Shown here piece by piece: positions 1 through 64,000 of a stretch of 64,000 nucleotides of DNA (within the stretch, counting starts at the first letter, position 1; each line of letters starts with the position of its first letter). Below the pieces are notes generated by a model. The model did not search any database, was not told the origin of the DNA, and saw nothing but the letters and a program-made list of their open reading frames with translations. The position numbers were made by a program, and so were the translations under genes. The stretch is taken from assembly GCA_037355855.1 (NCBI GenBank), contig CM074763.1, positions 3,038,001-3,102,000 on the forward strand, in the 5' to 3' direction. Source of the stretch: Pseudo-nitzschia pungens (taxonomy: Eukaryota > Bacillariophyta > Bacillariophyceae > Bacillariales > Bacillariaceae).

Positions 1-476
1 CTCCGCAGTCGCAGCTCCTGGAAAGGGTCGGGTCCCTCACGGTGGCCGCCGGCACCGCGGCCGCGGCTCCGGCTCCCCCCGCTGCCGCGGCTCCGGCTCC
101 CCCCGCCGCCGCCAAGGTGGCGGCACCCATCGCCATCGCCGACATTTCCTTCAACGGACAGGTTCCCCGGACCGAGGCCGACGAATTCGTTGTGATCAAG
201 AATTCCTCCAAGGACACCGTTGACGTTTCCGGCTACTCGGTGTACCCCGCCACGTCCGGCACGCAGGGATCGACGTTTTTCTTCCCCAAGGGCAGCGTCC
301 TCAAGCCCAACCAGTCGGTCCGAATCTACACCAACGAGATCCACAAGGAGTCCGGCGGATACTCCTGGGGCAGCGGGAAAGCCCTCTGGAACAACAGCGG
401 AGGACTGGGAGTGTTGAAGGACAGCAGCGGCAAGAAGATCGGTGAATTCAAATACGCCCCCACAAAGTCGGCGTAG
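1..476 (+). CDS. Lamin-tail-domain protein, 3' part only (cut by window start)
   Basis: The reading frame is open from the first bases of the window to the TAG at 474-476, so the true start lies upstream. An Ala/Pro-rich linker (about 51-120) is followed by one compact beta-rich domain of about 110 residues. That domain has the lamin-tail-domain pattern: EFVVIKNSS near its start, then VDVSGYSV, FFFPKGSVLKPNQSVRIYT and ALWNNSGG, ending in LKDSSGKKIGEFKY. In animals the domain is found in nuclear lamins. In other organisms it is found in many secreted or nuclear proteins, so the family gives no specific role here. The domain is the last one, only a few residues before the stop. I see no coiled coil in this fragment, so there is no basis for calling it a lamin. 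The domain call is firm; function is unknown. Confidence 0.75.
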   Translation, partial: PQSQLLERVGSLTVAAGTAAAAPAPPAAAAPAPPAAAKVAAPIAIADISFNGQVPRTEADEFVVIKNSSKDTVDVSGYSVYPATSGTQGSTFFFPKGSVLKPNQSVRIYTNEIHKESGGYSWGSGKALWNNSGGLGVLKDSSGKKIGEFKYAPTKSA

Positions 477-1409
477 GAGGCTCGGCACATCACACCACAC
501 CACACCACACCACACCGCGCATTACACGCCACGCGTCCTACCGACCGGGCACCCGTGATCTCCGCAGCCACGGCGCTCTTGGGAGCTCCGCAAGCAACAA
601 AGCGACAACTATTCATCAGACGAAACGAAACCGCTGCTATCCAATACTATTATCAACTTATCAATATATTATTATTATAGAATAATACTCAATACGATGT
701 TATATCATTGCGATCACAACCATGACTGCATCGGAAATACATGATTCAGCGATTGCATCGTTGCTCCGTTCGGAGTTCTCCGGTGATTGCAGCCGTTGAT
801 TGGCGGCACCGTACCGGTACAACCGTGCTTCCGAAAAACAACAATGCCACGCCACGCCACGCCACTGCATTTCATCGTTCGCCACGGTTCCGAGAACAGA
901 GTTTCGATAGCGCGCAACGTTCCGGATCGACGCAATTCATTTCATCCGTGGCTTGCGAATCGGTACGGTGCGCGGGACCCGCGTTTCTTCGGAATCGAAA
1001 GCAGGGCGCCAAACCAACGGGTTCGTTTCGTTCGTTGTTCGGTCGAAATGCCGGTCGAATCAATCGTCAAGGTTCCCGGGACATCGAAGGAACTCTTTGC
1101 CCATCGAAGGAGTGGGGGCGCGGCGAGCATCCATCCATCCATCCATCCATCCATCCGTGCACGCGTGCGTGCATGCATGCATGCAGAGACCCGGAACACG
1201 AATGGATTGGACTCCGGTAACTTACTGTGCGTGCTGTAGCGTGCGGAACGACTACCGTGCAAAGCATCCTCGCTTCGAGGTATCGGTGGCTCCTTCGATG
1301 CGGTGCCAATGCCACCGGACAAGCCGACCAAAGTGGTCGGCCCAACCAAAGTCGTTGCGCATCGTTGCGATTTCGCTCGCTCGATCGGATCGATCGATCG
1401 ATCGATCCG
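477..1409. other. Intergenic, microsatellite-rich
   Basis: No gene supported. It holds CACAC repeats at about 491-514, CCACG repeats near 843-865, (CATC)n at 1128-1156 followed by GCAT repeats, and a CGAT run near 1385-1405. Open frames here on both strands are low-complexity and have no recognisable domain. Confidence 0.6.
1128..1156. repeat. (CATC)n microsatellite
   Basis: Seven consecutive CATC units seen directly, followed by a GTGCACGCGTGCGTGCATGCATGC-like alternating purine-pyrimidine stretch. Confidence 0.9.
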
Positions 1410-3203
1410 TCACCGGTACACCACAAACAGAATCGGCAGGGACCACAGCAGCGCCACAACCCCGGCGGCCACCCCGTTCCCGATGGTCCATCGCCCGCCC
1501 CACCGGTCGAGATCGCTTGCCATCCGGGGCGGCATCACCTCCTGCCAGGCCTCCGGATCGGGCAGGGAATGCTCCCGGGAATACTGCGAGTACGCGTAGA
1601 CCCGCGTGGATTCCGACCACCGCAGCGCGGACGACGACGCGGATGCCGACGACGACGACGACGACCAAATGCCCGCCAGGGCCCACCCGAAAAAGGCCGC
1701 CCCCGCGCAGCCCACCGAGGATCCCGTGGCCTGGCACTGGTGGAGGACGACCAGGACCGAGGAAGCGAGAAAGCAGGCGAACCTCCGGTGGGGGATCCGG
1801 ATCCCCACCGAGCAGAGGACCCCGGCCGTCGCCCACCCGGCGCATCCCGACAGCGCCGGGAGCTGCAGTTGCTGTTGCTGCTGCTGCCACCAGTCTTCGG
1901 TGCCGCGTCGCCCCAGCTCAAAGACCAGCATCCAGAGCTGCCCGGTGCCCGCGGACAGGGCGTAGACCACCGGCCACGAGAGCTGCCGGGGCGGTCGGGT
2001 TGCGAACCCCGCACCACCCTTCGCCCCCAGCAGCGTGTTCCAGACCCACGCCAGCAGCAGCCATTCGGCCACCGAGGTGGGAACGCACAGCGAGACCAGC
2101 GACCTCCAGCACGTGCGCAGCGCGTCCCGCGCAAGGCGACCGCTCGCGGTGCCACCGCTCGCCGTCGCCATCATCATCCTCCGCGGACAAAAGGCGCCGA
2201 ACCGCAGCAGGGACCGCTCCGACGGACCGATCCAGGGCAGGGTCCAGGCCCGGGACACCGACGTCCGGACCCCGTTCCGGACCTCCAGGTAGGACAAAAA
2301 GGCGTCGTGGATCCCGACGATCACCAGGACCAGCGCCGCGCTCGCCGGGACGGGGTGCACGCTCGACCAGGAGGTCGGGCACGGGGTCTTCAATCGGCGT
2401 CGCCGCCGGCGTCCGCGGTTCGGACCGGACGCGGGGGACCGAGGGTTGCGTAGCCGCCTGCGCCTGCGCTCGGGACCGTTGTCGTCGCCGGACGCCACAG
2501 AGACAGCCGGGGGCGGATTCTGCTGCCGCCGCGACGATGGTTGGCCTCCCCGGCAGGGGAGTGATTCGCGCTGAGAGTGTCCGTTGTTATTGTCGTTGTC
2601 GTTGTCACGTTCCGTGCGGAAATTGGCCTCCGAAAAAACATCGTCGTGCGGGTCCTGGAAAAAGGCAGACACCACCGACGAAGAAGCATCCCCCGACGAT
2701 TCGTTTCGTGGGTGGTCGCGATTGTTTTCGTTTCCGCCTTTTTCGCTGGGGTTGTTGGCTTTGGCTTTGATTTTGGGTTTGGCTTTGGTTTCCGTTTCCC
2801 CGTGGGGGATTGGCGACAGCCGGGCTCCCAGCCACGAGGTGTCCTGCGCGGCGTGCAACAACGGGTCCGCTTCGAACGATGCGTAGATCGGATCGTCGTC
2901 ATCGTCGTCGTCGTCATTGTCATTGTCGGATTTGCTCTTGTCTTTGTTTTTGTTGGTTCCAAACCAGGGGTTCTTTTGCTTCTTCTCTTTCTTCTCGTTC
3001 TTCTGTTGTGTAGCAGACTGGAAGGAGGAGGAGGCCGCCTCTCCACTCGACGTCGAGCGGGATGGCGTCGGAGTAAAGTCCCTCACCAGTGACCTTTGCC
3101 GTCCCCGGACGGGAGTGAAGAGGTCGATTCCGTTTCTTCCAGCGTATCCATTGTAGTCGTCATCGTCATCGTCGTCGCTGCTGCGGTTCACATCGATGTT
3201 CAT
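1410..3203 (-). CDS. Predicted multi-pass membrane protein with long acidic/basic disordered N-terminus
   Basis: An uninterrupted frame of about 600 codons. I prefer the start at 3203 (MNIDVNRSSDDDD); an in-frame ATG 11 codons upstream at 3236 is the alternative. The first half is low complexity: Asp runs, Lys/Asn-rich stretches and many Ser/Arg. From about residue 285 to the end there are six to seven hydrophobic segments, for example ALVLVIVGIHDAFLSYL, VAEWLLLAWVWNTLLG and the C-terminal VAAGVVALLWSLPILFVVY. A glutamine run of eight (WWQQQQQQLQLQ-like) lies between two of them. I do not recognise the family. A plus-strand open frame covers almost the same DNA, but the clustered hydrophobic segments favour the minus strand. 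The gene is very GC-rich in its 3' half. Confidence 0.6.
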   Translation of the reverse strand: MNIDVNRSSDDDDDDDYNGYAGRNGIDLFTPVRGRQRSLVRDFTPTPSRSTSSGEAASSSFQSATQQKNEKKEKKQKNPWFGTNKNKDKSKSDNDNDDDDDDDDPIYASFEADPLLHAAQDTSWLGARLSPIPHGETETKAKPKIKAKANNPSEKGGNENNRDHPRNESSGDASSSVVSAFFQDPHDDVFSEANFRTERDNDNDNNNGHSQRESLPCRGGQPSSRRQQNPPPAVSVASGDDNGPERRRRRLRNPRSPASGPNRGRRRRRRLKTPCPTSWSSVHPVPASAALVLVIVGIHDAFLSYLEVRNGVRTSVSRAWTLPWIGPSERSLLRFGAFCPRRMMMATASGGTASGRLARDALRTCWRSLVSLCVPTSVAEWLLLAWVWNTLLGAKGGAGFATRPPRQLSWPVVYALSAGTGQLWMLVFELGRRGTEDWWQQQQQQLQLPALSGCAGWATAGVLCSVGIRIPHRRFACFLASSVLVVLHQCQATGSSVGCAGAAFFGWALAGIWSSSSSSASASSSALRWSESTRVYAYSQYSREHSLPDPEAWQEVMPPRMASDLDRWGGRWTIGNGVAAGVVALLWSLPILFVVYR

Positions 3204-3236
3204 CGTTTTTTCTTTTTGGGTTCGGGAAGGGAGCAA

Positions 3237-4749
3237 CCGAATGAGGGTGTGGAATCAAATTGGGAGTGCGGCAGCTGTCCGAGTTGTACCCGCTCCCCGT
3301 TCCGGTTGCGTTTTGCGTTTTGCGTTTTGCGGATGCGGATGCGGATGCGGATGCGTTTCCACTACTACCACTACTTCGTTCGATCTTTGTGCTTCACTGT
3401 CACGAGTTTTCCGTTCGTGATGTCTTTCGAAGCAGAAACGAATCCAATGGAATGCTGCCGGGTACGAATATTCGTCCGGACCGAAACGAAAACAATCGCG
3501 TTGCCGTCATTGTTGGGTCGAATCGTCGAGTCGCCGAGTCGAGAAATGTACGATACAGTTCGTTCACTGGTACCGTACCGTACCTGATACCAGTACCGGT
3601 ACCTTTACGAGTAATCTTACGTGTACCGTACCTGTAAAGTTTACCTGATGGGATGAATTTTGTTTGTTTTTCGATGGAACTGTGTTCGAGTGTTCCTTAC
3701 ATACCGGCGGTACCAGTACCCAGTACCATACTCCTACTACTACCGTAGGTAACAGTAACCTTACGAATGAAGAATCCATCTCAATCGTCGTCTTGATTGA
3801 TTGAAAAAATCGCAGCTTTCAAAAGTCGGAGGTGCTTTGGGCTCGGGGCGCGGATCTCGGCCGGAGTTCGACTTTCTTGTACCGTACCAGTTACCAGGTA
3901 AGTTACGTCCGGTGTACTAGCACTACAGGTAATCGTTTGGTAATTACAAGTAATCTTACTATGTAGACGTATCTTTTGGGACGGTGGTAAGTAACCTTAG
4001 TTTGGATAACCTTACTGTAGTACGAAGTAAGGTTACTCGTAATAGACCTTACTGTACTACGTACCTGTACTACGTCTACTACGTATGGTACAAAACTTTA
4101 CGTTGAACGTGAAAGTTGCGGGAAAGATTGTCGGGGGGATTAAAAAAAGCGGAGAGCTACAACCTGCTAACTGCGGGGCCGCAAGCTGCAAACCTAACAT
4201 GACTTTAGAAAAATAAAATCAAGAGTTCGAAAAATACGAAGTGACTTCTAGATTTGTTAAAATGGGAGTAGCATTTTTCTCATAGTAATGCAGGGCGTTC
4301 AGACGAGAAACAAACGATGCCTTGACATTGGCGGAATACTACTACTACTACTAGTACTATGTTGTAAATTACTTTTAGTAGTAGTACATCGACCAAGGTA
4401 CTAGTACAATTGGTACTACCAGTTCCTTTTTTGAGAACGACGAACAACACCGATGCCAGGCAATAAATGTTATAACAAAGTTGTTATTACTAGTATGATG
4501 TGTACAAAACAAAACCTGTACTAGACTGTAAACGGTTAGAGGGCATCCGTGTGCCCAACATGATGTTCCCGTGAGCGGCAATGAGACTCGTCGTCGGCGC
4601 GATCACAATTCCCTACTAGCTATGGTGCGTGTACGGTAATTAGCTTGCAGACGACTCACTCACTCACTCGCAACGTTTCGAGTCGGATGAGTTGTGCCGT
4701 GCGTTTGGTTCGGCCGGACTCGGTCGGTCGGTCGGACTCGGTCGGCCGG
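3237..4749. other. Intergenic, rich in TACCGGTA/CCGTAC/GTAAG words
   Basis: No gene supported. Dense dispersed words of the type GGTACCGTACC, AGTAACCTTA and TACTACTACTAG fill 3560-4100 and 4340-4420. A GCGGAT repeat lies at about 3331-3355 and a GGTCGGTCGG run at about 4717-4745. This is probably the upstream region of the membrane-protein gene and the downstream region of MscS A. Confidence 0.6.
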
Positions 4750-7700
4750 TCATTCCCTAGACCGGTCTTGCAACTCCCCCAGAAACAAAAGAAAATCGAC
4801 CTTGCTGCCCTGCACGGCCGAATAATTCTGCCAGGATTCCCTGTGGCAGAGGGCAATGTCGAATGCCACGCATCGTGGCTCGGCACCGCCGCCGTAGTCG
4901 CGGTTCACCACCTCGGTGATTCCGAGGGACTGCACCCCGTGCCATTCGTGCGAACGGGCCTCGACCCATTCCGAGATCTGCCTCCGAACCAGGTCGATGC
5001 GGTCTCTCCGTGACAGAGTGGCACCCGCGAGCTTCCACGAAATGCTCACGATTGCCCTCTGGGATGGCTTCCAGCAGACGATGCGGTGATTCTCCAGCAG
5101 CGGAGATCCATTGGAGAGCCTTCGGTATTCTCCGGTGATCCCGTGCCGGAGGGTGGTGGTGTGCAAATCGAAGCTTTCCACGATCCAGCCACCGGACGGA
5201 GGACCATCACCGTGATCGTGGATGGTTCCCCTGTCCGTGGGCTCGAGGAAGTGCACCCGATCGCCAATGTCGTAGGGCGGACGCATCACGACACGGAACA
5301 GTCCCTGAGGTTGGAACAGAACACGAATGTCGGAGTGGTTTGTGAGAAACGAAACGAAACGAAACGAAACGAAACGAAACGAAACGAAACGCACGACATG
5401 CCAATACTCGATCGACAATCGACACCGACGCGACGCACCTTGAGATGCTCCGCACTCGTCACATAAAGGACGAGCCCAACGTTGGTGAATACTCCCAAAA
5501 CAATCCAGACAGGAGTGTTGGCATCAACGCCAGAGAGGCAACGAGCAAGACACATTGTGCAAAACATAACGGTCAGCAATGCCCTCGACTAAATAGCGAC
5601 CGGTCAAACAGCAGAGAGAAAACAAATCCCATCGTTGAGTAATGTCCTTCATGTTGGAGTGAATTTGACAATGCTGGCGCGTACTTTGTACTTACAGGAC
5701 CGTTTGATGCGAGAAGAATTTTCAATGTTGGCAATCAGCAAAAGTGCTGCTTTGTATATTCTGAAGTCATGGGGACAAACGCACCATGTTAGTCATATCA
5801 AAAGGCGACGTAGTTCCAACGTCAGAGTACCTGCAATTTTCCTTACCTGTCGGAGGCAATTACAAAGTCTAGTTTCGAAATTTGACGCTGCCGGGTGGAA
5901 CCAAATATTTCCTTCAACATCTGACGTTTCGATTCATCGATAGAGCCGTCGGAAGACATGAACACTCGACTGAAATGGTCACTTATCTCTTGTTCGCCAT
6001 GACGCGTTACCAATCGTTCAAAAAAAGTTCGAGAAGCTTCGATGAAGCCAATTCTGTCTAGCCCTTCCATTTTCGATAGAACAGAGGAAGGTTCCCGGTC
6101 TAGTACAGCAAGGATGTACTCAATAGCCTTTTGGAATCGGTTAATTGGTTCCGTAGCCAAGTCCTTTAGTAGTATGTTTGCAGGAAACAAAATGTCACGA
6201 TCAGTCTCAGAATCTGTAGGAATACTTCTCAAATCAACTCTGTGTATTCTTCTCTATTTCTACACGTACCGGTGAAAGTGCAATTTTATTCATTAGAATC
6301 AATTTCTTTCGCAATAGCAATAGTTCCTTCTTGTGATATTCTACATCGTTTCGGTAATATTCTACGAAAAAGAGAATCAGTTCCGGATTGTAAGTGGTTG
6401 CACGATGGTAAAAATGATTGCTGCCATTCCTTCGTTCTTTACGTACCATGGGCTCGCACTCGAAAGAACTTTCCTGCAAGTTCACTGTTTGCTATTAGAA
6501 CAATACCTAGAATCCAACTCGAAGTCCCCATAACATACCAAACTGGACTGAGTCCTCGACTCCCTATTGACAAAACCCCCAAAACACATAGGAAAAATGG
6601 CCACCATTGTGACAAAAAATCATCGTTGGCGCTGCTCTTGCTGCTGTTTTCGTCGATATCAATAAAGTCTATACTCTTGATAAGCTCCGTCTCCACAAAG
6701 CTTTCCTTCGTTTCATCCAGAACTGCCTTCAGCTCACACCGAGGGTGTCCTGAGTTTTTTGAATTGCTCCCAAGCGTAGATCCAAGGTTGTGTTTTGGGG
6801 AAGTTGCCTTTATTTTTTGTAAGCTAACAGTAGTTGAGGAACACATCGAAGAGGAATTCTCCGTCACTCTTCTCTCCAATGGCGGCGCTTGGTGTTGTAT
6901 GTCGTGAGAGCTTCTTGTATCGTCGTCCTTTTTCTCATCCTGCAAGTGGGTAGTACATATCGGCTTTGATTGGATGGATTTGGAGGTGGACGACTGTTGA
7001 AATTTTTGAATCAAGGGATGCAGGGTCTTCTCGTCACTTTTTGGTAACGACTGCAACGGCACGGATTCCACCAATGATTTCGTCCTAGTATGGGATGATT
7101 TCTGAAGCTTTTTAATCAGCGGATGTAGATTTTCTCGTGATGGCAAAGACGATGGTGCATGCAATGGCCCATTTCTAGAATTCTGCGACGACAATAATGG
7201 AGTGGTTATGTTTGGCTGGGGAAGCGCCGGTGGTGCCTTCCGTAGATTGGATGCTGATATCGACATAGGAGGTCTTGATGAGGCTTGCATTTCTTGATCC
7301 GACAGTAGAATTGGTTGCAGAATGCTTCCCGCTGCGGGTGGACCCCCCAGCGATTTTGATCCCATTGAGGTTCCTCCTCTTCCAACATTTCGTGTGTAGT
7401 CCCAAGAAAGTGTCCGACGTCGTGGAAGGCTATACTCTCCTCCCGATGCATCCGTGAGAGACGACAGAAAGGTATAATTAGTAGCATCCGTAGGAGTTCG
7501 AGCGTGTCCAACCCCTGCGGTCCCGGCTCCGAACGATGAATCGGGCCCCGTCCCCGCAGGTAGCCGAGAAAATAAATGGGAAACAGTGCCGTTGGTGTTG
7601 CCTCCTGAAATCAATGATGCAGGATGCGGTGCTCTTGGTGGTCTCGAACGTGGTGGCGGCTGCTGCACCATTGGTGATGGCAAAAATCGCGGTGATTCCT

Positions 7701-8265
7701 GGTTTGGATGATACTGTTGCTGCATGGATTGGATCGGACGAGGCTGAATCATGAAATTTGCTGTAATTGATGCAGAATTGGTTGATCCAGCCGAATAAGT
7801 AGTCAAACGGGGAGGTGATAGAGATGATATACCCGGGACCTGAACACTCCCGGGTGGAGTCGTGTTGGAAGTTGCGTCTTCTATGGAGGTCCTTGTAGAT
7901 GGAGATAACAGAATGTCCATCACTTCCTGATCTTCCGTTACTGCACTAACACCATTGGTGCTATAGTCGTCATCGATATCGCCGTCTGTATCGTCTTCGT
8001 GACCCTCTAATCCCACCAAGCCAAGCAAACTATGGCTGCTTTGTACACGAAGGGGAAGCTTTCTATTCTCTGGGGAGTTCTCTCCATCGTTGGAGAGGTA
8101 ACTAGTCTTTGTAGGGGTTACCATTTCCTTTTGCTCCTCTTGGTTTTGCGGCTGACTATCATCCCCTAAATTAAATGAAGGAGTTCGTGTTGTTGGATGT
8201 CTGTCTTCCGTATTGGCTGTTTCCAGTCTATCTTCATCGTTGTTCGTTGAATCTGCCATCGTCAT
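4750..8265 (-). CDS. MscS-like mechanosensitive channel A (6 exons)
   Basis: MscS-family proteins form membrane channels that open under tension. Proposed exons on the minus strand: 8265-6447, 6361-6270, 6205-5847, 5760-about 5696, 5588-5439 and 5304-4750. Exon 1 codes for a long Ser/Pro/Asn-rich disordered cytosolic part, then two hydrophobic segments (WWPFFLCVLGVLSI and SSWILGIVLIA). Exon 3 has an EF-hand-like stretch (GSIDESKRQMLKEIF). Exon 4 matches the equivalent exon of channel B (IYKAALLLIANIENSS). Exon 5 codes for the pore-side helix (WIVLGVFTNVGLVLYVTSAEHL). Exon 6 codes for the MscS beta domain (RPPYDIGDRVHF, GGWIVESFDLHTTTLR, and LSNGSPLLENHRI, which matches the TNGSLANSRI segment of channel B). 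The exon 4/5 join is unresolved: the strong donor at 5695 gives a phase that does not fit the acceptor before 5588. Compared with channel B the C-terminus is short and one middle exon is not evident. Family assignment is firm; exon borders are my reading. Confidence 0.75.
5346..5390. repeat. (GAAAC)9 pentanucleotide microsatellite in an MscS A intron
   Basis: Nine perfect GAAAC units, placed inside the last intron (about 5305-5438) between the pore-helix exon and the MscS-domain exon. Confidence 0.9.
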
Positions 8266-9224
8266 CGTCTCATTCGTCGAGGGATGCTCGTACGAATCTT
8301 CAGCCTGGTAATCTTGAAGGCAAACAGAAGGGTAGGGGTTACCGATGCGCTTCTAAGAAAGATGCGTGACAGAGCTAAGCGAGCAATAAGGTTATATGTC
8401 GCAGTAAATAATCGCCAGCCGTACAGTACGGTACGGTAGACAAAGGATGAACATGTAAGTTGATGGATGCAAGAATTCACATGATTTTATGTGTCAATAT
8501 CACCCGCTGGTTTTCAACTGTCGCTGATGATTAGGCGTTCAAAGCTTCTAAGCGCGGGATAGAATTTGCATAAAACATCATATGTAATTACCAGGTAACT
8601 TGTACGGGCAGATCCAACTAGCAACTGGTGACCAGTTGAATTTTGGAGTACTCGTACGTGTTTGGATCGCGTGACCGATTTCTATTATTTGCGGGTTTAT
8701 TAGGCATACCGGTACGGTAAGATTATGTGTGTTCCGCAAACAAAAAAAGAACACAACAGACACATCATCATCATTTTTTTATTACTTCTTGTATTTTATG
8801 TTTTAAAATGCGCAAAGAGTCTTACGGTAACCGTAACTGTACCCGCATTTGAGTATCACGTATTTCAGTATCATTCCAATGGGATGAAGAAGAATTAGAA
8901 GTCCACGTACAAGTAAGATTACGTACTATTCGAAAGTATTGAGAATACACGATGCTGAAACCAATCTACCGTTAGTTAGATACTGTACCGTACGATAGCC
9001 GTAGTATTGAGTACCGGTATGTCCGAAACTCGTGTGTCGTGTCGAAGTTTACCGGTACATAGGTCGCAATCATCTTCAAATTGCGGGATACTTCGTATTT
9101 TGCATTTTGAGGCTGGACGTACGGTATTCTTTGTTATCATTATGTTTTTCATCAACACTTGCTCCAAAGGAAGAAATCTGGTACTCTGGGTTCGGAGTGA
9201 TGGGATCGAGCTTGACCACGAGAT
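8266..9224. other. Intergenic between divergent MscS A and MSS51-like genes
   Basis: No gene supported. It must contain both promoters, as the two genes diverge. TACCGGTACGGTAAG-like words occur near 8418-8435, 8700-8722, 8820-8845 and 8985-9060. No clear TATA box. Confidence 0.5.
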
Positions 9225-10340
9225 ATGGCTTGGTCTATCGTCAAACAACTGGCGAGAGTGAAACGATGCCCGAATTCTCGAACTATTTTTTCTCGAACGC
9301 AACATGGTCGATTCCATCAGCACCAGCGCCATGATGCAGCAATGTTTTCGCAAACTTCGTACGAAGATCCTGCCCTTGTATGGGCTCAGTCCAACCCTGG
9401 CTTGGCCCAGACATGTTTGAATCCTCCTCCGACCGATGGTGCACAGTATCCCCCGTGGACGGAAAGCAATGCAGAATCTCTCGAAGCCCACCTAAAATGG
9501 AGAGGATGGGAGTTTCCCAACAAACTGTTTGGCGAAATTGAAGGTGGAGATTGCGGGAAGGATCGTGAGCATGCCAATGCCCTCGTCAGCCACCTTTTAT
9601 CGGCCCCGCTGACAATGGCAAGCCAATTCGATCACCTGGCGAACTTTAGAGGAAAACAACCCGCGAAGGAAACAGACACAAACACAAACAAAAGCGTGAG
9701 CTTGAGTTGGTGTTGTGTTGGAGCTCGAGCGGAGGCCAGCATTCCCGCTGTCTACTGGAAAGAATTTTTGGCGGTTAGCGCTGCCTCGATGTCTTTTCGG
9801 AACGGTGTGAAAGACTATGGTAGTCCATTGGCAAAGACTGGAATCCTTGGGATCTCCTTGGATTTTGTGGGTCCCGACATTCCGCCGAAAGGATTAGTTC
9901 AATCGATTCGTATACCCGACGAAGCCACCGGTGCCTCGGCGCCGATTGCATCCCTATCTCTTAGCAATCATCACAGAGGATATTTTCACGAAATTCCTGG
10001 GACACAAACTCACAATCCACCGAGCAAACACTGGGACTCCTACATATTTTTCAACCCAGGGTTTGGGCATCCAAATCTTCGGGAATCGTGGGAGCCCACG
10101 CTGAACATACTATTCGACCGGGAGCGAAGTAGCGAGCGTGAAATGGGCCCCGTGTTGCTTCTGACTGCTCATTCGGAAAAAGATGCGTTGAGAGACACTG
10201 CGATCCTTCGTGACGTCCACGGAGTAACGGATTTCGAGTACCGCGAGAATCCCTTTTCCAGCCGGGTGGCGTACGAAGATCCTTTTGAGAAACAGCATTT
10301 TGTTCGGCCCAATCACTACGTTGCAGTGATCAGTCTATGA
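9225..10340 (+). CDS. MSS51 C-terminal-domain-like protein, predicted mitochondrial
   Basis: Single exon of 371 codons. The first 35 residues (starting MAWSIVKQLARVKRC) are rich in Arg, Ser and Gln and lack acidic residues, like a mitochondrial presequence. From about residue 150 the protein follows the pattern I associate with the C-terminal domain of Mss51 and relatives: LGISLDFVGPDIPPKG, GYFHEIPG, YIFFNPGFGHPNLRESWEPTL, VLLLTAHSEKDALRD, YRENPFSSRVAYEDPF, and a final VRPNHYVAVISL. In fungi Mss51 acts in synthesis of cytochrome oxidase subunit 1, while many MYND-type relatives elsewhere are uncharacterised. No Cys-rich MYND zinc finger is seen at the N-terminus. The start is chosen because the leader fits a presequence and an in-frame ATG further in would remove it. 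Assignment is by pattern recall only. Confidence 0.65.
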   Translation: MAWSIVKQLARVKRCPNSRTIFSRTQHGRFHQHQRHDAAMFSQTSYEDPALVWAQSNPGLAQTCLNPPPTDGAQYPPWTESNAESLEAHLKWRGWEFPNKLFGEIEGGDCGKDREHANALVSHLLSAPLTMASQFDHLANFRGKQPAKETDTNTNKSVSLSWCCVGARAEASIPAVYWKEFLAVSAASMSFRNGVKDYGSPLAKTGILGISLDFVGPDIPPKGLVQSIRIPDEATGASAPIASLSLSNHHRGYFHEIPGTQTHNPPSKHWDSYIFFNPGFGHPNLRESWEPTLNILFDRERSSEREMGPVLLLTAHSEKDALRDTAILRDVHGVTDFEYRENPFSSRVAYEDPFEKQHFVRPNHYVAVISL

Positions 10341-10642
10341 AAGCTAATTCGACAGAAGACCCTCCAATGAAACAAAAGCACAGTCTGCAGGAATGATTGA
10401 ACGAAGGGTGCGATGTTTCGAGTGGTAAAGCATTTTTCGCCTCTGAACTGTTTGGAATGACGTCCGACCCTTGAACAGATTGGATAAAGATATGTTTGTG
10501 TTTGCCATGTAACTTCAGTGGAGAAAACGTACAAGCAAGTTGATGAACAAGGGTTGTGGTACAGCAAATGCAGTGTTACCCGAACATAAAATTTGTAACG
10601 TCATTTTCTATTCTTTTCTTTAGAATGTTCCACATCGAACAG
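10341..10642. other. Convergent 3' region
   Basis: Between the stop of the MSS51-like gene and the stop of MscS B. No gene seen; it should hold both polyadenylation regions. Confidence 0.5.
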
Positions 10643-13600
10643 TTACATATTTTTATTTTTCGTCTCGTCGTGCGCAAGCAACGGTTCATTTCCTGACAAA
10701 TCTTTTTCTGTACTACCTGTAGTATTTCGATGCCCTTTCCTCCTTACTAGAGATCGGTCAACGTCGCCTGCGGCCCCCGTGTCATGGCTCGGATTTCGGT
10801 TACCATACGATCCGTCGATATTACGATTACCAATGATGTAAGTATTAGATTGAGTTCCTGCATCCCCAAAGTAGTTTGCTTCCTCGTCTTTGAATAAAGC
10901 ACCTCTGGAGGGGTCGTCGAAGAAACTATCACCGGCAATGTCACTTCTAACAACAACGCCACCGCCATCGAGGGGGGGTGGTACCAGCGATCTTGGTGGA
11001 CCGCCTGAAAAATGAACGGGCAGTTCTGGAGCAGTATAATGCATATCCAACTCTTTCATCAGATGCATTGCATGGATGTAGACCTCACCTTTGCTCGTTT
11101 GTATAGTAGTAGCACTCTGCCAAGATTCTCTGTGCTGTACGATGAGAACAAATTTCAAGTATTGCTTTTCGGTCTCGACGTCTGTGCACCTAAAGCTAAC
11201 AACCTTGATCCATTCTCTCGGCCTGTCTTTGACGAACTCGATGATTCGTTTTCGAAACTCATCCAGTTGCTCCTTCGTAACGTTCATAGTAAATTTGAGA
11301 TGCATGTAGATATTTGGCTTCACGGATCTTCTTAGGTTCACTATTCTAGAATTGGCCAAAGATCCATTTGTGAAGGTAGCGTATTCCCGCGTTGCCCCTA
11401 GTCGGACAGTTGTTGTGTACAAGTCAACACTTTCAACCATCCAACCACCACTTGGGGGACCAAAATCATTCACAGGTGCGTTTGCATCCATGAAACATAC
11501 TCTGTCTCCAATATCGTATGGCTTCCGAACCAAGATGAGAAGTATTCCCTAGAAAAAGAAATTAAAAAAAGCGAAGAGTTGATGATAAAGTTCGCGGTAA
11601 TTTGTAGGGTCGTATTGCAGTAAATGATATTCGATAACGATAACGACAACGACAACAATGAAGGAAGATTTACCTCGAGGTATTTCGAACTTGCGGTACT
11701 TATCATGAAAGCGAAACTAACAATTAATGTAGCAATCCCTAAAAACACATGTAGTACATCAACCCCCATCAAGAAAAGCCAAACAACAACTGCAAGGAAG
11801 TAAAAACCAACGTTTGTGATCTGGCCGTCTACGAAGTAAAGGAGACCAATTGGAAACTTTAGAACCATGATTCAGAATATGAATTATTTCGACCATCCTG
11901 AGGACATGACTTACATGCTTGATCGATTTGAGAGGAGCTGTTAATATTTGCTAAAATCAGTCTTAGTTGCTTGTAAACACTACGCATTATAATAGAGGAG
12001 AGGATGCGTATGTTAGACGTTCTAGCCCATTTCATTTGCAATATCTGGGCGCTAACCGCAAGACTACAAGCTCAACCGAAACCCAAACCCAAACCCACCG
12101 TACTCACCTGTCAACAGACTTCACAAATTCGAGCTTCGTGATCACGCCACTCCGACTGGGACGGAACAGCCGAACCAATTCTAGAACCTTTTGGCGGTCG
12201 TGGGTACCATCCGGGTTTTGTGCGATCTGACACAGTGTATCGAAGCGAAGCACCTTCTTGCCCTTTTCCAAGAGCTTGTCGTAGGTTTTTTGGGACGCTT
12301 GGGCGCATTCTTCTCTCGTCGTCGCCTTGCCAAACGCAGGAGAAAACGGATGAATAGAGTTGATGAAATCCACTGCCCTGCGAAAGTGGAGTACGTCCCT
12401 CATAGAAACCTGTGACCAAACAAATACATTGAGTCGCGAAGGATATCCCGCATTCACCACTTTGGACAGTCAAACAACGCTCACTTACGGTTTGATGCTC
12501 CTCTTGCAGCTCCGGTTCCTCCCATTCGTCGAGATTTTCAAAAATAGCGTTCATGAAAGTGTTGCTGCGTTGTACACTGCCACCGCTTTTAAGGAACGCA
12601 CTCGTCGGGTTCTTTGCAGTCATTCTCCCTGGAAACCCCGGTGGAGACTTCTCTTCGTCTCTCGCTTCGTCTCTCGCACTAGGTTCACCATTGGTTGCCA
12701 CAGCGGCCCTTTCACCCAGCTCATTCACGACCATTCGTCCCACGGAGTTCCTCTTTAGAAAAACAGATTTTGGGAGTGGTGTTTTCTGTTCCACCGGAGC
12801 TTTGTTCGAAAGCTCGGCGATTTCACCCACCAATAAGAGGTTTTTCATCAATGCCGAGAGATCCTGCATGTAATAAGCTTTCCGTCCAAACAATAAAAAG
12901 CAACAGAATGAAACAAAGAGTCGAACACCGTGTGAGCAGAGCACGCCGATCGCACCCTATTGCGACGAAGCGAAGCGATGAGGCACGATGAGGTGCGGGG
13001 ACTGGCGGAGCAATCACTCACCCACAACGCGCCGACCCACAAAGTTGGCCATCATGGTCCGCTTGATCGTCGCGGCCACGCTCAACACCATGGCAAAGTA
13101 AACGATGCGCTTGTAGTACATGTTGTTCGGAACATCACCACTGGGATTGTTGGAATTGAAGAGATCGATCGATCCCTGGAAGTAGAGCCAGTTCCGGGCA
13201 AACTTCCGGGGGCCAAAGAGCAGCACCAGGTCAAGGATGGCCCAGAAAAACACCACGCAGGGCCAGCCCTTGGATTGTCCCACCGCCAGCGCTAGCCTGG
13301 TGCCGAGGACTCCGGGAAACCACCGGGTCCGAAAGGTGAGAAAGTCCACGACGATGAGCTGCAGAACCACGGCCCCGCAGAGGGTGGCGACCTGGCGGAC
13401 CCCCAAAAAAAGAAGCCACCACGAGACGGAGGCTTCCTTCAGTGAGAGGCCCTCGCTGGTGCACAGGGTTTCGTTTTTCATGTCCGAAAACGTGTAGGTC
13501 GGTCTGCGGGTGGGGGCGATGGTGGGAGTGGAGGTCGTAGGGCAACCTCGAGGCCCCCCCTACCGTTGTGGGAGCATGCGTCCAGTGTGTGGGACCGCGT

Positions 13601-14719
13601 GGGGAACTCGGTCGGAACCAGCGTGCTTCGGAGCGTCCGACGCTCGTTCCCCGAACTCTCTGACACCGCGGTGTTGGCGGTACCGGGGATATTGACGCAG
13701 GGGGCGAGAGCCACTCCGTTGGGGGGATTGTCGAAACCGTAAAAGAAGAGAACCGCTAGGATCAGGGACGGCAGCATGACGTGCGTGGCAATTTTGCGAA
13801 AGGACTCGAGAAATCCAAGTTTGTGGGGCTCGACGAACTCTCGGAAGTAATCGACGTCGGCCTTGGTCCTGGTCTTCAGCCGGGAGAATTGCGACCGGAA
13901 CGAAAACCTCCTCCCTGCGTCGGACGCGTGCGTTGAAAATTTGTTGACGGCATCGGTCCGCTCTCCCTCTGCCTCCGGACCGAGCTCAATGTCGTAAAGT
14001 TGTCCCTTGGCGCTAGCGCTAGCACTCGCACTCGCATCCGTGCTCGCATTCCACTCGAGCTCGTCGATGCTCGCCCTCCGGGAGGGAAGCATCTTGGCCG
14101 CGTTGTCGTAGTACAAATCCGCTCCAGTCCTCGCGGTGCGACGAGTGGGAGACGGCTGCTGGGAGAGCGCCCGAAGCGTGAGCCGACCGGGACTGGCGAA
14201 GTGCGAGGGTTTCTTGGAACCGCGGGGGATCTCTCGCGTTGCCTCTGATTGCGACGAATCGAGGGCCGGCGTGGAGGAGGCTTCCGCGGTTTCGCTGTCT
14301 ACATCTCCATCGCCATTGGCATCGATATCATCGACATCATCGGCATTGCTCTCGCCGTGATCTTGGACGGTTTCCAGCAACGTTGTTTCGATTCTTGGAA
14401 ACAGGGTCGCTCTCGCAAGGTTTGGATTCGGCGGACTGGACTCGAGACTCTGGATGTGTTCGGACACGTCCACTCCCTCGCGGAGAGAGATCGCAACGTC
14501 TTCGGCGGTGTATCGGTGGTCGTCTTCTTCCTCCTCCTCTTTGGAAATGCAAGGAACACTCGTTCTGTCGCCCATCGGATTCACGGCCTTCCTTTGGTTT
14601 TCCGGGGGAGGAGCGGGATCGAGAATCCACGAAGCGGCGGACGCGGATGCCGGAAACGGTGGCGGTGATGTCGGCTGCAGCCCGCTCTCGCTTTCCTCAG
14701 CGGTGGGAGAGGATGCCAT
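10643..14719 (-). CDS. MscS-like mechanosensitive channel B (7 exons)
   Basis: Proposed exons on the minus strand: 14719-about 13564, 13503-13022, 12877-12489, 12409-12108, 11979-11915, 11828-11674 and 11548-10643. Phases agree for exons 2 to 7; the exon 1/2 join is uncertain by one base. The N-terminus is long and disordered. Membrane segments include ILAVLFFYGF, WWLLFLGVRQVATLCG, VVFFWAILDLVLLFG and YYKRIVYFAMVLSVAATI. Exon 4 has an EF-hand-like region (FRPSRSGVITKLEFVKSVD). Exon 6 carries the pore-region helix (LMGVDVLHVFLGIATLIVSF). Exon 7 carries the MscS beta domain (RKPYDIGDRVCF, GGWMVESVDLYTTTVR, TNGSLANSRIV), then a tail of about 110 residues. The layout follows plant MSL10-type channels: N-terminal membrane helices, a cytosolic loop, then the MscS core. 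It is a tandem paralogue of channel A on the same strand, with the MSS51-like gene between them. The function is a tension-gated anion or osmolyte channel by family. Confidence 0.8.
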
Positions 14720-16704
14720 GCTGGGTTGCCCTCGGTTCCAAAAAAATGAAAGGAGTCGAGTCTATACGCTCACAATCGAGAATGGTTGGATTGATCGATT
14801 CGATTCCGATGCTTGCCTGCCTTGCACGGAAGTGCAAGGAAAAGTCGTGCGAAAGACGACGTATAGTGTAACTTCGTAGTTTCCAATAGAGAAAGATGAA
14901 AGAGACGGAAGATCCGTAAGATCAGTTTCGGAGTGGTTCCGTGCCGCGGTATTCAAAAGGGTTGTAGGTCGCATGATTGCATGCAGCATGCACCTTTAAG
15001 CTATGGCAAACCAACACATCCGAACGATGATATAATCGTACGAAGTCGTTGTGATCTGGACCTCGGGAATAAAATACGGTGCGTGCAATACAAGCAGCCT
15101 TCTATGTACTTCTACTTTGTTACCGGACCGACCCACAACGGGATACGTGTACCACTAACAATAAAAGTACAAGTACCGGTAAGATCTTAACTTACCCTTA
15201 CTATGAAAATGAAAACATACAATAACATACGGTAACCTTACGTACTTGTACCGTAAATGTGAAAGATCTTTTATTTCAGTGAAAAAATGAGAGCGATCAG
15301 TTTCGCGCTCCGTTGTTCAGAGACATCATGGCATGGGAAACAATCGGGGTTAGGGATAGTTTGTCATGAGTTTGTGCATTCCAGTACCTGGTACGTTTGG
15401 AAGATCGGAGTGAGATCTGTACACGATTGAAACCATGCTTGCCCTCAAAACCATTCAAATCCCGAAACCAAGCCAAACTTCATCGGAATCTCCTCATCGA
15501 CAGGAAAACGGTTGTTGTGTCAGAACTCAGGACATGCTCTTAGAATAACATCAACCCAGTAAACGATAGGAAAAGGCTCGATTTTTGCGGACTTCTCTCA
15601 ATACTCATGAGTGACCATCTGATTCGAATTCCAACCCTTCACCCTCGTAGCATACCTATGACTGTACTTTTATAGAATCTCTATTCATGTACTCTCCAAA
15701 TTTGACTAATTCAAATTTGATATCAACATGACCTGTGATGACAAACTGAAGCACGGTGGGATAACGCGAGAATATCGTTGTCCTTCTGCTCCGGCAAAGG
15801 CAATGTGGCGAAGAGCCGCGTCGAGACGCCTCGTCTCCGATGCCCCACCCTGCACTTTGAACAGGCCCCCCCCCCTCAACCCAAACAAATTCTCAAAAAC
15901 ACCCCCCCACACACACACACACACATAAAAACACTCAAATACACACAATCAACCCACCCCCACCTACCGGTACCCCATACACAACGAAAGTCCTTCTTCA
16001 AAACGGATTCCGGTTAGACGAAGCATGGTCGAATTGAAATGTTCTTCCGATTACATTGTATTGAGTACCCACAAGATTTACTCCGCACTTCGTAAATAAT
16101 TTTATGCGTCCAAGAAAGAATGTGAAGCGATATCTTCTATTACAAAGAATATTTCCGTTGAAGGAGTAAGTGATTATTGTACAATGTATCAAAAAGTCGA
16201 TCGTTCATCTCGGGATATTTTCCACTGTGGCGACGGTGCTGTCAGCGAATAGCAATAGGATCGATCCATCGCGCAATATCAACATGTACTCTAGGGGGGA
16301 AAAATAGTACTGTAATTGCTCCAAAAGTGCGAAGAACACGATCATCAATCATGTCCGAGAACGCGATACCGCAGTTTCAATCGATCCGTGGTTGGTTCTT
16401 CGTCGTCTTGGCGACAACATGGCATTCCTCCTCTCCCGAGCTCGAAGCGGATGGCCATTTCTATTCGTGCGAAAGCAATCCGCGTGGTATTCAGTAGTAC
16501 CGTGCCTCTGATCATGAATGTAAGTCGCCGCAATCAAACGGAAGAGTATTCATGGCAACCATCAACAATCCCCAACTCGATTGCAGCGCGGGACCAAACG
16601 CCACCGTCTTGTATCATCTCCCACAAACGCTCGACCGGTTCAAATCGTTCTTAGGATCCAATTCGAAACTTTTCGAACACAGGAGCAGTGGGGTTTGATG
16701 GCGG
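14720..16704. other. Intergenic with poly-C and (AC)n tracts
   Basis: No gene supported. There are TACCGGTAAG-type words at about 15170-15255, short C runs near 15868-15877 and 15901-15907, and an (AC)n tract at about 15907-15925. MscS B starts at its left edge. Confidence 0.5.
15901..15926. repeat. C-run followed by (AC)n microsatellite
   Basis: A short run of C followed by about nine AC dinucleotides, seen directly. Confidence 0.85.
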
Positions 16705-17514
16705 TTAGTTCTGCTCGCCTCTGGAAGGCAAGGTCGGAACTGCGGTCACGTACGGTGGCATCGAGGTTGAAGTCCCAACTGGTGGGTTTTGGACATAGAG
16801 ATAGCTATCGGCGGCGACACCCGATTCGTTGACATAATTCACGGGATGGGCAGTGGCATGAACATCTGTATTGTCGCCGACGTATGCCCTCATCTGAATC
16901 GCAGGTTGGGGATTTTCTATATCTCCAGCGATATCATCTGCACCAAAGACATTGTGACGGGCTTGGTGAAGCGCATTGACTACGACAAGCGTATCCCCTC
17001 TGGAGGGAACCGAAACCTCGATGTATGTTTTTGCGTATCGCGGTCTGCGTTCGCTGTCCAACTCAAAATCGCATGAACAAGGTGATACAGGAGTGTGTTT
17101 CAATTTTATTCTGGCGGGGGTGAATCTTGACTCCTCTTCACAAATCGCTCTCGCTCGATCCAGAGGAGCCTTGTCCAAGAAGCAGTCCCAGGCATACATT
17201 TGAACCAAACAAATGGTCAGGAAAACAACGCCAAAAGCCAATAAAGTCTCCACAGACTGTAAAATTATCACAAAGGCCATGGAGGATATCAACAGACCCA
17301 AATAGATGAAGTACATCAGTCTCTTCCAGAAATTTACAGTCAGAAAATTGCTGTCGATCTTATCGCAGAATTCATTCCACTGAACACTTGTGATTGAATT
17401 GTTGTTTTCCAGAATTGTTGGTACGTTTCGATCTATCCTGTAGCATCCTGTGAGGTCGTAGAATCGAAGATAAACTTTCGAACAATTCGCATTTTCCGCT
17501 GGTATAGACGTCAT
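16705..17514 (-). CDS. Small membrane protein with Pro/Tyr/Val-rich tail, unknown family
   Basis: Single-exon frame of 269 codons starting MTSIPAENANCSKV. Two or three hydrophobic segments lie at about residues 64-115 (LMYFIYLGLLISSMAFVIIL and TLLAFGVVFLTICLVQMYAW). They are preceded by a polar domain with Cys and Tyr (VYLRFYDLTGCYRI) and followed by a short basic/Cys motif (HTPVSPCSCDFEL). The tail from about 150 on is polar with repeated Pro/Tyr/Val (LYVQNPPVGTSTSMPPYVTAVP), resembling cytosolic trafficking tails. I do not recognise the family. Codon-level coherence, the membrane segments and the absence of a competing frame support a real gene. Its orientation is the same as the GT32 gene to the right. 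Confidence 0.6.
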   Translation of the reverse strand: MTSIPAENANCSKVYLRFYDLTGCYRIDRNVPTILENNNSITSVQWNEFCDKIDSNFLTVNFWKRLMYFIYLGLLISSMAFVIILQSVETLLAFGVVFLTICLVQMYAWDCFLDKAPLDRARAICEEESRFTPARIKLKHTPVSPCSCDFELDSERRPRYAKTYIEVSVPSRGDTLVVVNALHQARHNVFGADDIAGDIENPQPAIQMRAYVGDNTDVHATAHPVNYVNESGVAADSYLYVQNPPVGTSTSMPPYVTAVPTLPSRGEQN

Positions 17515-20121
17515 TTTGTTTTGGTTTCTTTCGACTAGTAGTGTATGCTTTTCGGTAATTTTTTATGAGGAGAGCTTCCACAACGTCATAAAACATCATG
17601 ATACAATAGAAAAAAAAACAGAGGCAGCAGATTTTCGTGATCTTGTTCATGCGGTTGATCTTACATTGGTTGTTCAAATCATGACTGCCTGTTGTTGCAA
17701 AAAAGTACGAAGTACGTAGTACTTAATAATCATAAAAATGTCTTCCGTCTTCACGACCTAGATCTCTGATTGTCGTGTCGGGCAATTATCACGAGTAATG
17801 TGTGGCATACAACATTAATTTTTAAAACTATCAGTTTGTAGAACGATAAGTACGAAGTACCAGGTAGTACGTAGTGTTGTTATTTTTTTGATACCCCAAA
17901 AATGAAAGTCATTTTTTACTATCAGTGATGTCCATTTTCGCGTTCAAGTGACGGTACCGTACGGTACGATTACTCTCGTGCGCATTCTCGCAAAAATCAT
18001 ACTGCAAGTGGCATCAACGGTAAGGTTACCGGTAGTAGTAATAGAAACAGCTTTCAGGTCTACTTGCGGAACAGTTCCAACTGCCAGTTCTGTAACTTAA
18101 TGAACCATCTTCCGTAAGAGCTAGATCAACTAATACGGTACATAGACGAACTCTTCAACAAGATTACAGACAGGAGGTCCTGCAAGATTTCGAGTGAATC
18201 AGTCATCGTTACTACCTTTTCGACAAAAATCAACCGTACTTGCTGGTGGTGTTGTTCTTTCAGATGGGATCTCACCAGGATACTAATACTAGGTAGTAGT
18301 CCTAGCATACTAGCAGTACGTACATGCAATAAAGTTCATTTGCTCGCACGATACTGTCAACCTCAACAAATAGGATGACCCCTGCCCAGCACCTCCATAA
18401 TGCTGGTTCAGCTGTCATATTAGTAGTGAGCTACTATCATGGTGAATGTGTTGTTGTAGCTACAAATATATCTCGTCTTGTACAAAGAAGAAGTTAATCT
18501 GCCCAACCGAGTACAAAGTAGTAGTAGTACTAGTACTAGTAGCACTAGTAGTACTCGTAGTACCAATGTCCTCGCGCTAGCAGTTATGCTGTTGCAGCAG
18601 CTGCTGGTTGAATGAATGGGAACAAGAATGCAAAAAACTTGAAAGCTTGGGCATTTGCGTGCAGTGCATAATTTAAGGCTGATGCCTAGCGTGTCCTAGC
18701 TACTAATGGGCAACACCATCGCCTTCTGATGACCCTCGAGGGAAGTAGTAGCTTACGTCCAGGCACCATGTTAAGTGGTGGTGCTACTAACGGAAACATA
18801 CCGTAATCTCACCACACTTTGTCGGCACCATGGGTGCTACTACTAGTAGTGCCTTGCAGACAGGCACGTATTCCTATCAGACTGTTTGAATCCAATTTTC
18901 TCCAGTTATTCCTAGTATCGCTCTGATTCTGAAATTCATTCCAGTACTAGTAGTTGTAAAACAATACCAACAATTGAACGAAAGTGGGTTCTACAAGTAG
19001 TTTGTTGATGTGAGCAGCTCATTCTGAAGTGTTTGTAAGAAGGTACTGTAGGTTGCTAATGTAGCGAGGCAATCTTCATCCCTGGTTCCATTTCCTGCGT
19101 TAGCCCGTTCCTTTCACACGCCATTGGGTTTGATCCTATCTAAACTTTCGCCAGTCTTTAGATAGTACCATGCACGTAGCAGAAATAATACCATTGGTAA
19201 TAACCGTTGTCTTGAAAATCAAAACAAATAATGATAGTGACGCTCGTATCAATACAGTTTGCAAAATCTCAATTCAAGTCTAACGATGCAATTTCTATTC
19301 CTCTTTCCAAAAACAGCAACTTCTTGTTTCTATTCACTCCCAAGGGAATTTTCCGGTAGCCTCTTCTGGCTTGTGCTCTTCTCGATTCCGTTGTCGACGA
19401 CTCGTGCCGTCCATTGTGGCTTCGGCTTGGATTGCCCTGATTGTGCAGATCCGCATCTCTTTGAACTGAACTGCACCAAAGTGATGCAATCAAGTTTCGC
19501 GGGCCTCCCCACCCCAATGCTGTGCTAGCTGAGAAGAGGGTCTTATCGGTCGCATCGAAAGAATCCACCGGCATCGGTTTCATTTCACCAAGCTACGTCG
19601 AAAACCCATCTTTTTCAAAGGTGATACCACGGTGCCGTCTTTTCTGCCCGGTGACCTCGTCTCGGCTCCACCGATCCGTTCGCGGTCGGTAGCCAACAGC
19701 GAGAGCAGCGTTGTTCTGGTTTGTCGCCTGATCGGCTCCTGTTGCCTTGCAGGTGCGCAGGATCCGTCTTCTTGTCTTTTTGCTACGACGCACATCGTCA
19801 ATGTTCTGCGCTCGCATCGTTCGAAGCTGGTTTCGTCTGGCCCAAACCCCGAAAAGCATAGCTGCATTTGAAAGTCGCGCGGCATACAGGATCTGCAGTG
19901 TTGCAGAGCTAGATCCCCAAGATTGCACCGTGTGCCACAAACGTTGCTACGAGTTCCGAGGGCTACAACAAAGAAGGCAATATGTCTTCTGTCCCTCGAA
20001 CATGCAGCGAGAGAAGAGACGTGTCGAGTCGAGTCGTCGTCTTCCAACCGTGAGCATGCACTCCTATTCCGTTTCCACATCGGTGCATGGCACGGCATGG
20101 CATGGCATGGCTAAAACGTGA
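17515..20121. other. Gene-poor stretch
   Basis: No gene I can support. Scattered TACGGTACCGTACGG and TAGTACTAGTAG words occur, densest at about 18515-18560 and 18830-18850. Frames of 80-170 codons at 19259-20119 on both strands are Cys/Arg/Ser-rich, overlap each other, and show no domain. One plus-strand frame from 19286 has a hydrophobic leader (SLFWLVLFSIPLS) but stops after about 80 codons. GGCATGGCAT repeats lie at about 20085-20110, just downstream of the GT32 gene. Confidence 0.5.
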
Positions 20122-21492
20122 CTAATCGAAATAGCCGAGTTCATTCGATGGATCGTCGTCGATTTTCTTCAAGTATTCCCGGCAAGAAACATCGGTCGTG
20201 TTTGCAATGATCTTGGTACTGCGCATTCTTTTTCTCCAGTGAAGCATCCCGCTCTCTTTTCTGATTCGCTCCTCTCGTGTCACCTGTTTTTCGGAATTGT
20301 ACAAGGTGACGATGTCGTTATATCCATATCTGTTGCCAACGTAACCGGTGGAAGGCATTTTGATCACCGTTTTGTTGAATGGTCCTTCGTAGTAGAACTT
20401 TACTTTGTAGTGGTCGTCGTATTTCTTGTTTGCCATATCCAAGAACCTGTTCCAACCTGCCCTGAGTGCCATTGGTCCGGTAACATGTACCAGCTTTGGG
20501 ACTCGAATGTTTGGCAATGTGTACAGATTGTCGATGATATCAAACATGGTGATATAAAGCATCGGATGCCGGGGCTCGAGTGCAAAAAACCACTGGGATG
20601 GACGGTTCCACACGTCGGAGAAGAAGAACCCGGAAATATGCGATTCGATCGTCTCCTCCGTAAACTCTTCCAACGGAGTTACGTCAATGTCCGAGTAGAT
20701 TCCACCATATTTGTAGACAATCAGTATTCTCCAGAGATCGACCGTCATGGCTCCCCTGTACAGGACGCATTTCATGGCTCGATGCAACTCGGGAAACTCC
20801 GGCCAATCCTGCGCCAAGAGCCTGTCTACCGCGTCGTTATCGTGAAAGAATATCGAGTGCCTCGGTAATTTCTGCTTCCATTTCTCAATCACCATGGCAA
20901 TATCCTGGGGCAAGCACCGGTCCCTGAACGTGAAATTTATTATTCTGGGTACGAGCCGGGGTTTTGCTCCGTTGGTGCTGGCGCTGGTGCTGTCGGTGTC
21001 GGCATCGGTATTGCTTGCCGCAACACTACCCGCAGTCGCAGCCTCTGACGCTTGGCGAACAATCACGTTTTGGATTGCAACCAGTGGCGGGGGGCATTTC
21101 AAACCCTCGGCCTGGGGACCGCCCGACAGAATGTCCAGTTCGGTCAAAATGTCGAGTGGCTGTGGCTGTGGCTTTTTGTTGGTTTCAATGCACGGCGTGA
21201 CGCGTTCGCGTTTGATTTCCAATTCCAATTCCCTTTCGCTTTGGCTTTGGCTTTCGTTTTTGGCCACCAGCATCCCGGTTGTGCCGATCGAATTGTTTTG
21301 AGCAATGGCAGCCGTGTGCAAAGAACCGTGCACTGCTTGCAGGTCGATGATTTCCCCCATGTACACATCCATGCTCGTCAAATATTGTGCGATAAGCAGT
21401 GCCGACAAGAATGCCGTGGCATAGAATACTGCTTGCAACGACCTCGTGTAGGATCCCTTTCCTTCCGCTTTGTTCTTTTGGAAACGTCGCAT
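20122..21492 (-). CDS. Type II membrane glycosyltransferase, GT32 (OCH1-like)
   Basis: Frame of 456 codons from the ATG at 21492 (MRRFQKNKAEG). The frame extends 66 codons further up, but that part (Gln/Ser/Asn-rich repeats) lies on simple-sequence DNA and is less likely. A basic N-terminus is followed by a single hydrophobic anchor at about residues 17-38 (AVFYATAFLSALLIAQYL), giving Golgi type II topology. After a Ser/Thr/Glu stem, the catalytic domain has the GT32 pattern: PRIINFTF, IEKWKQKLPRHSIFFHDND, a RGAMTVDLWRILIVYKYGGIYSDIDV block with the DXD metal/nucleotide-sugar motif near residue 268, FFFSDVWN, HPMLYITM and VTGPMALRAGW. GT32 enzymes transfer hexoses such as mannose in protein or lipid glycosylation; the sugar cannot be read from sequence. 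The length is normal for the family. Confidence 0.9.
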   Translation of the reverse strand: MRRFQKNKAEGKGSYTRSLQAVFYATAFLSALLIAQYLTSMDVYMGEIIDLQAVHGSLHTAAIAQNNSIGTTGMLVAKNESQSQSERELELEIKRERVTPCIETNKKPQPQPLDILTELDILSGGPQAEGLKCPPPLVAIQNVIVRQASEAATAGSVAASNTDADTDSTSASTNGAKPRLVPRIINFTFRDRCLPQDIAMVIEKWKQKLPRHSIFFHDNDAVDRLLAQDWPEFPELHRAMKCVLYRGAMTVDLWRILIVYKYGGIYSDIDVTPLEEFTEETIESHISGFFFSDVWNRPSQWFFALEPRHPMLYITMFDIIDNLYTLPNIRVPKLVHVTGPMALRAGWNRFLDMANKKYDDHYKVKFYYEGPFNKTVIKMPSTGYVGNRYGYNDIVTLYNSEKQVTREERIRKESGMLHWRKRMRSTKIIANTTDVSCREYLKKIDDDPSNELGYFD

Positions 21493-22358
21493 GATGGCTG
21501 GTTCGTGGGTTGTTCGATGGTTTGTGCTAGGGTACGGCAGATGATTGCTAGTTTGCTTTCTTGCTTGCTTGCTTCGTTGATTGATTGATTGTTTGATTGA
21601 TTGATTCTGATTGCAGACGGTACCGCTACGTCGTTTACTGCACCATTTGGTATTCGTTGGACAAAACTTAAAGCCGACAACCCCGAACAATCGGCACTAC
21701 CGGTAACCTTAGCCTTACGATATGAGTACAAGTAAGATTACTTGTACCGACAACCTGGTCCGCTATATTATGACCCCTGAAGCTGGTAAAAGTCTCGAAG
21801 AAACCATTCTCAACTCCGCGCAAGTAAGATTACAAGTTCAAAGTTTACTCGTACACGTATGTCCCGGGATAAAATTGAATACGTGATTCAGGACAGAGAA
21901 ATGAGTCTTGTAAGAATCGATTATGAAAGGATATTCTGTAACTTTCTGACTCGGGATTCATAGTACGTGTACAATACGAAGTATATTTAACCGTAGAAAT
22001 TTGTACCGAACCAAAGTAAATTTCAAATCAAAAAATTGTAAGATACGGATTACTAAGATTACTTCTATTAGTATTTACCTTAATTACTGTCAGAAGTCCG
22101 ACGCAATTCACAATTCAGAATTTTGATGTCAGAACTCGGAATGAAAAGATTTGCGAACAGTGCTCAGTCTGGAATCTGTCGCTTGCTTGACCACATACTC
22201 CGGCATTGACCGACAATTGTAGCCCGAGACACCGCTCCAGATATACATAGTCGGCTCGACTCATCGAACAGCATTGACACAGATTCCAAGCCACCCCTGG
22301 GCACCATACTGACATTGCAATCTCAATAGTACATTACGAAAGAGATAGCAGCGATACA
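21493..22358. other. Divergent promoter region between GT32 and the LRR gene
   Basis: No gene supported. A TTGATTGATTGA repeat at about 21575-21605 sits just upstream of the GT32 start. GTAAGATTAC and GTACACGTA-like words are dispersed through 21690-22075. Confidence 0.5.
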
Positions 22359-25300
22359 ATGATCGATTCAAGGTCCATCCCACAGGGTAATGGCACAGTT
22401 GTTGGAGAAGCAATTGGTATGGAAGCAGCAAAAAGAGAAATCAAAATGGCCAAGACTCATACCGGCGCCAGTGACTTCGATTCAGATGATCCCGATGCCG
22501 ATGAAACATATCCAAATTTCAGTGGGCATCTTGGTGCGCATTTATCAGCTAATTTGGAAAATACGATTGCAGAGGGAAGCAAAAACATCTTAACGTGCAA
22601 GTCAGATGATCCCGAGACAGAAAAGGACAACGAAGACAGTGAATCTAAGTTGCATTCGAGAAACGAACAACTGGAAAATGGAAAGCAGACTGATGTAGAG
22701 CAAACTCTTTCTTCGAAGCTTGATCTTGAGGGACTCCTTGGTGCCGACGAAATGACGATGGAAAACATTACATTGCAGTCGATGGCTAAGACGGACCAAA
22801 ATGTGGTTGGAAATGAGAACGAGCGTGAGAATGAGCACGGGAATGTAGTTCTTGTTCAGAATGCCCCCAGCAAGAAAGTTGTGCCCCTGGTGGCTGTCGC
22901 ATGCTGTCTCATTTTTGGGTCCATGCTTCTGAGCATCATCACCGTACATTTAGGATTAAATCCATGGACTCTTTTAGGTGCATATACGATCGCGTCCCTC
23001 TTACTTCTCATGATGCTGTTCATATTCAATGCCATTCAAACCAGTACAAACGCACATAATTGCAGAGCTTCGCAAACTCAGAAATTTCCGCACGACTCAT
23101 ACTCATTTGTGGCGATCTTCAGCCCAAGAGATGATCCCGATTTATTCTTCTTTGGAGTCATGGTCTTTTTTTTCCAATCAGCCTTATTCTTTCTCATGAT
23201 TTTGAGCGTAGTCAGCAAAGAGTCAAGAACATCTGGAGATGTTGATAATCCAGATTCTGATCTCAAGCATCATTGGTTCGCCCAGTTTATTCCTGCAAAT
23301 GCTAAACCAATTGTACGAGCGACACAGATCATCGCTATGTTGTCGTACATGATTTTTCCAGAGGCCAGTTTGTTGGAGATCACAAAGGGGATCGAGATGT
23401 TTCCTCAATTTTGCGCAAGAAATACAAATTGTCAGGTTTGGCGCATGACTTTATCTTGTGTCATGCGGTGTTTTCAGGGCTGTTTAGCAATATTTGCAGT
23501 GTTTCTTCTCGTGATGACATCGTCGGATGTGATGGAAATTGTTCTTAACTTTACTGCGGTAAGTGTTGGCGTTCTAGCTAATATTAGCAATCTTCGCAGC
23601 TTTTCGAAACGAACTAACTCATGTTCTTAATTTTTGAAATGTCAACTTTGCCTTACAATAGGCGAACCTCATTTCATATTTGGATGATACTGCTTTTAAA
23701 ATTGCGAAGGCTGGCAAGTATGGACCAGTCCTCGAACAAGGGGCTAAAAAAGTTGAGAGCGAGAGTCTTCCCAGTTTCAGCATGCCGAAGGACAAATATA
23801 GACGATATAGAATGACTGTTTCTGTTGTCAGTTGCGTATCGTTTGCGATGGTGCTCTTTGTCATGTTTTCTCAAGAAAGCAACGAGAAGTGGATTACACG
23901 CACTGTTCAAGTTCAGTTCGAAACCTCGACAGGCCTTCAAAATTACAGCGGATGTTATGACATGTTAGTAAACTCGCACCATGAAAAAAGGCATTCCTAC
24001 CGTCTCTGGAGTGATAATGCTGAGTTGAATAATACGCAGTTTGGTTACTGCAAAGATACTCGGCGATGGGTTATGTTTAACGGTGAAAATCTTGATGGAG
24101 CCCCCGTTGATCCTTGTTCGGCCGGGGAAAACGAGCTGGGATATTCATCAAAGACGGATTTATTTGACATTTCCACTTCGTTCACTGAACCGTGGTATTC
24201 AGTATCGAACGAACCTCTTGATCTTTTCCTTCTTGACCTTGGAGAGAAAAAAAAATATTGCTCTCTATATCAGAAGACCGGTGATGGAGTCTGTGATGAT
24301 TTCTTCAACACACCAGAATATGACTTGGATGGGGGTGACTGTTGTGCTGCCACCTGTATGCATCCCAATTGTGGGATGGGTGGTTTAGACTCGACGTTTG
24401 CATTTGGTACCAAAATTATCTCAGGAGATGGATACCCAGATTGCATCGATCCAAGTATGAAAGCAGTGTCGATTAGTTTGGAATCGATGATAGTGAATGA
24501 TGAAGTATCCAATCCACTTCTTCAGCTTGATTGCGATGAGAAAACTATTTTTTCGATTCCACTACAAAAGTCAATGGAAAATAAAACTGAGACAGTCATG
24601 GTCGCCAAGACAGCAAATTGCACCCTCGAATTCGAAAGCTCAAATCATGAAAGCGATTCGGTTTGGGAAATATATTACAGCATTTCCGATAACACAAACT
24701 TTCTCCATGACGGGAATATCTCGAGTCAAAACGACGGAAGTGAATATTTTTCTGTTTGTAAGTGAAAATTCTTCGTGTGAAGGAGCTACCTATACCAAGT
24801 ACCTCCACCGAATACCGAGTATGTAGCGCTCTAATCTACTTTTCTCTTTTGTATTCTTTTCAGATAACCTCTACGATGACAAATTCTTCTCGAGCTATGT
24901 GGGCGAGGCTCTGAGGGAAGAGACACACCTCATGATTTGTAGGTGGCAGGCTTGGTGATTTTCTTTTTGTATTTTAGACATATCTTCAATTCTCACATTT
25001 TTTTCTTTTTGTGTAATACAGTAAGCAACGATTTCAAAGGAACTCTGCCAAGCGAGATAGGATTGCTGACGAAATTAAGTATGATTCTTTTGAGTAAGTT
25101 GCTGAGTTTTCAAGCAAGGTACCGTACACGTACACTGCCAACATATTTTCTTTGTGTCTGACTCCGCCATCGGTATTGTAGGTGCAAACGCTTTTACTGG
25201 AACTCTGCCAAGTGAGATAGGGTTGTTGACACAATTGAATATTTTCTCTTTGTGTAAGTAATAGTCAGAAAGGTATGACTTGCACTAGAGATCTGTTTTC

Positions 25301-27497
25301 AACTTTAATGTTGTGATTCTGATCCAATATTTCTCTTCTATTTGTATCACAGATGAAAATTATTTCTCCGGAGCTTTACCTAGTGAGATAGGAATGCTGA
25401 CTCAACTGACTATGTTGGCTTTACGTAAGTCCTTTCAGCTGTGCTATACCAGTCGTAAGAAACATCTCTGGTGAAAAGCTGGTTTTCGAGTATGCTTGTG
25501 ACAGTTGGATTCTTATATCTTTCATTTTTCTATTCTATATTGCAGCTTTAAACCGTTTCACTGGAACCCTGCCGAGTGAGATAGGAAAGCTGACTAAGTT
25601 AGCGGAGTTGACTCTGTGTGAGTTCCAGCGGTTGCGAAATAATCATTCAAAAATTTGATTCATTGTTGTACTGGATCTAATTTTTTTCTTCTTTGCTTCA
25701 TCATAATAGTTAGGAATGATTTCAGTGGAAATCTTCCAAGCGAACTTGGTTCGCTCACTCAATTAGTCGACCTGTCATTAAGTAAGTGTATGCAGTTCGG
25801 AAAATTAGTTGATACCAAAATCTTGTTTCGACTGCATTTTTGAGTCTGACTTTTAATGTTCACTTTATGGTTTGGCTCCAAGTGAACAATGCTTTCACTG
25901 GAACTATGCCAAGTGAGATAGGATTGATGACACAATTGGTTGATTTGGCCCTTTGTGAGTGTGTATCAGAAGACGCATCAGTAGTCACAATGGAACTGCT
26001 GAGTCCGATTATTCTTCCTCACATGATCAATGTTTCACTTTGAATTGCAGCTGACAATGCTTTGACTGGAACCGTGCCAAGTGAGGTTGGACTGCTGACG
26101 AATTTAAACGATTTATTTCTACGTGAGTTTTTATGTTGGTTGCAAACGCACAATGTGACATCGTTTTTTGAATGTGCTCCTTATTGTCTCACTTCGCTTC
26201 TCAATCGTAGCCACCAATAGATTCACAGGAAGTTTGCCAACTGAGATTGGAACTCTGAATCAATTGACTAACTTACATTTATGTGAGTTTGTTTTTCTTT
26301 ATTGAGAGTCGCCATTACTGGCAAGAAGGTTTTGATTCGAGTATTCCTGACTGATTTTCATTTTCTAACACTTTCATCGTAGATTACAATGATCTAACCG
26401 GAAATCTACCCAGCGAGATAGGATTGCTGACTCAACTAACTGAGTTGTATTTATGTAAGATTCTGTGGCTCGAAAATCTTGCTGTGGCCATGGAGTGGTT
26501 TGATATTGGATATGATTCTCATTTTCCCGTTCTGCCTGGTATTGCAGATGGCAATTCTTTCACTGGAACTCTACCAAGTGAAATAGGACTGCTGAGTCAA
26601 TTGACCGAGCTATGGCTCGGTAAGTTTCTGGAGTTTGGAAATAATCTTTGGTAGCGACTCCTTTTTGTATTCTAATTTTTCCTCATGTTCAATTCCAGCC
26701 AAGACTGCTGTGACCGGAAGCCTGCCAAGTGAGATTGGATTACTGACTCAACTGACAGGACTGTACTTGTGTACGTTTCTTCGGGAGGAGAAGTATGACT
26801 GATAAGGATATGTTGTATTTATCGTGAGCGTGATTCCTTACTTCCTGACTTTGCTGTTTACCTTGCAGATTCAAATATTTTCACCGGAAGTCTGCCAAGT
26901 GAAATAGGTTTGCTTACCCAACTACAGGAGCTGTTATTGCGTGAGTTTCTGTGAAGTGCGAAATATCAGCTAAACAGAAAGCTAGCTTGCTGCTTTTGAG
27001 CTTTGGTTCTCATTCTTATTTTCTCGTCGTGGAATGTACACTTCAGATTCAAATGGGTTTACTGGATTTCTACCAAATGAACTAGGTTTACTTTCTGAAT
27101 TGAACGTGTTATATTTATGTGAGTTTCTGTAGCCTTTGACTAAGAATCAAGACCAAAATGGAGTTGAATGATGTTGAGGCTCATCCATTTTTTCTCGTTT
27201 TTTCATTTGCTAAACAGCTGAGAATGCTTTTTCTGGAGGTTTACCATTGGGCATTCGGATGTCAAGTAAGCTGACTAATTTGGATATAGGTAAGTTTCTA
27301 GATCGTGAGAGTAGAAGCGGAACCAGCTTATTTTTTAGTTGCGTGTGATTGTTGTATTATAAGTTTTCTAACCTTGTCACTTGTCGAAGATGAGATTCTA
27401 GTTTGATGACAGCGCTATGTCCTAAAGATTGCAAACAACAAAACCTCGCGAAGCAAACAAAATCATTTTTGTTGCAGAAATCCTACCGGATATGTAA
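22359..27497 (+). CDS. LNR plus LRR multi-pass membrane protein (18 exons, one exon per LRR)
   Basis: Proposed exons: 22359-23558, 23662-24757, 24864-24938, then 25022-25093, 25182-25253, 25353-25424, 25546-25617, 25710-25781, 25883-25954, 26051-26122, 26211-26282, 26383-26454, 26548-26619, 26699-26770, 26869-26940, 27047-27118, 27218-27289, and the end exon 27478-27497. These join in frame to about 1132 residues. Residues 1-165 are acidic and disordered. Hydrophobic segments follow (VVPLVAVACCLIFGSMLLSII, LLGAYTIASLLLLMMLFIF, LFFFGVMVFFFQSALFFLMIL, CFQGCLAIFAVFLLV, and VVSCVSFAMVLFVMF in exon 2). After the last one comes a probable extracellular region with an LNR module (GDGVCDDFFNTPEYDLDGGDCC), then 14 LRRs of consensus NxFTGTLPSEIGLLTQLxxL. 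This LRR type is the plant-like 24-residue class. No kinase domain is seen; the protein ends five residues after the last LRR. It is receptor-like in outline; ligand and role are unknown. Confidence 0.85.
25022..27289 (+). repeat. Array of 14 homologous 72-nt LRR exons
   Basis: Fourteen exons in a row, each exactly 72 nt and each coding for one 24-residue LRR. Every exon begins after an AG with two bases of a split codon and ends with the first base of the next, so all introns are phase 1. Core words such as AAGTGAGATAGG recur in most copies, while the introns (about 85-120 nt) look unrelated to each other. The unit at 27218-27289 is the most diverged and lacks the PSE motif. Confidence 0.9.
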
Positions 27498-28782
27498 GAA
27501 GGATGCGACGAAGGTTTGGATGTTCTTCCCCTGCTGAGGACAAACTAGAGCAGATATGAAATGACAACAGGTGTAGGAATCGCAAGTTTCTCTCGCCACC
27601 TATGTAAAGAAAGAACGAAAGAAATGAAATATCTCCAGCTTACTGTTGTGAGGTTGAATACGCGGTGTATTGCTTTTCAAATTATTGTTTATTAAATTGA
27701 TTTTTGAATTGAAGGGTTTCCGTTGTCAATTTCCACTTGATAAAAGAATTTAGGCAACACACGACCTTCGTGAATATCGCATATTCGGCATGAATGCATG
27801 CTTCATACATTCCACTTAGGACATGGAGTTCGTCGTTATTTGAAGCCATTGACATTTCCAGCTTCGTCTATTGGTAGTCGACGTTGATGATTTTACATCA
27901 CATCTTTCGGCTTACTCTGGGCGCAACGACTCTTGAATTATCCAGTCGTCGTGTCGGTGCTCTAGCACAGCCATGGAGTGAAATATGTGTGGTCACATTA
28001 GAATGGAGCCCTCATCCGGAACAGTGGTGTGGGAACTGTCTCAAATTACGATGATAGAGACGAGAAATTTGGTGAATAGTACTAGATCCCAAGCAACATT
28101 GTCTTAGTTGTGTAGAAGGATCTCGACATCAAAGCATCCCTGACTGATGCCAAAGGGCCGACATGATAAGCCCCTCTACTAGACATTCAGGGCAAGCTTC
28201 TGCAGGTGAATATTTCAACTTTGATGACGATGAGGGCAATGCCAAAAGCCAAACATGGCCTGCCCGAGCTGCTGATTATTGCCAAAAGATTGATCGTAAG
28301 CAAAAACTACACGTAATGTTACTATGATAGAAACAAAACATTTAACCTTGGAAGTGGATGCCCGCCTGTGCGACGTTGGCAAACTTCAAACCTAGAATTC
28401 CAATTGAACACTGTTGCACTGGAGAGGGATGCCCATTGTAATTGATGGACTGATTCCGACTTGGGCTGTCCAGACGATTCTAAAATGACCATGGTATCAA
28501 ATTCTTTACGGAAGAATGCATCAAAATACAAGGACTAAGGAAGAGTCCTTGCCTTTTGAACCTGCGCTGTGCAACTATTGCAATAATTACCCGAAGACCC
28601 AAATTGGGATTTAGGGCGGAGAGCATGTTCCTGAAAAATGAGTAGTAGAGCGATTGCACATACAGCTGAGAAATGCAATACAGTCAAGATACGGAATAGA
28701 AGCAATGGTTCTCGAAGAATAGAAATGAAAGGAAGATCTATCATAAATTTGTTCGCATCCTTTAGTTTGGATATTAACATCG
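27498..28782. other. Convergent intergenic region
   Basis: Between the 3' ends of the LRR gene and the FHA-PP2C gene. Short minus-strand frames at 28322-28780 have one hydrophobic stretch but no family signature, so I do not call them genes. Confidence 0.5.
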
Positions 28783-30873
28783 TTACATTTCCCAGAACGG
28801 ACGAAGAACAATGATTAGAATGCTCACATTGTCTCGACTTCGACGAACCCGAATGGCTTGGTCACTTAAAATTCTAGCTACCTCTGCCGGCTCGCCTCTG
28901 TGTGCTATCAGCTCTTGTCGTGCTAACGCGATGGCGTCTTGTGATCGGAAGACATCAAACAGACCATCACATGCCAGCAAAAGAAATTCATCATTGTGAC
29001 TCATCACCAGTGATGCGATTTCTGGCTCAGCACTGACAAGCGGTGCGGTAAGATCTTTGGCTTCGGAATTTTCGTTCAGCCCTCGAGCAATCTCATCGGC
29101 TTCGTCTTCCAACATTGCCTTAATACCCATCTTGAATGATTTATCTCCGAATGCTCGTGTGATTGCTAGTTCACCCATAACTCGTTTATGCAAAATAAAT
29201 CCACCAGCAGCACGGACTCGCGCAGCCTCATCCGGTCTGCTTGGTTTGTGATCACTGGTAAGTTCAACGCATTGTCCACCTACTCGACACAGCACAACAC
29301 GACTGTCTCCGACATTTGCGGCGAATAACCGTCTCCCCATAATAAGGAGAGTAGCAGCGGTTGAGCCACTCTGAGGTGCATTTTTGGGAGTAATGAAGTC
29401 TTTGTCTGTCTTGAGGTATGCCTTCTTCAATATTTTGCGCATTAGCTCCGATGCAGCATCCTCCGTCGCTTGTTCCGGTCGCGCCATCGATCGGCTGCTT
29501 TCGATCGCCGCACTCAATGCACCCCTCTCTGCGTACATGTGTTCTCGAATTTGATGTGGTAGGGTTTCGACGAGGTAATTGGAACATTCGTCGCCTCCAT
29601 GACCATCGAAAACTGCTGCAAAGGTTGTCATAGCTAGTTCTTGCAACGTATCTTTCGCTTCATTCTTGTAGTATCCGTGCTGAGGTTCATAGAGTAAACT
29701 TTGAACGACGATCGTTCGGTCCTCCATGGTAGGCCGAGCGCCAATCGCTTCTGAGATTCCATAGTCAAATCGATTCAAGGAAAATCCAGTTCTACCAACA
29801 ATAAACTCGTCTCCAATCGCCAGTGACCCCATTCCCCTGTAACCATATGGACCAACAAGCCTCATGTATGTTCCATTCTGTTGTGCCACAAACAATCATA
29901 CAAATAATAATAAACAGCCGTCGTGGAGTTAGTTCAAGGAACAGCGCCAAGAAATGAATTGTTCAATGCTTTTCCAGATAATTCTTTTGGCGAGACGAGA
30001 TCAGAGATCATGACTTACAGTACTTTCGAGATCCACAAGGACAAAGTTGCCAATTCCAGGAAGCCTTGAACCTCTCGCATTTCGATTCGGAAGGTAGACA
30101 ATTGCACCGTGTTTTCGGCTTAATTCTCGGTCCATGATGCACAAATCTGCCTCGTGAGCTCGACCAAAGACGAAAGGACAGCCAGACGCATGAATATCGA
30201 TTAACCTCCCCCTCATTGGTCCCTTCGAGCAGTGAATCGTAATCTTTTGTTTTCCATCATTAACATCTTCTACGTTGAAAACGGAGTTTCCTGCCGCAAA
30301 GGAAGCACCCTTGCACAATATCCAACGATCAGCGTCAAGGGACAAGATCTGTGCCTCTCGAGTTGGACCATCGGGGCCATTCTTTCCGCTAAATACCTTC
30401 GCTTTCCCTACCCTCACGGCGGCGTCGCCTCTGTCTCCTCGGATGTGCCATCCAGTCGTCATTCCTGCTCGCAGAGCGTACCCAGCAGCTTGTTCTCCAT
30501 CGAAATCGGAAAGGCGAGCAAGAACACCAGCCGAAGGTCCCGTCATGCTATCGTCCATACGTCTGCAGATATCGTCTGGATTGTTTGAAGAAGGTGGTCC
30601 GTTTCCTATGGTGGTCTGCCTTCCATACAAGGTCCAGAAGGCCGTGGCCGGTTCTTGTTTCCCCTCGTCCTCATCTTCCGACGTTGTGAATTTAAGGCAC
30701 ACTCGGTATAGGGATCTAGTATAGACTTCTCTACTAGTTGCAAATTGTCTTCCTCCTCGAGACCAGCCCTCGCTTTCTCCAGAGCCCCCACCGCTGGTGG
30801 TTGCCGCCGGAAGATGATTCGCCGCCAGGGCGTTTATATTTCTGTTGCTGGCTTCGCCGTTTGTTGTTGCCAT
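28783..30873 (-). CDS. FHA-PP2C protein phosphatase (2 exons)
   Basis: Exon 1 is 30873-30019 and exon 2 is 29877-28783; the join is phase 0 and gives about 649 residues. The intron cuts the FHA domain between LEST and NGTY. FHA core features are FVFGRAHEADLCIMDRELSRKHG (the GR and SRKH phosphothreonine-binding signature) at about residues 230-255 and the NGT motif at the join. The PP2C domain follows, with all usual metal-site motifs: RPTMEDR, FAAVFDGHGGDECS, TAATLLIMGRRLFAANVGDSR, ELTSDHKPSRPDE, RAFGDKSFK, LLLACDGLFDVF and RRSRDNVSILI. It should be an Mg/Mn-dependent Ser/Thr phosphatase that is brought to phosphothreonine-bearing partners. The same domain pair in plants is KAPP, which binds receptor kinases. 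The N-terminal 200 residues have no clear family. Confidence 0.92.
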
Positions 30874-32480
30874 GCTGAATTCAGTGATTTTGTTGTATTA
30901 TTGAAGAAGTTGACGTCGCTAGCTCTGCCGTTCTCTTCCGACAAACTGTGAACCCCCTGTCTGACTTCAGGAATTCAGGTTGGAAGACTAACGGTACAGT
31001 CGCGACAACAAGAGACAGCTTTCTTTTCCAGCTAGACGCCTTTCCCGTTATTGTTGCTGTTGTTGCTTAGACAAGTCTTTGTGCGAGTCTTACGATACTG
31101 TACAAACAGTGCGATTTTTAATTTACCCACCAATTATAGGGCCCTCCGTGGAGATCTTTCGGTTGTTTTTGGGATTCTTTAACACAAATAGCTTGCTCTT
31201 CAGGATCAGTTGTTGACCACAGATGAAGAAACAAATTGATGAAAACTGGAAAACAACGAGGATTGGCTCTACCTCTTTTCACACACAAACAAAAAAAGAC
31301 GTTGGATGTGTCTCAACACTTTCGAGTCAGTCACTTCCAACTGAACGAGTCCAAGTTTGTCGTTTTTTGCACGAAGCACAATCGGAAGCATTGGATAAGA
31401 GAACGGATAAGATGGAGATACCAGTATTCAAAAATCAAAGCGATTTTGAGGCGAAGGGAATATTCGTTTCAAAATTTGCAGAAGAAATAACGCGACGTTC
31501 GGAGTGTTCGTGAGACGATATGAATATTGAGCACGATAGAGATCGGACTCGCGGATGGGTCATCCATCATTGCCGTTTCAGTCTCACTCTCGTGTATTGC
31601 ATGCACTGCGAATAAATCCGTTCACACTTACGCCTGGCTATGTCTTAGCGGACTGGTTTGTTGTTGCTCTTTTTTGTTTCGGACAAGCTGGACGCTTTGC
31701 TTGGGTTATCGGTGACAAACAGCGTCGCTTATTGACCTTGACCTCACGGAGCAAGTAATTCAAACACCTGAAATAACCAGCTCGACTCTTTCATGTGTGC
31801 CGTAGGAGTACTTGTACGGGTACGGGTACGAGTACTAAAAAATAATAATTCCACGGCGCTCTCTAGCGTCCGAGTTGTTCGCGTCTGGCTGTAAGGTTGC
31901 GCTGCTGTCGGTCGTCAATGCGGTTCTCGTACCTCGTAGACTACAACGCTAGCAACGTTAACCAATAGTTTACCGTTCAGCGCTGATCACGAGAAATCAC
32001 GAGAAACTTGCATCACATTGTTAAAATATTGCGGGCACGCGCGTAGCCCTACCATTCGTAGTGAATTCGTTTGAGTCATGAGGCGTTGCCGACTCTGATA
32101 TTTAAAATTTCGCAAAAAAAAAAACAAAAGATATCATTGCTTTCGAGGCCTCTCGTGTCTCGTGCCTTGTCGGAGTCTCTGGTTTGTGAGGACTGATGAC
32201 GTTCAAAGGAAAAAAAATGGTTTTTTTTTCGATAAAAACTTTTACAGTAAGCCCTTACTCGTACCCCGTGACGTTACACTTCGTACCCGTATGTACATGG
32301 CAATTACTTCGCGTAACGAACGTACTACTTGTATTTACGACTCATCCAGGACTTGTCAAGATAACAAACTTAGTCGATTGCCGTAAGAGTACCTTACCGG
32401 TAAAACCTTACGTATGTATTGACTGTTTTCCAGTGTTGGATTTTATTTTCCGAACACAATAATAAGGGATTACATGACAC
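30874..32480. other. Intergenic up to the edge of the giant element
   Basis: Promoter side of the FHA-PP2C gene, then no gene I can support. Frames at 31223-31758 are short and lack domains. GTACGGGTACGGGTACGAG-type words occur at 31811-31838 and CCTTACCGGTAAAACC words near 32390-32408. Confidence 0.5.
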
Positions 32481-32995
32481 CTGGAGCGGTCGGAAATAGA
32501 AAAACGCGCGCAATGCGCGGCACGTTAAGTTTTTCAAAATGATATGAACTTACCATACATATCCTACATATTATATCAACGTGTGATCTACGTATTACTT
32601 CGTAGGACTCCACGATTCAAAATTTAATGGGGATCGGAAATAGAAAAACGTGCGCACCGCGCGACAGGTTAAGTTTTTAAATGATACGTATGAACCTACC
32701 GTACATACTACATATATCAATGTGTGATTTACGTATTAATACGTAGAACGAGATAAGTAACGTTCATGAAAAAAATCTCCACGATTCAAATTTAAAAGGG
32801 GGAACCGGGAAACTAAAAATAGTTTTTTTTTGGTTCACGTAATTAAAATTAAAATTACGTACGTAATTAATTAATTACGTACGTAATTAATTAATTACGT
32901 ACGTAATTAATATTACGTACGATTGGATTTAATTACGTACGATTGGATTTAATTACGTACGATTGGATTTAATTACGTACGATTGAAGATTAATT
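32481..32995 (+). repeat. Left terminal inverted repeat of the giant element
   Basis: Matches the reverse complement of 48152-48662. It contains two copies of a block of about 145 bp that starts with TCGGAAATAGAAAAACG (near 32489 and 32635), each followed by an AT-rich TACGTATTA part. Then comes an inner zone of repeated TTAATTACGTACG and ACGATTGGATTTAATT words. Confidence 0.9.
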
Positions 32996-33187
32996 ACGTA
33001 ACTATGTGGCTTAAATAGGTAAAGTAGCCAATTTAACAAGGCAATAATAATTCAAATATGTCCTTTATAAATGTAAAACATAAGCCTTTTATTAAAGCCT
33101 CCAAATTGCTTCAATTTGATGACAAGGACGATGTATGCGCCTTTTAAAGTGCCGCTAACAGCCACATATTCGGTACCTTACGTACGT

Positions 33188-33475
33188 ACAATCTACGACT
33201 TGCACTAGTAAGTGGCTGTCAGCGCCACTTTAAATGGCGCCTGGTTACCCAAGTTGAAGTAGGGGCTATCATCTCCACTCTTTACAATCTACGACTTGCA
33301 CTAGTAAGTGGCTGTCAGCGCCACTTTAAATGGCGCCTGGTTACCCAAGTTGAAGTAGGGGCTATCATCTCCACTCTTTACAATCTACGACTTGCACTAG
33401 TAAGTGGCTGTCAGCGCCACTTTAAATGGCGCCTGGTTACCCAAGTTGAAGTAGGGGCTATCATCTCCACTCTTT
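33188..33475. repeat. Three tandem 96-bp units with GCGCC boxes
   Basis: Copies start at 33188, 33284 and 33380 and look nearly identical. Each has AGTGGCTGTCAGCGCCAC followed by TTTAAATGGCGCC. Further single boxes lie at 33571-33605 and 33775-33830. This is the subterminal zone between the left end repeat and the transposase gene. Confidence 0.9.
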
Positions 33476-33859
33476 AAACTTACCGTTGTACTGCAGAAAC
33501 GCCCGTTTAAGTGGCGCTAGAAGTCCTCACTCTGTCGGAGCTGAGTACCGTATGTACGTGAGGTACATACGAATAAGTGGCTGTCAGCGCCACTTTAGAT
33601 GGCGCCTTTACTGGTAAGATTTAGGCGATACAGTACACACACAGAAGCGCCTCTCATGTTGGCGCCTACGGTAATTAAGGCTTACCTTTACCAATACAAC
33701 AAGTGGCCGTGAGCGCGGTCAGAACCAAGACCAACCTGTCACACTTGCATGTCGCTTCAGTTATCACGTTATGCAGTGGCTGTCAGCGCCACTTCCAGGG
33801 GCGCCTCTACTATTCCAGGGGCGCCTCTAGCGCCATAGTGAATAGCATCACGTTCAACC

Positions 33860-34819
33860 ATGATTGCAACTGAAGAGATTTTTGATCAAGAAGCAAGAGA
33901 GACTCTTTGCTGGCCAAATCATCGCAGATGGAACTCGAAAGAGAAGGAAAAACGAATCCGTGCTGTGTTCGGAGCACCGCTCGATCTAATTGCAGACATA
34001 TGGAATAAGATCTGGGAGAAGTTGAGAAAGAGAGAGAGGGAAAAGCTTATTGAAGAAGGTGTTCAATACAAGCATCTTCTCTACGGGCTCGTTCTTATCA
34101 AGATATACTCGACAGAAGAAATCCATTGTGCAGTACTTGATTGGCCCTCAACAAAGACATTCCGTAAGTGGTCTTGGTTCTTCGTTGAAAAAATGTCCGA
34201 ACTTAAAGATGATGTCATAAAGTTAGAGAATAGATTTGGTGGGTACAAAAGGGGAGACGAGGTAAAGACCAACACATTCATGTCCGTTGACTGCGTCGAT
34301 TGTCCTATATTTGAGCCCTGGCCATTCGACAGGAAATGGTTCTCGCAGAAAACAAATGGGCCCGCATTGAAATATGAAGTAGGAGTCTGTATCAGAACTG
34401 CGCATATCGTCTGGATCAATGGTCCTTTCAAAGCCAGCGTGCAAGACCCGGCGATATTCAAAAACGGATTGAGCGAGAAGCTTGCAGTTGACGAATGCGT
34501 CGAAGCTGATGGGATCTACAATATCAGAGAAGATTCTGTTTCAGCGAGGCAACTTAAGAGGCCTGATATCGGATGGGATTCAGAAGCGAGGAAATCCAAG
34601 GCACTTGCTAGGTCGAGGAACGAAAGAGTTAATGGGAAACTCAAAGTCTTCAATGTACTTACTACATCCTTTCGGCATATGAAGCCAAGAGAAGCCATGA
34701 TGCAGAAGCACAAAATTTGCTTCACAGCTGTAGCTGTCATTACGCAGTTGAAAATGGAGGCAGGGGAAAAAATCGAAGACTGGGAATACGATGACGAATT
34801 CAAGCCGCATTACTTCTAG
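33860..34819 (+). CDS. DDE transposase, IS5/PIF-Harbinger type
   Basis: Frame of 319 codons. The central and C-terminal parts follow the DDE_Tnp_4-type pattern: FMSVDCVDCPI with the first catalytic Asp at about residue 139, a strand block KYEVGVCIRTAHIVWINGPF, then ELAVDE-like KLAVDECVEADGIY with the second Asp near 217, and ARSRNERVNGKLKVF with the Glu near 259, followed by FRHMKPREAMMQKHKICFTAVAVI. Upstream is a helix-rich part (LIADIWNKIWEKL, YKHLLYGLVLIKIY, STKTFRKW) suitable for DNA binding. The catalytic triad looks intact, so the protein may be active. It sits 860 bp from the left inner end repeat and should act on the element ends. Confidence is high for a DDE transposase and moderate for the exact superfamily. 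Confidence 0.8.
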   Translation: MIATEEIFDQEARETLCWPNHRRWNSKEKEKRIRAVFGAPLDLIADIWNKIWEKLRKREREKLIEEGVQYKHLLYGLVLIKIYSTEEIHCAVLDWPSTKTFRKWSWFFVEKMSELKDDVIKLENRFGGYKRGDEVKTNTFMSVDCVDCPIFEPWPFDRKWFSQKTNGPALKYEVGVCIRTAHIVWINGPFKASVQDPAIFKNGLSEKLAVDECVEADGIYNIREDSVSARQLKRPDIGWDSEARKSKALARSRNERVNGKLKVFNVLTTSFRHMKPREAMMQKHKICFTAVAVITQLKMEAGEKIEDWEYDDEFKPHYF

Positions 34820-35032
34820 AAGTCGGCAATCGCCATGAACGCCCCACGGCAACCGCCCTTCTCCGGAGTCTTTACCGCCACACTCAGGGTCGAACGAAGT
34901 CTTCTGTATAATTAAGTGCTCTATTTTAGTGAATAACCTAGAAGTCGGCCGCCGCCCTTCTCCAGATCGCAAGTTTTACTCTGCTTAATAAGAAACTCAA
35001 GTCGTCATGCTATATATGAACGACATAGGGCT

Positions 35033-37858
35033 TTATTTTTTTTTCTGCATCGGTCCAAACACTCTGAGCTCCTGCACGTCGGCATCTTCAGTATGATGCT
35101 CCCCATTTGTATTTTTTAACATGGCTTCGGCAGCCTCCGCCAATGCTTTGGCAAAAGGAACTCTGAACTCCTCAAAATGTTTCGGCACATAAAACATCAC
35201 GATGGGTTTATTTCTACTGTAGCGATTATTCTCCGCCGTTTTCGGATGCTCGACAAGTTGGTCGAACGTCCCCATGAAGTGGATTGAACAAGGTTTTGAA
35301 TCCCGATCTTTTTTACTTTGCCATGTAGTGCTTATCTGCAGATTTTGGATGCTCTTCTGAGAAGTTCGAAACAACCTACGAGCAGTTCTATCTTTGCAAC
35401 TGTGCACAGTGGTTGGAGGGTCACCAACTTTTCGCTTGCCACCTTTTTTACGGGGTTTTGTAAGCGGCTGAGTCGGGCAAACGCCTTCAGTTTTCATATC
35501 ATCAGCTGCAGCTGCTTCTGATGAAGATGCGCCCGGTAGCGAGATGCCAGGCAGAGAGCTGCCGGTTAGAGATGGGGCCAGCAGAGAATTGCCTGCTGGA
35601 GATGCGCCCGGCAGAGAGTCGCCCGGTGGAGATGAGGCCAGCAGAGAGTCACCAAGTGGAGATGCGCCCGGCAGAGAGCTGCCGGTTAGAGATGCGGCCA
35701 GTAGAGAGTCACCAAGTGGAGATGTGCCCTGCAGAGAGCTGCCGGTTAGAGATGCGGCCAGCAGAGAGTCAATCGGAGGAGATGTATCTGTAGGAAAAAG
35801 TTCTTCACTTTCTGTATCATCATCAACAGATACCCGCATGCCGCCCGGTCGAGGTGTGTCCGGTAGAGATCTTCCACACAGTGAAGAAGAATACCGCACC
35901 AGCTTTGCAAATGGCGACAAAAAATTTGGTTCCTCAAGCAGTGGTTGTGTGGTTTCCGATGAGGGTGTGGGCATTGCCTGTGTGGCTACCACTGGACTCT
36001 GTTTGAAACCACCTGGTGATGGACCAGTTGTTCCAGGCGGATCCCTTACGTTTCGGGTTATCGGCAACGCCATTTCCTGTGGCGCCGGCTTCCGAGCCGA
36101 CGCATTTGCCAGTGGCGCTGACTTCCGAGCTGACGCCTCTTCCTGTGGCGCTGACTTCCGAGCTGACGCCTCTTCCTGTGGCGCTGACTTCCGAGCCGAC
36201 GCCTCTTCCTGTGGCAACAACTTCCGAGCCGACGCCTTTGCCAGTGGCGCTGACTTCCGAGCCGACGCCTCTTCCTGTGACAACAGCTTCCGAGCCGACG
36301 CCTTTGCCAGTGGCGCTGACTTCCGAGCCGACGCCTCTTCCTGTGGCGCTGGCTTCCGAGCCGACGCCTTTGCCAGTGGCGCTGACTTCCGAGCCGACGC
36401 CTCTTCCTGTGGCGCTGGCTTCCGAGCCGACGCCTTTGCCAGTGGCGCTGACTTCCGAGCCGACGCCTCTTCCTGTGGCACCAACTTCCGAGCCGACGCC
36501 TTTGCCAGTGGCGCTGACTTCCGAGCCGACGCCTCTTCCTGTGGCACCAACTTCCGAGCCGACGCCTTTGCCAGTGGCGCTGACTTCCGAGCCGGCGCCA
36601 TTACTGGTGGATCCTTCATGGTTGACGGAGCATTCTTTGGAGTCGTCGCCATTGCCGGTGGATCCTTAGTCTTCGGAGTCGTTGACTTAGCCGCTGGCGC
36701 CTTCTGGGTTGCCATTGGAGTCGGTGGAGTCTTCTTTGCCGGTGGATCCTTCATGGTTGCCAATTCAGTCTTCTGAGTTGTCGCCTTTGCCGCTGGCGAC
36801 TTGTGGGTTGGAGTCGTCGGAGTCGTCAGCTTTGCCTTGTGGGTAGCCGGTGGATCCTTTGGTGCTAGCGCCATTGGTTGTGGTGCCCCGGAGTCAGCTC
36901 CTTTGCCGCTCGCGCCTTTGGTGGTGGGTGTGGTTATTGGGGTAACCTTTTTTTTCTTTGATGGTTTCGTGGAATCTGGCTTGCGCTTCCTATTGCGTTT
37001 TGTTGGTAAGATGAATCTTGGTTTCGATCGCTTTCTGAGCTGTATGCCATGGTGAAGAGCTGCAATATCTCCTCCCTCCTCAAATATCAACGGATCAGCG
37101 CTTTCATCTGGGCGTACAATCCTGCTTGGTGTTCGGGCAGCTTTTTTCTGAGTTGATTCAATGATCGAGCCGGTTGGTGTTTCCGAGACTTTGGGAGCCA
37201 GCATGTCGTTTGATGATGTTTCTTCAGAGAGACCTTCCTCGGTACGGTGAGTGGTTGGATCGACCGGTGCTGCAACTTGGGGAAAGAGACCTTCCTGGGT
37301 ACGGTAATCATCGACCGGTGCTGCAACTTGTGGAGAGAGACCTTCCTCGGTACGGTGATCGCCACCTGGAGTGGTTGGATCGACCGGTGCTGCAACTTGG
37401 GGAAAGAGACCTTCCTGGGTACGGTAATCATCGACCGGTGCTGCAACTTGTGGAGAGAGACCTTCCTGGGTACGGTGATCATCGACCGGTGCTGCAACTT
37501 GTGGAGAGAGACCTTCCTGGGTACGGTGATCATCGACTGATGCCGCAGCTTCTTGAGAGAGATCTTCCTCGGTACGGTGATCGCTACCTCGAATAGTTGG
37601 ATCGACCGGTGCTGCAACTTGGGGAAAGAGACCTTCCTGGGTACGGTGATCATCGACTGATGCCGCAGCTTCTAGAAAGAGATCTTCCTCGGTACGGTGA
37701 TCGCTACCTTGAATGGTTGGATTATAGTAGGAGGCTGAGTGGGCGCCATCATGGGCATCAAAAAATTCGCTGTCGTTAGAGGAATTGGAAGAGTTATCGT
37801 TATGTGCGTTCGAAGGGTTGCTTCCCGAAGCAGGCCAAAACCAGGCCATGGTTTCCAT
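35033..37858 (-). CDS. Giant-element protein with three internal repeat arrays (941 aa)
   Basis: Uninterrupted frame starting METMAWFWPASGSN. Order of parts: an N-terminal acidic Ser/Asn part; an array of about eight units of the form DHRTQEGLSPQVAAPVD (roughly residues 50-215); a basic nuclear-type segment (KRNRKRKPDSTKPSKKKK near 300); a Lys/Pro/Thr-rich part; a second array of 22-residue units ASARKSAPLAKASARK-PQEE (roughly 420-600); a third array of 20-residue SLLAASLTGSSLPGASPLGD units (roughly 690-780); and a non-repetitive C-terminal domain of about 150 residues (SIHFMGTFDQLVEHPKTAEN, MFYVPKHFEEFRVPFAKALAEA). The basic repeats resemble histone H1-like tails in composition only. No known family. 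Long overlapping plus-strand frames are side effects of the repeats. Confidence 0.6.
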   Translation of the reverse strand: METMAWFWPASGSNPSNAHNDNSSNSSNDSEFFDAHDGAHSASYYNPTIQGSDHRTEEDLFLEAAASVDDHRTQEGLFPQVAAPVDPTIRGSDHRTEEDLSQEAAASVDDHRTQEGLSPQVAAPVDDHRTQEGLSPQVAAPVDDYRTQEGLFPQVAAPVDPTTPGGDHRTEEGLSPQVAAPVDDYRTQEGLFPQVAAPVDPTTHRTEEGLSEETSSNDMLAPKVSETPTGSIIESTQKKAARTPSRIVRPDESADPLIFEEGGDIAALHHGIQLRKRSKPRFILPTKRNRKRKPDSTKPSKKKKVTPITTPTTKGASGKGADSGAPQPMALAPKDPPATHKAKLTTPTTPTHKSPAAKATTQKTELATMKDPPAKKTPPTPMATQKAPAAKSTTPKTKDPPAMATTPKNAPSTMKDPPVMAPARKSAPLAKASARKLVPQEEASARKSAPLAKASARKLVPQEEASARKSAPLAKASARKPAPQEEASARKSAPLAKASARKPAPQEEASARKSAPLAKASARKLLSQEEASARKSAPLAKASARKLLPQEEASARKSAPQEEASARKSAPQEEASARKSAPLANASARKPAPQEMALPITRNVRDPPGTTGPSPGGFKQSPVVATQAMPTPSSETTQPLLEEPNFLSPFAKLVRYSSSLCGRSLPDTPRPGGMRVSVDDDTESEELFPTDTSPPIDSLLAASLTGSSLQGTSPLGDSLLAASLTGSSLPGASPLGDSLLASSPPGDSLPGASPAGNSLLAPSLTGSSLPGISLPGASSSEAAAADDMKTEGVCPTQPLTKPRKKGGKRKVGDPPTTVHSCKDRTARRLFRTSQKSIQNLQISTTWQSKKDRDSKPCSIHFMGTFDQLVEHPKTAENNRYSRNKPIVMFYVPKHFEEFRVPFAKALAEAAEAMLKNTNGEHHTEDADVQELRVFGPMQKKK

Positions 37859-38571
37859 TCAATTGCGGAACAAATTCAAGTCGTTGATTTCAATTCTTTA
37901 TGAAAGAAGTTTTGAATTTTCTTTATGACAGGACTTTCCCCCTCTTTATCTTGTCGTAGTGGAGAGCAGCCAACGTCAACGAGCAGCAACCTCCCAGCGT
38001 GGACCACAGCAATCTCCAAGCGTGAACGGGCATCATCCTCCCAGCGTGGACGAGTATCATCCTTCCAGCGTGGTTTCATGTGTGTTTCAAATTTTGAACG
38101 TTAGCCAACTCTATTTGGGTCGGCGACAACCTTTTTGAGTGTCGAGAACTGGATGAATCCCTCGAGCGCTCCTTTCCAATCCCTCGTCTACGAGAGTCAA
38201 GCGCCACCGAGACAGTCGCCGATCTAAAAAGTGTGGATGCTGTTCCTTAAGTCTCCCAAGCGCCACTGAGACAGTCGCCAGCCTACACTAAGAGTGTCTA
38301 AGTGAAAGATGCAGATACGAATACGTAGTAATAATTTTGTTTTGTCTAACTACCGGTACGGTACCTGTACTGTACCGTATTAGTTTGACATCGAATTTCG
38401 ATGATCTACTGACAATTACGGTTTATGATTGGTGAGGGTACGTACGAGTAACCTTACTGGTACCAGGGATGACCCCTGACAACCTTGTATCGTTACCGGT
38501 AGGGGTAATCTTACCAGTGTACCTTTCGTGGTGCAACGGAATACAAGTTCTCGTAGTTCTTCTTTTCAATT
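37859..38571. other. Spacer in giant element with short direct repeats
   Basis: No gene supported. CCAGCGTGG motifs recur four to five times at 37995-38075. Two copies of AAGCGCCAC-GAGACAGTCGCC lie near 38200 and 38265. TACCGGTACGGTACC words lie at 38350-38380. Confidence 0.6.
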
Positions 38572-39102
38572 TTAAGGAGCCTTGTAATTGGGATTGATTC
38601 GACCAATCATGCGGAGTCGTTCAGCGCTTTCCTTCATCTCGCGTGCAACGCGCAAACGCATAGCCGCCCTAGTTTCGCGCTTTTTCTTGGTGTTCTTCTT
38701 CAAAACCGAGTTGTTGACTTCATTGATAAGAGCAGCACCGTCGCGAACTCCTCTGTCATATGCGGCTGCCTCCAAAGAAGCCATGTACTGGTTCATGAAC
38801 TTGATGTAGTCCGCCTCATTCCAGTCGTCTTCGTCGTCGTCGGCCGCTTCTTCCTCTGCAGCCTCCTCCTTCGCAGCAGCGTTGACGATGCGCCTGGAGA
38901 TCTTGTAGATTGCCGCAACAGGTTCAACGACGAGCTTCAAGAACACATACGAGATCAAAAGAAGTCCCAAGGAAAGAGCGACACGTTGAAGGGCGCCCTT
39001 GTACATCATCCACGCAGCAGCGGCGCCCCCAAGCATGGCGGTGCTGAGAACTGGGTGGGTTTGAACCACACTGGGCAAGATTACAGTGGTGTTACTGGAC
39101 AT
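38572..39102 (-). CDS. Small membrane protein with acidic/basic helical tail (giant element)
   Basis: Frame of 176 codons starting MSSNTTVILPSVV. Two hydrophobic segments lie at about residues 18-62 (AMLGGAAAAWMMYKG and ALSLGLLLISYVFLKLVV). An Ala/Glu/Asp-rich stretch follows (KEEAAEEEAADDDEDDW), then a helix with Met/Tyr/Gln (YIKFMNQYMASLEAAAYDRG) and a basic helix near the end (KKKRETRAAMRLRVAREMKE). It looks like a membrane-anchored protein with a long cytosolic coiled tail. No family recognised. Codon use and clean start and stop favour a real gene, and it is part of the element's cargo. Confidence 0.6.
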   Translation of the reverse strand: MSSNTTVILPSVVQTHPVLSTAMLGGAAAAWMMYKGALQRVALSLGLLLISYVFLKLVVEPVAAIYKISRRIVNAAAKEEAAEEEAADDDEDDWNEADYIKFMNQYMASLEAAAYDRGVRDGAALINEVNNSVLKKNTKKKRETRAAMRLRVAREMKESAERLRMIGRINPNYKAP

Positions 39103-39468
39103 GGCGAGACTTGAAAAGAGACTTGAAAAGAGAAAGCGTGAAAGTAGATGACAATCGATTTGCGAAAGAGAGCAGTCAATTTTTATGAAGGCAAGCAGTA
39201 CGATCGATTTTGATGCGAAGGAAGAAGTACAATCGATTTATGCGAAGCAAGATTTTACCAAAGAAAGTTTCAATCCAGTTTCAAAAAACTATGAGACAGG
39301 GTTGGCTCGCAGTTGGTAATGGGTGAAATTCAAAAAACCAACGTTGCAACGGAAAACAACGGAAAATTTCTCAAAATCCTTACCTATAACCTTGCGAAAT
39401 GAGGGTGCGCCTCACATTTTAAGTATCACAAATTATAAAAATTGCATCGTTAATCAAAAGACAGTACA
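39103..39468. other. Divergent promoter region within the giant element
   Basis: Separates the 176-aa gene (-) from the 129-aa gene (+). It shows short direct repeats AGACTTGAAAAGAG (39109-39133) and CGATTT/GAAGCAAG words. No gene seen. Confidence 0.5.
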
Positions 39469-39858
39469 ATGGGAAACCAGCCTTCTACCGTGACACCAAA
39501 CAATGAACCAAGGCTTGCCGAGGAAGATTGCGACGCCAGGGTCAACGAAGGAAAAGACGACGACTACGTAATGGTCAACGAAGGAAAAGACGACGACTAC
39601 GTAATGGTCAACGAAGAGAGAGAAGATGTGGTCGTAAGGAAACACGAGTCTTATGAAGATACCGTTGCCACCATTATTGACGAATATTTCAGTTCAAGCA
39701 GAGAAGAAGCGCCCTTGGTCAGAGACCAGCCTTCACTGGAACTCCAGCAGCCACGCAGCGCGGCGACACGTGTTCCCGCCATGCAGAAAGGCGGTGGGTC
39801 AATTCAGATGTCGACTGTCAGGGTGGTGGACGCCACGGAAAAAGGCGAAACGGAGTAA
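39469..39858 (+). CDS. N-myristoylation-type acidic protein (giant element)
   Basis: Frame of 129 codons starting MGNQPSTVTP. MG at positions 1-2 with Ser at 6 fits the N-myristoyltransferase consensus, so the protein may be lipid-anchored to membranes (inference). A duplicated 12-residue unit (VNEGKDDDYVM, twice, then a third partial VNEERED) follows, then an acidic helix (YEDTVATIIDEYF) and a polar tail. The rest of the protein is strongly acidic. No family recognised. Together with the neighbouring membrane protein it gives the element two likely membrane-associated products. Confidence 0.5.
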   Translation: MGNQPSTVTPNNEPRLAEEDCDARVNEGKDDDYVMVNEGKDDDYVMVNEEREDVVVRKHESYEDTVATIIDEYFSSSREEAPLVRDQPSLELQQPRSAATRVPAMQKGGGSIQMSTVRVVDATEKGETE

Positions 39859-40446
39859 GCTGCACGTTATAATGGCGGTGACAGCCCATTTTAGATACTC
39901 AACCACAATCTACAATTCACAACACGTGGGCGCCCCTAACGGTGGCGAATCCAACGATTTGCTACATAGACTACGAGTATCATAACTTTTTAAATCATAG
40001 TAGTATTATTGACTTTCATTACTTTTTTTCTCATGAATCGCTCATCGCTGCCAACCAGCAGACGACGGGCGTTCTATTCCTACGTATACTAATTTTTTAT
40101 GAACTGTTCACCGCTACCAACCAGCAGACAGGGAACTATTCTAATCAAGACATAAATTGCTCAATGCAGAGCAAGTTCTTCCAGACCTTCTTCCAAGGTT
40201 TTGATGGGATCGATCGAAGAAGATGAAATCGAATCATCATCTCCTGAATCGACGACAGTTCCGCTACCAACCAGCAGACATGGAACTATTCTAATCAAGA
40301 CCTAAATCGCTCAAATGCAGAGCAAGTTCTTCCAGACCTTCTTCCAAGGTTTTGATGGGATCGATCGAAGAAGATGAAATCGAATCATCATCTCCTGAAT
40401 CGACGTCACTCGAATCATCATCTCCTGAATCGAGGTCTCTAAATAG
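39859..40446. other. Spacer with a direct duplication of about 145 bp
   Basis: The segment beginning CCGCTACCAACCAGCAGACA occurs near 40109 and again near 40261. Each copy runs through CAGAGCAAGTTCTTCCAG and GATGGGATCGATCG to CTCCTGAATCGACG. Shorter CATCATCTCCTGAATCGA repeats extend to about 40435, next to the stop of the Pro-rich gene. No gene supported. Confidence 0.7.
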
Positions 40447-42304
40447 TCATAAATCAGTCTGAGAGTTGAACACAGAAGCATTATTGTGAGTTGTGTCATG
40501 TGAGTCGTCATGTGAGTCGCCATCGTCATTTTTTGGTTTCTTTTGGCATGTCTCTACAATGTCCTCGCCAACCTCAACCTCATCGTCATCCACTCTTTTT
40601 CTACTGGGCGTCCGGCGGCGTGGTGAGTAATGTCGCGTGGGGCTTCGACCTCTTTGCGGTGTAGTTTCTTGTCCAGTCGGTTCGCGAACGCCCTGCGGCC
40701 GTATGGGGGACGGGGGAATGACTTGTCCAGGCGGTTCGCGAGTGCACAGATCCACCGGAACAAGAGGGAGCGACGGGAGCGACGGTCGAGGCTCTACCGT
40801 CGGAGGAGCGGGGAGCGACGGTAGAGGCACCGTAGGAGGAGCGGGGAGCGACGGTAGAGGCACCGTAGGAGGAGCGGGGAGCGACGGTAGAGGCACCGTA
40901 GGAGGAGCGGGGAGCGACGGTAGAGGCACCGTCGGAGGAGCGGGGAGCGACGGTAGAGGCACCGTCGGAGGAGCGGGGAGCGACGGTAGAGGCACCGTCG
41001 GAGGAGGACGAGGGGCAGGAAACTCACCAAAATTGACAGCACCCTGACGATGGCTGACTGTTGCAACAGTTTTTTGACCTTCATCGGATTCAGTCTTCTC
41101 GTAAAAGAGTATCTGGAGAATGGTCGTATACTTCTTGGCTTCTTCGTCTGGGTGATACTCCGATTCATTCGAATCATCTGAAGCATCCATATCATCAGAA
41201 TCTTCATTCTTCTTCTCCTTCTTCTTCTTTTTGATTGGGACATCAAACAGATCCAAAACGACTTTTCCGTTTCTGGTGTCCATCGGATAGTCGAAGATAA
41301 AGTTGCCTTCGCTTCGCATCCTGTTGTCTTGGTATTGGGATTTCATATTCTTGACGTTCAGCCCCATACTGTCGTAGACTCGATGATTCGCAGGATAGCG
41401 CTGAATTTCCTCATCGCTCCCGTCTTTCCTGTATGTATCGAGAGTTGTGAGCATCAAGCACCTTTCCATGTACTCTGGCCACCTCATTTTTATGTTGAAA
41501 GTGTGCTCATTGACCCAAGAGATCTCGAAGTGTCTCAACTTGGCGTCATTATGAACGAGCATTCTCATCAAGCAATATCCTCTTTGAACTTCGGCTACTT
41601 GATCGAATTCGGTCCAACGACCAGAGATCATAATCATAGCGATAGCACCCTTGATTGACTGCTCCATTACGGGGCCGTTAATGTGGAGCTCATCGATACG
41701 ACGGGAGAGGTCGAGGTCAGTGCTACCAGAGCTTTGACGTTTCTTGGGGGTGGGTGTTCTGAGGATTGATTTCAACGGCATCTTGCCAGGCTTCTTCAGG
41801 TCACTGTCTTCAAGGTCGAATACTACTTGGCCTCCAGAATCAGATTTGGATGTTTCAGATTTGGATGTTTCAGATTCGTAGTCGGAATCCTCTTCACGTT
41901 CAAAAATAGATGGATGTCCCCCGTTCGGACGAACAAGCTTGAGTCCTTGCTTTCGAAGAAGTTCTGCTATTTCTGCCATTCGCTTGTGGAGAACAAGAAG
42001 CGTGAGAAACTTGCAATTGGCATTTGTATTTCTTCACAGTGCTCACCGCCATGCTGCGTGTCGCTAAACGTCTTACCTTTCCAAAGTGGTAGAATGATCC
42101 TTTTTTGATTTTGTCAGATATGGAAGCAGATGAATTCCACTGATCTACTCTTCCAGCTTTATCCGGATCCCAGCCAACCTTGCCTTCTGTCTCTCGGTAA
42201 ATCCAGTAGTTGTAGATACAGACTTTACCAACTGAGCTTTGCCTTTCAAATTGTTCTCTCGGCGAAGCCTGTTTCTTCCCAGCTGCTCCTTTGGTTCGTC
42301 CCAT
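40447..42304 (-). CDS. Spliced Pro-rich protein of the giant element (2 exons)
   Basis: Exon 1 is 42304-42077 (starts MGRTKGAAGKKQ) and exon 2 is 41982-40447. The 94-bp intron has GTAAGA and an AG acceptor, phase 0, and joins FYHFGK to RMAEIAELLRKQGL, giving about 587 residues. Parts: an N-terminal domain with aromatic residues (IYNYWIYRETEGKVGW, ISDKIKKGSFYHF); Ser/Glu-rich repeats (SETSKSETSKSD); a basic motif KSILRTPTPKKR; a globular middle (MIMISGRWTEFDQVAEVQRGYCLMRML, MRWPEYMERCLMLTTLDTYR); Lys/Asp/Glu stretches; and seven units of PTVPLPSLPAP before a basic C-terminus. Family unknown. Exon 2 has its own ATG at 41979 and would be the whole gene if the intron is not used. Confidence 0.6.
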
Positions 42305-42364
42305 GACAAATTATGAGAAGTTCGGAACTATTAGTTCGGAACGATTCTTTACACTACTACAAAG

Positions 42365-42439
42365 TTCCTATCAGCTGTCCCCCGGTTCTACATCCTCAAC
42401 TACTAATTTCTACGGAAACCGGGGGACAGCTGATAGGAA
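42365..42439. promoter_or_regulatory. Perfect 23-bp inverted repeat (hairpin) upstream of the spliced gene
   Basis: Arms at 42365-42387 and 42417-42439 are exact reverse complements (core CTATCAGCTGTCCCCCGG), with a 29-nt loop. It lies 60 bp upstream of the ATG of the minus-strand gene that starts at 42304. It could be a stem-loop in the 5' leader, a binding site, or the remnant of a small inverted-repeat insertion. Confidence 0.8.
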
Positions 42440-43263
42440 TTCCGTAGTATGCCGTGAGGCAAGCCGTTGCGAACTTGCTTAGAGTTTCGAAACTAGTACT
42501 TCATGATCAGGCAAGTTTCTGAGGTCGGTCTTGGTTCTTCAATGTTCAGTACAGTACCAACAGGGAACAAAGCGTCCATTTGACAGGCGTAGAGCGTTAG
42601 TTCGAGGGGCGTTTTCCGAGTAACTTATTTCTACTTAGTGAAAGTACATCATGTAATTAGCACGGTTCGTAATCGTACGAGGAACAAAGCGTCCATTTGA
42701 CGGGCGTTGATACTCGAACTGTGGAAGAGACGGGCGTTGATACTTGAACTATGAAAGAGCATGGGTTAATTACTAATCGTAAGTGGGATGCCCGATCTTG
42801 TTCTCGTTCAGTGGATGTTAGCGCCACCTCATCAAGACGAGCTTCTCCGAGTAAGGCTATTCTAATCGTAAGTAGGAAGGCCGATCTTGTTCTCGTTCAG
42901 TGGCTATGTGCGCTAAGTTACCGGTATGTCTATCGGTAATTTACCGGTACGGTAAGAACTTATTCTCCTTGAGAATTGTTACGGTTACGAGTGCTGCAGG
43001 CGCCAACGTGAGAGGCGCTTCAAGAATGAAATTAACGCCCCTTAACGTGGCGCTCAATGAACGGCGCCATTTTAAGTGACCATGCTTGCTAGGGCGCTCG
43101 CTAAAGTGCTCGCGTGCTCACTGCAGGGCTGGGCATCCGGTTCTAGTACTTATTGTACACTATGACCATACTCCACGGTAGTTGGAACTGTATCCCATAT
43201 TCAGTAGCGTAGCAACCTTAACCTTGTAGAACAATGCTACAGTGTGAACCTTGTACTGCTAAG
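42440..43263. other. Spacer with paired short repeats and GCGCC boxes
   Basis: Paired words: GAACAAAGCGTCCATTTGAC near 42566 and 42682, ACGGGCGTTGATACT twice near 42702-42735, and CCGATCTTGTTCTCGTTCAGTGG near 42790 and 42878. GCGCC-box words lie at 42993-43070. No gene supported. Confidence 0.6.
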
Positions 43264-44707
43264 AGCTGCTGGGGTGTGTAGCTCTGGTACAAATCCTACT
43301 TGAAGGGCCTAGTATCCTGTTTAGCATCCAGTTCAATATCTCCCCTGGCCTGATCAGTTCCGTCTATCTGTTAGCACACTAAATATCTTGTAATAAAGAG
43401 CTCCTAAGAGCTGTTGGGGTATGTAGCTCTGGTACAAATCCTACTTAAGGGGCCTAGCATCCTGTTTAGCATCCAGTTCAATATCCCCCCTGGCGAAGTT
43501 CCGTCTATCTGTTAGCACACTAAATATCTTGTAATAAAGAGCTCCTAAGAGCTGCTGGGGTATGTAGCTCTGGTACAAATCCTACTTAAGGGGCCTAGCA
43601 TCCTGTCTAACATCCAGTTCAATATCCCCCTGGCCTGATCAGTTCCGTCTATCTGTTAGCACACTAAATATCTTGTAATAAAGAGCTCCTAAGAGCTGCT
43701 GGGGTATGTAGCTCTGGTACAAATCCTACTTAAGGGGCCTAGCATCCTGTTTAGCACCCAGTTCAATATCCCCCTGGCCTGATCAGTTCCGTCTATCTGT
43801 TAGCACACTAAATATCTTGTAATAAAGAGCTCCTAAGAGCTGCTGGGGTATGTAGCTCTGGTACAAATCCTACTTAAGGGGCCTAGCATCCTGTTTAGCA
43901 TCCAGTTCAATATCCCCCCTGGCCTGATCAGTTCCGTCTATCTGTTAGCACACTAAATATCTTGTAATAAAGAGCTCCTAAGAGCTGCTGGGGTATGTAG
44001 CTCTGGTACAAATCCTACTTAAGGGGCCTAGCATCCTGTTTAGCACCCAGTTCAATATCCCCCCTGGCCTGATCAGTTCCGTCTATCTGTTAGCACACTA
44101 AATATCTTGTAATAAAGAGCTCCTAAGAGCTGCTGGGGTATGTAGCTCTGGTACAAATCCTACTTAAGGGGCCTAGCATCCTGTTTAGCATCCAGTTCAA
44201 TATCCCCCCTGGCCTGATCAGTTCCGTCTATCTGTTAGCACACTAAATATCTTGTAATAAAGAGCTCCTAAGAGCTGCTGGGGTATGTAGCTCTGGTACA
44301 AATCCTACTTAAGGGGCCTAGCATCCTGTTTAGCACCCAGTTCAATATCCCCCCTGGCCTGATCAGTTCCGTCTATCTGTTAGCACACTAAATATCTTGT
44401 AATAAAGAGCTCCTAAGAGCTGCTGGGGTATGTAGCTCTGGTACAAATCCTACTTAAGGGGCCTAGCATCCTGTTTAGCACCCAGTTCAATATCCCCCCT
44501 GGCCTGATCAGTTCCGTCTATCTGTTAGCACACTAAATATCTTGTAATAAAGAGCTCCTAAGAGCTGCTGGGGTATGTAGCTCTGGTACAAATCCTACTT
44601 AAGGGGCCTAGCATCCTGTTTAGCATCCAGTTCAATATCCCCCCTGGCCTGATCAGTTCCGTCTATCTGTTAGCACACTAAATATCTTGTAATAAAGAGC
44701 TCCTAAG
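43264..44707. repeat. Tandem array of ten units of about 145 bp
   Basis: Unit starts (AGCTGCTGGGG) fall at 43264, 43409, 43550, 43694, 43838, 43983, 44128, 44273, 44418 and 44563, and the array closes at 44707. Most periods are 145; early copies are 141-144 because of small deletions. Late copies look nearly identical and alternate GCATCCAG with GCACCCAG. Each junction has the near-palindrome GAGCTCCTAAGAGCT, preceded by TTGTAATAAA. No open frame spans the array. Confidence 0.95.
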
Positions 44708-45534
44708 AGCTTAGGAGTTGGGGTTCGTACATATCTATCCTACTAGAGGGCCCTACTACCATCCATTCGTACTATCACCCTGTAACACTCTAAGGTAGAA
44801 ATTCGGAGTAGTATGAATAATTGTGTGTTAATTCACTTTACGAGATGGGATTGAAATTAAAGAGAGGAAATAATGAGCGATGAGGTCATCGCGACCTTTT
44901 TGATTGAGTGACGGGAATCATGGAACTACTCGTACCGCCTTTTACAGTACTGGTGTAGGTTTCGTAAATTGGCTGTTAGCGCCGCTTCTTCCACAAAATT
45001 CTTTACAAACGGTACGATATGTACTGTAGAATCGCCCGTTAAAGTGGCGCTATGTGACCGTTAGCGCCACTTTCATCGGCGTCTCGTGGCTTATGATAAT
45101 TAATTACTATGCGCTGAGTTTCGATTTTTTTGAAAATTTGCTAATATAAATATATAGTAATGAAGATCGAATATTCCATATCAGGGCTTAATGGATGGGA
45201 AAGCCCCTCAAAAGGACGCCATGTGCCCCGTACGGTAACTCCCACAGCGAAAATTTGATCGTTCCATGATTCACGTCACTCAAAAACCTGAGTTCCCCAC
45301 GCTGAGTTCCCCACGCTGAGTTCCCCACGCTGAGTTCCCACGCTCCTCCATCCACACTCCCCTCCACGTTAACAGCTCACGCGTTACTTTGCTCACCACT
45401 TCCTTCTCTCACAACTTCCTTCTCTGCAACTTGTTTTCACTTCTCTCACAACTTCCTTCTCTGCAACTTGTTTTCACTTTGCTCACAACTTCCTCCAGCT
45501 CTCTGCAACTACAAGTACCTTCTAAACCACTCCC
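44708..45534. other. Spacer and promoter region of the Asp/Ala-repeat gene
   Basis: GCGCC boxes lie at about 44970-45080. A triple GAGTTCCCCACGCT repeat is at 45290-45340. CTTCCTTCTCTGCAACTTG direct repeats lie at 45400-45475, just upstream of the ATG. No gene seen. Confidence 0.6.
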
Positions 45535-46995
45535 ATGGAAAACTACGTCGAACAAATCCTCCGCATCGTGCATGCCGTCCAGGCCATTTCCCCTAACGCG
45601 ATGCCCGAACTAACTAACCGTGTCCGCCTAGCGGCCGCTCGGGCAATCGCCAGCACCCAGGGCGCAATTGGATCCGCCGCTCCTGCTGTCCTTGCGGTCC
45701 TCTCAGATGACACTAATGATCCTCCCCATGCAAACGCTGATCTCCCGGCAGACGCTGATCTCCAGGCTAATGACAATCCCGCACCTAACGCTGATCTCCC
45801 GGCAGACGCTGATCTCCAGGCTAACGACAATCCCCCACCTAATGTTGCTGATCTCCCGGAAGACGCTGATCTCCAGGCTAATGACAATCCCGCACCTAAC
45901 GCTGATCTCCCGGCAGACGCTGATCTCCCGGCAGACGCTGATCTCCCGGACGCTGATCTCCAGGCTAATGACAATCCCCCACCTAATGCTGCTGATCTCC
46001 CGGAAGACGCTGATCTCCAGGCTAATGACAATCCCCCACCTAATGCTGCTGATCTCCCGGAAGACGCTGATCTCCAGGCTAATGACAATCCCCCACCTGA
46101 TGCTGCTGATCTCCCGGCAAACGCTGATCTCCAGGCTAATGAAGATCTCCCGGCAAACGCTGATCTCCTGATCGCCGGAGACCCTTTCGCCGAGGACGAT
46201 TCGAGTGTCGAGGTCCCGCCTCCCGGCGAGCCTGATGCAATCGAGGAGGACGATTCGAGCGTCGAGGCTCCCGACGTTGAGATCGACCACGCGAACGAGC
46301 CCCCTTCCGGTTTGATTCAACTCAACTACCGCCGAAATATGACCAAACGCCTCATCCGACCCCAGGCCGTTCTTGACGAGCTTGCGCGCCGTGACATCAT
46401 TGGCGACCGCGCTGCGAACGTCTATGCTGTCCTCCGCCAGGGCCGCCCTACGATGCAGTCAAACGCCGCCACCGGCGCTGCCTTCATCCTAGCCATCCTC
46501 GGCCTACCCAGACTCGACTACGGCCTCAACATTCCGGGTGCTGTAGGTTCTAGCGGCACTTCTATCGGCCCTGCCACATTCCATAACCACCTCCTCAATC
46601 ACCTGCGGAATCACAATAGCCTCGTCTTTTCCGCCGTGTCTAACCTCCCCATCCACGAAACGCTCGCCGGGGTCCGGGAAACTATCCCCAACGTCCCCAA
46701 GCCAACCCCTACCACGCTCCAGCTTGTAACTGTCGCGTTCGCGCCGACCGCGAGGGACAACCTCCCTCACCGCGGCACCGCGTATTTGCGCTTCGCTGTC
46801 CTTAATGGCCTTCTTTTTGCCTTCAACGCGTCCTGCTACGCCCATTTGCTCGGCGCACGGCTTCAAGAATACCTTCAAAACCCCTTCCACCAGGCCCACT
46901 ACGCCAGCAACCTTTTCTTCAGATTACAGACCAGAGACCGGACTGGCGAACGTCGTCCCTATACCCACGTCGAAACCCGTTACTACTGGGTCTAA
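45535..46995 (+). CDS. Asp/Ala-repeat protein of the giant element (486 aa)
   Basis: Frame starting MENYVEQILRIVHAV. Residues 1-60 form a helical head. Residues about 62-215 are an array of about nine units of the form NADLPADADLQANDNPPP with length changes. A short acidic linker follows (EEDDSSVEAPDVEIDH). The C-terminal 230 residues are non-repetitive (IQLNYRRNMTKRLIRPQAVLDEL, GRPTMQSNAATGAAFILAILGLPRLDYG, HNHLLNHLRNHNSLVFSAV, RFAVLNGLLFAFNASCYAHLLGARLQEYL), ending THVETRYYWV. The C-terminal part looks like a compact, largely helical domain; I do not recognise it. It is the rightmost gene of the element and is transcribed toward the right end. Confidence 0.6.
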   Translation: MENYVEQILRIVHAVQAISPNAMPELTNRVRLAAARAIASTQGAIGSAAPAVLAVLSDDTNDPPHANADLPADADLQANDNPAPNADLPADADLQANDNPPPNVADLPEDADLQANDNPAPNADLPADADLPADADLPDADLQANDNPPPNAADLPEDADLQANDNPPPNAADLPEDADLQANDNPPPDAADLPANADLQANEDLPANADLLIAGDPFAEDDSSVEVPPPGEPDAIEEDDSSVEAPDVEIDHANEPPSGLIQLNYRRNMTKRLIRPQAVLDELARRDIIGDRAANVYAVLRQGRPTMQSNAATGAAFILAILGLPRLDYGLNIPGAVGSSGTSIGPATFHNHLLNHLRNHNSLVFSAVSNLPIHETLAGVRETIPNVPKPTPTTLQLVTVAFAPTARDNLPHRGTAYLRFAVLNGLLFAFNASCYAHLLGARLQEYLQNPFHQAHYASNLFFRLQTRDRTGERRPYTHVETRYYWV

Positions 46996-47145
46996 CCGCC
47001 GCACACCACCGACCAGAGACCGGACTGGCGAACGTCGTCCCTATACCCATGTCGAAACCCGTTACTGGGTCTAACCCCCGCACACCACCGCCGAGGCCTC
47101 CTTTTCTTCAGACTATGCCTATACCCACGTCGAAACCCGTTGACC
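46929..47145 (+). repeat. Partial tandem copies of the gene's 3' end
   Basis: The last 66 bases of the 486-aa gene (CCAGAGACCGGACTGGCG to the TAA) are followed by a second copy at about 47010-47075. A third, shorter remnant (CCTATACCCACGTCGAAACC) begins near 47116. Confidence 0.85.
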
Positions 47146-48151
47146 TCTCCCTTTCTCTTGAGCTGCTTGCATTTTATGGGCCCTTAGTAGGATAGAAATA
47201 TACCATAGCTAGATGCTGATAGCACTGTAACCTTTACCGGTAATCTTAGTCCTAATAGGCAGCGGTAACCTTACAGTTCCAGAGGCGCCATTTAAAGTGG
47301 CGCCGACAGCCACTTTTTAGTAAGGTTACCGGTACGTACGTTCGGTAAGGTTAAGCTCCCAGCCTACGATTTTTCGGTCTTAGCGCCACTTAAAGGGGCG
47401 TTTCTACCTTAACCTTAGCGTTAAGATCTTACTTACGGTAAGGTTAAGTTTAGAAGTGGCGCTGACAGAGTGGCGCTGACAGCCATAAAGGGGCGTTACC
47501 TTAGGGTTTACAAACGCAAGCTTTGAAGTGGCGCTGACAGCCACTGTAACGTACGGTAAGATCTTAGTCCGACTGTACTCCGTACCGTATATCTGTGGTT
47601 CTAGTACGTAAGTTACCGGTAAGTTAACCTTACGCAGCAGAGTGACTTTTAGCGCCACTTAAAGGGGCGTTTCATGGTAAGTTTAGAAGTGCGCTGACTT
47701 ACCTGTAACCCTAAACCCTAACTTACCTTACCTTACCAGTAAAGGCGCCATTGAAAGTGGCGCCGACAGCGCCCCGCACGTAAACCAGTTGGGATATTAG
47801 TACGTACGTACCGAATAAGTGGCTATCAGCGGCACTTTGAATGGCGCGTAGAGTGACTTTTAGCGCCACTAGAAGTGCGCTGACTTACCTGTAACCCTAA
47901 ACCCTAACTTACCTTACCTCACCAGTAAAGGCGCCATTGAAAGTGGCGCCGACAGCCCCCAGTACGTAAACCAGTTGGGATATTAGTACGTACGTACCGA
48001 ATAAGTGGCTATCAGCGGCACTTTGAATGGCGCGTATACCTTATACGTCTATAGTAATAGCCTACGCGCAACATTGATAGGCTTAAGTATATTTTTAATG
48101 TTATTTGGCTTATTTAATTATGATATAAGCCACTCAAGAGCTTAATTGTGA
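47146..48151. other. Right subterminal zone rich in GCGCC boxes
   Basis: No gene supported. Many AAGTGGCGC/GCGCCACTT and GGCGCCATT words occur, in both orientations, between 47280 and 48040. A block of about 190 bp is duplicated (about 47685-47850 and 47868-48035). Each copy contains the telomere-like word ACCCTAAACCCTAA and CCAGTTGGGATATTAGTACG. It mirrors the left subterminal zone at 33140-33840. Confidence 0.7.
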
Positions 48152-48662
48152 AATCGTGCGTAATTAAATCCAATCGTACGTAATTAAATCCAATCGTACG
48201 TAATTAAATCCAATCGTACGTAATATTAATTACGTACGTAATTAAATCCAATCGTACGTAATTAATTAATTACGTACGTAATTTTAATTTTAATTACGTA
48301 CGTTACGTAAAGAAAACCAATTTTTAGTTTCCCGGTGCCCCCTTTTTTAAATTTGAATCGTGGAGATTTTTTCATGAACGTTACTTATCTCGTTCTACGT
48401 ATTAATACGTAAATCACACATTTATATATGTAGAATGTACGGTAAGTTCATACGTATCATTTTGAAAAAACTTAACCTGTCGCGCGGTGCGCACGTTTTT
48501 CTATTTCCGACCGCTTTTTAAATTCACTTATCACGTTCTACGTAGTAATACGTAGATCACACGTTGATATATGTAGTATGTACGGTAAGTTCATACGTAC
48601 CATTTTGAAAAAACTTAACCTTTTGCGCGGTGCGCGCGTTTTTCTATTTCCGACCGCTCCAG
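48152..48662 (-). repeat. Right terminal inverted repeat of the giant element
   Basis: Reverse-complement match to 32481-32995 over about 510 bp. Like the left end it has an internal duplication of about 145 bp (TTTTTCTATTTCCGACCGC near 48497 and 48640). It ends with CCGCTCCAG at 48662. Confidence 0.9.
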
Positions 48663-48841
48663 AGGCTGCTTGTAACCTGCTCCTTGGGAATATACCAATG
48701 AAAAACACAATAATAGGCAGAGACATGCAATAATAGGCAGAGACATGCAAGAAGTACGAATTAAAAATATGTTGCTGTAAAACAACCAACGAACAGCAGA
48801 AAGCAAGAACAAGAAAAGGTTTGATGAGACAATACAGATAC

Positions 48842-49030
48842 TGCCATACCCCGGGTCTACTAGTGATTAGAATAGTAGTGATATGCAAATTGTGAGCTCT
48901 ATTGATTAGTCTATTTGCTACAGTTCTAAGAGCCTTCCGAATCGGCGATTCTGTCGACTCGCCGATTGTTTTTATCCTTATCCTTAATCCAGTCCCGTGT
49001 GTACTCGTGACTGTATTCTGGTGCACGGCA
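48842..49030 (-). repeat. 3' LTR (left copy)
   Basis: 189 bp, TGCCATACCC to GGTGCACGGCA on the plus strand, identical to 54508-54696. It contains a 9-bp inverted repeat AATCGGCGA/TCGCCGATT at 48940-48948 and 48959-48967. Confidence 0.95.
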
Positions 49031-49048
49031 TACTCCTCCATGGTACTG

Positions 49049-51922
49049 TTACGATTTAATAGGATCCCTGCAATAATAGGGGTGTACTCTCCTAATGTTA
49101 ACCCGATCGGTTACAAAGGGAGCAGTTTCAATAGTTACAGTTCCATTGTTATGGGCCTTGATCACCTTGTAAGGTCCTTGTCGTGGGAAGGATAGTTTCG
49201 GAATAATGCCCTTCCTTTCTAGGGTGACATAGTCTCCTTCCTTATAGACATGGGGGATCCTTTTCCGGTTCTCCCTGATGTTGCTCTTGTGGATACTCTT
49301 CTGTTTCCTTGCCTGGATTGCTTCCCAATCCGCTGGGAAATTTACAGGCATGAACATGTCTCTTCCAAACACCAGTTGCGCTGGGGAATATCCCAGAGTG
49401 GTGTGGATGGCGCTGCGAATCGCATAAGCTGCCTTGGTAGTGAATTCCTCAAAAGGATCCTTCTCGTGGAGGTCCCTTTGTTCCAGGTTGAAGGACAACA
49501 GGCAGTCCTTCAAGACCTGGTGGATTCTCTCCAGCACTGAGTTGGATTGTGGGTTCCAGGCGCCACTGGGTTTTCTTTTCATCCCCATGTTGTCACAGAG
49601 CTCTTGGAACTCTGCTTTGAACTCACTCCCGCCATCAAAGCCAATTTCCTTTGGGCGCGGATACCTTGCTAGCCAGGTACTGTCTAACAAACGTTGAGTT
49701 TCTGCTGCGTTTGGCGAGTCCTTTAGATGGGCCAGTTCAAACCATCCGGTCACTGGATCCACCATGGTGAGGACATGGATGTGGTAGTCTTTACCATTTT
49801 TATTGTGGACAGTTGCAGGTCCCCAGAGGTCCACATTGACCCTCTGCCATTTGGTGACTTCCACTGCTTTCTCCGGTAGTAGTCCATACTTCTTCCGGCC
49901 ACTCTTTTTGAACATCTGACACGTGTGGCAGTGCTTGCAGAGATCCTGAACGTCCTTTCGTAGGCCTTTCCAGGTGAACACCGAGCGTATGCTCTGTTCC
50001 ATTCTCTTTTCTCCGGGGTGGACCAACATGCTGTGGTACCATTCCATGACTCTGTCCTTGAGTTTGTCGGGAATCAGAATCTTTCCTTCTTTGTGGATTA
50101 GGTTGTAACCTTCCACCATTTTGGTGGTCAGTCGATTGTCTTTTTCCAGAGCACTCACGATTCCTGTGTCCTTTTGCTGGTAGAACTGAATCATGTCCGG
50201 GGCAAGTGGGAATGCACTATTGCCGTGGAATTCTTCCGGCGCTTCTTCTCCAAGTGGGAATAGGAGTTGCCGGAGGTGCTCTTCCTCATCCGCGTAGGTG
50301 AGGGGCTTGTTTGGTGGTAGCCATTCCACGGTGTCTGCTGGGTCATCTGTGATGTCCAATCGAGACAGTGCATCTGCTGCATCATTGTCTTTGCCAGCAA
50401 CGTGCTTGACTACCGGATGGAACTCCTCCATGAGGAGTCTCCACCGGACCATTCTTTGGGTCGGCATCTGCTGATACAATAGGTTCAGGTGATCCGTGTG
50501 AATGGTTACATCTTGTCCTCGTAGGATTCCTTCAAACGCTTTCAAGCCTTCTACTATGCCAAGGAGTTCTTTTTCCCCGACAGTGTAGTTGAGCTGCGCT
50601 GAGTTCAGTTTCCTTGTGTAAAAACCAAGGGGTTTGCCATCTTGGCATACGGTTGCTCCCAGTTGCCTGTCACTGGCGTCTGAGTAGAGATGAAATGGTT
50701 TCGTAAAATCCGGGAATGCGAGTTTCGCTTCATCTGCGAGCATCCTCTTCGCCTCCGTGAAAGCTTTCTGCTCTGCTGGACCCCAGTACCAGTTCATTTT
50801 TCCCTTTTTCCCTGCTAGTTTGTTCAGGGGGGCTAGGATGTGGGAGCGTCGCTTCCACATGTCCCGGTAGAAATTGACCATTCCAAGGAACATCTTGAGT
50901 TGCTTGGTGTTCTTGGGGGCTTCCAGACGCTTCATCGCCTCCAGTTTCTTTGGCTGGGGCTGAATGCCCTCTGTTGTTAACAGAAATCCCAGATATTCCA
51001 CTTCTTTTTGCATGAAAAAGGATTTTCTGAGGTTGGCGCGAAAGCCGGCGTCATCCAGTCTTTGTAGGACTGTATCGATTTTGTCGAGGTGATCCTGTTC
51101 AGATTCCCCTTCCCTCTGGATAATTAAGATGTCGTCGATATAGACAAGGACGTAGTCCAGATCCCCTAGTAGGTTCATCATGACTGACTGGAAGATATCG
51201 GGTGCGCATGCGATCCCCATAGCCAGTCTCTTGTAGGCATATTTTCCCCATGGCAAAATGGTAGAGCAAATCTTTTGGCTCTCCTTGCAAATGGGAATGG
51301 TGTAATATCCCTGGGACAAGTCCAGCGCCGTAGCTGACTTGAACTTCTGGAGCCGTTGGATTGTTTCCCCTATTCGTGGTAGTGGGAAAGGCTTTCGTTG
51401 GATGGCTGCATTCATCTTCCGGAAGTCCGTTAGAACGCGAATGTCCCCTGTCTTTTTGGGTTGGCAAAAAGTAGGAGATGCCCATGGAGAGTCATCATCG
51501 TGAGGGAGTTTTTCCAGGACTCCAATATCGCAGAGCCTAGTAATCTCCTTCCGGAGGGCTTGTTCAAAGGCATGGGGTACAGAATAGTACCTCTGCCGGA
51601 CCGGTTTGACCCCTGGTTGTAGCTCAATGGACACCGGTTCTATGTTTTTGAGAAGACCCAATCCTCCTCCAAAGAGTGTTGGGAATTTCTTTAGCGTTTT
51701 CTTCAAGGCTTCCTTGGACGCGTCCGTAATCTCCAGGTCATTGACCATAGCGTCTATATCGACTTTGGAGTAGTCTGCATCCAGAATTTTGGATTGCCTC
51801 TCTTCCTCCTGTTGGAGGATTGGACTCTGTGTGTTGGCGAAGAATACTGCCTCACATTTGTCCGGGTCAGTAAGCTCCCCCAGTCCCTTCATGGGGATGG
51901 AGTCACCCTGCCACTCGATTGT
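49049..51922 (-). CDS. pol: Retrotransposon pol: reverse transcriptase, RNase H, integrase
   Basis: Open frame of 957 codons after the TGA at 51923; the first ATG is at 51892. RT: LPHDDDSPWASPTFCQPKK, LTDFRKMNAAI, ATALDLSQGYYTIP, and the catalytic VYIDDILII with YIDD. RNase H: FHLYSDASDRQLGATV, GEKELLGIVEGL, IHTDHLNLLY. The integrase zinc module is HPGEKRMEQSIR...CKHCHTCQMF, and its catalytic triad is VDLWG (Asp), FDGGSEF (Asp), VLERIHQ (Glu). A GPY-type module follows at the end (RQGPYKVIKAHNNGTVTIE). No chromodomain is seen. All catalytic residues are present, so the enzyme part looks intact. It shares its reading frame with protease and gag. Confidence 0.95.
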   Translation of the reverse strand, partial: TIEWQGDSIPMKGLGELTDPDKCEAVFFANTQSPILQQEEERQSKILDADYSKVDIDAMVNDLEITDASKEALKKTLKKFPTLFGGGLGLLKNIEPVSIELQPGVKPVRQRYYSVPHAFEQALRKEITRLCDIGVLEKLPHDDDSPWASPTFCQPKKTGDIRVLTDFRKMNAAIQRKPFPLPRIGETIQRLQKFKSATALDLSQGYYTIPICKESQKICSTILPWGKYAYKRLAMGIACAPDIFQSVMMNLLGDLDYVLVYIDDILIIQREGESEQDHLDKIDTVLQRLDDAGFRANLRKSFFMQKEVEYLGFLLTTEGIQPQPKKLEAMKRLEAPKNTKQLKMFLGMVNFYRDMWKRRSHILAPLNKLAGKKGKMNWYWGPAEQKAFTEAKRMLADEAKLAFPDFTKPFHLYSDASDRQLGATVCQDGKPLGFYTRKLNSAQLNYTVGEKELLGIVEGLKAFEGILRGQDVTIHTDHLNLLYQQMPTQRMVRWRLLMEEFHPVVKHVAGKDNDAADALSRLDITDDPADTVEWLPPNKPLTYADEEEHLRQLLFPLGEEAPEEFHGNSAFPLAPDMIQFYQQKDTGIVSALEKDNRLTTKMVEGYNLIHKEGKILIPDKLKDRVMEWYHSMLVHPGEKRMEQSIRSVFTWKGLRKDVQDLCKHCHTCQMFKKSGRKKYGLLPEKAVEVTKWQRVNVDLWGPATVHNKNGKDYHIHVLTMVDPVTGWFELAHLKDSPNAAETQRLLDSTWLARYPRPKEIGFDGGSEFKAEFQELCDNMGMKRKPSGAWNPQSNSVLERIHQVLKDCLLSFNLEQRDLHEKDPFEEFTTKAAYAIRSAIHTTLGYSPAQLVFGRDMFMPVNFPADWEAIQARKQKSIHKSNIRENRKRIPHVYKEGDYVTLERKGIIPKLSFPRQGPYKVIKAHNNGTVTIETAPFVTDRVNIRRVHPYYCRDPIKS

Positions 51923-52315
51923 TCAGGAACTGTATTTTATATCTAGTCCCAGTTGTGCCATCAGGTCTGATCCTATGATCATGTCATAGGGTACTTCCTC
52001 GTGGTGATGATATTCGTCCACTTGGAAGGTCCATTTAATGGTCTTGGAGTTTGAAAATTCTATCAACCTCAGTCCCACTGAAGCCGCAGACTTGGTTCGG
52101 AACTTGCCCCCGTAAGTATTATAGGTGACAGATCTTTGGTCTCGGTTCGTTAGTTGACTTCGGTCGACAAACTGTTGTAGTATGATGGATTTGGAGCAAC
52201 CGGAGTCTAGTAGTCCCCGGAGCATCCTTCCCCTCCCCTTGTGATCCAATACCTCCACACAGACGTCCGCAAATCTGTTGATGATGCGGGGTCCCGTGTG
52301 GATGGTATCAGCCAT
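51923..52315 (-). CDS. Retrotransposon aspartic protease segment
   Basis: 131 codons between two TGA codons in the same frame as gag and pol. The active-site motif is LRGLLDSGCSKSII (DSG), and the C-terminal signature is VPYDMIIGSDLMAQLGLDIKYSS, the flap-distal part of retropepsins. The ATG at 52315 directly follows the gag TGA. The following frame TIEWQGDSIPM after the second TGA is the usual link into RT in related elements, so this segment is a part of one polyprotein rather than a separate gene. Retropepsins cut the Gag-Pol polyprotein. Confidence 0.85.
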   Translation of the reverse strand: MADTIHTGPRIINRFADVCVEVLDHKGRGRMLRGLLDSGCSKSIILQQFVDRSQLTNRDQRSVTYNTYGGKFRTKSAASVGLRLIEFSNSKTIKWTFQVDEYHHHEEVPYDMIIGSDLMAQLGLDIKYSS

Positions 52316-53755
52316 TCAGTTGTGGGAGCCTTTCTTTTTAAAGGTCTTTCTGTACTTTCTCCTGTACTCTTTGAGTTCCCGGTCGGAGATGTCGATCTCG
52401 TCATCAGAGACGTCGTGGTCAGCTTGGGCCGTGGCCAGTACATAAGAGTACTCGTGGTTCGATAGATTCCTTCCCCAGTGGGGTTTGGAGTGTTGCTCAG
52501 CGTCTGAGTCTTGTTCTTTTGCCACAAAGTGCTCCTTGAGCAGGTTGATGGTTTCCCGGTCGAACTTCCCCTTCTTGGAGGGACCACCGGTTAGTTTCCA
52601 GCATTTGCCGGCATGGACCTTGCCACAGGTCTTGCATAGCTGTTTGTTGCTGTTGTCCACAGGGCGCTTCTTTTTGCCAGGGGATTTCCCGTGGTGGGTT
52701 CCTCCCCCAGATGCGGCCTTGGGAGTCTTGTTGGTGACACCGGTCTGCTTTTCGAGGTCGGTGATGCGTTGTTGCATTATTGCTTCCTTCCGGATGGTGA
52801 TTTCCAGGTTTTCGAGCTTGTCGATAGTGGTGTTAAAGGAGTGGGTGTAGAGGTCCCAACTAATGTGCTCCAGTTTCTCGCGTTGGGAGTGGGTCATGTT
52901 GGAATCCAAGATTTCCTTCATTTCTCCTTGGGTGAAACTTCTTGGTGTTTCCATTTGGTCACTGCCACATTCCCAGAGGCATTCTGGGAGATAGCTTTGG
53001 AGTTCGGCCATTCGATTGGCCCAGGCTCTAATGCCATGTTTGAGGTCCACGCGCATGCCTCGCATGAATCGTCGGAGGACGATATACGAGCGCTTGCCGT
53101 GTTGGTCATTGCCAAAGATTTTGAGCTTGAGGACATGCATGCACTCCTCCATGATATCCTTCCTGTACTCCTGGGATTGGTAGTACTGGGTGAGGGCGCT
53201 TGCGACCTTTTTCTTTGGGATTGGGGACTCGAGGTTGTCGGTCTCTGGTTCTTTGTCCGATCTCGCCGTGGCTGTGTCGGTTTTGTCGGCGGTTGGAGAT
53301 TTCTCCGTTGCCTTCTCCTTGGAGGCTCCCGTGGGAGTTTCGGTGGCGTCTTGCCCCATTGATAGTAGGATGTTTGCTTGGTCCCTTTGCTCGATTTCCT
53401 GGATCTTTTTCTGTACGCGTCTGGTTTGGTGGACCTTGTGGGTCGGTTCGGCCAAGTAGGTCCGAGTGAGCGTTCGCTGGACAAGTGCGAGTGCTTCCTT
53501 AGAGAGGATTCTCTGTAGAACCTCCAATTTCTGGTCTCCGTGGAGTTTGTCATTGCCAGCAATTTTCTGGTCAAAGTCTCTCTTCCAGATAAGGAAGAGT
53601 TCTGGTCTTTCAGTACCGTTGAGAACCTTCAGGTAGTCGCTGAATGCGACTCCACCTTGTTCGCTGTCTACATTCATCTTTACGGTGGTGGCGTCTTCCG
53701 GCCAGTCCTCCCGTGTGATGTTGAAAGGTTTCAACTTGGTTCCTTTGGTCGCCAT
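52316..53755 (-). CDS. gag: Retrotransposon gag
   Basis: 479 codons starting MATKGTKLKPFNITREDW. Helix-rich Gag-type region, then a Lys/Thr/Pro-rich linker, a coiled-coil-like segment (FNTTIDKLENLEITIRKE), and a zinc-knuckle-like motif LCKTCGKVHAGKCWK near residue 375, spaced shorter than the usual CX2CX4HX4C. The end is acidic, then basic (YRRKYRKTFKKKG). It should form the particle and bind element RNA. It ends in TGA immediately followed in frame by the ATG of the protease segment. Confidence 0.85.
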   Translation of the reverse strand: MATKGTKLKPFNITREDWPEDATTVKMNVDSEQGGVAFSDYLKVLNGTERPELFLIWKRDFDQKIAGNDKLHGDQKLEVLQRILSKEALALVQRTLTRTYLAEPTHKVHQTRRVQKKIQEIEQRDQANILLSMGQDATETPTGASKEKATEKSPTADKTDTATARSDKEPETDNLESPIPKKKVASALTQYYQSQEYRKDIMEECMHVLKLKIFGNDQHGKRSYIVLRRFMRGMRVDLKHGIRAWANRMAELQSYLPECLWECGSDQMETPRSFTQGEMKEILDSNMTHSQREKLEHISWDLYTHSFNTTIDKLENLEITIRKEAIMQQRITDLEKQTGVTNKTPKAASGGGTHHGKSPGKKKRPVDNSNKQLCKTCGKVHAGKCWKLTGGPSKKGKFDRETINLLKEHFVAKEQDSDAEQHSKPHWGRNLSNHEYSYVLATAQADHDVSDDEIDISDRELKEYRRKYRKTFKKKGSHN

Positions 53756-54507
53756 GGTGGTTTAATCAGTTGTTTATTAAGTTACTTTAGTTACACTATT
53801 TCTGTTATTTCACTGCTTGTGGTGAGATTGAGCAAAAAGTGATTGCTCAGTTCCTCCAGTTTTTCTTGCTGGATTTTCATTGCTCTCGTGATAACTCGTG
53901 TTGTAACTGATTTTCCCCCTGGTTTGTCCAGTGGTGGGAGTTGTTTCTCTCTTTAGTTCCCGGGAATCCTGTGGTTCTCCGGAGTTGTTTCTGTTTTTAT
54001 AACGTGGGATTTGATTCCCGTGGTTCTCCGGCGTTGCTTCTCTATTAAGCAATCACCGGGCCGGTCCCACTTCCCGTTTCCCGTGGGATTGGTGGTGTTT
54101 AGGTATTCATTATATACCTTTCCGGATATCCGTATACTTCGGTTTTGGTTGGCATCCCCTATTCGGTCTGTCCATCCACTCAGTGTTGGTCCAATTAGTC
54201 CACTCACTGGATCATGTGTCACTTTTTCGACACTTATTTCATTATTTCTTTTGTTCGATTATTTCTGCTGTCGACCATGGTCCTGTTTAGGTACTTAGGT
54301 GTCTCTGTTGCTGCTGTTGCTCCCTTCTTTGGGCGCCAACAGTTGCTGGGGTCGGTCTTCCTTGTGCTGCAGACACTGGATATCCTTCTCCCTGTTTTTG
54401 CCTCTCTGTGCCTCCATTTTCTGGCAGTCTTTCGATCTCGTCGGCGCCTTGGCCGATCGATCTCTTTCTGCTCATGGTCATCAGCACTCAGCTTGATTTT
54501 AAAATCA

Positions 54508-54696
54508 TGCCATACCCCGGGTCTACTAGTGATTAGAATAGTAGTGATATGCAAATTGTGAGCTCTATTGATTAGTCTATTTGCTACAGTTCTAAGAGCC
54601 TTCCGAATCGGCGATTCTGTCGACTCGCCGATTGTTTTTATCCTTATCCTTAATCCAGTCCCGTGTGTACTCGTGACTGTATTCTGGTGCACGGCA
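54508..54696 (-). repeat. 5' LTR (right copy)
   Basis: 189 bp, identical to 48842-49030. It holds the element's promoter by position. The GATAC target duplication follows at 54697-54701. Confidence 0.95.
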
Positions 54697-57039
54697 GATA
54701 CCATGTAGCTAGCAGGGAGAGTTTGAGATTCTTGTCTCTATGTTATCGTGATATTACCCTTGGTAGATATGAGTTTGTGGTGTGATCAATAATGGGAGCA
54801 ACATGCATCAATTTTCTTCTTCGAAAAAACTGGATCCTTCAAATTTCCTGCCAGTTTCTAACACACTAGTAGTTGTATCATCCACCAGATACAATTTATT
54901 GAATAAGATTTTCCTTGAGCAAAAAAATACACTTTCCGCACAGCGCTGTTTGCCTCACTAGTGGCTTCTCCAGAGCTAATTTTTAAAAAACCTGTACACA
55001 TTGGGGCCTACGGTAGGAGAATCCCATGACCTTCGGGTTGAATTTTTCGCTAATTGGGTTGAACTTTTTAGAAAAAAATTTGGGTTGAGGTTGTACTAGG
55101 TTGAGTATGGGCAACCTCAGGTTAAGATTGTTGGTTGGGTATGGACAACCTCAGTTTGTAGGTTGAATAAGGGCAACCTTAGGTTGAGGTTGTAGGTTGA
55201 ATGAGAACAACCCTAGGTTGTAGGTTGAGGTTATGTAGGTTGTAGATTGAGGTTATTTACCACAACCTTGAGGTTTTAGGTTGAGGTTTTTTGTACAACA
55301 TTTGAGGTTGTAGTTGTTGACTTTTGATGAGGCTGAAAACAAACATCAAGAGTCTCCCCTGACCTCCTTAAATATTATTTCCCATGTGCATGACTGTGTG
55401 TTGCTAATTTTGACTCATCACGATGCACAATTTGCGTGAAAAAGTGGATTTTTCTACTGCTCTTGACATTAAAATTATGCTTGCCATCTGTTTGAGTAGC
55501 TCAACCCAGTTTTGTGTTATCCAACACACTTTCATGTATTTCATTATGATTCTCCTACTTGTCTCCCATGTCGACCCAGGAAAGTCTGAGAATTCATTCC
55601 CTCCTTTGGTTGCCAGTCATATCATTCTCAATACCCAGTACTGGTACCGTGTCACCTGACAGACTCTTTGCTGTTCAAATTAACTGGAAGAGGGGTTATA
55701 TGGGTTATATACATACAATCCAGTTTTTGACAGTTGTGCATGAAGTAGTGAGCTTTGATGAAATCCAAAGGAGTGCCAACTGGTATAGTGTTCACTGCAC
55801 AATGATTACTGCATTATATGAAAGGTGGTCACATGGAAGGTGGTTGATAGTAGTTACGGCTCTTGAAACTGGTTTGTGCACTTGACAGGGAGCACAGTGT
55901 GGAAACAGACAAAATATGTGATATCTAAGGTGACCTCCCTTTCACTACAACATGATACTGTTCAGCTGGTTGTTCTTCTACCCAGAGTATACATGCACCT
56001 CAGATTATTAATAAGGGGATCTATTTTCTCATTAGGTTTATAAAAATTTTCACTGACTTTTTAAAAAAAATAACCCCATGAAGTGGAGGCACTGCTGCTC
56101 ACAGCCCTGGTATTTTGTTGTATACAAATACTAGAATTCAACTTCCAACAGCAACTTTTCAACCACAATTTGACCCAGTAGCGAAGACAAGATCGAACCT
56201 AGAACCTTGACCTCAGTGCCCACTTATTTGACCGGCACCAGAATTCATTCTAACTGCAGCACTATGTACCATAAACCATAACTTGACCTGTTCAAACCCT
56301 TAACCAAGCAGATTCCTTGCATTGCCTTCTCTAGCCTTCTTCAATCGATTTCCTAGCAATGCATTCCTCACTCAAAAGCACTACAAACAAGTTGCGCAGA
56401 CGTGATTGCGTAACAAATAATGATACAAGAAATTATGATCGAGGTCTTCACATCAACGTTGGAACGAAGAAAGAATTATCCACCATCATCACGCGACACC
56501 AATACTTGTACACGAAACGAACAAGTAGCAAAACGGGAATCACAGCCCCGGAATACCGTACTGTATATATATTATTGATGGTGAATAATATTTCAAGACT
56601 TGACTGTCGGCAGAACGGCAACGAGCAATTTGCTGCTCAATTATATTTCCTACTGTTTGCCCTACTAACTTGTTGAACAATACAGTAAGTCTGCTACACA
56701 TTCTTATTCCGTCGATTTCACTGTTGCATGACAAGCATCGAGAATGCTTGTCACCGATTTCACTGATTGGGTGGGTGTCTGCATTAGGATAATACAATTT
56801 CGAATCCATCAATTTCATTCATCGTAGCACACACAGCATGCATCGTTCTTTCACCTGCGTATGTATGTATGCATGCATGTATGTATGTGTCTGCGTCTTT
56901 GGAATAAATCGTGTTGAGGCCACATCCTTGTTGCTGATGTTCCATCGATCGCTATTTTCGTACGTTGTGCACAAATAATGGTGACCCCGTCTGTCTCATG
57001 ATTATTGTTGTTGTTGTTAGTATCATAATGCTAGTAGTA
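54697..57039. other. Gene-poor stretch with a degenerate GGTTGAGG minisatellite
   Basis: No gene I can support; frames at 55423-55885 and 56359-56818 are short, with no domain. A minisatellite of GGTTGAGGTTGTA/GGGCAACCTCA-like units lies at about 55035-55325. A GTATGTATGCATGCATGTATG repeat lies near 56860-56888. Confidence 0.5.
55035..55325. repeat. Degenerate minisatellite of TAGGTTGAGGTTG-type words
   Basis: More than a dozen words of the type TAGGTTGAGGTTG, TAGGTTGAAT, GGCAACCTTAGGTTG and ACAACCTTGAGG follow each other with variable spacing of about 10-35 bp. Strong strand asymmetry (G/T-rich on plus), with short inverted ACAACCT copies between them. Confidence 0.7.
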
Positions 57040-57303
57040 TTATTTCTTGAAGGACGACGTGAATTTCTCAATGTCCATCGATGTTCGGGTCCAACCCGAA
57101 CCCATTCCGACCCCGGCTCCGAATCCGGCCAAAACTTTGCGTGCGTTGGAGGCACCACCCCGGGCCAAAACGATTCCCGCCATTCCTCCCAAAACGAACC
57201 CCATCGCTCCCTGTCCGATCACGTGTTGGAAACCCTCGCGGATGGTTTCTGGGATGAATTGGTCCGAGGAGGCCGTTGCGGATTTAGGTTGCTGCGTCTC
57301 CAT
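57040..57303 (-). CDS. MIC10: MICOS complex subunit Mic10
   Basis: Frame of 87 codons starting METQQPKSATAS. Two short membrane helices with the typical glycine motifs: GAMGFVLGGMAGIVLA near residues 33-48 and LAGFGAGVGMGSGW near 58-71, the second being the GxGxGxG signature of Mic10. A polar, basic loop lies between them (RGGASNARK). The length matches the family (about 80-100 residues). Mic10 sits in the inner mitochondrial membrane as a hairpin and bends it at cristae junctions by self-assembling through the glycine motifs. There is no cleavable presequence, as usual for the family. Single exon. Confidence 0.88.
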   Translation of the reverse strand: METQQPKSATASSDQFIPETIREGFQHVIGQGAMGFVLGGMAGIVLARGGASNARKVLAGFGAGVGMGSGWTRTSMDIEKFTSSFKK

Positions 57304-58362
57304 TCTTGATCGTGATCACTGTATTTTGTGTGATTTTGTTTCTTAGATGGATTGCAAAACACACGTCTCGCCGACAGAACTACAGAATGCTATAATAATA
57401 TAGGCCACCCTTACAATTTGTGTCCGATGCACGATGGAATTACCGAACAATCCTCAGCACTTTTTTCGCGGTCACGAAACGATGATCCGGTCACAGCATC
57501 AATGCAAGCAAAACGAACTAAATCGTGAGTTCTCTGCTTCGAGAAAAAGGTCCATCACCTCGAGCGATCCCGTAGCGCCTCATGCCTAATCTTTCGTGTC
57601 AACCGACAGCAAACAACTTCGATACAAGCAACTCACTCACTCACTCACTCACTCACCTTTGCAGTTTCGGTTGGATTTGTGTTCCAAGGCAAACTTAGAC
57701 TCGAACGATTGTTGTGGTCGAAGGAATATCCGGAATTGAAAAGCTGGTGTGAGAGGTTGTTGGATCGCACTGCTTGGGGAATACGATACATGATAACTTA
57801 CTAGTACAAGAATTGGTAAGGTTAACTTACCGGTACAGGAAGTAGAACTTTTGACGTTGGTGTCCTTTTGCTGTAGGATCCTTACCTGTAACCTTACCGT
57901 ACTACGGTGATTTTGACCCTCTACTCTGTGCTCCGTCCCAAAAACGTTCGGGAAGATCCGGGAGGTGTGAAGTGTTTTGTGTTTTGGCTTTGCGATTGAT
58001 TCGCAATCGTGTTTGAATTTCGAACCAGTCCCATGTCAAATCAAACATTGCGCGAAAATCAACACCTTACCGTACGTTACGGTACCGTACAGTAAGGTTA
58101 GTTACGAACTACGGTAAGCCTACAGTAGAGGGAAAAATCTCGTGACAGATGATTGATTCTCGATTCTTAGAAAAGACTCCGAATGATGAATGTACCGGCA
58201 CAATGAATGATCACGACCCCTGCGTTGCGGTAGCGGCACTATGATGTACTTGTACCCTGTTGATTGAACAGGAACGGGTGAAAAGACTTCGGCTCACATA
58301 GTTGAGCCTTTCATCTCCAGATCCCCGATACTACATGGAGCGACAGAGCAGCTAATGAATGA
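57304..58362. other. Divergent promoter region of Mic10 and the oxygenase gene
   Basis: No gene supported. (ACTC)n lies at about 57627-57655. Dense GGTAAGGTTAACTTACCGG-type words lie at 57805-57910 and 58065-58125. Confidence 0.6.
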
Positions 58363-59583
58363 ATGAGTCGATCCCCCGCGCATCCTAAATTTTCCGAGCT
58401 TTTAGTATTACTATTCTTTGAAGTATTGTTGTTGTTTGCTGCGCCATCGTCTTCTTTTGTCACGCACAGATTGTTGGGTTCCAGCACACTCACAAAGAAT
58501 ATGGCGACCGAAACTGGTGGCGGCGAATCGGCAGCTTTCCCGAGAGAAGTCCACAAGGAACGACGACACGACAACCGCACCGCAGGTTTCATACCCCTCA
58601 TTGATATCGGGACGACAACAACGAGCACCGACACCAACGAGGTCGAGAGCACCCCACTTCCACGAGAAACAGCCATCGATCTAGTCTCTGCTCTGCGAAA
58701 CAGTGGGTTTGCGCTCGTCCGATCACCCCTCCTATCGAAAGATCTCCAATCGAGAGCCATCGAAGCGGCGAGTCGATACCTGGCGGAATCGTCCGAGGCA
58801 TCCGGCAATGGGAATCCTGCCAGAGCCGGAAACGAGACAACAAGGATCGATGTCATACCGCATCCAACGGATCCAAAGATTTACGCCATGCTCGACTCCG
58901 AAGATCAATTCGATCTGGTTGCACCCGACTCGAAGGCAATCACGGAATACGTTCGCGCCCTGCGGTCGATCAAGACGGAGGTCCTTCGCCTGATCGCAAC
59001 GGGACTCGGCATGGACGATGCCGACTTTTTTGCAAAGCTCCACGACGAAGACAACGACACGCTGCGCCTCATCACGTACTTTCCAACGCATTCGGAAACG
59101 ACCGGAAATCGCTGCAAGGAGCATTCGGATTACGGAACGATCACGCTGCTGTCGACGGACTCCGTTTCGGGATTGGAGTTGTTCCACGAGGGAACGTGGC
59201 TTCCCGTTCCCCACACCGACGGAGCCCTGGTGGTGAATGTCGGTTCCCTGCTCGCCGGGTGGACGAAGGGAACCCTGCGCGCAACTCTGCATCGGGTCGC
59301 CGGCCCGGCATCGGAGAACAGCGGGAGTGATCGGCAGGTTCTGGTGGAAGCGACAAAGCAATCCAGAACTTCCATCGCGTACTTTGTGGACCCGAATCGG
59401 AATGTCTCCGAATCGCTGGCAGCAACCACGGCAAACGAGGGGGATGATGATCCGGAGGATGCGTTGCGGGGAATGTCCGTCGCAGAGTACATCCGATGGA
59501 GGAGTGGCGGCGATGGTTTCGAGAGAAGTGGGGTGTCGTTCACGCCCGAAGAACGCAAAATCATTGCCAACGGGAAAACGTGA
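58363..59583 (+). CDS. 2-oxoglutarate/Fe(II) oxygenase, isopenicillin-N-synthase-like, plastid or secretory leader
   Basis: Frame of 406 codons. The start MSRSPAHPKF gives a hydrophobic leader at about residues 13-29 (LLVLLFFEVLLLFAAP) followed by SSSFVTHRL, similar to the signal peptide plus Phe-containing site of diatom plastid proteins. The enzyme part starts near residue 66 (FIPLIDIG) and includes the DIOX_N-like FALVRSPLLSK. The double-stranded beta-helix has the iron ligands HSD (His254, Asp256) in EHSDYGTITLL and His310 in LHRVAG, and the 2-oxoglutarate Arg335 in RTSIAYFVDPN. LITYFPTHS and VNVGSLLAGWTKGTLRATLHRV are family-typical. The ligand set is complete, so an active oxygenase is expected. 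The substrate cannot be told: the class covers hormones, antibiotics and other small molecules. Confidence 0.88.
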   Translation: MSRSPAHPKFSELLVLLFFEVLLLFAAPSSSFVTHRLLGSSTLTKNMATETGGGESAAFPREVHKERRHDNRTAGFIPLIDIGTTTTSTDTNEVESTPLPRETAIDLVSALRNSGFALVRSPLLSKDLQSRAIEAASRYLAESSEASGNGNPARAGNETTRIDVIPHPTDPKIYAMLDSEDQFDLVAPDSKAITEYVRALRSIKTEVLRLIATGLGMDDADFFAKLHDEDNDTLRLITYFPTHSETTGNRCKEHSDYGTITLLSTDSVSGLELFHEGTWLPVPHTDGALVVNVGSLLAGWTKGTLRATLHRVAGPASENSGSDRQVLVEATKQSRTSIAYFVDPNRNVSESLAATTANEGDDDPEDALRGMSVAEYIRWRSGGDGFERSGVSFTPEERKIIANGKT

Positions 59584-60088
59584 TCCACGACGGACAGACA
59601 ATCGGATTGACACAGTGCAGGGTCGGTTCGTGTTTCTGTTTCTGGACCGGTGCATGTTCCGAGAAACCATCGCACGATTCATGCTTCAAAGGCTGTGATA
59701 GATCGGGGATGAGAATGCAGAAAGCATCTTACGAGTTCTCGGTCGACTTGCAGTTTTCATTCCCGGTCGTCTCATCCAAAAAATTAGATTTCACAGCAAT
59801 GCAGTGCCATGACAAATCAAACAGCGTTACCAATTTTCGTACACATGAAATGCTTGAAGTCTTGAAAAAATTTAACGCTATAGCATAACTTTCTATTCCT
59901 TCCATCAGTGCAATTTCTGAGCACAGCATGGCCTATGGTCTCATAGACACAGACAATAATGATCCCAAAAAGTTGCTCTTCCTTCTCATCCGATGGGATA
60001 GTTGATGGATCCTGATGGGTTCGAAGTCAGTACGGTAAAGCTTAATGTACAGTAATTAACCTTACCATTCATCAATCAAAGGCATGTG
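59584..60088. other. 3' flank of the oxygenase gene
   Basis: No gene supported. Plain sequence up to the edge of the foldback element. Confidence 0.5.
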
Positions 60089-60653
60089 CCAGGAACATTA
60101 TGGAAAAAAAAACTTTTCTGGAAAATTTCCATTTTCATGCGCGCGACTACTCTCAAAAAAATCTTAGGGCAATAACGGCTTTTCTACATTTTTCTACTAA
60201 TAATTAAAGAAGAGCGACCATAATTTAACGGTCTTCAACCGTCATCTTTGTCCTCAAAAAACGATTGTCCTCAAAACGTGTCCTCAACGATTTTGTCCTC
60301 AACAGACTGTCCTCAACCATTTTGTCCTCAACAACTATGTCCTCAACGTTTCGTCCTCAACCTCTATGACTTCAACGTTGAGGTTGAGGACAAAACGTTG
60401 AGGACATAATTGTTGAGGACATAATGGTTGAGGACAGTCTGTTGAGGACAAAATCGTTGAGGACACGTTTTGAGGACACTGGTTTTGAGGACAGTTTTGA
60501 GGACAGTTTTGAGGACACTCTAAGTACTCGTACATCCAGCCAGCCGTTAAAGTGTATATTTAACAAAAAACAGCCGTTAAAAATTACATCAATTTTGCGC
60601 GCATGAATACGGAAATTTTTCTCAAAAAAAACTTTTTTCCATAATGTTCCAGG
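60089..60653. mobile_element. Foldback/MITE-like element with GTCCTCAA palindrome core
   Basis: The ends are inverted copies: the left starts CC-A-GGAACATTATGGAAAAAA, and the right, reversed, starts CC-T-GGAACATTATGGAAAAAA. The match continues with interruptions to CATGCGCGC on both sides (about 60138 and 60598). No coding capacity was seen. No clear target duplication: the flanks are ...CATGTG and AGTGTAG... The core is the palindrome listed separately. Confidence 0.8.
60267..60477. repeat. 211-bp near-perfect palindrome of GTCCTCAA words
   Basis: The left arm is a series of GTCCTCAA words separated by short variable pieces (AACGT, CGATTTT, CAGACT, CCATTTT, CAACTAT, CGTTTC). The right arm is its reverse complement with only a few mismatches. 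The axis is near 60372, with almost no loop. It would form a long hairpin in single-stranded DNA or RNA. Confidence 0.92.
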
Positions 60654-61158
60654 AGTGTAGGTGCTTGTACGAATAACACACCCTTGTGTAAAAAATAAGA
60701 CGCATCAGCCGTCGAAAACTACTGTAATATTCGTAATTACGGTACGAACGTACAGTAACAAACAGCTCGATTGACTCAGTCCACGTGGCATAAAGTGGAA
60801 TTCTGGCGCGTAACCTTACTCGTACTAGTAATTACTAGAAAAAATAATCACCGAGAAACAATCATTCACCGACATCACTCATGATGTTGGAAATCAACGA
60901 CAGGATAAACGAACGAATGAATCACATCTGCCAACCAAGAAATTCTCGACTAAGATCTTCAATAGCTCCATGAGCGTATGACATAAAATCTTCGAAGTAC
61001 ATCCAAAGGCGTCACTTATTCTCGGTCTGGACAGGGTGGTTCTTCCATAAGCTAGGGTGCAACCTGTCACAAAGTACTCCATTCCCGTTGTTCTCATTCA
61101 AAACAAGCACAACCGAATTGCCAGTTCATCGATCAATCCAACAACAATCGCGACCAAG
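60654..61158. other. Upstream region of the Hip/Tic40-like gene
   Basis: TACGGTACGAACGTACAG-type words lie near 60735-60760. No gene supported. An in-frame ATG at 61057 extends the next gene but is not preferred. Confidence 0.5.
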
Positions 61159-62286
61159 ATGATGATGTCACAACATGGAATTTCTATCATGCTCCTTTTC
61201 GTGTGCAGCTTTTTCAAGTCTTCCGTGAGCTTGGTTCCTGCAAAGACCATCAAAGGAAGTCGGCCACCAGTGCGGGCTCTGAACAGGGCCAGTTTCTTGC
61301 TCCAACCACAATCGGTGATGCTGCCGCACAGATCGATCGCGTCCACAACCGCTGTCTATGCATCTGCTGACACAGACGACGATATCGCTGCCATGAGGGC
61401 CGGGGCGATCAAAAAAGAGCTGGAAAGCTACGGAATTTCGACAGCAGCCCTGTTTGAAAAATCAGAATTGGTACAGGCACTGCAAAAGGCCCGAGCCGAT
61501 GGCCTCCAACCCAAACAACCTTCCAGTGGCAGCGCATCGGCAGATTCGACGAAAAAGAAGAAGAAACGTCGGGACGTCATCGACGTTGAAGAGGAAGATG
61601 AAGAGGATTCCAGACCACGAGAAGAAAGGCTTGCGGAAGAATTGGAAAAATGCAAGGCGATGAAAGTGGGTGATCTCAAGAAAGAACTGGAAGGTATCGG
61701 TATTTCGACGAGATCCTTTTTTGAAAAGACAGACTTCGTCAAAGCTCTTGCGGACGCCCGCGTGGACGGTGTCGGAAAGAAAGAAAAAGAGGGATACGCC
61801 GAATACACAAACGTCGAGGTGCTCACCGATGATGCTTCTGGTCCACGACCAAAGCGTTCCGAAAGCAACAACCAAGAGCAGGCTGGCGGTGGCGGCAGTC
61901 CATTCGGAGGTGCTAGTCCGTTCGGTGGCATGGGAGGCATGGGCGGCATGGGTGGTATGGGAGGCATGGGTGGCATGGGAGGCATGGGCGGCATTGCTGA
62001 CATGCTGAAAAATATGGGTGGCATGGGCGGAGGAGCTGCCGGAGGGGCTAACCCATTCGGTGGCATGGGTGGCATGGGAGGCATGGGAGGCATGGGCGAT
62101 GCCATGGGAAAGGCCCAAGAGCTGATGAAAAATCCCAAGGTTATGGAACTCATGATGAAAGCACAAGGGAATCCAAAAATCATGGCAGCAATGCAAGAAT
62201 GTATGTCCAATCCAGCGGCCTTCGCAAAATACCAGAATGATCCCGAAGTGTCCGAATTGATCAAAGAGCTGCAAAAAGTGATGTAG
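61159..62286 (+). CDS. Plastid-type Hip/Tic40-like protein with two SAP-like repeats and Met-Gly repeats
   Basis: 375 codons from the ATG at 61159 (MMMSQHGISIMLLFVCSFF), preferred over 61057 because it puts a signal peptide at the very N-terminus. After a cleavage-like SVSLVP comes a basic Ser/Arg/Pro transit-type stretch. Two homologous SAP-like modules follow (AGAIKKELESYGISTAALFEKSELVQALQKA and VGDLKKELEGIGISTRSFFEKTDFVKALADA), separated by a Lys/Glu/Asp-rich linker. Then come about twelve GGM repeats with PFGGM spacers, and at the end an STI1/Hip-type domain (NPKVMELMMKAQGNPKIM, CMSNPAAFAKYQNDPEVSELIKEL). The STI1-type end domain is known from Hip, Hop and plastid Tic40, where it works with Hsp70/Hsp93 chaperones in protein import. 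I infer a plastid co-chaperone. It could also act elsewhere in the secretory path. Confidence 0.8.
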   Translation: MMMSQHGISIMLLFVCSFFKSSVSLVPAKTIKGSRPPVRALNRASFLLQPQSVMLPHRSIASTTAVYASADTDDDIAAMRAGAIKKELESYGISTAALFEKSELVQALQKARADGLQPKQPSSGSASADSTKKKKKRRDVIDVEEEDEEDSRPREERLAEELEKCKAMKVGDLKKELEGIGISTRSFFEKTDFVKALADARVDGVGKKEKEGYAEYTNVEVLTDDASGPRPKRSESNNQEQAGGGGSPFGGASPFGGMGGMGGMGGMGGMGGMGGMGGIADMLKNMGGMGGGAAGGANPFGGMGGMGGMGGMGDAMGKAQELMKNPKVMELMMKAQGNPKIMAAMQECMSNPAAFAKYQNDPEVSELIKELQKVM

Positions 62287-64000
62287 TCAACAATTCATAC
62301 TTGTTGAAGCGACCTTATTAGATTTGCAACGATGCTAAATAATGCTAGGTAAACGTGACAGTCATTACACTTCTTCTCTTTCTCATTTGCGGAAAATTCA
62401 ATCCTTACTTATCTGACACATTGAATATGAAAACATTTCGACCGCATCATTTCCCCAGACCTGCGATAACCAAAGATGATCTTTCGCCGAGGCTAAGAAT
62501 TTCGCCAATACGCACCATCGGATTTATTTCCGGAATTCTTTCCCTCAAACTAAGTGATTGTTGCATTGCATGATCGACCACCAATGATTATTATTTGTGG
62601 ATTGATGAAACGAAATAGGAAAGAGAGGAATACGGAAGGTGAAACAAAGACATTGATAACTCGTCAGAATCTTCTGAGATCATGGTCTCCAGAGCTCAAA
62701 CAACACGAAACGCTCACGCAGACCAAACGGGACCAATGCTCTGACAAAGACTGAAAGGGATGATCATTTCAATCAGATGAAAGACGTCAATGCATCTTGC
62801 TGGGCAGATTGGAAAAGTGCAGCAAAGATAAAAATGTAAGAGGAGTGATTTCATTTGAACTTGATGCCTTTGGATTCAGCCCTGCAGATCTATTGAGAGG
62901 AGGGCAGAAAGAGAACCACCTCAAAAATAGAAGATAGAAAGAATATTACAGATTGCAGGTGACACATGCTGCAACATTACATGGGTATTGCATCTTCTCA
63001 TCAGCAAAGAGACAACAATACAATGCCAAACAGTGAGACTACTAGTTCAAGAGATACCAGTACTACTCTCTAAATGCTACTACTGCATACACTAAAATAG
63101 TACATCTACTTCCCTAGAGGAGGTACTGGTATGTACTATTACAAAGGTTCTGTCACATCAATGGTGAGAGGAGTGATGTTGTCCAATTTTTGTGCCTTTA
63201 TTTTTTATTTTTTTATCAAAAAATTTGATAAAAAGATCTAGAAGAGAGAGAGAGAGACTGTGAGTAATTACTACATACTACTAGTACTGTATCCTACAGC
63301 ATTGATGTGCATCGTACTGTTGATTATAGTACTGTGTATCATGCCTTGCACTGAATCAATACCACTCTAATGTGTACCGCACAGTGTTTCATACCAAGTG
63401 TTAGGCTATACTGTGTACCGTATCATGTACTATTGTGCAGTGAGCTATGAGCTCCTGGAAAATAGAACTTGAAGAAAAAATTTGTTGAGTTTACCCAGAG
63501 GAATGAAGTAATCTGAAACTTGTATTGATAACTAAGGTGATGCATATTGGTTAACGATCCTAGTAGATGAGGTGAAAGTATGATTTGTTTTTCCCTCCTG
63601 GTTTGCGTATCACATTGCATAACACATCTTGTTTTTGATCAGATTTGCGTATCATGAGTCTACATATGGGTTGGAATGGTTGGAATCGTCTGTGCATCCA
63701 CACCACAGATTTTGTACTGTATTTGGGTTTCAAGTGGCAATTCAAAGTAAGACTTACTGAACAGGGTTCACCCCTTGTACAGTACGTCTAGTAGTGACTA
63801 CTAGTACGTACGTACATACGCATCCTACATTTGCAACCAACATTTCAAAATATGCTACGGTACGAGTAATTACCGGTACGAGTAAGTTAATTACCGAACG
63901 AAATACTTCGTACGAAGAAACATTACCGGTAAATCTTACCATAATGTTGTACCGGTATGCATAATTAATCTTACTCGTACTAATAGTGCGCATGGAAAAT
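62287..64000. other. Gene-poor stretch to the window end
   Basis: No gene supported; frames of 60-80 codons at 62355-62754 and 63423-63993 have no domain. A (GA)n tract lies near 63243-63256, TACTACTAGTACTG words at 63270-63290, and ACCGGTACGAGTAA/TTACTCGTAC words at 63855-63985. Confidence 0.5.

What the first reader, a model, noticed from the sequence alone, without database searches (positions are those of the whole stretch)
32481..48662. A 16.2-kb DNA-transposon-like element with 510-bp ends, a DDE transposase and five unrecognised cargo genes
Seen: long inverted ends that stop sharply at CTGGAGCGG on both sides, an apparently intact DDE transposase next to the left end, five more genes on both strands, subterminal repeat zones at both ends, and a tandem array in the middle. 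Known: Harbinger-type elements are usually only a few kb and carry the transposase plus one Myb-like protein. Inference: this is a large cargo-bearing DNA transposon, perhaps an undescribed family, comparable in concept to other giant elements but with its own gene set. No target duplication is visible, so the insertion could be old or the ends could be rearranged.
Basis: partly seen in the sequence, partly recalled or inferred. Interest (0 to 1): 0.88.

Follow-up and report, generated by a model that had tools for sequence, protein, structure and literature searches.

The report
Sixteen-kilobase diatom transposon with cargo genes
This is a real, recently mobile 16-kb DNA transposon in what appears to be a diatom genome, an oversized relative of the Harbinger family that carries four extra genes, one of them apparently taken from a different kind of mobile element.

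Summary
The window copy spans 32484-48659 (16,176 bp). The same genome holds five more large copies with the same ends and genes, and one 1.2-kb internally deleted copy; the three read in full are 99.3-99.8% identical to it. The transposase is DDE_Tnp_4, i.e. Harbinger-type (superfamily PHIS). The end sequence recurs 182 times in the genome (control 0), mostly on shorter elements. The 'missing' target duplication is 3 bp, usually CAG or CTG; here its two copies differ at the centre (CTG/CAG), as in 4 of 7 copies. Of the 'five cargo genes', the 941-aa gene is probably the transposase's partner: its C-terminal domain recurs beside related transposases. Four are extras. The 486-aa gene appears to descend from a tyrosine-recombinase-like element. 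For the other three I found no relative in the collections searched, which did not include the large protein set. Selection on the cargo was not shown. New variant of a known kind. What the cargo does is not known; accessory functions serving the element are the likeliest explanation.

The parts
32481..32483 (.). left target trinucleotide CTG
   Evidence: small relatives and three of seven copies show matching 3-bp flanks
32484..32990 (+). left terminal inverted repeat; its first ~150 bp unit is duplicated compared with the small relatives
33140..33859 (.). left subterminal repeat zone (three identical 96-bp copies at 33187-33476; GCGCTGACAGCCAC motif x5)
33860..34819 (+). DDE transposase, 319 aa, PF13359; D144/D147 and E255 invariant and D217 nearly invariant among 19 aligned relatives
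35033..37858 (-). probable transposase partner protein, 941 aa, long repeats plus a conserved C-terminal domain of about 120 aa; tail-to-tail with the transposase
38572..39102 (-). extra gene 1: 176-aa protein with one predicted membrane-spanning stretch (about residues 37-66) and a charged C-terminal half
   Evidence: no family match below cut-off
39469..39858 (+). extra gene 2: 129-aa acidic protein (pI 4.3) starting MGNQPS, resembling an N-myristoylation signal (motif recalled, not computed)
40447..42304 (-). extra gene 3: 510-aa frame, probably 596 aa with an upstream exon (intron 42010-42076)
43259..44711 (.). tandem array, 145 bp x 10.1, related (mostly 72-82%) to dispersed repeats elsewhere in the genome
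45243..45315 (+). stretch 80-83% identical (61-74 bp) to the DNA between the recombinase-like gene and the 331-aa gene of another mobile element, including the last codons of the former
45535..46995 (+). extra gene 4: 486-aa protein whose C-terminal ~225 aa are 45-48% identical to a protein of recombinase-like elements
47283..48051 (.). right subterminal repeat zone
48152..48659 (-). right terminal inverted repeat
48660..48662 (.). right target trinucleotide CAG (left copy reads CTG)

Best explanation
A large, probably self-sufficient cut-and-paste DNA transposon of the Harbinger superfamily (PHIS) in a diatom. Shown: six large copies with common ends and genes, a 3-bp CNG-type target duplication, and a DDE transposase. 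Inferred: the transposase and its partner protein bind the ~510-bp ends and subterminal repeats, excise the whole 16 kb, and insert it at CNG sites; the same machinery also moves the much more numerous short elements that share the ends. The four extra genes travel with it. One was captured, with upstream DNA, from a tyrosine-recombinase-like element. The other three (a one-span membrane protein, a small acidic possibly lipid-anchored protein, a ~596-aa protein) most likely serve the element rather than the host. That last step is a guess.
For: Six large copies and one internally deleted copy share ends; transposase, partner domain and the four extra genes are each found in all six large copies. 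Identity to the window copy 99.78, 99.65 and 99.28% for the three read in full. Equal 3-bp flanks in 3 of 7 copies and, among 32 neighbouring end pairs flanked by CAG or CTG on both sides, 27 equal and 5 unequal. The C2 copy sits in a tandem repeat whose other units show the empty site...AATA-CAG-GGGG..., with CAG left and CTG right of the element. Partner domain recurs within 2.5 kb of a related transposase at 4 of 42 other places, including the three best matches. End and subterminal motifs are shared with four small relatives. In coding stretches 16 of 17 pairwise indels are multiples of three, in non-coding 7 of 29 (events are shared between pairs, and the coding repeat units are themselves multiples of three).
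Against: No excision, insertion polymorphism or expression was observed. Four of seven copies have unequal target trinucleotides. One copy has a frameshifted transposase (C12), one has two stops in the 510-aa frame (C2), one has a broken 486-aa frame (C10). The cargo shows no sign of purifying selection between copies: cargo substitution is higher than non-coding in 4 of 6 pairs (nominally significant in two, p=0.005 and 0.004, both with C7) and lower, not significantly, in two; non-synonymous to synonymous changes in the extra genes between C6 and C7 are 27 to 6. The partner has no Pfam hit, so its role is argued from position only, and 38 of its 42 other places had no transposase relative nearby.
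Confidence: 0.85

Rival explanations
1. An ordinary two-gene Harbinger-type transposon (transposase plus partner) that was swollen by nested insertions; the 'cargo' is debris of other mobile elements hitch-hiking, without function for transposon or host.
For: The 486-aa gene comes from another mobile element; the tandem array belongs to a dispersed repeat family; cargo evolves no slower than non-coding DNA; nested insertions fixed in many copies are reported for giant KDZ, EnSpm and Sola-1 elements of the brown alga Ectocarpus (PMC12477816, passages).
Against: All four extra frames are open in the four copies read in full, and coding indels nearly always keep the frame. No nested pair of long terminal repeats encloses the cargo: the longest inverted pairs at 37860-47280 are 33 nt (local hairpin) and 29 nt at 79% around the 486-aa gene.
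Confidence: 0.35
2. A virus-like or Polinton-like element using a Harbinger transposase; the membrane and possibly lipid-anchored proteins would be particle or entry proteins.
For: Size and ~500-bp ends resemble Polintons (recalled; size 15-25 kb per PMC6431247, passages); one membrane-span protein and one myristoylation-like N-terminus.
Against: No polymerase, integrase, capsid or packaging family in Pfam, PHROGs or NCBIfam above chance; viral-contig scans with four queries gave no relative (the single-sequence ones reach close relatives only).
Confidence: 0.04
3. A host gene block that happens to lie between two solo ends and was spread by segmental duplication, not transposition.
For: One small relative was indeed copied by segmental duplication: L065 and L066 share 3.7 kb including flanks at 98.5%.
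Against: The flanks of the seven copies differ right outside the ends, the trinucleotide flanks are CNG-like in 12 of 14 cases, and a paralogous empty site exists for the C2 copy.
Confidence: 0.02

Closest known systems
PHIS superfamily, group NuwaI (Harbinger relatives with CWG target duplications; PMC4482050)
   Same: DDE transposase of the DDE_Tnp_4 type; 3-bp CWG-like target duplication; second gene beside the transposase
   Different: NuwaI was reported only from animals, about 4.5 kb, ends of 12-61 bp, second gene with a Myb/SANT domain; here diatom, 16.2 kb, ends about 510 bp, no Myb hit, four extra genes. Its transposase was not compared with NuwaI sequences, which I could not obtain.
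Stramenopile Harbinger elements (Ectocarpus, PMC12477816)
   Same: transposase and second gene tail-to-tail
   Different: Ectocarpus elements use ANT or TNA target sites; the giants reported there are KDZ, EnSpm and Sola-1, not Harbinger
Cryptons of diatoms and oomycetes (CryptonS, PMC3212892)
   Same: donor-type element: the relatives of the 486-aa gene lie beside a recombinase-like gene
   Different: this element itself carries no such recombinase (none of 39 matches in the six copies) and uses a DDE transposase with inverted ends
Other giant eukaryotic transposons (Teratorn, Polintons; review PMC6431247; Starships recalled)
   Same: oversized mobile element carrying genes beyond those for transposition
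   Different: different enzymes (piggyBac-like, integrase/PolB, tyrosine recombinase) and gene sets; the words Harbinger and PIF occur 0 times in that review

Membership tests
PHIS (Harbinger) superfamily | DDE transposase of the DDE_Tnp_4 type | tested here: met
   PF13359 E=2e-7, above cut-off; catalytic-type D, D, E conserved among 19 relatives
PHIS (Harbinger) superfamily | terminal inverted repeats | tested here: met
PHIS (Harbinger) superfamily | short (2-3 bp) target duplication | tested here: met
   3 bp; equal in 3 of 7 copies, centre unequal in 4 of 7; 27 of 32 CWG-flanked pairs equal
PIF/Harbinger group in the narrow sense | TWA target duplication | tested here: not met
   98 of 182 ends are flanked by CAG (54) or CTG (44)
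PIF/Harbinger and NuwaI groups | second gene with a Myb/SANT domain | tested here: not met
   no Pfam match for the 941-aa protein at E<=1
NuwaI group | CWG target duplication | tested here: met
NuwaI group | transposase clusters with NuwaI in a tree | not tested
   reference sequences not held
Polinton/Maverick | protein-primed PolB, retroviral-type integrase, capsid genes | tested here: not met
   no such Pfam match in the six proteins
Crypton / tyrosine-recombinase element | own tyrosine recombinase | tested here: not met
   note that the neighbouring gene of the donor element has no Pfam or PDB match and is called recombinase-like from its HSLR...DYVR motif, recalled

The most novel reading that the evidence does not exclude
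A Harbinger-type transposon that has become a gene-collecting vehicle, comparable in concept to fungal Starships: it captured a gene with its upstream DNA from a recombinase-type element, and carries a membrane-spanning and a possibly lipid-anchored protein that help the element persist or pass between cells (for example at mating) rather than only between sites. A further unusual feature would be that the inserting element brings 3-nt overhangs from its donor site, so that mismatched centres of the target trinucleotide are common.
Probability: 0.12. Interest if true: 0.8.

Novelty: new variant of a known kind. Interest (0 to 1): 0.55.

Why it matters
Harbinger-type elements are known as small two-gene transposons (average about 4.1 kb in the survey PMC4482050). 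A young multi-copy 16-kb member with four extra genes would extend the list of superfamilies that carry cargo, and the gene shared with a recombinase-type element gives a dated, traceable case of gene exchange between unrelated mobile elements in one genome. The unequal target trinucleotides make a specific question about the insertion step testable.

Tried and rejected
Rejected: old or rearranged insertion as the reason for the missing target duplication (copies too similar; empty site at C2). Rejected: the 14.2-kb pair on C11 as another cargo-bearing member; the 3.0 kb read from its inside is a Ty3-type retrotransposon, although the other 11 kb were not read. The 13.4-kb pair on C8 was not read.

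Led nowhere: protein search with the 486-aa protein, whole (7,999 best candidates scored) and residues 258-486 (2,618 candidates): none at E<=0.001. AlphaFold models from single sequences for parts of the 486- and 510-aa proteins were useless (mean pLDDT 35.0 and 36.5) and were not compared with structure libraries. PDB sequence searches: 486-aa protein, middle of the 510-aa protein and 176-aa protein gave best E-values of 0.12, 0.088 and 0.37. The profile A1 of the 486-aa protein and three paralogs matched Mediator subunit 15 (E=2.7e-5) and INO80 (1.4e-4), but only in its repetitive Asn/Ala-rich part (positions 31-130), which I take as composition. PHROGs' best was a terminase small subunit at E=0.015 for the 176-aa protein, taken as chance; NCBIfam's best 0.014, far below cut-off; Pfam also gave sub-threshold matches TMEM240, cytochrome b559 and Rad4. 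Rfam: none. Of nine partner-domain sequences attempted, two (L077, L080) gave no tblastn match and were left out of the alignment.
Full report
What is there. The element runs from 32484 to 48659, with inverted ends of about 510 bp. The host is inferred to be a diatom: the window lies in a 66.9-Mb, 28-contig genome, and the named relatives of the transposase carry Pseudo-nitzschia multiseries, Cylindrotheca fusiformis and Cyclotella cryptica identifiers (the first and last read from their codes, recalled).

Copies. The end matches at six large loci (C2, C6 = window, C7, C9, C10, C12) and one 1.2-kb copy on C8 that keeps only about 600 bp of each end. Each of the six large copies has the transposase, the partner's domain and the four extra genes. 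Over the four copies read in full, identity to the window copy is 99.78% (C12), 99.65% (C9) and 99.28% (C7). Not all are intact: C12 has a shifted frame in the transposase, C2 two stops in the 510-aa frame, C10 a broken 486-aa frame. C6, C9 and C7 have the main coding frames open. C2 and C10 were not read in full.

The wider family. The pattern GAGCGGTCGGAAATAGAAAAACG, with up to two mismatches, occurs 92 times forward and 90 times reverse, against 0 for the reversed control (100 of 182 places listed). From this partial list and the two full lists for CAG- and CTG-flanked ends (54 and 44), 44 neighbouring inward-facing pairs under 20 kb were formed: 7 are this element and 37 are others, 31 of which are 5 kb or shorter by my count of that list. 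The transposase at 98% identity or more occurs only in the six large copies, so the short elements probably depend on it. The four small relatives read have a single-unit end of about 350 bp and share the subterminal motif.

Target sites. Flanks of the seven copies, genomic or transposase-left orientation as: C12 CAG/CAG, C9 CAG/CAG, C7 CAA/CAA; C6 CTG/CAG, C8 CAG/CTG, C2 CAG/CTG, C10 CGG/CTG. So 3 of 7 are equal and 4 differ only at the centre; 12 of 14 flanks read CNG. Small relatives: CTG/CTG, CAG/CAG, CGG/CCG, plus one segmental duplicate of the first. Of the 44 pairs, 32 have CAG or CTG on both sides: 27 equal and 5 unequal. Unequal pairs are 3 of 5 in this element and 2 of 27 in the others (Fisher p=0.018; one of the 27 equal pairs is the segmental duplicate, and numbers are small). 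At C2 the element sits in a tandem repeat whose neighbouring unit shows the site without it, reading CAG where the right flank has CTG, so the difference arose at or after insertion at a single site and is not recombination between copies. An inserting element that brings 3-nt overhangs from its donor would explain this; that is a hypothesis.

The genes. Transposase: 319 aa, PF13359, closest database relative 75% identical. The 941-aa gene lies tail-to-tail with it, the layout reported for Harbinger elements of the brown alga Ectocarpus (PMC12477816, passages). Its C-terminal 122 aa match 42 other places; 4 of these, including the three best (50-51% identical), lie within 2.5 kb of a transposase relative, in tail-to-tail (C2) or same-strand (C5 twice, C7) order. 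It has no Pfam match and no sign of the Myb/SANT domain that defines the usual second gene.

The 486-aa gene has 12 other long matches in the genome at 45-54% identity, plus one short one. Eleven of the 12 lie beside a gene whose ending HSLR...DYVR resembles tyrosine recombinases; that name is from memory, since Pfam and PDB give no match. In all 8 of these loci that were held, 61-74 bp upstream of the gene are 80-83% identical to window 45243-45315, and the stretch begins in the last codons of the recombinase-like frame (TANI-stop there, TAKI-stop here). I read this as capture from that element into the transposon. None of the six transposon copies retains the recombinase-like gene.

The other three extra genes (176, 129 and about 596 aa) were found only in the six copies in this genome. 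The first has one strongly hydrophobic stretch, the second is acidic (pI 4.3) and begins MGNQPS. None matched a family above cut-off (the 510-aa frame's middle only in PHROGs).

Are the extra genes maintained? For: open frames, and indels that keep the frame (16 of 17 coding against 7 of 29 non-coding, with the caveat that coding repeat units are multiples of three and events are shared between pairs). Against: cargo substitutions are no rarer than non-coding ones; in two comparisons with C7 they are more common (0.67 and 0.69% against 0.28 and 0.29%), and changes between C6 and C7 in the extra genes are 27 non-synonymous to 6 synonymous, about what no selection would give. The copies are too young to decide.

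Comparison with what is known. The survey of the superfamily (PMC4482050, passages and section 7) gives CWG target duplications for group NuwaI, reported from animals only, with ends of 12-61 bp, about 4.5 kb and a Myb/SANT second gene. This element shares the target site but none of the rest, so I file it in the superfamily, not in NuwaI. The review of giant transposons (PMC6431247, passages) does not contain the words Harbinger or PIF. Literature searches (listings only apart from the passages named) showed no description of such an element; Repbase and subscription papers were not available, so it may be described there.

Noticed in passing
window 48842-54696: A Ty3-type LTR retrotransposon (pol domains at 49049-51892) with 189-bp LTR stretches 100% identical (48842-49030 and 54508-54696), so very young; it starts 182 bp beyond the right end of the transposon. 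Related copies lie beside the C8 copy and inside the C11 pair.
   Followed up: partly
window 43259-44711: The 145-bp tandem unit belongs to a dispersed repeat family with many other arrays in the genome (146 matches, 40 of 267 candidate stretches scored), several with inverted partners nearby and a cluster on C11 around 1.74-1.81 Mb. Not explained.
   Followed up: partly
window 44727-44755 and 47175-47203: A 29-nt inverted pair (79%) encloses the 486-aa gene; both arms resemble the start of the 145-bp unit. It could be the trace of the event that brought the gene in.
   Followed up: partly
window 46929-47090: The last codons of the 486-aa gene are repeated downstream as a degenerate copy (82 bp x 2.0), while the original C-terminus RDRTGERR..H.ETRYYWV is conserved to the last residue in the paralogs.
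   Followed up: no
G000 C8:2750282 (13.4 kb) and C8:3213264 (11.8 kb): Two other large pairs of the same ends; contents unread.
   Followed up: no
G000 C7:3795007, C12:2002600 and others: A second family of recombinase-like genes (37-40% identical, 444-aa frames) in at least 15 copies without a neighbouring relative of the 486-aa gene.
   Followed up: no
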